DNA of 27,282 nt from a virus: positions 1-27,282 of IMG/VR virus record IMGVR_UViG_3300011116_000476; one strand, 5' to 3'. The position numbers were made by a program, and so were the translations under genes. The notes under the pieces were generated by a model, which worked only from the letters and a program-made list of their open reading frames with translations, was not told where the DNA came from and did not search any database. Below, piece by piece: positions 1 to 27,282 of the stretch (position 1 is its first letter; every line of letters begins with the position of its first letter).

Positions 1-406
1 GCAACGCCTTGGCATCGCGTCGAGCAGCCCCGCGAGTGAACGGGATGAAGTTGCCGCCGCTCGTCTTGAAGCCGTGATGCTGAAACACCGCGTAGAGCGG
101 GCCGCGCAGGAACAGCCGCACGCCGTTCGGGATGTCCTGAATCGTGCCGTTCAAGGACTGGAGCAGGTTGCCCGTGTCCGCCAACGGCGTGCCGCCAGCC
201 CGGTAGTGGGGCAGATCGACTTGCTTGCGGTTCTTGCCACGGCCCTTCCAGACCTTGATGCTGGCCGTGTCAGCCCACAAGCGAGCGTAGCCGCCCACAT
301 CCGCGCCCCGCGTGCGGATGCGCCGCTTGGCCTGCATGACTAGCACAAGGGCCACATTGGCCCCCTTGCTGCCGAGCCGCCGGAGCAGTTCGCTTCCCAA
401 ATCCAT
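1..406 (-). CDS. Partial head-tail connector / tail-completion protein (HK97 gp10 / Mu gpG-like)
   Basis: The gene starts at ATG 406 and stays open to the window edge, so about 135 N-terminal residues are visible (MDLGSELLRRLGSKG...) and the C-terminus is missing. The visible part has a basic N-terminal helix, then DTGNLLQSL, then VRLFLRGPLYAVFQHHG. The order DTG-x-L-x-x-S-(I/L), beta strand, YA-x-x-x-x-x-G is typical of gp10/gpG-type proteins, which join or finish the head-tail connection. Its ATG overlaps the upstream stop (TAATG), so translation is probably coupled. Its place after capsid and gp36-like genes fits the role. The family call is from motif pattern and position, not a search. 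Confidence 0.7.
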   Translation of the reverse strand, partial: MDLGSELLRRLGSKGANVALVLVMQAKRRIRTRGADVGGYARLWADTASIKVWKGRGKNRKQVDLPHYRAGGTPLADTGNLLQSLNGTIQDIPNGVRLFLRGPLYAVFQHHGFKTSGGNFIPFTRGAARRDAKAL

Positions 407-897
407 TAGTACGCCTGCGTGCGCCGGGGCGGATAGAAGGTGTCATCCGAGGCCATGTGAAGGCTTCCCCGCGTGGTGGCCGATATGACGGCCACAGAGG
501 CCGTCCCAGCCCCTCGGTTGGCATCCACGGCAAACACTCGCTTGCCGTCTCGGAGTGCGCCTAGAGCCTCCTGCGCCCTATTGGCCTTCGCCTTGACCGA
601 CTCCGGCACATCTCCGCCGCGCCGCTCAAACAGGAAGCACAAGGCCAAATCCGCCACGAGGCCGCGCACAAGCGCATTCCCGTCCGTAGCCAGAGCCTCT
701 AGTTCGGCGACCGTGTAGGCGTTTGACCGAGTGGCTGCGCTCGCCACCTCCTCGCCGCCACGAAGCAGGGCTTCCGTGATGATGTCCGATGACGAAATCG
801 TGCCGTCCGCGTTGGTGTCGGTAGCCAGTTCCTTCAGCAGTCGCTCGTCGGCGTATCGAATGAAGAGCGTGTTGGACAGCAGTTGTGCCATTGCCAT
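406..897 (-). CDS. Head completion / connector protein, DUF1320 (Mu gp36-like), with EF-hand-like loop
   Basis: 163 aa. Mu gp36 (DUF1320) proteins sit in the head-tail connector region of Mu-like virions. Family-like features are the opening TLFIRYADERLLKEL, a helical middle with ALVRGLVADLALCFLFERRG, and the late segment KANRAQEALGALRDGKR. Residues 27-38 (DTNADGTISSSD) form a 12-residue EF-hand/dockerin-like calcium loop with acidic or polar residues at 1, 3, 5, 9 and 12 and Gly at 6. The start is ATG 897, preceded by GGAGG about 8 bases upstream; a second in-frame ATG lies at 891. It follows the capsid gene after a hairpin and overlaps the next gene by one base. Confidence 0.75.
   Translation of the reverse strand: MAMAQLLSNTLFIRYADERLLKELATDTNADGTISSSDIITEALLRGGEEVASAATRSNAYTVAELEALATDGNALVRGLVADLALCFLFERRGGDVPESVKAKANRAQEALGALRDGKRVFAVDANRGAGTASVAVISATTRGSLHMASDDTFYPPRRTQAY
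784..819 (-). other. EF-hand/dockerin-like Ca-binding loop in the gp36-like protein
   Basis: Codes for residues 27-38 of the gp36-like protein. Positions 1, 3 and 5 of the loop are D, N and D, position 6 is G, position 8 is I and position 12 is D, matching the canonical pattern except that position 12 is Asp rather than Glu. Calcium binding is inferred from pattern only. Confidence 0.5.
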
Positions 898-918
898 TGG
901 TCAGTCCTCCATGAAATA

Positions 919-947
919 GGGCCGCCCCGGTGTTAGCGGAGCGGCCC
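919..947 (-). terminator. Intercistronic hairpin after the capsid gene
   Basis: Inverted repeat between the capsid stop and the next gene: 7-bp stem GGGCCGC/GCGGCCC, one mismatch, then CCG/CGG around a 7-base loop. On the minus strand it is followed by CTATTTCA, a weak U-tract. It could be a leaky terminator or an mRNA-stabilising hairpin that sets capsid expression above its downstream neighbours. Confidence 0.5.
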
Positions 948-969
948 TGAAGTGCAGAGTCAGAGCCGA

Positions 970-2013
970 TCAGGAGTTTGCGTCGGCGATGTACAGACCC
1001 GACAGAGAAGTCGTCAGCACGGTTGCGCTGTTGTCGGTCACGCTGCCGCGCACGCGACGGTTCCACGGATCGTCCATGGTCTCCACGGTCATGTCCTCGT
1101 AGGCGAAGATAGTCGCCGTCGAGAATGACGGGCCTTCGTTGCCGACCAGACCGCCGGGACGGCTCACGAACACCATGCCGGGAGCAGACTCCGTGCCGTA
1201 GAGGAAGCCACGCGCATCGGTAGCACCCTTGCGACTAGTGACGCGAACGGTGTCATCGACCACCACGCCGCCCAGACCGAACAGCGTCTGCGGCAGACCG
1301 TAGGCGGCGAAGGTATCGTCGCCCTTCAAGAACGAGAATGCGGCAGGGTAGTTCTTCACATAGTCACGCACACCCGCGCTGGTCGCCATGATGCGAGCCG
1401 TGATCGGGTTGACCACCAGCAGAATGTCCTTCGGAGACACTGCGCCAACCGTGTTCTGCACGATTCGCTCAATGGCCGCACGGATGATCTTCTGCACACC
1501 ATCGGGATCGGTGGTGATGTCAACGCCAGTCACGAGATTGGTTGCGGCTGCGTAGTAGTTCTGACTGCCGCCGCTGGTGTTGTAGTTGCTGCTCTTGGTC
1601 AACTCCGTTGCCATACGCAGCGAACGGTGAGTCATCATTTTCGCCGCCGCGATGCGCGCATGGCTCGCCACGATATCCCACTGGGCCTGCCGAGCAGTCT
1701 CCTGCGGAATGTTGAACGAGGTCTGGAAACGCTGCGTGGTGAACTGGTTGAACTCAAAGTCCGAGTTGATGCCAGTCGGACGATCCTCACCCAGAGGCCA
1801 TTGGAGATCCTGCGTGGTGACCACGCGAGCCGTCTCCTGCTCGTCGATGCGGAGGTAGTAGCCGCTTTGCTGTTGCACGGGCACGATCTGCGCGTACTGC
1901 GTGATGGGGAAGCGGTTGACGCTGCGAGTGAACTCAATCTGGATCTGCCCGGTAGCGGCAGAGAAAGTGGGGACGAAGGTATTCAGTCCACCACCAACAC
2001 CGTATTCAGCCAT
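970..2013 (-). CDS. Major capsid protein (lambda gpE / Mu gpT-type)
   Basis: 347 aa, normal size for a HK97-fold coat protein. Supporting segments are QTSFNIPQETARQAQWDI (spine-like helix region), ARIAAAKMMTHRSLRMA, AIERIVQNTVGAVSPKDILL, VNPITARIMATSAGVRDYVK and a C-terminal YGTESAPGMVFVSRPGG...VETMDDPWNRRVRG region, the usual coat-protein order. It lies downstream of the protease-scaffold and a decoration-like gene. Residues 5-15 (GVGGGLNTFVP) are identical to a motif at the protease/scaffold junction. ATG 2013 has a strong AAAAAGGAG 9 bases upstream. A four-codon out-of-frame ORF (ATGACAAATGGCTGA) overlaps this start. No obvious cleavable N-terminal delta domain is present. Confidence 0.88.
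   Translation of the reverse strand: MAEYGVGGGLNTFVPTFSAATGQIQIEFTRSVNRFPITQYAQIVPVQQQSGYYLRIDEQETARVVTTQDLQWPLGEDRPTGINSDFEFNQFTTQRFQTSFNIPQETARQAQWDIVASHARIAAAKMMTHRSLRMATELTKSSNYNTSGGSQNYYAAATNLVTGVDITTDPDGVQKIIRAAIERIVQNTVGAVSPKDILLVVNPITARIMATSAGVRDYVKNYPAAFSFLKGDDTFAAYGLPQTLFGLGGVVVDDTVRVTSRKGATDARGFLYGTESAPGMVFVSRPGGLVGNEGPSFSTATIFAYEDMTVETMDDPWNRRVRGSVTDNSATVLTTSLSGLYIADANS
1969..2001 (-). repeat. GVGGGLNTFVP motif, copy in major capsid N-terminus
   Basis: Codes for capsid residues 5-15. All eleven residues match the copy at 3161-3193, but seven of the eleven codons differ at third positions. This shows conservation of the peptide rather than a recent DNA duplication. Confidence 0.85.
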
Positions 2014-2053
2014 TTGTCATTTCTCCTTTTTGTTTGCTTGTTGGGCTGTTGGA

Positions 2054-2455
2054 TCAGGCGAAGCGAGCGAAGCCAGCGATGCGCTGGATACGGATGATGG
2101 TTCCAGATGCCGCGCTCTGAAGTGCCACATAGCCGTTGTAGTTCAAGCCCGAAGTGCTGGACTGCGTGATGGCCTTGCCATTGCTGTCCGATTCCACCAT
2201 CGCGCCACGAGTGATGTTGCCACCAGCCTCAACCAGCACGACATCGCCACCCTGAAGGGTGATGGGGTCGCCAGTCTCCGCGTGATTGCCGCTGTTGAAA
2301 GCCTTGGTACTGCCATCGCTCACGCCAAGAACCGGAGTGGTGATGCTAGTAGCCTGAATGCCCGTGTCATCAGCAGTAGTGTCAGGCTTGACGAAGCGGT
2401 AGGGCAGAATCGTGCCGCCCGCGATGAGTGCCGGAGTGTCAGAGAAAGATCCCAT
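2054..2455 (-). CDS. Head decoration / capsid cement-like protein
   Basis: 133 aa, small and beta-rich: GGTILPYRFVKPD, TPVLGVSDGS, ITLQGGDVVLVEAGG, ITRGAMVESDSNG and a C-terminal strand TIIRIQRIAGFA. The pattern of a tolerated-start strand, a GVSDG turn and a G-D-x-V-x-V-x-x-G-G repeat resembles DUF2190-type decoration proteins that stabilise the expanded capsid. Position between protease-scaffold and major capsid is where such genes usually lie. ATG 2455 is preceded by AAAGGA about 11 bases upstream. Assignment rests on pattern and synteny. Confidence 0.7.
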   Translation of the reverse strand: MGSFSDTPALIAGGTILPYRFVKPDTTADDTGIQATSITTPVLGVSDGSTKAFNSGNHAETGDPITLQGGDVVLVEAGGNITRGAMVESDSNGKAITQSSTSGLNYNGYVALQSAASGTIIRIQRIAGFARFA

Positions 2456-2473
2456 TGTCTTTTGTCCTTTCGA

Positions 2474-3136
2474 TTAGGCCTTCTGGCCCGTGTACTTTGC
2501 GAACAGTTGCTTGAACTTGGCGAGGTCGCCAGCGGCCTCATGCACCGCACGAGCGGTCGCCACCTTGGGGTCGAGGGTTTCGCCACCCTCATCGGTCACG
2601 GTGTGCTGTGCCACGGTCGGCACATTCAGCGGCAGGCGAGCCATAGTGGCCTTCCAGAACGCGATCTTTGCGCCGGGGTTGGCAGCGTCCGACAGTTCCT
2701 CCACCATGCTGTTGCGGAACTTGGAGCAGCGGTAGCCGTCGCGGATCATGGCATCGACTTCCTTGCCGAACCGCTCCAACTTCAACTGCTTCTCCAGTTC
2801 CTGCACGCGTGCGAACAGAGCCTTCGTGGACTTGTCACCCTTGCTCATCTTGGCCTTTCCGCCGTAGGCGGCTTCCATTTCCTCTTCGTCTTCCTCTTCC
2901 TCGCCCTGATGCGAGCCAATATCGACATGCACGCCGTCAGCGAAGTTCTCCTCGTCCTCGTCGCCATCGACGGGGCCAGCGAACTCCATGCCGTCAGCAG
3001 CCATCGCCTCGGCATCGGCCTCCTCGGCCATCTTGTCCTCGTCCTCGTCGGCCTCGCACTCCATAGCGGCAGCGGCCTCAAGAGCCTTCTTGGCCTCCTC
3101 GTCGGCTTCCATCTTCTTCTTCATCTTGCTTGGCAT
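2474..3136 (-). CDS. Possible nested scaffold protein (internal start)
   Basis: In-frame ATG at 3136 (Met200 of the protease-scaffold) is preceded by AAAAGGAAGAAC, giving AGGA at a usable 6-base spacing. Translation would yield a 220-aa free scaffold beginning MPSKMKKKM, with the acidic region and C-terminal coiled-coil but no protease. Lambda Nu3 and similar scaffolds are known to be made this way from a start inside the protease gene. Whether this one is used is inference. Confidence 0.45.
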   Translation of the reverse strand: MPSKMKKKMEADEEAKKALEAAAAMECEADEDEDKMAEEADAEAMAADGMEFAGPVDGDEDEENFADGVHVDIGSHQGEEEEDEEEMEAAYGGKAKMSKGDKSTKALFARVQELEKQLKLERFGKEVDAMIRDGYRCSKFRNSMVEELSDAANPGAKIAFWKATMARLPLNVPTVAQHTVTDEGGETLDPKVATARAVHEAAGDLAKFKQLFAKYTGQKA

Positions 3137-3733
3137 GTTCTTCCTTTTGGTTCCTGCGGACGGGACGAAGGTGTTGAGTCCTCCGCCGACGCCAATTTCA
3201 TCAAACTTTTCCTTGGAGTCAATAGAAACGCGCACCACTCCAAGAGGACGCTCAAAGACCACCTTTGAGCCGTGCTTCGTGAATCGTGTGTCGGGCAGCG
3301 GCCTGCGCGGGGTATCACGCCCGAGCAACGCCACCTCCGACAAGTGATTGTCCTTCCAAATCTCTGCGCTGCGCCGGGGAAATGCGTTGGTCGCAAGCAG
3401 CGACTCAAACGCCTCCTTGGGCATCTCGACATCGCCGACCACATAGGCAACGCCGTTGCGCTCCTCGTAGCGAACGGAAGTGATGTCTCCGACCGCCTCG
3501 GGCCTTGTGGGCTTGCCGTCCTTCTCATGCTCAATGACTAGTTTCGGGCGACTGCCGCGCTGGATGAACTTCCCAGTACGCGAAACGATGTCGCGCACCT
3601 TGCGATTGTCGTAGGACTGCATGGCCTCGTCATCGTCCGAGTCGATGGACGGATCGAAGCCCATGAACAACTCAAGGTTCTTGATGCGAACCTTGCCTTC
3701 TTCGGTCTTCTCGACGGTGTGGGATGCGGGCAT
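2474..3733 (-). CDS. Prohead protease fused to acidic scaffold protein
   Basis: 419 aa in two parts. Residues 1 to about 175 look like a prohead serine protease: a strand with LVIEHEKDG supplies a candidate catalytic His, and FPRRSAEIW followed by LSEVALLGRDTPRRPLPDT supplies the candidate Ser and the usual downstream strand. Residues 181-191 carry GVGGGLNTFVP, shared with the capsid N-terminus. From Met200 the protein is scaffold-like: lysine-rich start, a very acidic stretch rich in E/D, then a coiled-coil (ALFARVQELEKQLKLER) and a helical C-terminus. Start chosen at ATG 3733, two bases after the upstream stop. A TTG at 3766 would also be in frame but is less likely. Scaffold may also be made alone from ATG 3136. 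Confidence 0.82.
   Translation of the reverse strand: MPASHTVEKTEEGKVRIKNLELFMGFDPSIDSDDDEAMQSYDNRKVRDIVSRTGKFIQRGSRPKLVIEHEKDGKPTRPEAVGDITSVRYEERNGVAYVVGDVEMPKEAFESLLATNAFPRRSAEIWKDNHLSEVALLGRDTPRRPLPDTRFTKHGSKVVFERPLGVVRVSIDSKEKFDEIGVGGGLNTFVPSAGTKRKNMPSKMKKKMEADEEAKKALEAAAAMECEADEDEDKMAEEADAEAMAADGMEFAGPVDGDEDEENFADGVHVDIGSHQGEEEEDEEEMEAAYGGKAKMSKGDKSTKALFARVQELEKQLKLERFGKEVDAMIRDGYRCSKFRNSMVEELSDAANPGAKIAFWKATMARLPLNVPTVAQHTVTDEGGETLDPKVATARAVHEAAGDLAKFKQLFAKYTGQKA
3161..3193 (-). repeat. GVGGGLNTFVP motif, copy at protease/scaffold junction
   Basis: Codes for residues 181-191 of the protease-scaffold protein, nine residues before the internal scaffold Met. Identical peptide to capsid residues 5-15, with synonymous codon differences. 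Confidence 0.85.
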
Positions 3734-3735
3734 GG

Positions 3736-4239
3736 TTAGATATTGCGCGCGATGCTCTTTGCCCAATTCACGATTTCACCAATCGAAGCGGTTGACACCC
3801 AGTCCCAATGGTCTGCGCTATCAAACTCTGGCTGCATGATGATCTTTGCATATTTGCCGAGTTCAGCAGATCGCCGCACACGCTCCTTAGCATTGTCGTA
3901 TCCACTCGCCCAAAACCGCTCCTTGCGGCCCTTGCCGAAGTAGAAGCGATCCTCGACCTTGAACCGCGCCTTCGCGCCGGGGCGGGAGAAGCCGCGCAGA
4001 AGATCAGAAACGGCATCTTTCTTCGTAGAGATTCCTTCCGCCTGTTGCTTCAGCATTTCGATGTTGCCCGTGGAAATCTGTCGCAATCCACGAAGATCAT
4101 CCCATCGGTAAAGAGAACCAAAGTTCGGGCCGATGTGGGGCATGGAATCAATCTTCCATTGATCTTTACCGATCTTGGCGGTGTATTCCTCAATCGGCTT
4201 GCCATGCTTTGTCGTCTTGGTCACTTTCCAGTTAGCCAT
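3736..4239 (-). CDS. Head-cluster protein with GxxxRF linkers (unknown function)
   Basis: 167 aa, family not recognised. Residues 1-80 form a module with WKVTKTTKHGKPIEEYTAKIGKD and a helical part. Residues 84-93 (FSRPGAKARF) and 101-109 (FGKGRKERF) are two GxxxRF linkers of the kind repeated in the next upstream protein. Residues 110-167 form a second module with a helix (NAKERVRRSAELGKY), a strand and a C-terminal helix. The start is ATG 4239 with a strong GGAGGTGAAGA before it, inside the upstream gene (8-base overlap). Placed between the gpF-like and protease genes, it may be an internal or accessory head protein; that is inference from position. Confidence 0.72.
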   Translation of the reverse strand: MANWKVTKTTKHGKPIEEYTAKIGKDQWKIDSMPHIGPNFGSLYRWDDLRGLRQISTGNIEMLKQQAEGISTKKDAVSDLLRGFSRPGAKARFKVEDRFYFGKGRKERFWASGYDNAKERVRRSAELGKYAKIIMQPEFDSADHWDWVSTASIGEIVNWAKSIARNI

Positions 4240-4978
4240 TCTTCACCTCCACATTCCAGTAGCGTCCGATGGACTGCACCGGAGCCGTTGCGCTGTAGCC
4301 GCTGCCCGCCACGCGGCGAGCGAAGTTCCCGGCCACATCCGCGTCCTCAAACGAAATGACCAGCGCACCGCCGCCAGTCTCCACCGCACGCCATCCGCCC
4401 TCGGGCATCTGCTTCTCGGAGAGCAACTTGCCAAGCATGGGCGAGGATGAGGCTTCGGCGAAGTTGCCACGGTTCAGGCTTGAAGCGTCAAACCGCTCGG
4501 GCTGGCCGAGGCGGGATGAACGGGTCTTTGATGCCAAGACAAAGAATGTTCGACTAGATGGCGATTGATATACGCCCGCAAGTCCATGCTTGTCGCTAAA
4601 CGCTTGCGCTTGCGTTGCGTTTGCAAACTGAACCGCATCGCCATCATCCCATGCAGCCACAACCGCTCCACTGTTCAGTTTCTTGCTGTTTCCGGAATAT
4701 GAACGCGCAAACCGCTCGGGCTGGCCGGGGCGGGAGAACCCCGTGTATGGCTTCGACAGATCAAGAATCTGCACGCGAAACGAATGCCATCCGTCCTTGG
4801 CCGCTCGTCGCTTGATTTCGTCCATCTGCGCGGGAGTCTTGGCCTTCGTTGAAAGAACTTCTTCGTGGAGTCGATCAGTTTCGCCCTTCGGAAGTCCCCA
4901 AAGCACATACTCCTTTTCAAACCGCTCGGGCTGGCCGCTCTTGCCGAAGTAGAACTTGTCCTCTGTCTTGTTGGTCAT
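4232..4978 (-). CDS. Beads-on-a-string protein with three GQPERF linkers (unknown function)
   Basis: 248 aa, family not recognised. The linker FGK/FSR/SSR-x-GQPERF occurs at residues 11-20, 81-90 and 154-163, 70 and 73 residues apart. Each is followed by a small alpha/beta module: module 1 has YVLWGLPKGETDRLHEEVL...GWHSFRVQILDL; module 2 has VVAAWDDGDAVQFANATQAQAFSD...RTFFVLA; module 3 has GGGALVISFEDADVAGNFARR...YWNVEV. Modules 2 and 3 share a strand-helix-strand-strand outline somewhat like SPOR domains, though similarity is weak. Starts at ATG 4978, overlapping the gpF-like stop by four bases (ATGA). The linkers are encoded by an exact 20-bp repeat. Confidence 0.75.
   Translation of the reverse strand: MTNKTEDKFYFGKSGQPERFEKEYVLWGLPKGETDRLHEEVLSTKAKTPAQMDEIKRRAAKDGWHSFRVQILDLSKPYTGFSRPGQPERFARSYSGNSKKLNSGAVVAAWDDGDAVQFANATQAQAFSDKHGLAGVYQSPSSRTFFVLASKTRSSRLGQPERFDASSLNRGNFAEASSSPMLGKLLSEKQMPEGGWRAVETGGGALVISFEDADVAGNFARRVAGSGYSATAPVQSIGRYWNVEVKNG
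4489..4508 (-). repeat. 20-bp GQPERF-coding repeat, copy 3 of gene
   Basis: Exact copy of CAAACCGCTCGGGCTGGCCG (plus strand), coding for GQPERF at residues 158-163 of the 248-aa protein. The other two copies are at 4708-4727 and 4918-4937. Confidence 0.9.
4708..4727 (-). repeat. 20-bp GQPERF-coding repeat, copy 2 of gene
   Basis: Exact copy of the same 20-mer, coding for residues 85-90. The bases just beyond it (GCCGGGGCGGGAGAA, plus strand) also recur in the neighbouring 167-aa gene near 3975-3990, linking the two genes. Confidence 0.9.
4918..4937 (-). repeat. 20-bp GQPERF-coding repeat, copy 1 of gene
   Basis: Exact copy of the same 20-mer, coding for residues 15-20. The adjacent CTTGCCGAAGTAGAA (coding FYFGK) is also found at about 3930-3944 in the 167-aa gene. 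Confidence 0.9.
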
Positions 4979-6027
4979 CGTTTGAATCCGGGATCGGGGT
5001 AGTCGCCTCTGTCGATGATGCGTTGCCGTGCTGCGTTATACCGCGCAAGCGCAGCACGATCTAGAGATTCGTCCTTGCGGATGAAGCCCATACGCTTGGC
5101 CTCGTCAAAGGTCACAGGCTCTAGCGAGCCTCGGCAGTTGAAGCCATTGGGCGGCACAAGCCCCTGCGAGCGCATATCGGCAGCCGTGGCGATGTACCCA
5201 TCCATCTGCCAATGTGCGCCGGGGTTCTTGCTCTTGCCCTTGGGTCGATACACGCCGCCGGGTGCGCCGCGTGTCCGGCTGTCGTGAATCTCGACCAGTC
5301 GCACGAGCGGTGCCCACCGCGCAACCGCAGGACTGTCCATCGTTTCTACTGTCGCTTCGTTGTACGCCGTGGCCGTGTTCGTGCGGTAGACAGTCTCCAG
5401 CCGCGCCGATGTCATTCCGATGATGCCTTCGACCTGCGCCCGCCGAATAAAGGAAGATAAACTTCCAGTTTTTAGCCCCTTGGGAATCGACTGGTTCACC
5501 ATCGCCTGCGCGATCAGGTCGCGGATGCGGCGTGCCTGCGCCTCGGTCGCCCCCTTGACGCGGAACGAGCCAGAGAGCGCGTCCTGCAACGCCTCCAGAC
5601 GCTTGGACAGGTCGCGGATGGCTTCCCGGCTCTCGGCCTTGGCGATGCGCTCGGCCAGCCGTCGCATCTTGGCGCGGATGCGCCGCACCTCCAACCACGA
5701 GCGCGGGATGCGGTTCCTGAAAGCCAGCACGGCCTTCCAGTATGCCCCGGGGCCAAATCCGCCCGGATCAGCCGCAAAGGTGTCAGGACGCTCCTCCGGC
5801 CATTCCTCGGCCTCCCAATCGGCTCCCTGCTCCTTGGTGGCCGCGTGCGCCTGCGCCGAGCCTGCAAGGGCCGTCAGGGTCATCACCTGCCCTAGAACCT
5901 CGCCGTATCGCTCCCACGCTTCGGCGGCATCCTCCGGCTCGCCACGCACTTGCGCGGCTAGGGCAGCGAGATACCACCGCCGGACATCGGCAAGTCCGCG
6001 CCTGTAGATGCGCTCAAACTCGGTCAC
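4975..6027 (-). CDS. Head morphogenesis protein, Mu gpF / SPP1 gp7-like
   Basis: 350 aa. Residues 1-190 are helical and charged. The C-terminal part carries the Mu gpF hallmark: YRTNTATAYNEA, VRLVEIHDSRTR, PGAHWQMDGYIATAADM and PPNGFNCRGSLEPVT, the conserved H/D, G-x-H/W and NCRGS motifs. The family acts with the portal in early head assembly, and some members enter the head as minor proteins. Starts at GTG 6027, overlapping the portal stop (GTGA), and ends overlapping the next start (ATGA), so it sits in a tightly coupled portal-gpF-accessory block. Confidence 0.88.
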   Translation of the reverse strand: MTEFERIYRRGLADVRRWYLAALAAQVRGEPEDAAEAWERYGEVLGQVMTLTALAGSAQAHAATKEQGADWEAEEWPEERPDTFAADPGGFGPGAYWKAVLAFRNRIPRSWLEVRRIRAKMRRLAERIAKAESREAIRDLSKRLEALQDALSGSFRVKGATEAQARRIRDLIAQAMVNQSIPKGLKTGSLSSFIRRAQVEGIIGMTSARLETVYRTNTATAYNEATVETMDSPAVARWAPLVRLVEIHDSRTRGAPGGVYRPKGKSKNPGAHWQMDGYIATAADMRSQGLVPPNGFNCRGSLEPVTFDEAKRMGFIRKDESLDRAALARYNAARQRIIDRGDYPDPGFKR

Positions 6028-8723
6028 TTGCGACGGCTAGCCACGGTCAAGATTGCGCCAACGGCCTCAAGGGTTGCTTCAGCCTCATCAAGATCATTGA
6101 TGGCATTTGACATGGCGGAACTGTGCGCGGAATACCGCTTGAACATCGCGGCAATCTTGGCTCGCATTTTCTGCTCGGCCATGTCAAACATCATGCGTCG
6201 CTTGGCGTTCTCTGCCTTGAATGGAGGCAGTCCAAGTTGCGCGGCTTGCTTTGGCATGAAGTCCTTGCCCCACTTCTTCCGATAGGCAAGGATTTGTTCG
6301 CGCAGGCTGTTGGAGGATTCATTTACCTTCTGCTTCAATGCAGCGATTCGTTCTTCGGATGCCTTTGCCTTTGCCTCGGCTTCTCGCAGGTACGATTCCG
6401 TTCTCTCTTGTGCAGATGCGTCAAGTGCCTTTCGACCCTTGGCGATGATGTCGGCGGTGATTTCTTTCGCGCGTTCGCTCATGCGCTTTTGCACTTCCGC
6501 ATCGACCATCTTTTTCCATTGATCTGCGGGAATAGGCTTTTGGGCCTGCTCCCACTTGTCATTGATTTCAGCGATCTTGGCGCGAATGCGCTTCACCTGT
6601 CGCTCGGACTTGCGAACCTCGTCCTTTACTTCCTCGTCCGTGCCTTCGATACGGTCGCGTCGGCGTTCTTTCTTTGGCGCGGCCCCTTTGCGGCCCTCGC
6701 CCCCTTTTGGCTGCTCGCCACCGCCTCCGCCACCCTCGGCGCACTTGTTCCCCGGCTGGAAGCCGCCCTCGCCGATGCCGCAGTTCGCGCCCTCAAAGCG
6801 ATCCTTGCTGCCGCGCTTGGAGTGCAGTTCACCTCGCCGCTCCATGCTCTTGGCAATCGCCACGGCTTGATCCTGCGGATATCCCTCGCGGCGCAGCAGC
6901 GCGATCTTGTCGCCCACAGGGTCGGACTTCGCGGCCTGCTCGTCCTTGCCCTCGGCGCGGTCGAGTTCGGCCACCTTCTTCTTCGCCCATGACTTGCCCG
7001 CATCGCCGCCCCAGAGCAGCCACGCGATGTAGCCAGCCGAATCCTCGCCCCAACCCTCGCCCTGCTTGTCCACCTCGTGCCGTGCGAAATACGAGTGCAT
7101 TCTCCTTACGGTAGATGGCGAGAGCGTCTTGCGGTTCGACAGGTCGCGTGCGCGAGCAACGCCCACTTCCGTGCCGCCGCGACCATGCTTGCGGCGCAGT
7201 TCAAGCCCGCGCTCTGCTGCTTCGGCTGCGCCCTTCGGCGGGGTCAGATCGACATCGGACAGCGCGAATCTGTCCTTCTGAAACGGCTGGCTTTCGTCCG
7301 GCGTTTCTGCATCTCCCGGCTCGTCGCCCATTGGTCGGACATCCAGCGGAGGCATGCCGCCGCCTCCCATGCCGCCCTCGGACGGAGCCTGCAACACCAT
7401 CTCATCATCCTCCGGCTCCGCAAGGCCAAGCACCTTTCGCGCCTCGCGCTCGCTCACGCGACCACCCAACTTCGTGAAGGCTTCGATGGCCTTCATGTAC
7501 TCATCCGGGTTGGGCTTGCTCACGCTGAACGAGAACGACGGCGGGATGGCATCGTCTCCGAAGTTCATGCGGAACAACGGGGTGACGATTTCGCGCGTGA
7601 TGGTTTCCGCCAGCGCGTTTGCGATGTAGGTGACTTGGCGATTGAGCGTCTGCGCGTGCTGGTCGCCGATACTTGAGCCAAGGCCGCTCGTCACCGCCTG
7701 CGAAGTGCCCGTCTGGCCAAGGATGACTTCCTTGATGTTCTCGGTGAGGTACTCAACCATCTTGGCGAACGCTTCCGCGTTGCCGCCGTTCGGCTCCTTG
7801 ATGTCAATGCCGAAGCCCGCATCGCTGCCGTCCGCGTTCTTGGGAATCAGCACCGAGACATCGCCGAGCAAGTTCTGCATGGCCGATTCCATGTCAGCCT
7901 TTGCGGCCTCGTTGCCCACGGGGTAATTGCCCACGCGGATGCCCATGCTGTACCGCTCAATGTAGGTCGCCCAGTTCTGTAGCGCGGCCTGCTTCAGCGA
8001 CCAGTAGTACCAAACCAAATCGCGCATGCCGCGACCGAGGTAGGCGTTCTCCGCCTCGTAGGGATCATCGAAGTCCACGCCCTGCGGCTGGTAGGTGTGC
8101 AGCGCGATGGTCGCTCGCTGCTGATCGTCCAGCGGCAGCACTCGGCTATCCCAACCGATGACCGTGCCATTGATCTTGTCCGTGTCGGGGGCCGCGCCGC
8201 CGATGGTCTGTGTGTAGTAGCGCGGGCCGACCTTCAGGCCCAACTGCCCAAGTTCGGTCATGGTCAGGCTGTCGCCGTGAATGGGCAGCCAGTCGCGGAT
8301 GTAGATCGTTTCGCCCTGCTTGCCGAACACCATGTTGACCGCCGAACGCCCGTACCAGAGCGCGTCGAGCAGGTGACGCATCATGTCGGTAAATCGTGGC
8401 GTGTTCTTCAGCAGTTTCTCCACGAACGCGGCCTGCTCCGTGGCCTGCTCATCGCCCTGCATATCTGCGGGAACCTGAACCGCCCACTCCGCACAGGCGA
8501 CCGAAAGTTGCAGCATGACAAGCGGCCCCATGATGTCGGGGTCATAGCGCATCTGCCGCTGAAGGTTTCGATCCTTACGGAACGCAAGCGAGCCTTGGCG
8601 GAGGATCTTGTTGACGGAGAGGTAGTAACTCCGCTGCATCTCGACCGGGGTGACGAGTGCTTGGAACACGGGAGCCACTCGGATCTGGTCGCCGCCTTGG
8701 GTCTGGTTTGCGTCGCTTGGCAT
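6024..8723 (-). CDS. Portal protein (Mu gp29 / DUF935-type) with about 400-residue C-terminal extension
   Basis: 899 aa, roughly twice a usual portal. Residues 1 to about 480 match the DUF935-type portal, the dodecameric ring for DNA passage: LLDALWYGRSAVNMVF, GRGMRDLVWYYWSLKQAALQNWATYIERYSMG and VILGQTGTSQAVTSGLGSS. Residues about 500-590 form a separate phage-borne domain (HGRGGTEVGVARARDLSN, RHEVDKQGEGWG, IAWLLWGGDAGKSW). Residues 638-643 are GSKDRF, fitting the GxxxRF linker family of the downstream genes. Residues 647-664 hold an NCG-x(6)-F-x-PGN-x-CAEG motif, followed by a Gly-rich hinge and a basic helical/coiled-coil tail. ATG 8723 (TAATG with the terminase stop) is preferred over GTG 8750. 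Confidence 0.88.
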   Translation of the reverse strand: MPSDANQTQGGDQIRVAPVFQALVTPVEMQRSYYLSVNKILRQGSLAFRKDRNLQRQMRYDPDIMGPLVMLQLSVACAEWAVQVPADMQGDEQATEQAAFVEKLLKNTPRFTDMMRHLLDALWYGRSAVNMVFGKQGETIYIRDWLPIHGDSLTMTELGQLGLKVGPRYYTQTIGGAAPDTDKINGTVIGWDSRVLPLDDQQRATIALHTYQPQGVDFDDPYEAENAYLGRGMRDLVWYYWSLKQAALQNWATYIERYSMGIRVGNYPVGNEAAKADMESAMQNLLGDVSVLIPKNADGSDAGFGIDIKEPNGGNAEAFAKMVEYLTENIKEVILGQTGTSQAVTSGLGSSIGDQHAQTLNRQVTYIANALAETITREIVTPLFRMNFGDDAIPPSFSFSVSKPNPDEYMKAIEAFTKLGGRVSEREARKVLGLAEPEDDEMVLQAPSEGGMGGGGMPPLDVRPMGDEPGDAETPDESQPFQKDRFALSDVDLTPPKGAAEAAERGLELRRKHGRGGTEVGVARARDLSNRKTLSPSTVRRMHSYFARHEVDKQGEGWGEDSAGYIAWLLWGGDAGKSWAKKKVAELDRAEGKDEQAAKSDPVGDKIALLRREGYPQDQAVAIAKSMERRGELHSKRGSKDRFEGANCGIGEGGFQPGNKCAEGGGGGGEQPKGGEGRKGAAPKKERRRDRIEGTDEEVKDEVRKSERQVKRIRAKIAEINDKWEQAQKPIPADQWKKMVDAEVQKRMSERAKEITADIIAKGRKALDASAQERTESYLREAEAKAKASEERIAALKQKVNESSNSLREQILAYRKKWGKDFMPKQAAQLGLPPFKAENAKRRMMFDMAEQKMRAKIAAMFKRYSAHSSAMSNAINDLDEAEATLEAVGAILTVASRRK
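6795..6812 (-). repeat. GxxxRF motif copy in portal extension (GSKDRF)
   Basis: Codes for portal residues 638-643, preceded by LHSKR, so the local pattern S-K-R-G-x-K-x-R-F resembles FSRPGAKARF and FSRPGQPERF in the two downstream proteins. It differs from them at DNA level. Confidence 0.6.
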
Positions 8724-10159
8724 TAGGGTTGGGTTCCGTATAGCCGCCACAGTTGCGGCTTTGTGCTTTTGATTGTGGCTGGCTTTGCCCGTGGATCATA
8801 TCGACGGGTTCGGGCATGCTCTAGCAAATCCACCACGGCATCCACGGTGTCATCATGCTCACCCGCAGGGAATCCGACGAGTTCATCCACGATTGGCTGT
8901 TGGGACGGTTCGACCCGGCCATCCGCTCGACACCGAAGCCGGAGCCGATGCTGCTCCACCATCGCCTGCGCCTCGCTAGCCCGCGTGATCTTGTCCTTCG
9001 TGCGTGCGACTCTCCGCACGGGTATGCGGGTGGACTGTTGGAGTTGCTGGCACAGGCCAGCCTGCGGGCCGTTGCCCTCGGCGATGATCTGCGCGACACC
9101 TAGACGGTCGCAGGCATCGACGGCGCGGCGCAGGAACTCCGGGAAGGTCGCCTGCATGCGGAGGCATTCCAACACCCAAACATTTGCCTGCGAGTCCATA
9201 AGCGCGATGACGCACACGCTAAAGTCGCCGCTGCCCGTGGCGTTAGCGGTGAATGCCCAGTCAATCGCCGCAACCACCGTGCCATTGGCCGTCGCCGCAT
9301 GGTCAGGGTCGCCCGTGTAGTACCCCTGCTCCAGCCACTCGGGCCGGAAGATTAGGCTTTCGTCCGACACGGGGATGAGTTCGTAGGCGCGTGCGTAACC
9401 AAGCGGCCCCATCTCGCGCCGCTGCGCTTGCAGGATTTCCGGCGTGAACACTTCGCCCCAAGGACTCTCAAAGCCTCGGCACGGTCGCCAGAACAGCGTG
9501 CCGTCCTGCTCGCCGACGCGCTTCCATTCGGCTGTCAGATCGTCCGAGTGGTACGGCGTGAACAGCCTCCAAGTCCGTGGCCGCCCTGCGCTGAAGTCAC
9601 GCATGGGAAGCCAGTTGTTGCGCCACGCCTCTTTCACCTTATCGCGCTCTGCCGGGATGAGGACGGAGTTGCGAAGGTCGCACACATCGTCGCCGATCAG
9701 CAGATCCACGCGACCGCCTGCGCGACCGAAGATGTTGGCAGCCTGCATTGTCGGGTCGCGGTGCATGCTCTCCGACTTGACGATGATTTCGCTTGAGCCA
9801 TCGTCATCTGGCTTGGGCTTCACGATCTGAATCTCGGGGAATACTTCGCGGTAGACATCCGAACGCATGATCTGCACCACCATGCGGATCTGCTCTTGCG
9901 CCTTCACCACGGTCTGTCCGACATGCTTGATGCGGATGTGCGGGTTCCGGCCAATCTCCCACGCTTCGCGGATGCCGATCTGCACAGACTTTCCGTGACC
10001 ACGCGGAACGCCAATGGCCGCGTCTCCGTGCTTTGATAGGTGCGCTTGGATGTCGCTGTGCAGCCCGGACTGGTTGAACCCGAGCAACTCGGCGAACACA
10101 TCCGGGCACTCGCGTGCCGCCGCTATGACTGCGCTAGTTTCTGGGTCGATCACTTGCAC
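8723..10159 (-). CDS. Terminase large subunit (ATPase/nuclease)
   Basis: 478 aa, the packaging motor that cuts concatemers and pumps DNA into the prohead. Walker A is GVPRGHGKS at residues 50-58, and the Walker B region is VDLLIGDDV with D-D in place of the commoner D-E. Nuclease-type residues are AIDWAF followed by GSGDFSV (first Asp), IIAEGNG (Glu/strand) and HDDTVDA at 435-441 (last acidic residues). The start is GTG 10159, with a possible alternative GTG two codons later; no ATG lies near the N-terminus. It overlaps the small-subunit candidate by 26 bases and the portal ATG by one. Confidence 0.92.
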   Translation of the reverse strand: MQVIDPETSAVIAAARECPDVFAELLGFNQSGLHSDIQAHLSKHGDAAIGVPRGHGKSVQIGIREAWEIGRNPHIRIKHVGQTVVKAQEQIRMVVQIMRSDVYREVFPEIQIVKPKPDDDGSSEIIVKSESMHRDPTMQAANIFGRAGGRVDLLIGDDVCDLRNSVLIPAERDKVKEAWRNNWLPMRDFSAGRPRTWRLFTPYHSDDLTAEWKRVGEQDGTLFWRPCRGFESPWGEVFTPEILQAQRREMGPLGYARAYELIPVSDESLIFRPEWLEQGYYTGDPDHAATANGTVVAAIDWAFTANATGSGDFSVCVIALMDSQANVWVLECLRMQATFPEFLRRAVDACDRLGVAQIIAEGNGPQAGLCQQLQQSTRIPVRRVARTKDKITRASEAQAMVEQHRLRLRCRADGRVEPSQQPIVDELVGFPAGEHDDTVDAVVDLLEHARTRRYDPRAKPATIKSTKPQLWRLYGTQP

Positions 10160-10553
10160 CTAGTCGCTTGGCGATGATTTCGCGTGCGCGTGCTTGGATG
10201 GCGGGGCTGATTTCCATGCGCTCCGTAGCCTGCCCATCGTCCAAGCGTTCCATCTTGTCGAGCGCGATGGCTGCTGCCACCTTGTCGCGCATCATGGCGG
10301 CAAGCACCTCGGCGGCTCGCAGTCGGTCGCGGGACTGGCTCAAATCGTCGTTCAAGATGCGCGAGCAGATGTCGGGAGCCTGCTCCATCACGGCATCGGG
10401 GATCTTCCACCCGGCAGTCACGGCCCGTTGTAGCAGCCGCAAGGATGCCTTCTGGTTGCGCTTGTCGATGTCTAGGGCCGGATGGGCTTCCACAACGGCG
10501 GGCGGCTCTGCGGGCTTTTCCGGCTCTTGGGACTTGCGTGGCTTGCGTGCCAT
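10134..10553 (-). CDS. Putative terminase small subunit
   Basis: 139 aa. It lies directly upstream of, and overlaps, the large terminase, the standard place for the small subunit that recognises the packaging site. The N-terminus is basic and proline-rich (MARKPRKSQEPEKPAEPP), and the rest is helical (LRLLQRAVTAGWKIP, RDRLRAAEVLAAMMRDKVAAAIALDKMERLDDG, ending AREIIAKRLGA). I do not see a convincing helix-turn-helix, so the role is inferred mainly from synteny, length and helical character. ATG 10553, no clear SD, ten bases after the lipoprotein stop. Confidence 0.6.
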   Translation of the reverse strand: MARKPRKSQEPEKPAEPPAVVEAHPALDIDKRNQKASLRLLQRAVTAGWKIPDAVMEQAPDICSRILNDDLSQSRDRLRAAEVLAAMMRDKVAAAIALDKMERLDDGQATERMEISPAIQARAREIIAKRLGASDRPRN

Positions 10554-10562
10554 GCTGCGAGT

Positions 10563-10796
10563 CTAGCGCGGCTCGTCCTTCTCCACGAACGAAGGAGGAA
10601 CGCAGTACCAACCCTCCGGGATGGTCACGGCGTTTGGCGACAGTTCCCAACCGTCAGCGGTCAGCGTGTACACGCGCACCCGGCAGTCCGGGCCAACGCG
10701 CACGGGGCTGCCCTCACTTACCAATGTGACACGAGCGCACCCAGTCGCGCACGCGCTCGCCAGCGCGAGACAGCAGAGCCTTGTCAGCCTTCGCAT
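10563..10796 (-). CDS. Small phage lipoprotein, possible outer-membrane spanin
   Basis: 77 aa. The N-terminus is a lipoprotein signal: basic MRRLTR, hydrophobic LCCLALASACA, then ATGC as a lipobox-like site with the candidate lipidated Cys at 20. The mature part is about 58 residues (RVTLVSEGSPVRVG...PEGWYCVPPSFVE) with two further Cys. Its first 83 bases lie inside the 3' half of the upstream single-TM gene in another frame, the arrangement seen for Rz/Rz1 spanin pairs. It is next to a holin-like gene, which supports a lysis role. It could instead be a conserved phage lipoprotein of other function. Confidence 0.65.
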   Translation of the reverse strand: MRRLTRLCCLALASACATGCARVTLVSEGSPVRVGPDCRVRVYTLTADGWELSPNAVTIPEGWYCVPPSFVEKDEPR

Positions 10797-10884
10797 CGGT
10801 TGCCTTCACCTTTCCAATGTCGCCGCTGAAGCGGCCTAGCACCTCGGCCACGATGGCCGCGATGAGTGCGGACAGCCACGCCAT
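10714..10884 (-). CDS. Small single-TM protein overlapping the lipoprotein gene (possible inner spanin)
   Basis: 56 aa: an N-terminal hydrophobic segment (MAWLSALIAAIVAEVL) and a charged helical tail with alternating K/D/A ending VRSCHIGK. Start ATG 10884 overlaps the upstream holin-like stop (ATGA). The topology (short cytoplasmic end, one TM, polar tail) fits an inner-membrane spanin, but it is much shorter than typical ones, so the role is uncertain. Confidence 0.6.
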   Translation of the reverse strand: MAWLSALIAAIVAEVLGRFSGDIGKVKATDAKADKALLSRAGERVRDWVRSCHIGK

Positions 10885-11066
10885 CAGTCGGCCTTCGCCG
10901 CGTCCTTGGCGAGGATCAGGCCAACTCCAGCCATGATCGCAGCGATGCACGCGCCGATGTCCGGCACGGTCGCCGGGTCATTGTCCGTGAACGCCTTCAG
11001 GGCCGAGCCAATGGCGACGAGGATTGCAGCGATGCCTGCGCTAGTGGTCTTCCAGTTCTGCTTCAT
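10884..11066 (-). CDS. Holin-like small membrane protein
   Basis: 60 aa with two predicted TM helices, residues about 9-25 (SAGIAAILVAIGSALKA) and 35-53 (PDIGACIAAIMAGVGLILA), joined by a short acidic loop FTDNDPATV and ending KDAAKAD. The MK-x-NWKTT-x-AGI opening is common in short phage holin-like proteins, which make membrane lesions at lysis. ATG 11066 is preceded by AAAGGA. It is first in the group of three membrane or export genes just before terminase. No endolysin is found next to it. Confidence 0.65.
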   Translation of the reverse strand: MKQNWKTTSAGIAAILVAIGSALKAFTDNDPATVPDIGACIAAIMAGVGLILAKDAAKAD

Positions 11067-11117
11067 GTTGGTTCCTTTCGTTAGGCCCAGACCCTAATAG
11101 GCTAGGCAGTTCAAGGT

Positions 11118-12464
11118 TTATGAAATCAAGGCGGAAACGATTCGTGACGCGATTGCCTGATATCCCAACGCGGTCAAATGGCTGTTGCCGCCACTGTCGT
11201 ACCAAGTCGTGCCAGATCCTCCACCCGTGTTGATGTCGTTATAACTGACGAATGATGTCAGATCGACAATCGTGCATGTTCCTCCATTGCCAAGCGCGAT
11301 GGCAGAAGCACGCTCCGTGGTCAAAGTGTCGCTGCTAGCGGTTTGGTGACTCACCCATCCAAGGCAGGCAAGATCAGCACTCGGATATCCCAAGGTGGCC
11401 CATTCATTGCGGCAAGTGGTGAAGAAACTTGCTGCACTTGTTCCCCACGGATTCGTACCCGCATTGATTCCACCCTGAATCGCCACGATGACGCGCCCGC
11501 TTCCGCCGCAAGAAATCTGCCTCAATCGCGCCTCTCGCAGATACTGGCGCACAATCGTATTGCCGGACGAAATGTTGCTCGCAACCGTATCCATTGTCGC
11601 ACCACCATGATGCGAAATGGATGTGACAGCATATCCCTTTGTTCCGGTGCGCGATACGGACTGCAATGCAATCGCCATCGGCCCGGTCAGGCGGGAAGTG
11701 CTTACGCTGTTGCTTGCGTAATAAAAACCATGCTGCTGTCCTGTTCGCGCACTGCTCGCTGATATTGAAAGAGTCGAAGTCGTCCACGCATATGACGCTT
11801 GCGCGCAAGAGATGGATTGAGTTGCATTTACAGTAAATGGGGCAACATCTAGTCGAGATGAAAGGCGCAGCGTTCCCATGCTTGGCCCAAGACCATGCAC
11901 AACACGGTATTGAATCGAATCACCAATCCACGGGATTCTATTGCTGCTTGCGTATGCAAACATTCCCCCAATGGTGTCACTCCAATCAGTCGCTCCAGCC
12001 CACCATCCGTAGTCAAATGGGCAAGTATTTGGCTGTAGGCTTCCCGCTCCTCGCGTCATTGCGGTAGTCAAATCAGACGGCCCCGATGCCAATCCGCTCA
12101 CAAGCGTGTTGCCGAGTGCTGGCGTTCCCGTGGCGTTGACGACAGTTCCCGTTGTTCCGATTCTGCTAAAAACTCCTTCTTCTAAATAGACTCCGTAGTA
12201 CAAAGCGGTGTCCCATGAAATGCAAGGAACAATCGGCGTTCCGTATTCAAGAGCAGTCGTGTTTGTCTGCAACGCCCAGTTGATTCCATCTACCCAACCC
12301 CAGCCACCGAAGTTGGTGTTACTGTCGCCCGCAATCAAGATGTCAACCGAATCGCGTCGGGCTACGACATCTTGCAGCATGGTTCTGACTTGCCCTGAAC
12401 CATACACACCAGCGGCTGGCGGAATCACTTGATCGTTGAGCCTTCGTAGTGGTCGAGGTCGCAT
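11118..12464 (-). CDS. Virion-associated SGNH/GDSL hydrolase (probable receptor or tail-fibre esterase)
   Basis: 448 aa. SGNH blocks: block I ILIAGDSNTNFGG with nucleophile Ser48; block III IQGGINAG with the G-x-N motif near residue 331; block V near residue 423-434 (YDSGGNSHLTALGY) with His429. In block V the Asp lies six residues before the His instead of the usual three. Such enzymes remove O-acetyl groups from surface or cell-wall polysaccharides. The remainder is Ser/Thr/Gly-rich and beta-like, as in virion adhesins. The ATG overlaps the upstream stop (TAATG), pairing it with the 180-aa protein. Local composition is more AT-rich than flanking genes (31/60 G+C at 11941-12000). Confidence 0.75.
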   Translation of the reverse strand: MRPRPLRRLNDQVIPPAAGVYGSGQVRTMLQDVVARRDSVDILIAGDSNTNFGGWGWVDGINWALQTNTTALEYGTPIVPCISWDTALYYGVYLEEGVFSRIGTTGTVVNATGTPALGNTLVSGLASGPSDLTTAMTRGAGSLQPNTCPFDYGWWAGATDWSDTIGGMFAYASSNRIPWIGDSIQYRVVHGLGPSMGTLRLSSRLDVAPFTVNATQSISCAQASYAWTTSTLSISASSARTGQQHGFYYASNSVSTSRLTGPMAIALQSVSRTGTKGYAVTSISHHGGATMDTVASNISSGNTIVRQYLREARLRQISCGGSGRVIVAIQGGINAGTNPWGTSAASFFTTCRNEWATLGYPSADLACLGWVSHQTASSDTLTTERASAIALGNGGTCTIVDLTSFVSYNDINTGGGSGTTWYDSGGNSHLTALGYQAIASRIVSALIS

Positions 12465-13006
12465 TAGATCGTCGCCCAGAATGCGCCCATCTTGGGCGTG
12501 GTTCCCGTGGCCTTGAACTGGAGCGTGATCAACTGCGAGCCAATTGCATCTACAACAAGGCTGGCGGGCTGCACATTGGTCGTGGCAGCCGTCGCAGGGC
12601 TGTAGGCGTTGACGGTCGGCACGCCGCTGCCAATGGTCGCGCTGCTGAAGAAGTAGGTGGTTACAGAGTCAATGGACAGGCTTGCAACCGTGCCGCTCGT
12701 GTAGCCGAGGGTCACATCTGCAAGCACCGTCGGAACATACACCTTTGTGCCAGCCGTCTGGAGATACGCATTCCAACCAACCACGCGCATGCCAACCGAG
12801 GTCAAATCATTACGGCTTGCGATAGGAGTCAAGCGCAGCAGGCTCGGGTAGTTCGTGCCGATGTCGTACAGCAGCGCGGACTGGCTCGTGGTGCTTGGCT
12901 TGGTCGCCGTGGGGCTGGCGGCATCGTAAGCCTGTGCGGAGGTCAGGGTGATGAGGCCAGTAGTTTTGAATGACGGCTGTGCGGTGGAGATGATTGAGAC
13001 GGCCAT
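12464..13006 (-). CDS. Putative virion protein, beta-rich (unknown family)
   Basis: 180 aa, not recognised. The sequence is Ser/Thr/Ala-rich with many short strands (MRVVGWNAYLQTAGTKVYVP, LITLQFKATGTTP) and almost no charged residues, typical of phage structural proteins. It starts at ATG 13006 (TAATG with the upstream stop, AAGGAA just before) and is coupled to the SGNH protein that follows. They may assemble together as fibre, tip or capsid decoration; this is inference from pairing and composition. Confidence 0.55.
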   Translation of the reverse strand: MAVSIISTAQPSFKTTGLITLTSAQAYDAASPTATKPSTTSQSALLYDIGTNYPSLLRLTPIASRNDLTSVGMRVVGWNAYLQTAGTKVYVPTVLADVTLGYTSGTVASLSIDSVTTYFFSSATIGSGVPTVNAYSPATAATTNVQPASLVVDAIGSQLITLQFKATGTTPKMGAFWATI

Positions 13007-13290
13007 TACGGCTTCCTTTCAAGTCGGTCGATTCGGGACTGGATGCTGTCGATGCGGGCTGCGTATTCGCGGTCTGTTGCGGAGAGTGTCGAAACGGTGC
13101 GGGCAAGGTCGGCGGTGATGGCTGCAAGTTCCTTCATGCGCTCGGCCTGATTGTCGATGGCCGCATCGCGGCGACCAACCATCAAGAACGCGCCCGCGAT
13201 GCTGCCGAGCAGCACAACGGTCTGCACGCCTTGCATCAAGGTCTGAAGGGACACTTGCTTGCCGATCTTCACCTCGGTCTGTTCACTCAT
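13006..13290 (-). CDS. Single-TM, coiled-coil membrane protein
   Basis: 94 aa: a short polar N-terminus, one TM at about residues 20-39 (QGVQTVVLLGSIAGAFLMVG), then a long coiled coil (ERMKELAAITADLARTVSTL...RIDSIQSRIDRLERKP). This topology suits an inner-membrane spanin or another envelope protein. ATG 13290 overlaps the upstream stop (ATGA), so it is preferred over in-frame ATG 13323 or longer forms that run into the neighbour. Confidence 0.65.
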   Translation of the reverse strand: MSEQTEVKIGKQVSLQTLMQGVQTVVLLGSIAGAFLMVGRRDAAIDNQAERMKELAAITADLARTVSTLSATDREYAARIDSIQSRIDRLERKP

Positions 13291-13598
13291 GGCTTTTGGG
13301 ATACTAGCGGCTTCCGTCGCCATCCTAAAGAGAAAAGCGCACGCCCTAGAACGGCTGCCGCGTCGGTCGTGGCCTCCTCGGAAAGTGACGGCAGGGCAGC
13401 ATGCAGGAGTTCGTGACAGACGATTTCGGCAAGACGCTGCTGCGACAGGTCGCGGCGCACGCGGATGGTCGGGTGCGGCCCCGGAGGATGGTCGCAGTCG
13501 CCGAAGCGGTCGCGTGGCAGTTCGCTGGCCTTGACCAGTCGCACGCGCCACTTGCGCCCGTTGATCTTCAGTCGCGCCTCATTGTGCATCATGGACAT
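13287..13598 (-). CDS. Small HELLH metalloprotease-like protein
   Basis: About 103 aa. Residues 62-66 are HELLH in the context EIVCHELLHAALPSLSEEAT, a zincin HExxH motif with a possible third ligand (Glu74 or Glu75) nearby. The upstream half has strands such as TIRVRRDLS. Small phage proteins of this look are known but their substrate is not. Start is uncertain: in-frame ATGs at 13598, 13592 and 13589 all lie within the end of the upstream gene and none has a clear SD. Ends overlapping the next start (ATGA). Confidence 0.6.
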   Translation of the reverse strand: MSMMHNEARLKINGRKWRVRLVKASELPRDRFGDCDHPPGPHPTIRVRRDLSQQRLAEIVCHELLHAALPSLSEEATTDAAAVLGRALFSLGWRRKPLVSQKP

Positions 13599-14562
13599 CC
13601 CATGCGATGCGAGGCACGCCGCGCCGACTGCTTTCCTTCCCGGCCACATCCCATTGCAGGTAGATGCGTACCCACTTCTGCCGGAGCGGAGATGGGCCGA
13701 AGTTCTTCTCCACCTCCCAGCCGTGCGCGCCGTCCTTCCAGCCGTCCTTTGTCGTACCCACTCGGATGAAGTCACAATACTTCTTCTCGATTTTGTAGAC
13801 CCCGTTCTGCGTTGACAGGTACTCACGAGCGATGCCGACCACATTGCTGGTGTGCAAGTGGCTCGTCACGATGCTGTCCGCGCCTTCGATCATGGAGTAC
13901 ATGCGCCGGACATCCAGCACGCCGAACGACATCATCGCGCCGCCGCCGCCACCGTGGTGGTATCGCTGCGTGTAGGTCAGACGATTCCCGCCTAGTTCAA
14001 ACTGCCACTTCACCCATCCGCCGTAGCCGCCCGTTCCGACCGGGGAATAGGCGCGATCCTTGATGGCTCGCACAAGGTGCGCGGTAGGGTCGCTCTCGCG
14101 GTGTCGAAGCCATGCGCTCTCGTGGTTGCCTTGGGCCAGCATCCCGATGTGCGAGGCATACGGCGCGAACAGGTCAGCGGCCTGATCTATCACGCGGTCG
14201 AAGTAGTTGTCGCTCAAGAGCGTGCTGCGGAGAGCCGACTTGCTGCCACGCTTATCGCCTACGCCGCACATCAAGTCGAGGCTGTCACCGATGCACAGAA
14301 CCACCGCGTCGCGCTCAACAGCCTGCGCCAACAGGCGCGTGGTCATCTCGTTGTTCGCGCCCTTGGAGTCCACATGATTGTCGGCGAGCAGGAGACACCA
14401 TTGCTCAAAATTGCCCATTGCGGGACGCTTCACCTTGACCACATGGATGTTGCTCCCGTGGTGTTCGATCTCCCAGCCGCGCTTGCGGTCTGGATATCGC
14501 TTGATGCCGGGAACGACGATTTCGCCGATCTTGCTTGGCTTGGGCTTGGCCTTGCGCTTCAC
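13579..14562 (-). CDS. Calcineurin-like metallophosphoesterase
   Basis: 327 aa. Metal-binding motifs in the expected order: D61-N-H63, G92-D93, G145-N-H-E148, H202/H203 in YHHGGGGG, and S234-HLH237. This is a dinuclear metal phosphoesterase of the kind that includes phage nucleases and nucleotide phosphatases. The ordinary GDxxD is GDSLD here. Starts at GTG 14562, overlapping the RusA-like stop (GTGA), so it may act in DNA metabolism with RusA. Exact substrate unknown. Confidence 0.8.
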   Translation of the reverse strand: MKRKAKPKPSKIGEIVVPGIKRYPDRKRGWEIEHHGSNIHVVKVKRPAMGNFEQWCLLLADNHVDSKGANNEMTTRLLAQAVERDAVVLCIGDSLDLMCGVGDKRGSKSALRSTLLSDNYFDRVIDQAADLFAPYASHIGMLAQGNHESAWLRHRESDPTAHLVRAIKDRAYSPVGTGGYGGWVKWQFELGGNRLTYTQRYHHGGGGGAMMSFGVLDVRRMYSMIEGADSIVTSHLHTSNVVGIAREYLSTQNGVYKIEKKYCDFIRVGTTKDGWKDGAHGWEVEKNFGPSPLRQKWVRIYLQWDVAGKESSRRGVPRIAWDVHDAQ

Positions 14563-14984
14563 GCGGCCTCCTGTGTCAGATGTAGTTCCACGCGGGGATT
14601 CTTGGAATCGACCGCCAGCACAAGCGGCAGGTGCGTAATGCCGCTGTCATCGACTAGCAGCCCGGAGTCCGTCAGTCCGTCGAAGGTCGCCTTCAGGCTT
14701 GCCAAGCAATTGTCTCGGTCACGCCGCCGGGAGTCGCGTGTGTACCAATGCACAACGCAGGAGGCGGCCTTCCAAGCACCCTTGCAGTTTGTTTCGTGCA
14801 TGGCGATCTGGGCTTGGGCCCACGCCTCGACACGCGCACGCTTGACGGCCTTGGCCAAGACGGCCCAATGGCAGCGAGCATTCGGACTTACCACCCGAGG
14901 GGGAATGCCAACCGTGACGGTGAGGCTCTCGGGCATGCGCGTAGCGTGCCACGCCGGATCGTGAGATGGAAGGGGAAGTGCCAT
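14559..14984 (-). CDS. rusA: RusA-like Holliday junction resolvase
   Basis: 141 aa. The diagnostic region is DRDNCLASLKATFDGLTDSGLLVDDSG, quoted in two parts: D89-R-D91-N92 and F101-D102-GLTDSGLLVD112-D113. These acidic residues match the RusA active-site pattern for resolving recombination or replication junctions before packaging. ATG 14984 is used (GGAAG upstream); Met17 at 14936 is a possible later start and closer to the usual family N-terminus. It stands at the end of the early DNA-metabolism block, 32 bases after the 80-aa gene. Confidence 0.85.
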   Translation of the reverse strand: MALPLPSHDPAWHATRMPESLTVTVGIPPRVVSPNARCHWAVLAKAVKRARVEAWAQAQIAMHETNCKGAWKAASCVVHWYTRDSRRRDRDNCLASLKATFDGLTDSGLLVDDSGITHLPLVLAVDSKNPRVELHLTQEAA

Positions 14985-15016
14985 CCGTGGCTTCCGTCGC
15001 TCCTGCGCCGGGAATC

Positions 15017-15259
15017 CTACTCCGGCGGTCTGCGCCTTCGACGCGGGATCGGTTCAACTGCGGCGAAGACTTGTGCAGCCAGTCGCAGCCCGTGAATGGC
15101 CTCGTCCATGTCGAGGGGCGACGGGTAGTGCTTGAGGCACGCGCTGGCTTCGTCGCGGATCGGCTTTGGCACACCCGGCGTGCGCTTCGCGTCACACAAC
15201 GCGCCGAGCAGGTGGCGCGTCTTGGCGATGGCTCGGAATCGTTCACGCGGCAAGGTCAT
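15017..15259 (-). CDS. Conserved small phage protein (BPSL0761-like)
   Basis: 80 aa: MTLPRERFRAIAKTRHLLGAL, then VPKPIRDEASACLKHYPSPLDMD, ending in PRRRRRPPE. The M-T-x-P-x-ER-x-RA opening and LKHYPS motif resemble a short family often seen in proteobacterial phages and genomes, with no known function. It starts at ATG 15259 overlapping the upstream stop (ATGA). The Arg-rich C-terminus could bind nucleic acid. Confidence 0.6.
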   Translation of the reverse strand: MTLPRERFRAIAKTRHLLGALCDAKRTPGVPKPIRDEASACLKHYPSPLDMDEAIHGLRLAAQVFAAVEPIPRRRRRPPE

Positions 15260-15888
15260 GGCAGAGGCTCAAACAAACTTGGCTGAACGGGTACTTCGAC
15301 TGGCGTGTGCGCGTGCATTTGGCATGTTCCGGGCGCGAGCGTCAAAAACGGCGGGGTTGATTCAACATCGCTTTGCAGGATTTTGATGCCCATTTGCTTT
15401 TTCCAGTCGCGCAAATCATGTACCTCGCTATCAAATATCCAAATCATTCCACGCTCAAGGTTGAACGCGATACACACTAACCGATCTGACTGCGCTGCAT
15501 CCCAATTTCCTCTGCCATTCGCCTTTTGCGCTGGAGATGCCTTGAGCCGCCATTGATAACGCGGCGTTTTGTTGTATAGCCTTTGCTCATACCAAGTCCG
15601 TTTTTGTGGCTGCGTGGTCTTGACTTGGACACTTTGAATCCGGTGTGTCGCGGGGTTTTCCACGATCAAATCGTGCTTGCTTCCCTCTGCTCCAAAGGTT
15701 GTGGTTAGACCATTCGATGCAAACCACAAGCCTGCTGCCCATTGTCCTATCCGCCCGATCTGCAAGGCATTATGACCGATCTGACGCAAATCGAACCCTC
15801 TTCCCTTACTCGGGAAGTCGCCGACAGCCAGCAAATCCGGCTCATCGGCCAGATCATTGATGTCCTCTGACATTGTATCGCGGCTCAT
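15256..15888 (-). CDS. PD-(D/E)XK nuclease-like protein
   Basis: 210 aa. After an acidic N-terminus comes a nuclease-like core: helix GRIGQWAAGLWFASNGL, then D73 in SKHDLIVENP and SVQVKT with Q88 and K90. The D-x(n)-QVK pattern is that of the intron-endonuclease-like PD-(D/E)XK group, which often has Gln in place of Glu. The helix has Gln49 where many relatives have Glu. It is probably a DNA nuclease, but activity is not certain. Base composition is low in G+C (26/60 at 15361-15420), suggesting recent acquisition. ATG 15888 overlaps the upstream stop. Confidence 0.65.
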   Translation of the reverse strand: MSRDTMSEDINDLADEPDLLAVGDFPSKGRGFDLRQIGHNALQIGRIGQWAAGLWFASNGLTTTFGAEGSKHDLIVENPATHRIQSVQVKTTQPQKRTWYEQRLYNKTPRYQWRLKASPAQKANGRGNWDAAQSDRLVCIAFNLERGMIWIFDSEVHDLRDWKKQMGIKILQSDVESTPPFLTLAPGTCQMHAHTPVEVPVQPSLFEPLP

Positions 15889-16121
15889 TGCTCCCTCGCT
15901 TCAAGTTCCTGCAACTGGTGCGTGAGTCGGTTGCACCGGGCCTTCAGGTCATCGCATTCGATGACGAGCAGAGAGTTGCTGCGCGTCACACACCGGGCTT
16001 CATCGTCCAGTTGCGCCATGCGCTGGCGCTGCGCTTCGATCTGTGCTGCGGCCTCGACGCACAAGGTGAGGCCCGTGCTTCGCCAATGCTCTAGCAGTCG
16101 CTCGGTTAGTTCTGCGCTCAT
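15885..16121 (-). CDS. Small coiled-coil protein
   Basis: 78 aa (MSAELTERLLEHW...), almost entirely helical with heptad-like character (QIEAQRQRMAQLDDEARC, CDDLKARCNRLTHQLQELEAREQ) and four Cys. Start set at ATG 16121 because it overlaps the upstream stop (ATGA); a longer reading frame continues to 16376 but would overlie the neighbour. No family recognised. It is one of a row of similar small helical proteins. Confidence 0.65.
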   Translation of the reverse strand: MSAELTERLLEHWRSTGLTLCVEAAAQIEAQRQRMAQLDDEARCVTRSNSLLVIECDDLKARCNRLTHQLQELEAREQ

Positions 16122-16309
16122 TGCATGTCCTGCCTCTGCACGAATCGGTGCGTAAGGTAAAGCACGCCAGCCATAATCAGGGCAACGATCAGCAGATTCG
16201 CGTCCGTCGCCGGAATGAACGGTTCGGAATGATCCTTCGGATGCACGGTTCGCGTGGCTTGCTTTCCGTTTCGCATAGTGATGTACGGGTTGACTGGTGG
16301 TGCGGTCAT
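16118..16309 (-). CDS. Small C-terminally anchored membrane protein
   Basis: 63 aa: a polar N-terminus of about 37 residues (MTAPPVNPYITMRNGKQ...) and one TM near residues 38-53 (NLLIVALIMAGVLYLT), ending HRFVQRQDMQ. It overlaps both neighbours by ATGA junctions (start ATG 16309). Unknown function; topology suggests a small inner-membrane protein made early in infection. Confidence 0.6.
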   Translation of the reverse strand: MTAPPVNPYITMRNGKQATRTVHPKDHSEPFIPATDANLLIVALIMAGVLYLTHRFVQRQDMQ

Positions 16310-16593
16310 GGCTTGCCCTTTCCGAAGTCCCACCCACGCTCGGCAGCGTATTCCTGCCATGTCGGCCGCTGTCCATGAATGACCGCTCCGCTGCTCACAT
16401 AGTCGCAAATCTCCCGCCGAACCGCATCGCGCTCTGCTCGCAGCAGCACGATTTCATGCTGTAGGCGCACGATTTCGGTTGCAGCACGGTCGAAGATCGT
16501 GTCCGTTTCTTGCTGAATGACAGCGTGCGTTCGCAATTCTCCAACGATCTCACGCGACATGATGTTTCGAAGTTTTGCTAGTTCGTCGCTCAT
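16306..16593 (-). CDS. Small coiled-coil protein
   Basis: 95 aa. Helical with a coiled-coil core (FDRAATEIVRLQHEIVLLRA, ERDAVRREICDYV) and a C-terminal segment RPTWQEYAAERGWDFGKGKP. Start ATG 16593 overlaps the upstream stop (ATGA). The overall outline (helix, EIxxLxxEI-type coil, ERDxxRR, then W-D near the end and KP at the tip) resembles the upstream 124-aa protein. No family recognised. Confidence 0.6.
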   Translation of the reverse strand: MSDELAKLRNIMSREIVGELRTHAVIQQETDTIFDRAATEIVRLQHEIVLLRAERDAVRREICDYVSSGAVIHGQRPTWQEYAAERGWDFGKGKP

Positions 16594-16964
16594 GGCTTCT
16601 CCTCGAAGCAATCCCAATTCTGTTGCTTTGCAATCAATCGAACGGCGTATTCAATGGTTTCTTGTGGCCATGTTTTGTAATCGGGCGGAAGGGCGGTAAG
16701 ACAAACGCTCACCCTCGCCTCGTCGCGCTCTCCAAGCAGATCCGTCACCTGCTGACGAAGTTGCATGATGTCGCGGTCGGCCTTCTGAACGGCCTGTCTC
16801 CACGCTTCGATTTCGTCCATCATCGTGCTGATCTGAATCGCGGCCTCAGCCCGCTGCTGGTTTGCCATCTCGCCCATTGCATCCCACGGGATACGCAGGC
16901 GTTCGATCAGGCTGCGTCGGATTTCCCATCGCAGTCCGTCCTTGCTCGCTGGATCGTCGCTCAT
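16590..16964 (-). CDS. Coiled-coil protein
   Basis: 124 aa. N-terminal helices (LRWEIRRSLIERLRIPWDAMGE), a coil (AAIQISTMMDEIEAWRQAVQ, ADRDIMQLRQQVTDLLGERD) and a C-terminal part (PPDYKTWPQETIEYAVRLIA) ending NWDCFEEKP. It starts at ATG 16964 overlapping the upstream stop. Unknown function. Its resemblance to the 95-aa neighbour may reflect duplication. Confidence 0.6.
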   Translation of the reverse strand: MSDDPASKDGLRWEIRRSLIERLRIPWDAMGEMANQQRAEAAIQISTMMDEIEAWRQAVQKADRDIMQLRQQVTDLLGERDEARVSVCLTALPPDYKTWPQETIEYAVRLIAKQQNWDCFEEKP

Positions 16965-17209
16965 ACAACCCTCTGCCACGGTCGAGTCTCTTGCAGCAGA
17001 CGCAACGCAAGAATGTTCCAAAGCACTTCATCGCGTTTGGTTTCTGGAATCAGGCTCCAATCGCCTTTGTGACATCGCAGATGCAGCAAATGGATTTCAC
17101 CTTGTGAACCTTCTTCGGCATTGATCTGGTGCAACGCACCGCTGTACCAAATCCAACACCCATCACTTGTTCCGACTCCGGCTTGAGTGATTTCAATTTC
17201 TTCGTTCAT
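16961..17209 (-). CDS. Small hypothetical protein
   Basis: 82 aa (MNEEIEITQAGVGTSDGCWIW...). It contains short strands with HQINAEEGSQGEIHLLHLRC and a helical C-terminus ETKRDEVLWNILALRLLQET. Not recognised. ATG 17209 overlaps the stop of the XRE-type gene (ATGA), so it is co-translated with it. Confidence 0.55.
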   Translation of the reverse strand: MNEEIEITQAGVGTSDGCWIWYSGALHQINAEEGSQGEIHLLHLRCHKGDWSLIPETKRDEVLWNILALRLLQETRPWQRVV

Positions 17210-17505
17210 GCTTCTGCTCCTTCGCATTCAGCCAGTAGAAGTTGGAGAGCGGCGAGGCTGATTCGCTGTTCTCCACGGGCTACCAGCGAGAGATACGCCG
17301 GACTCAATCCCGTTGACTTGGATAGTTCGCGCAGGCTCCGGCCACGCTTGGCCTGCTCAATCGCTAGCGGCCCGGTCACTCGCAACGCGGCATCCTGATA
17401 CGCGGCCTGACTGAACAGTTTTTGTACGGTCTTTGCCAGCGTCACGGTTTCCCGTGGTGCGTTGCGGCTCATCGTGACGGGGACTTGTCGCCATGCGTTT
17501 CTCAT
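17206..17505 (-). CDS. XRE/Cro-type helix-turn-helix protein
   Basis: 99 aa. Residues about 57-92 (SLRELSKSTGLSPAYLSLVA, then RGEQRISLAALQLLL) are a typical XRE helix-turn-helix: a first helix, the G-L-S turn, recognition helix PAYLSLVARGE, and a following helix. Starts at ATG 17505 overlapping the upstream stop; Met12 is an alternative. It may regulate the divergent control region or an early-to-late switch. That is inference, as its target cannot be seen. Confidence 0.75.
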   Translation of the reverse strand: MRNAWRQVPVTMSRNAPRETVTLAKTVQKLFSQAAYQDAALRVTGPLAIEQAKRGRSLRELSKSTGLSPAYLSLVARGEQRISLAALQLLLAECEGAEA

Positions 17506-17954
17506 CCGTGTGCCTCCTCGATGGCTGCGTAGACCATGCCGACCGTGTACGCGCTCCACTCCTCCACCTTGGGAGACAGTGGCGTGCCGTCGAGTGCGCC
17601 GACCTTCCTGCACTTGGCGACTGCTGCTGCGATGATTTCTCGCGGCGCGAGGAGTAAAGCGTTTCTGGCCTGCTTGCGCTCGCGCTCAATCTCGTCCGGA
17701 TTGATGCCGTCCTTCCACGCCTGCGCGTGAACCTTGGCGCGCTTGTTGTTGCGCCGGATCTCCCCGGCCAATTCTTCCGGCTTGACGCTAGAGCGCGAGA
17801 GGGTCAGGCGCATCGTCTTGCAGGCTTGCACGATGTCCTCATGCGTGAACTCGTCCAGCACCTTGGCGGCCTCGGCGTGCTTCTTGCTGTCCGGCTTCGC
17901 CCATGTGCTGCCTCCGAAGTGCTCAAGGATCACGGCTGCGGTTTCTGTTCTCAT
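17502..17954 (-). CDS. Hypothetical helical protein next to the replication initiator
   Basis: 150 aa: MRTETAAVILEHFGGSTWAK, then EFTHEDIVQACKTMRLTLSR, a basic EIRRNNKRAKVHAQAWKDG and a helical C-terminus. Translation follows GGAGACACC before ATG 17954 and overlaps the DUF1376 stop (ATGA). By position directly after an initiator it could be a helicase loader or other replication partner, but no motif proves this (no Walker A). Confidence 0.55.
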   Translation of the reverse strand: MRTETAAVILEHFGGSTWAKPDSKKHAEAAKVLDEFTHEDIVQACKTMRLTLSRSSVKPEELAGEIRRNNKRAKVHAQAWKDGINPDEIERERKQARNALLLAPREIIAAAVAKCRKVGALDGTPLSPKVEEWSAYTVGMVYAAIEEAHG

Positions 17955-18748
17955 GGTGTCTCCACGGGATCAAGGTAGCGGCCTTGGCCAAGCCAAGTGG
18001 CCGGGTGCGGGATGAACTTCGGGTCGGACAGTTTGTGCTGCTTGGCGAGCGCGTCGATCCGCTCCTCCATCCAGATCAGGGCATCGGTCGGCTCGTCATG
18101 CTCAAAGTCATCCATGACCTCGCGCACGGCCTTGTCCAGCAGCGTCATGGCCTTCTTCCGACCCACCTTGCGCGGGAACCGTTGCCAGAGCGCGTCTAGC
18201 GCGGCCTGCGGGATCGTGGCTCGGCGGTTCGGCCTCGGATCATTTACGGATGAAACAGGCTCAATGGCGGAGCCGTTGAGCGTATGTGTTTCTAATGACT
18301 GTGACGGTGAAGGTGATAGTGACAGTGACAGTGACAGTGAATGGTTGACCTCGTGTTGAGGTTCTGTTGGCTCTTCTGTTGCAACAGGTGTTGAACGGCT
18401 GTTGGCCTGCTGTTGCCTCGCTGCTGCCGATGCCCGTCCCGCTGCTGCCTTGTCACGCAGGAACTTGTCGGCTTTAGCCCGTTCAGATTCCTGCCGCTGG
18501 TTTCGCCTGCGACCATCCAACCCAACCGGAAACTTGGGTTCAAGGATTGCCCATGCTGCACGAATGTCTGGATCAAGTCGGAACACGCGCTCCGTATCTG
18601 CTGGCAAGCCATCGCCCTGCCATGCAGCCCACAGCAGAATCAGGTACGCGCCGCGCTCGGCGGCAGACCATCCAAGTGTCGATGCCATAAAGTCGTCGCC
18701 CCAGAACTGCATCCACGGTGCGCGCCCAAGTGCTTCTTTGCTGCTCAT
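17951..18748 (-). CDS. DUF1376-type phage replication initiator
   Basis: 265 aa. Residues about 10-95 fit DUF1376: PWMQFWGDDFMASTLGWSAA, ERGAYLILLWAAWQGDGLPA, then ILEPKF and RRNQRQESER. A variable linker (about 110-175) contains a Ser-Leu repeat at 137-146 coded by a hexamer array. The C-terminal part (LWQRFPRKVGRKKAMTLLDK ... HPATWLGQGRYLD) matches the conserved tail of phage replication proteins. By analogy with lambda O, the repeated linker DNA may be the origin. ATG 18748 overlaps the HNH stop (ATGA). Confidence 0.78.
   Translation of the reverse strand: MSSKEALGRAPWMQFWGDDFMASTLGWSAAERGAYLILLWAAWQGDGLPADTERVFRLDPDIRAAWAILEPKFPVGLDGRRRNQRQESERAKADKFLRDKAAAGRASAAARQQQANSRSTPVATEEPTEPQHEVNHSLSLSLSLSPSPSQSLETHTLNGSAIEPVSSVNDPRPNRRATIPQAALDALWQRFPRKVGRKKAMTLLDKAVREVMDDFEHDEPTDALIWMEERIDALAKQHKLSDPKFIPHPATWLGQGRYLDPVETP
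18301..18340 (-). repeat. Hexamer tandem repeat inside initiator gene (candidate origin iterons)
   Basis: On the plus strand the array reads as about 6.7 units of GTGAYR: GTGACG, GTGAAG, GTGATA, three exact GTGACA, then GTGA. It codes for the Ser-Leu stretch. The array lies in the variable linker of the initiator, the same relative place as the lambda O iterons. Origin function is inference; slippage-prone simple sequence is the alternative. Confidence 0.55.
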
Positions 18749-19299
18749 CGCTGGCCCGACCTTTCTCGGATCATGCTCCAACAAGTTCCGCAGAAATATC
18801 GAAACTCCTTGTTTTCATCACGGATGCACTTGAGAAGAGTGATATCTGTGGCTTGCATGATTTCGGGATACGAAAGACGATCAAGAAACTTCGTGATTCC
18901 TGCTATCCATGTTCTCGGCACGGTGTCCCGATTGGGATGAAGTTTCCAAATGATCTTCCATACCTGTTCATCAATTCGCGCTCGACGCTCCTCCATGATC
19001 TTTGCGTATTCGGCAAGTTGCGCTTCCGCTTCCTTGATCCGAGCAGCGCGTTCCCTCATCGGTTCAGGAATCGCCTTCAGAGACTTTGCCGCCTTACCTC
19101 GATTGCATTCAAAGCATGCGGTAGCCAGATTGTCGGTGTCATTCTCGCCACCTTCAGAAACGGGAATGATGTGATCGACTTCAAGCACAACTTCGGGCGT
19201 TTTGCGTCCGCAGTATTGACACGCGAACCCGTCACGCTTGAACACATCGAAACGCCGCCTCTTTGATATTGGCGTGCGCCGATTCTTGGATACACTCAC
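18745..19299 (-). CDS. HNH endonuclease
   Basis: 184 aa from GTG 19299. HNH core: C27-QY-C30, EVDH43IIPVSEGG, an NDTDN segment, and C62-FE-C65-N, so the zinc-binding CxxC pairs and catalytic His are present. A helical C-terminal half follows and ends with YFCGTCW, another CxxC. GTG 19299 is chosen because AGGAGG lies exactly six bases upstream; ATG 19332 in frame would add 11 basic residues without an SD. It could be homing, packaging-related or a freestanding nuclease. Low G+C (25/60 at 18781-18840) suggests it was acquired. Confidence 0.8.
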   Translation of the reverse strand: MSVSKNRRTPISKRRRFDVFKRDGFACQYCGRKTPEVVLEVDHIIPVSEGGENDTDNLATACFECNRGKAAKSLKAIPEPMRERAARIKEAEAQLAEYAKIMEERRARIDEQVWKIIWKLHPNRDTVPRTWIAGITKFLDRLSYPEIMQATDITLLKCIRDENKEFRYFCGTCWSMIRERSGQR

Positions 19300-19305
19300 G
19301 CGAAG

Positions 19306-19311
19306 CCTCCT
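19306..19311 (-). promoter_or_regulatory. Strong ribosome binding site deciding the HNH start
   Basis: AGGAGG on the minus strand, six bases before GTG 19299. It is a full SD match and argues for the GTG start over ATG 19332. Confidence 0.7.
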
Positions 19312-19342
19312 GCGCCCTATTCGGCGCGGCATGGGTTAGAAG

Positions 19343-19367
19343 CGGCTCCCGCTACACACGGGGGCCG
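19343..19367. terminator. Hairpin upstream of the HNH gene
   Basis: CGGCTCCCG and CGGGGGCCG form a nine-pair stem around CTACACA in the leader between the 108-aa gene and HNH. On the plus strand the stem has one G-U pair and is followed by TTTCGCTTT, so it looks more like a terminator in that direction. On the minus strand it has one A-C mismatch and a weaker U-tract. It may limit read-through from either side. Confidence 0.4.
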
Positions 19368-19379
19368 TTTCGCTTTCCA

Positions 19380-19706
19380 TCATCCCTGATTCGGTGCGGA
19401 TTGCAAGGCTTCCGTGCTGCGCTCAATCAGCCCGCGCACCTCGTCCAGCCACGCCTGTCGCTCCTCCTGCGAGCGGTAGAACCCAGCCGCCGCCTGCTGC
19501 ATCACCAGCGCGGTCGTGGCCGTGCAGCCGATGAGTTTAGCGATGCCGCTAGGCGTGCCGTTGGTCAGGCTGTGCAGCGCGTCGTATGCGAGCCTGCGAG
19601 CCGCAACTGCATCCTTGCCGATGCCGCTGCCGGGTTTGGGAAACGCGAATCCTCGGCGTGACAGGGCTGCTTCAACTGCGGGAATGACGATGGTTGCTGC
19701 GTACAT
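19380..19706 (-). CDS. Small protein with DnaA domain IV-like helical region
   Basis: 108 aa from ATG 19706, which overlaps the Gp157-like stop (TGATG). Longer upstream frames run into the neighbour. Residues 34-76 (AVAARRLAYDALHSLTNGTP, SGIAKLIGCTATTALVMQQA) resemble in spacing the DNA-binding domain of DnaA (aRxxaxYL...s..eIgxxfgxrdhtTVxxA), but the basic signature residues are mostly missing. It may bind DNA near the origin; the similarity is weak. Confidence 0.5.
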   Translation of the reverse strand: MYAATIVIPAVEAALSRRGFAFPKPGSGIGKDAVAARRLAYDALHSLTNGTPSGIAKLIGCTATTALVMQQAAAGFYRSQEERQAWLDEVRGLIERSTEALQSAPNQG

Positions 19707-20221
19707 CAGGAGACTTTCAGGTAGGGCTGCTTCGGAACGAACATTGCGAACGATAGTGACTGGCCGGATTCCAGCGCGGCGCGAATGCGCTCCTTGTCCG
19801 GCACGATTTCGATGCGCTCGGTGATGAACTCTGGCGGGATCTCGCCGACGATCTCCATCGCGGGCTTGCCACCGGGCTGCGCGACCGTTGCGCGCCAGCG
19901 GGCCGTCTCCAGTTTCTTCAGACCCTCGGCCTGCATCGTGCGAAGCACCTGCGACTTGAACCATGCCGCCACGGCCTCGTCGCGCTTGGCTCGCGCCTTC
20001 AGCCTGTCGGCCTCGGCCTTGCGTGCCTCCGCTCTGGCTTCGATGTCGCGGACGAGGGACAGAACATCGTCAATCGCGGCGGGCAGGCTCTCGGCCTGCT
20101 TTGCGAGGATGTCGAAGTGGCCGTCCATTGCCTCGGTCAGTTCGCCTTCTGCTTCGGTCAGCATCGCCTCCAGTTCGCGGGCTGCGCCGGAGGCTTCGTA
20201 CAGTCGTGTGAGTGCGCTCAT
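19706..20221 (-). CDS. Siphovirus Gp157-like protein
   Basis: 171 aa. The order is TRLYEASGAARELEAMLTEA, a long helical coil (SLVRDIEARAEARKAEADRL), then AWFKSQVLRTMQAEGLKKLE, and finally IPPEFITERIEIVPDKERIR with LESGQSL. This matches the Gp157 family: long coil, K-T/L-E turn, I-P-x-E-F and DK-x-x-I. The family is linked to replication or recombination modules and has been tied to phage resistance in streptococci, but biochemical function is unclear. ATG 20221 follows AGGAGACACC and overlaps the upstream stop. Confidence 0.78.
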   Translation of the reverse strand: MSALTRLYEASGAARELEAMLTEAEGELTEAMDGHFDILAKQAESLPAAIDDVLSLVRDIEARAEARKAEADRLKARAKRDEAVAAWFKSQVLRTMQAEGLKKLETARWRATVAQPGGKPAMEIVGEIPPEFITERIEIVPDKERIRAALESGQSLSFAMFVPKQPYLKVS

Positions 20222-20637
20222 GGTGTCTCCTGTGGTTCAAATCCAAATCGAATCGCATCATCGCTCGTCCAGCACCACGCACGGCCAAGGTGGCTTGTTA
20301 CCTCTGGCAATCCTGCCAAAGACACCATTGCGCCTCGCGTTTTTTCAACGATTCGCGCTTCTGTCGCCTTGATTGTTTCAAACATCTTTTTGCTTCGACG
20401 CTTTGCATTCATCCACTTCTCGCAGGTGAAAAGTGCTTCCGTATCACGAACCAACATTGCAGCCTCAAACAACACGCAACAGCGATACACATCGCCGCGT
20501 TTGCCCCACGGTCGAATATCGACAAGTGATTCGTGCGCTTCATCATTCAGCACCAACTCAATCGGTGCAGCAATCCCAATCGTAAGTTCATGCTTTTGGG
20601 GATCGAACTCGTTTGAAAAGGTGTCATGTGCGCTCAT
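20218..20637 (-). CDS. Hypothetical protein
   Basis: 139 aa, unrecognised. It opens MSAHDTFSNEFDPQKHELTIG, with strands IELVLN and YRCCVLFEAAM, then a basic helix EKWMNAKRRSKKMFETIKAT and a C-terminal AWCWTSDDAIRFGFEP. Starts at ATG 20637 after AAGGAGACACC, a strong SD. G+C is low (28/60 at 20401-20460, against 39/60 in the neighbour at 20041-20100), so it may be a recently inserted early gene. Confidence 0.6.
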   Translation of the reverse strand: MSAHDTFSNEFDPQKHELTIGIAAPIELVLNDEAHESLVDIRPWGKRGDVYRCCVLFEAAMLVRDTEALFTCEKWMNAKRRSKKMFETIKATEARIVEKTRGAMVSLAGLPEVTSHLGRAWCWTSDDAIRFGFEPQETP

Positions 20638-20667
20638 GGTGTCTCCTTGCGTGTGGTTGAAATAGCC

Positions 20668-20692
20668 GGGGCGGGTCTTTCAACACCGCCCC
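20668..20692 (-). terminator. Intercistronic hairpin after the ERF gene
   Basis: GGGGCGG and CCGCCCC form a 7-bp perfect stem with an 11-base loop between the ERF stop and the next SD. On the minus strand it is followed by GGCTATTTCA, the same tail seen after the capsid hairpin. Probably a partial terminator or processing/stability element. Confidence 0.45.
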
Positions 20693-20707
20693 AGCCTTTC
20701 CGGGGGT

Positions 20708-21640
20708 TCAGAACGGGATCTCGTCGGCCTCGACCGCGACGGGCGCGGCCTGCTGCTCGTGGGATTCTAACACGGTGCGGATGCCGTAAAGCGTCCAGCC
20801 GTACTGGCCCTCTTGCACGAAGCCCGAAACGGTCTGCCCGCCGAGCGCATCCTGCGCCGCCTGCATCACCTTGTCATCGAAGCAACTAGCCCATTGTTCC
20901 GCGCCGCCGACTTCCAGCAGGATCGGGTAGCGCATGCTGCCCTTTGCCGTTGGCTTGCCCTGTCCGACGCGCTTGATGGTCAGACCGTCATGCCACACAC
21001 AGTCCTTGGCGGGCCGGGAAGCCAGCACCTCGCCAAACGCGCTAGGAGCCGCTGTGTTGAGTTCCTTGGCCTTGGGTGGGGTCGGGGCCGCCTTCGGGGC
21101 CGGAGCGGCCTGTGGGGCATCCTGCTGCGCCGGACGGGCCGGAGCGTTTCCGCTACCGCTTGCAGCAGGTGTAGCGGGATTGCTCCGCGCCGGGGCCGGG
21201 GCCGGAGCCTTGCGCGGCTCGTAGGTGCGGTCGTCACGCCGATCCATCTCGCTCTCGTCCTCGCGGGGAACCAACAGCAGGTCGCGGAGGTAGTAGCCCA
21301 GCGAACTGGTCAACGCTCCGGCCATCGCCTTGTCAATGGGCCTGCCCTTCTCTGGAACGCAGATCCACGCGATTTCGTCGCTCACGGATTCCCCGGTGGG
21401 GCCGTGCGACAGGACAAATGTGGAGTTCACGATGCCGCCCTCGGGCGTGCCGTCGAACTTCCACCCGGCTCGTCGGACGGTCAAGCCCGCGCCGTGCAGC
21501 GCGTCCCGGCATGCGCCGATCATGGCTTCCGCGCTCACATACGAGTAGTGATGGAATGAGTTCTTCGCGTCCTTGCCCACCGAGGGAAGGGCTTTCTGTG
21601 CGGCCAGCAACGCGCTGGCGAGTGTCTCGGTCTTGCTCAT
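20708..21640 (-). CDS. erf: ERF-family single-strand annealing protein with SSB-like acidic tail
   Basis: 310 aa. Residues 1 to about 130 are ERF-like: SALLAAQKALPSVGKDAKNS, FHHYSYVSAEAMIGACRDAL, and KAMAGALTSSLGYYLRDLLL followed by VPREDESE. ERF proteins anneal ssDNA during phage recombination and circularisation. A Pro/Ala linker (about 144-192) follows. Residues about 195-300 form a beta-rich domain (LTIKRVGQGKPTAKGSMRYP, GFVQEGQYGWTLYGIRTVLE) that could be OB-like. The last residues VEADEIPF imitate the acidic DDDIPF tip of SSB, which recruits partner proteins. ATG 21640, GAGACACCC upstream. Confidence 0.8.
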   Translation of the reverse strand: MSKTETLASALLAAQKALPSVGKDAKNSFHHYSYVSAEAMIGACRDALHGAGLTVRRAGWKFDGTPEGGIVNSTFVLSHGPTGESVSDEIAWICVPEKGRPIDKAMAGALTSSLGYYLRDLLLVPREDESEMDRRDDRTYEPRKAPAPAPARSNPATPAASGSGNAPARPAQQDAPQAAPAPKAAPTPPKAKELNTAAPSAFGEVLASRPAKDCVWHDGLTIKRVGQGKPTAKGSMRYPILLEVGGAEQWASCFDDKVMQAAQDALGGQTVSGFVQEGQYGWTLYGIRTVLESHEQQAAPVAVEADEIPF

Positions 21641-21672
21641 GGGTGTCTCGTTTCTCCTGCGAAGCAGGGCAG

Positions 21673-21690
21673 GCCACCCCGGAGGGTGGC
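21673..21690 (-). terminator. Hairpin between DUF2958 and ERF genes
   Basis: GCCACCC and GGGTGGC form a perfect 7-bp stem closed by a CGGA tetraloop, with further AGGC/GCCT pairing possible outside. It lies in the 63-base gap. No U-tract follows on the minus strand, so a stability or attenuation element is more likely than a true terminator. Confidence 0.4.
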
Positions 21691-21703
21691 GAGCCTTGCG
21701 CCG

Positions 21704-22018
21704 TTAGGCTGCCTGCGCCACGCACTCGCGCAGCGTTTTGCGGGTGAAGTGCAGATCGCGTTCCATGCCCAATCCGAGCGGGCCGCGCACAGCCTGCATT
21801 TCGTTCAAATCGAAGTAGCCCATCTCGCCCTCGGGGCACACCGGAGTCACGGCCAATCCGAAAGCCTCGCCAGTAGTCGGGTTCAGTTCCGTGATGTAGT
21901 AAGTCTCGCCGCCCCACGGCACGAACAACTTCAGGTGGCAGATTGCATCCATGCCCTTGCCGTCCTGCGCGTACAGGGCCGGGATCTTTGCCGCGATGGT
22001 CTTGGTGATGAGTCGCAT
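21704..22018 (-). CDS. DUF2958 protein (first gene of leftward operon)
   Basis: 104 aa: LITKTIAAKIPALYAQDG, LKLFVPWGGETYYITELNP, VCPEGEMGYFDLNEMQAVRG, GLGMERDLHFTRKTL. The F-x-PWG-x-x-T-(W/Y)-Y, E-x-GYF-x-L-x-E and ERD-x-x-F elements are those of DUF2958, a family common on phages and plasmids with no proven function. ATG 22018, preceded by AAAGGACACCACA. It is transcribed first from the leftward promoter after the 5' hairpin; upstream in-frame codons to 22090 would lie before the likely transcription start. Confidence 0.78.
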   Translation of the reverse strand: MRLITKTIAAKIPALYAQDGKGMDAICHLKLFVPWGGETYYITELNPTTGEAFGLAVTPVCPEGEMGYFDLNEMQAVRGPLGLGMERDLHFTRKTLRECVAQAA

Positions 22019-22045
22019 TGTGGTGTCCTTTCGATTGGGTGTCTC

Positions 22046-22064
22046 GCCAGTCGCCCCGACTGGC
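22046..22064 (-). ncRNA. 5'-terminal hairpin of leftward early transcript
   Basis: GCCAGTCG/CGACTGGC, an 8-bp perfect stem with a 3-base loop. On the minus strand it reads GCCAGTCGGGGCGACTGGC and would begin within a few bases of the predicted transcription start. Its apical part GTCGGGGCGAC is identical to that of the plus-strand leader hairpin. It may stabilise the mRNA or be a protein-binding site. Confidence 0.6.
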
Positions 22065-22072
22065 ACATGCGT

Positions 22073-22100
22073 ACTGTAACACGCACGCACGGCTTGTCAA
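22073..22100 (-). promoter_or_regulatory. Leftward early promoter (sigma70 type)
   Basis: On the minus strand: perfect -35 TTGACA (22100-22095), 16-bp spacer, -10 TACAGT (22078-22073). Transcription would start near 22066 and serve the DUF2958 operon. Confidence 0.7.
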
Positions 22101-22108
22101 GCCCTTTG

Positions 22109-22199
22109 GAAACATTTCTTCAGATATTTTTAGATGGTCAGGGACGGCTATATGTATAGATGCGCCAGAACTATTTCGGAAATCTTTCGGAAATGTTCT
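22109..22199. promoter_or_regulatory. Candidate operator cluster between divergent promoters
   Basis: Several short inverted or direct repeats in the AT-rich centre: GAAACATTTC at 22109-22118; palindrome CTATATGTATAG at 22148-22159; and two TTTCGGAAAT units, 22174-22183 and 22185-22194, 11 bp apart (one helical turn), set in a larger imperfect inverted repeat (AGAACTATTTC ... GAAATGTTCT, 22167-22199). The arm AGAACATTTC matches the 22109-22118 site in 8 of 10 bases. These are likely binding sites for a phage repressor or activator such as the XRE or winged-helix proteins encoded here. Confidence 0.5.
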
Positions 22200-22208
22200 A
22201 GTAGGGGC

Positions 22209-22236
22209 TTGACATGGGGCCGGGATGGGGTAGGAT
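22209..22236 (+). promoter_or_regulatory. Rightward early promoter (sigma70 type)
   Basis: Perfect -35 TTGACA (22209-22214), 16-bp spacer, -10 TAGGAT (22231-22236). Start expected near 22243, the first base of the leader hairpin. Drives the plus-strand small-gene operon. Confidence 0.7.
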
Positions 22237-22242
22237 GTGTGC

Positions 22243-22259
22243 GTGGTCGGGGCGACCAC
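22243..22259 (+). ncRNA. 5'-terminal hairpin of rightward early transcript
   Basis: GTGGTCG/CGACCAC, a 7-bp perfect stem with loop GGG, located at the predicted first transcribed base. Apex GTCGGGGCGAC is shared with the leftward leader hairpin. A second small stem (CGGCC/GGCCG, 22266-22280) follows just before the SD AGGAGA. Confidence 0.6.
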
Positions 22260-22292
22260 ACCGCACGGCCCGGTAGGCCGAGGAGACACACG

Positions 22293-22628
22293 ATGAAGAA
22301 CACAATCAAAGCAACGGTCGGCGAAATCGTCAGCCACTACAGCCGCGCAAACGGCCCCACCGAGGAACAGCGCATGTGGCAATGCGCCGAGGCAATCAAG
22401 ACCCGCGCCGGGGTCGGCACCGCTCAACTGGAGGCCGTGCATGTCTACCTCGCAGCGTGCCGGGTGCTGGAGCAGCGGCGCGCCGAGATGCAGCGCGCAG
22501 CCGATGGCATGGACGAGATTCGCGCTGAGGCCGCTTGGGATTCCGCGCACAGCGCGTGGGTCGAAGCGGAATCGCACCTACTGCGCCTGTGCGAGAATGT
22601 GGAGGTGGAGGTGAGCCATGCGGTGTGA
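22293..22628 (+). CDS. Helical protein, first gene of rightward operon
   Basis: 111 aa (MKNTIKATVGEIVSHYSR...). Strongly helical, rich in Ala/Glu/Arg (AQLEAVHVYLAACRVLEQRR, MDEIRAEAAWDSAHSAWVEA). ATG 22293 follows AGGAGACACACG, making this the obvious start; upstream in-frame codons back to 22134 lie before the promoter. Not recognised. Its end overlaps the sigma-like gene by 11 bases, so translation is coupled. Confidence 0.65.
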   Translation: MKNTIKATVGEIVSHYSRANGPTEEQRMWQCAEAIKTRAGVGTAQLEAVHVYLAACRVLEQRRAEMQRAADGMDEIRAEAAWDSAHSAWVEAESHLLRLCENVEVEVSHAV

Positions 22629-22821
22629 CCGCAAGCCGTCAATGCCGGGGACTGGAGATCGCCGCCCGTCACTTGGCTGGCATCCCATCCGTTCCTACGG
22701 CGAGGCCGCGCAGGCTCTCGGCATGACCGCGAACCAACTCCGTCACGCGGAGCAGAAGGTGCTAGCGAAACTGCGCGAGGGGCTGACCGCGCTCGGCTAT
22801 GACCGAAAGGAGAACCGATGA
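22618..22821 (+). CDS. Small sigma-70 region 4-like HTH protein
   Basis: 67 aa. Residues about 25-55 (RSYGEAAQALGMTANQLRHA, then EQKVLAKLREGL) match the sigma region 4 pattern: I-A-x-x-L-G-(I/M)-T, R-x-x-E-x-K, A-L-x-KLR. No other sigma regions are present, so it is not a full sigma factor. It may bind a -35 element or RNA polymerase to alter phage transcription. Start ATG 22618 after GGAGGTGAGCC. Followed by an ATGA junction. Confidence 0.65.
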   Translation: MRCDRKPSMPGTGDRRPSLGWHPIRSYGEAAQALGMTANQLRHAEQKVLAKLREGLTALGYDRKENR

Positions 22822-22979
22822 GCAACTACCCATGCGGCTACAACCACGACGAGTGGTGGGATGACGAAACACCCGAGCAGCGACGGCTGCGCCGCAAGCA
22901 CAATGCTGCGGAGGCGGCAGCAGACGATGCTGACCGTGGCCCCGAAGACAACGAGGACTGGAGGCGCGACGAGCCATGA
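22818..22979 (+). CDS. Small acidic protein
   Basis: 53 aa starting MSNYPCGYNHDEWWDDETPE, then QRRLRRKHNAAEAAADDADR and ending EDWRRDEP. Very charged, with WW-DD near the N-terminus. ATG 22818 follows AAGGAGAACCG, a strong SD, and overlaps the upstream stop (ATGA); it also overlaps the next gene (ATGA). These couplings support it as real despite its small size. Function unknown. Confidence 0.6.
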   Translation: MSNYPCGYNHDEWWDDETPEQRRLRRKHNAAEAAADDADRGPEDNEDWRRDEP

Positions 22980-23392
22980 CCTACCGAGACACAAGCCGCG
23001 CCGCCTACGCGACTGCAAAGATTGGAGAGAACGAAGAGCGCGTTCTTGCGTATGTGAAGAACAGCGGAAGTCACGGTTTAACTTGTGACGAGTTCATACA
23101 GGCAACCGCCATGCCGCACCAGTCCGCTTCTCCGGCGTTCACCTCGCTTGAGCGGAAGGGCTGGCTGCGGCGCACGGATCGCCGCCGGACTACTGGCACG
23201 GGCAGCGCGGCAGCGGTCTACCTTTTCACGGAACCGGGAACTCTGTTCTCAAGTCCGAAGGTAGGGCGAGCCGATACATACCGAGCCGTGATTCGCGCAG
23301 CGATTGAAGCGCGACGCACAGGCGACTGGATGGGGTTTGATGAAGCCTTTGGCGCGTTGCCACAGGCCGAACGGAAGCGATTACAGAACTAG
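22976..23392 (+). CDS. Winged-helix DNA-binding protein
   Basis: 138 aa. Residues about 20-85 look like a winged helix: EERVLAYVKNSG, GLTCDEFIQATAMPHQSASP (helix 2-turn-recognition helix), AFTSLERKGWLRRTDRRR, wing TTGTGSAAAVYLF. The C-terminal part is helical (TYRAVIRAAIEARRTGDWMG). Many phages carry such a replication- or regulation-linked winged helix that governs choice of genes. Start at ATG 22976 overlapping the upstream stop. Together with the sigma-like protein it suggests this operon is regulatory. Confidence 0.65.
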   Translation: MTYRDTSRAAYATAKIGENEERVLAYVKNSGSHGLTCDEFIQATAMPHQSASPAFTSLERKGWLRRTDRRRTTGTGSAAAVYLFTEPGTLFSSPKVGRADTYRAVIRAAIEARRTGDWMGFDEAFGALPQAERKRLQN

Positions 23393-23401
23393 GAGACACC
23401 C

Positions 23402-23602
23402 ATGCGACTGCACCTGACCGAAGACGAAGCCAAGTTTCTTGAGACACGCCTGCGCCTGACCGCCATGAACGAGCGCGGGCAGGACAGCCTGCACGCCGAA
23501 CGCATCCTTGATGCGTTGACCGACTCGCGAAGGCTCCGCAACAACTGCGATCACATCGTGGAAATGTTCGGCGACCTGTACCCGGCAGGAGGCCGCGAAT
23601 GA
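23402..23602 (+). CDS. Small hypothetical protein
   Basis: 66 aa: MRLHLTEDEAKFLETRLRLT, then AERILDALTDSRRLRNNCDH and a short tail. It is mostly two helices. Starts at ATG 23402 after AGGAGACACCC, the same initiation sequence used by several genes here. Unknown function. Confidence 0.6.
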   Translation: MRLHLTEDEAKFLETRLRLTAMNERGQDSLHAERILDALTDSRRLRNNCDHIVEMFGDLYPAGGRE

Positions 23603-23718
23603 AGCGCAGCGACTCCTATCTGGACTTTTGGCTTGGCTTCGCGTTTGGCTCGCTGTCCGTTGCGGCATTCCTCGCCGGGACTTGGGCAAACGGGATACTC
23701 TTGGAGTTCATCCCATGA
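23599..23718 (+). CDS. Very small single-TM protein
   Basis: 39 aa: MKRSDSYLDFWLGFAFGSLS followed by VAAFLAGTWANGILLEFIP. One TM spans about residues 10-30. It overlaps both neighbours by ATGA-type junctions, and GCAGGAGG lies upstream. Probably a real small membrane protein; function unknown. Confidence 0.5.
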   Translation: MKRSDSYLDFWLGFAFGSLSVAAFLAGTWANGILLEFIP

Positions 23719-24050
23719 CACCGATCCAGACCGCCGCCGACATCCTCTCCACCATCCCGCAGATCGCGGGCTGCTGCGGGCCGACCTATACGCAGCCAGT
23801 CAACTGCGCCGCTCTGGCTGCGCTACGCGAGGCCGTAGCCAACGCCTCCGACGAGGAGGAGATTCAAGCGCGTATCCTCGCTCGGACGCTGCCTGTCCTG
23901 CGGAATAATGTGATCCGCATGCAGGCGCAGGCTGATGGGGATGCCGTCGCCAACGGCGGCACGCCGAACGCGACTAGCGAGGAATGGCTGCGGCAGGCAC
24001 GCGAACTGCTGCTTGCCGTTGAGGCTCGTTTAGGAGTGACCCATGATTGA
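23715..24050 (+). CDS. Hypothetical helical protein
   Basis: 111 aa (MTPIQTAADILSTIPQIAGC...). It has a Cys pair (GCCGP), then helices AALAALREAVANASDEEEIQ and EEWLRQARELLLAVEARLG. Start ATG 23715 at the ATGA junction; longer frames upstream only re-read the neighbour. Not recognised. Confidence 0.55.
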   Translation: MTPIQTAADILSTIPQIAGCCGPTYTQPVNCAALAALREAVANASDEEEIQARILARTLPVLRNNVIRMQAQADGDAVANGGTPNATSEEWLRQARELLLAVEARLGVTHD

Positions 24051-24543
24051 TCCGATGCAAATCGTCGCCGTCTGCTCGCTGCTCATGCTCGGGGCAATCC
24101 TGTTCATCCTGCTCACGCGCAACCGCATCCCAGAGATGCGGATCGTGCTGCCGGGTGATCCGATGCACACGACCGCGCAGGAGGCTCCGATTCCGTGGCA
24201 CTCCAAGCGGCTCCCACGCGATGCCACCCACATTGCTTGGATCATGCACGGGCATGGCGAGATTGGTCGAGTTCACACCTTGTATGTGCAGACGCTAGAG
24301 AGCCTGAAGCACGAGGTGGCTGCATCCAAGTCGCCGTGGGGGCCGATCATCACTCACTCCATCGAACTGGAGTGCGACATTCGTGACCGGGGCTGCACGC
24401 CAGACGGAGAAATCATGTACGCCGTAGCCCGTATCGACGGCGACGGCAACGAGTACTGGCTAGGCAAGCACGGCGGCTGGGTGAGCCGTTGGGACTCGGA
24501 TGCGTCGATCTACGATGTCTTCGGCGCGGACTTGCGCCACTAG
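24043..24543 (+). CDS. Membrane-anchored hypothetical protein
   Basis: 166 aa. One N-terminal TM at about residues 6-24 (QIVAVCSLLMLGAILFILL), then a cytoplasmic or periplasmic region with IELECDIRDRGC and IMYAVARIDGDGNEYWLGKH. ATG 24043 follows GGAGTGACCC and overlaps the upstream gene by 8 bases. It is the last gene before the terminator. Function not recognised. Confidence 0.6.
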   Translation: MIDPMQIVAVCSLLMLGAILFILLTRNRIPEMRIVLPGDPMHTTAQEAPIPWHSKRLPRDATHIAWIMHGHGEIGRVHTLYVQTLESLKHEVAASKSPWGPIITHSIELECDIRDRGCTPDGEIMYAVARIDGDGNEYWLGKHGGWVSRWDSDASIYDVFGADLRH

Positions 24544-24547
24544 CCGC

Positions 24548-24642
24548 TACAATCATTCTGCTGCGCGGTCGCCCCCATCACTACACCGCGCATGCGGGTG
24601 TCTCGCCCCTGCCGTACTTCCGTGCGGCGGGGGCTTTTCTTT
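24548..24642 (+). ncRNA. Possible short leader or sRNA with attenuator-like folds
   Basis: A TACAAT box at 24548-24553 (no good -35) is followed by stem GCGCGGT/ACCGCGC (24563-24569 with 24585-24591) and then a strong terminator. A short RNA of about 85 bases, or an attenuated leader for the next gene, is possible. Evidence is thin. Confidence 0.3.
24605..24642 (+). terminator. Rho-independent terminator of rightward operon
   Basis: GCCCCTGCCG (24605-24614) pairs with CGGCGGGGGC (24625-24634), ten pairs including one G-U, with a 10-base loop, followed directly by TTTTCTTT. A textbook terminator on the plus strand. Confidence 0.85.
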
Positions 24643-24655
24643 GTACGCTGCTCGC

Positions 24656-24943
24656 ATGGCAAGGAAGCCACCACCACGCCCGCCGTCAGTAACGGACATG
24701 CTGCGCGATGTCGCCGACACGCTGCGCGACATGGAAGCCCACGGCCTCGCCGGGGACATCGAAGCCGCGCACGATTCGCTCCGCACGATGCTCGACCTAA
24801 CCAAGTTTGGCGACTGCCTGTTCGGAGATGAGATACGCAACATCCTCAACATCCGGCACGCTCTCCGGCCACGCAGAGGCACGGCAATCGATCCGATGCA
24901 CGGGCAGCGCAAAGACCGCCGCGCACGCCGCCCAATGCGTTAG
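24656..24943 (+). CDS. Small hypothetical protein after the terminator
   Basis: 95 aa: MARKPPPRPPSVTDMLRDVA, helices DTLRDMEAHGLAGDIEAAHD and TMLDLTKFGDCLFGDEIRNI, and a very basic C-terminus (RKDRRARRPMR). The start lies 14 bases after the terminator U-tract and lacks a clear SD, so it may be read through or have its own start site. Its stop (TAG) overlaps the stop (TAA) of the converging virion gene within TTAG. Function unknown. Confidence 0.55.
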   Translation: MARKPPPRPPSVTDMLRDVADTLRDMEAHGLAGDIEAAHDSLRTMLDLTKFGDCLFGDEIRNILNIRHALRPRRGTAIDPMHGQRKDRRARRPMR

Positions 24944-26295
24944 ACGGTCACAAGCGAATCGGAGAGCGTGTTGGTTCCGGTCAGTGGCAGGTAGATGCCC
25001 TGACGCTCTGCACCAACCCACCGGGCAAAGCCCTTCATGAACAACCCGGTGCTGCTGGCATCGCTCACCGCTGCGATGGTTCCCGAGTCGCCCGCAGCCC
25101 AGTCGGTCGTGCCGCAGGTGACGAGTACGGACGGGCCAGCCGCGTAGAGCCGGGTCATTGGGGCTAGCACCAGTTCGTCGATCATCAGCGTGCCGCCAGC
25201 GGCAATCGCAGCCGTGCTGTAGATGTCAAGGTACAAGGTGGTCGGCAATGCCGACTTCGCAATGCTGAAGGTCACGCTCTGAATTGCGTAGGTCGTGGTG
25301 AGGCTGGCAAGGTTCAGGGTGACGGCAGAACCGACCGTCGTTCCCGACGCATCGCGCAGCGCAACCACAACGGTTCCCGTCGTTGCGGCGGCCACGCGAG
25401 CGTAGAAGGTGATCGCGTAATCAGTCTCGGCCTGCACGCTCGTGGGTGCGCCGGAGCCGGATGCGATCTGCTGGCGAATGCGGGTGAGCGTTGAGCCGTT
25501 GCCAACGAACTGGAGCGCGTAAGTTCCTCGAGCCGGAGTGCTTCCCTGCGTCACTTGTGTGCCTGCCGTGCCAGTCACAACCGTCCACGCACGCGGGGTG
25601 TTGCTGCTCCAACTCTCAAAGTCGCCGTTGGCAAGAATGCTCACGCCGGGTGCGCCGACGCTAGCCGTGATGCTCGCGCTGGTTGCCTGCACCGTGGTGT
25701 TCAAGCCCGAGCCACCGGGCCACGCGATGTTGTTGGGCGCGTAGGACGCGAAGCCCGTGAAGGCGAAAGTGGCCTCGCCAAAGTTTCCGATGTCGCCGCC
25801 AACCGTGCAGTTGAGACGGATGGTTTCGTTGTACATCTCCTGCAAGTACAGGCTAGACGAGGCCGGACGGTAGGCGCGCACGAGAACCGTGCCAGTGCCT
25901 TGGTTGCCGCTCGTAGCCGTGTAGGTCACGCTGCTGCTGCCAACTGCTTCAAACTTGTAGGACTCCGAAATCATCTGATCGCGCAACTTGCGGAGAGCCG
26001 TAGCCAGCGTGCCGTCGTATGCGCTGTACATATCGCGCATGTCGTTGATGATGGTGGCGGTGATGCTCTGCTGGATCGCTGAGTAGATCGGCACTCCAAT
26101 CGTGGTCGAAAGCCCGGTCGAAAGGTTTTGAAGCGGCCCAAGGTTGGCGGTGTCCTGTCGGAATGCCGTGCCCTCGTAGAACGACAGCACGGTTCCGATG
26201 TTGGTGGTGTATAGCGGTAATGTGACGGTCTTCACATTGTTCGCATAACCGAACAGCGATCCAAGACGCGCACCAAAGGCGGGTAGCAGGCTCAT
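24940..26295 (-). CDS. Virion structural protein with carbohydrate-binding-like domain
   Basis: 451 aa. The N-terminal 200 residues look structural (VKTVTLPLYTTNIGTVLSFY, SITATIINDMRDMYSAYDGT). From about residue 225 comes a jelly-roll-like segment: ILANGDFESWSSNTPRAWTV, then GTYALQFVGNGSTLTRIRQQ, then ETDYAITFYARVAA, a pattern typical of CBM4/9-type beta sandwiches. Such modules in tail proteins bind surface sugars. It is Ser/Thr/Ala-rich and poor in Cys. ATG 26295 follows the upstream stop without a good SD. Last gene of the right-hand late block. Confidence 0.65.
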   Translation of the reverse strand: MSLLPAFGARLGSLFGYANNVKTVTLPLYTTNIGTVLSFYEGTAFRQDTANLGPLQNLSTGLSTTIGVPIYSAIQQSITATIINDMRDMYSAYDGTLATALRKLRDQMISESYKFEAVGSSSVTYTATSGNQGTGTVLVRAYRPASSSLYLQEMYNETIRLNCTVGGDIGNFGEATFAFTGFASYAPNNIAWPGGSGLNTTVQATSASITASVGAPGVSILANGDFESWSSNTPRAWTVVTGTAGTQVTQGSTPARGTYALQFVGNGSTLTRIRQQIASGSGAPTSVQAETDYAITFYARVAAATTGTVVVALRDASGTTVGSAVTLNLASLTTTYAIQSVTFSIAKSALPTTLYLDIYSTAAIAAGGTLMIDELVLAPMTRLYAAGPSVLVTCGTTDWAAGDSGTIAAVSDASSTGLFMKGFARWVGAERQGIYLPLTGTNTLSDSLVTV

Positions 26296-26304
26296 GGAGG
26301 CAGT

Positions 26305-26676
26305 TTAGCCTTCGGCAGACCATTTTCCGATAGGACACGCCTCGGCAGGCAACCGCACCTTGAGAGCCGTGAAGCAGCCGCATTGCTTGCACCGCGAGCC
26401 GTCCCATTGGTCGCAGCCCTTGCAGATCGCCAGCCGTCGCTCGGACATCGGGCTGTCGGCGGTCACAGAAGCCACCACGGCCTTCGCTGCGCCTGCGATG
26501 TAGTGCATTGGGCCGTGCGCCGGGGTCTGCTGCGCTGCGGCCTGTGCAGCCTTGTCGCGCTCCCAGTAGGTCGGATCTTCAGCCTGCTGCCGAAGGTTAT
26601 CGGATCGCACGCGCTCCATAGCCTCGCGCATGTCTCGCATGAGCGTGAAGGATGGCCGGGGCGGTGGGTTTAGCAT
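26305..26676 (-). CDS. Zinc-ribbon-like Cys-rich protein
   Basis: 123 aa. The N-terminal half is helical (MRDMREAMERVRSDNLRQQA). The C-terminal half has Cys at 85, 88, 96, 99, 101 and 114 in the pattern C-x2-C-x7-C-x2-C-x-C-x12-CP-x-GKW, a zinc-ribbon-like arrangement. Similar C-terminal Cys motifs are seen in phage proteins near tail genes but no function is established. ATG 26676, overlapping the upstream gene by 7 bases. Confidence 0.6.
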   Translation of the reverse strand: MLNPPPRPSFTLMRDMREAMERVRSDNLRQQAEDPTYWERDKAAQAAAQQTPAHGPMHYIAGAAKAVVASVTADSPMSERRLAICKGCDQWDGSRCKQCGCFTALKVRLPAEACPIGKWSAEG

Positions 26677-27278
26677 GTGGTGACTTGCGCGCAGGCTGTT
26701 GGGATGCGCTGGCAGCAGCAGTCGTAGCAGAAGCCAAAGCCCGATGGATAGTACGGCGTGTCGGTTGTGATGCGTGTCGTGCTAGTCGGATATGGGCCGC
26801 TCGTTGTTCCCTGATTGTCATAGTAGTAGTCATCAGGCCCGGATACGGTGCGCGTAACGCTCACAGGATTGCAACACTCCTGCGTGTCTCGGTATTCCTG
26901 AACCGTCACATTTGAGGTCGCATCGACATCGCCGAAGTGATAGTTGTTGAATCCAAATTGGTAGCCAGTTGGATTGTCGGTCGGAACGGATGGAAGCCCT
27001 CCGGCATCAATCGCCGCTTGAGTCAAGTAGTAGGAAGTCGAGTAGAAAGTAGTGGTGCTTGATTTGTAGTACAGACCTGCCGCCTGTGCGTTAGCGTCTG
27101 CTTCCTCAACAATCGTCAGCGTCCAAATGCGAGTGATGGTGATGCCCAAGTTAGACTTGCGCCAAGTCGCATCGTCGCAGTTGCATTTCTGCGTAGGCGG
27201 CACGCACGGATTGCCGGAGCATTGGACATTGGGACGAAAGATGCCGCCCTGCTGCGCGCAGTAGTGATTGCATGCCAC
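26670..27278 (-). CDS. Cys-rich virion-type protein, possibly 5'-incomplete
   Basis: 202 aa from GTG 27278. The frame stays open to the window edge, so the true start may lie outside. It is Cys-rich at both ends (MACNHYCAQQGGIFRPNVQC, and FGFCYDCCCQRIPTACAQVT near the C-terminus) with a Tyr/Thr/Ser-rich, beta-like middle (STTTFYSTSYYLT, DDYYYDNQGTTSG). That composition suggests a disulphide- or metal-stabilised tail or fibre protein. Not recognised. Composition is more AT-rich than the neighbours. Confidence 0.55.
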   Translation of the reverse strand: MACNHYCAQQGGIFRPNVQCSGNPCVPPTQKCNCDDATWRKSNLGITITRIWTLTIVEEADANAQAAGLYYKSSTTTFYSTSYYLTQAAIDAGGLPSVPTDNPTGYQFGFNNYHFGDVDATSNVTVQEYRDTQECCNPVSVTRTVSGPDDYYYDNQGTTSGPYPTSTTRITTDTPYYPSGFGFCYDCCCQRIPTACAQVTTC

Positions 27279-27282
27279 ATCG

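Follow-up and report, generated by a model that had tools for sequence, protein, structure and literature searches.

Two genes of the head cluster in a 27.3-kb virus record that has no assigned host, here analyzed over its whole length (the window), encode arrays of small domains (beads) separated by a short linker. Across related phages these arrays are modular, their beads are exchanged at boundaries set by the linker and turn over fast, the linker is conserved as DNA, and the arrays keep a fixed location in the head-gene cluster. As to their role, we lean slightly toward the view that the beads are virion-carried, injected cargo that would be re-assorted at the linker by homologous recombination.

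Genes A and B Encode Strings of Small Domains

The head cluster of the window comprises a Mu-like portal, a MuF protein, decoration and gp36-like proteins, a capsid protein and a protease/scaffold-like protein. Genes A and B, neither of which has a Pfam match, sit between MuF and the protease and are organized as follows.

4975..6027, minus strand: MuF-like minor head protein (PF04233), upstream boundary of the slot
4232..4978, minus strand: gene A, 248 aa, an N-terminal tag and three beads (open reading frame and AF2 model)
4940..4963, minus strand: N-terminal tag EDKFYFGK of gene A, common to gene B and most gene A relatives
4919-4936, minus strand: GQPERF linker 1 of gene A, an identical DNA repeat
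4736..4918, minus strand: bead m24 (EKEYVLWGLPKGETDRLHE...) of gene A, a mobile bead
4709-4735, minus strand: linker 2 of gene A, SRPGQPERF (GQPERF at 4709-4726)
4517..4708, minus strand: bead m51 (ARSYSGNSKKLNSGAVVAAW...) of gene A, from sequence comparison
4490-4516, minus strand: linker 3 of gene A, SRLGQPERF (GQPERF at 4490-4507)
4235..4489, minus strand: bead m1 (DASS...WNVEVKNG), the fixed final bead of lineage-1 gene A
3736..4239, minus strand: gene B, 167 aa, second bead array (open reading frame)
3988..4239, minus strand: bead m3 (MANWKVTKTTKHGKPIEEY...), N-terminal in gene B, from sequence comparison
3961-3987, minus strand: linker SRPGAKARF of gene B (GAKARF at 3961-3978)
3913..3960, minus strand: conserved segment KVEDRFYFGKGRKERF of gene B, internal tag and linker
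3913-3930, minus strand: GRKERF of gene B
3739..3912, minus strand: bead m7 (WASGYDNAKERVRRS...), C-terminal in gene B
2474..3766, minus strand: protease/scaffold-like head protein that bounds the slot downstream (assigned by gene order and sequence, with no profile match)

The initial annotation had drawn attention to six copies of G-x-(P/K)-x-R-F in three head genes. A six-frame scan of the window with G.[PK].RF returned exactly six matches, all in three head genes and all six where they had been placed, against a chance expectation of 0.1 and a maximum of 2 in 500 trials with shuffled window proteins. The reported spacings of 70 and 73 residues in the 248-aa protein are correct (GQPERF starts at residues 15, 85 and 158), and F-(S/G)-(R/K), said to precede most copies, precedes 4 of the 6. 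The three GQPERF copies are an identical repeat at the DNA level too (20-28 nt), and the relatives define a fuller linker, SRPG-x-(P/K)-x-x-(F/M).

The AF2 model of the gene A product (25 sequences, mean pLDDT 55) contains compact alpha/beta units at residues ~22-73, 105-148 and 171-247, and the linker-containing segments between them have pLDDT values of 25-37. A first alignment, in which a homologue of m51 was misaligned onto m1, had been dropped and remade without that homologue. The model agrees with the beads-on-a-string design proposed for this protein, namely three compact alpha/beta modules and low-confidence linkers, and it argues against modules that fold as one continuous domain, flexibility of the linkers not being thereby proved.

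Bead Arrays of Relatives Are Located among Head Genes

A gene A scan of viral contigs yielded 49 loci. The relatives of gene A begin with EDKFYFGK, carry one to several beads split by SRPGQPERF and end in the fixed bead m1, and those of gene B have beads split by SRPGAKDMM/AKATF-type linkers around KVEDRFYFGKGRKERF. Splitting these genes gave 261 segments in 75 clusters, counts that are approximate because the regex-based split puts the wrong labels on genes A and B of L051/L075 and merges a short bead with another in cluster m2; it was here that the different small modules expected between a common linker were seen. One locus, L047, belongs to a second lineage, with a portal core 41% and a MuF protein about 30-31% identical to those of the window, and its arrays contain homologues of m24, m51, m19 and m38 with RPGAKAKF-type linkers. 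A search for two linker cores ~200-240 nt apart added ~50 further contigs with in-frame arrays of up to 1219 aa.

The resulting catalogue holds 130 arrays on ~100 contigs, some of which may be pieces of one phage, and 488 beads in 178 families, 96 of them singletons; the number of families reached no plateau with added sampling. The beads have a median length of ~70 aa and number from 1 to 11 per array. N-terminal tags of the EDKFYFGK or RLGFAA type are present in 71 of the 130 arrays, and individual beads have no tag of their own. Wherever the flanking genes are readable, the arrays lie only between terminase and portal, between MuF and protease (slot 2), or at both places.

All arrays are on metagenomic contigs, and no isolate with such an array was found in the phage collection. 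A query of isolated phages with the second half of the beads gave no array homologue, and a capsid protein search gave no match. In bacterial genomes the linker pattern matched 90 times, always singly and never twice in the same stretch; judging from these counts, we treated them as chance.

Some further features of the arrays were observed. L033, L075 and L084 encode an m1 relative in a gene to itself, which has an FYFG-like start. In L047 a similar ...RLGFAA... start peptide is found in three genes (7714-8109, 8118-9446 and 12268-13587), and its sequence is reminiscent of a common targeting peptide. The mini-bead of cluster m2, EACWxGYEPVGTKxKDGxTVPNCVP, which is not in the window, occupies ~20 lineage-1 positions, occurs also in lineage-2 arrays, and matches parts of several PHROGs of unknown function.

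Beads Are Exchanged at the Linkers

The breakpoints of exchange were located by local protein alignments, defined independently of the linker-based split: 63% of their internal ends lie ≤3 residues from a linker, versus 20% for random positions. Among the recurrent bead clusters, 44 of 48 are found in at least two neighbor contexts and 10 of 48 in both genes. The turnover is fast, since the mean Jaccard index between bead sets is 0.09 for phages with backbones 93-99% identical, and 8 of 14 such pairs have no bead in common. L051 and L075 are 98.4% identical on the left and 99.9% on the right of a single swapped bead, whose breakpoints are the start tag and a linker. Beads of the window recur in other settings as well: m24 is present in L011, in gene B of L045 and in lineage-2 arrays, its protein being 85% identical to the lineage-2 copy as compared with 41% for the portal core and 30% for MuF; m51 has a single other copy among those found, in the lineage-2 phage L047/L181; and m3 is an internal bead of the 1219-aa array of L256.

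L033 and L034 share 7.7 kb at 99.96% identity and then diverge exactly at a linker, a junction that is suspect and possibly an assembly chimera. The apparent shuffling as a whole might on this basis be ascribed to metagenomic mis-assembly at the repeated 27-nt linker, an explanation that we regard as very improbable. Several arrays are found in identical form in samples that were assembled separately (L002/L004, L015/L016, L036/L037 and L042/L044), so assembly chimerism is unlikely in general; moreover, copies of one bead in different contexts have themselves diverged, the pairwise differences affect most beads and not one junction, and linkers of other protein sequence give the same pattern.

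The Linker Is Conserved at the DNA Level

Among 48 copies of SRPGQPERF, TCC encodes the serine in 92%, CCC the first proline in 100% and CGG the second arginine in 92%, as against 19%, 27% and 24%, respectively, in other genes. The bias persists when one linker per phage is taken (34 phages), with P values from 1e-5 to 1e-20 for every tested codon, calculated with background frequencies from the same contigs and with the relatedness of the phages incompletely removed. The linker core TCCCGCCCCGGC occurs 117 times inside array genes and not once in 411 kb of flanking DNA (both strands), which, together with the confinement of the arrays to the head cluster, bears out a restriction of the motif to head genes. 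The linkers of gene B and of lineage 2 have the same DNA core followed by different residues, the linker protein being QPERF, AKDMM/AKATF or AKAKF according to gene and lineage.

These data lend no support to the suggestion, made in the initial annotation, of a docking or packaging tag in the linker. Because its DNA is fixed at synonymous sites and lies at the exchange breakpoints while its protein sequence varies, the linker appears, from the sequence comparisons, to be better explained as an exchange junction for recombination. A further role that would be compatible with a cargo function is that the linkers are also cleavage sites of the head protease, the beads being freed at maturation and the DNA conservation being secondary. 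We consider this less likely than not. Slot 2 adjoins the protease gene, the linkers are predicted by AF2 to be unstructured, and the internal proteins of T4 are processed at maturation (PMC3012670); however, the residues after SRPG vary strongly by gene and lineage while the DNA core is fixed, and no linker-like sequence was recognized at an expected cleavage site in the capsid or the protease.

The Portal Carries Array Beads and a Swappable C-terminal Domain

The portal extension has the following elements.

6024..8750, minus strand: portal, Mu gp29-like core (residues ~64-443; PF06074, E 5.4e-50) and long bead-like C-terminal extension
6942..7265, minus strand: portal bead P1 (phrog_2859, PHROG match), with KDRF before it
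6822..6911, minus strand: portal bead P2 (phrog_2423, KIALLRREGYPQDQAVAIAKSMERRGELH, PHROG match)
6795-6812, minus strand: GSKDRF, the motif copy of the portal, followed by the GANCG hub and the swappable C-terminal domain

The link between portal and arrays that had been drawn from the shared motif is real, albeit not through the six-letter motif alone. The GSKDRF of the portal lies outside 3736-4978 and has neither the SRPG core nor its DNA, and its status as a true linker copy is therefore not established. The link also consists in beads and in domain swapping. P1 is a bead in the arrays of other phages (14 of 36 array proteins match phrog_2859), and in isolated phages it is found near the N-terminus of head-cluster proteins annotated as capsid or coil-containing. 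P2, matched by 21 of 36 array proteins (phrog_2423), is the C-terminal bead of many slot-2 arrays of other lineages and is absent from some lineage-1 portals. The domain that follows GSKDRF-EGANCG is helical in the window, another one in L036, and missing in L011, L018, L022 and L043. The portal tails of L009 (6090-6794) and L012 (4725-5429) have a domain with an R-S-E-like pattern, and in a Foldseek search with its model the top 37 structural matches were ADP-ribosyltransferases (best E 0.012); a probable ADP-ribosyltransferase is thus predicted at the end of the portal extension of these two phages, on the basis of a motif together with a model of low confidence (pLDDT 61). L012 has in addition, at ~6943-8091, a separate 383-aa open reading frame with the portal-extension hub GANCGxxxGGFQPGNTC, a lysine-rich stretch and a helical C-terminus.

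The fusion of P1 and P2 to the portal in lineage 1, and the fact that one array slot adjoins MuF, would also be expected if the bead strings were borne by the portal or MuF complex and had a part in the ejection of DNA, perhaps that of host-specific channel or membrane factors, and were not anti-defense effectors. Such turnover on near-identical backbones is, however, more typical of arms-race effectors, and the stand-alone homologues of beads described below lie in accessory regions and not in ejection modules, which makes a role in ejection unlikely.

Properties of the Beads

Searches for bead functions in Pfam, PHROGs and PDB returned almost nothing. No convincing domain emerged when 73 lineage-1 bead representatives and 36 arrays were compared with Pfam, and a Foldseek search with the low-confidence model of the 248-aa protein gave nothing below E 0.16. 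Two beads have stand-alone relatives. Bead m24 has one of 68 aa in Rhodobacter phage RcPutin, and bead m16, absent from the window, matches phrog_9437 as well as stand-alone small genes in Rhizobium and Agrobacterium phages. Plasmid matches were obtained in 865 records, of which 738 are typed as conjugative, a fraction for which there is no baseline for comparison; the count is for all query beads, and the best matches listed are all to m16. Three plasmid neighborhoods had no single common context. The beads are mostly basic, with a median pI of 9.3 versus 6.6 for the other proteins of the window, a property that might suit co-packaging with DNA.

The basic pI of the beads and the position of the arrays among head genes also fit a structural role. 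The beads would then be internal modules of variable kind that serve as scaffold, cement or spacers and so tune the assembly of the capsid or the packing of DNA, with basic beads neutralizing DNA charge; bead identity would be of little weight, and the beads would drift and be swapped neutrally through the repeated linker. In isolated phages P1 lies close to the N-terminus of proteins that resemble capsid or scaffold, which points in the same direction. Nevertheless, the beads are heterogeneous in structure and conserved within families (m24, 85% across lineages), which indicates sequences under selection; two of them have their stand-alone homologues in accessory regions of phages and plasmids; and the arrays vary from 1 to 11 beads with no matching change in the flanking head genes. 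A structural role seems rather doubtful to us.

Proposed Mechanism

We infer a scheme in which recombinase, packaging, injection and anti-host function are all putative. Genes A and B would be cassette arrays, each encoding a string of small independent domains, and the linker codons would provide a short, near-identical, in-frame stretch of DNA where phages swap, gain and lose beads by homologous recombination. A candidate recombinase is encoded by the window itself.

20708..21640, minus strand: ERF-family single-strand annealing protein (PF04404, E 8.7e-08), candidate recombinase for linker exchange

Other replication-side genes encode an HNH endonuclease (18745-19332), a Sipho_Gp157 protein (19706-20221) and a DUF1376 protein (17951-18784), all on the minus strand.

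Because the arrays sit only in the head-gene cluster, their products most likely reach the procapsid in company with portal, MuF and scaffold, and for this entry the FYFGK or RLGFAA tags, P1, P2 and m1 are possible anchors. The beads might then be delivered with the DNA at infection, in the manner of the T4 internal proteins although concatenated, as a fast re-assorted host-takeover or anti-defense set.

Comparison with Known Systems

The nearest functional analogue of the bead arrays would be the internal proteins of T4. IPI, IPII and IPIII (Ip1-3) are small, mutually non-homologous and highly diverse head proteins (mature IPI* has 76 residues); those known are injected, and their targets are different type IV restriction enzymes, which they inhibit (PMC3012670, PMC12373910). 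The passengers are diverse and non-homologous here too (178 families among 488 beads). Whereas the T4 proteins are encoded by separate genes, each with an N-terminal capsid targeting sequence, the beads are concatenated in one open reading frame with a common DNA linker; and whereas the T4 proteins are packaged and injected, packaging and injection of the array products are putative and suggested by the head-cluster location. The polyvalent proteins of phages and conjugative elements combine several domains and are believed to accompany the DNA on delivery, and some of them are fused to MuF or portal domains (PMC5512222). They have two or more recognizable effector domains, typically enzymatic and often including a metallopeptidase, in contrast to the ~70-aa beads, which are without known domains and are exchanged at a uniform linker.

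MuF polymorphic toxins have a head-protein part that is conserved and a C-terminal domain that varies. The C-terminal swap in the portal (helical, probable ADP-ribosyltransferase, other or none) resembles them, but the arrays have many beads each, and no toxin domain was recognized in them, genes A and B included. In the T-even gp38 adhesin, shuffling takes place at conserved glycine-rich in-frame motifs between variable segments. Unlike gp38, which is one tail-fiber adhesin, the arrays consist of independent domains, variable in number, that move between head-cluster genes and lineages. Integrons are open-ended arrays of exchangeable small gene cassettes with a repeated DNA junction, in which each cassette is a whole gene and recombination involves a tyrosine integrase and attC sites. 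The beads, in contrast, are in-frame segments within a single protein; nothing resembling an attC site was noticed, and no integrase was found among the window proteins scanned, which were part of the set.

Domain mosaicism of phage proteins has been described as recent fragment exchange among phages, with emphasis, in the available part of the account, on tail and other classes of proteins (PMC10684548). As in mosaicism by homologous recombination, the breakpoints of the arrays lie in conserved DNA between variable segments; the same part of that account mentions no linker or portal and no tandem arrays with a dedicated DNA linker. None of the named systems tested fits the arrays, and under phage protein mosaicism they would count as a variant of it. 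No description of such a bead-array architecture was found in the open-access literature, older and subscription literature being beyond the scope of the search. Whether these genes represent an undescribed kind of locus, with open-ended in-frame arrays of effector domains in head genes, swapped at dedicated linker DNA and injected as concatemers, is in our judgment evenly balanced.

If the beads are injected, each array would be a ready list of small phage proteins selected for action on hosts in the first minutes of infection, and the 178 families from ~100 contigs, still growing in number, are nearly all unannotated. The linker core is directly searchable, so that this inventory could be mined at scale and the beads tested singly against defense systems, and the arrays would illustrate the re-assortment of phage domains at a DNA site that lies within coding sequence. 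Even without a cargo role, it is an unusual mode of evolution for a head gene to turn over in units bounded by a linker.

A Peptide Common to the Protease/Scaffold-like Protein and the Major Capsid Protein

Two head proteins encoded on the minus strand have the peptide GVGGGLNTFVP in common: the protease/scaffold-like protein contains it (window 3161-3193), and the major capsid protein has it at its N-terminus (window 1969-2001). This pairing is retained in most of the relatives that have both genes, and the peptide is perhaps an assembly or cleavage signal.
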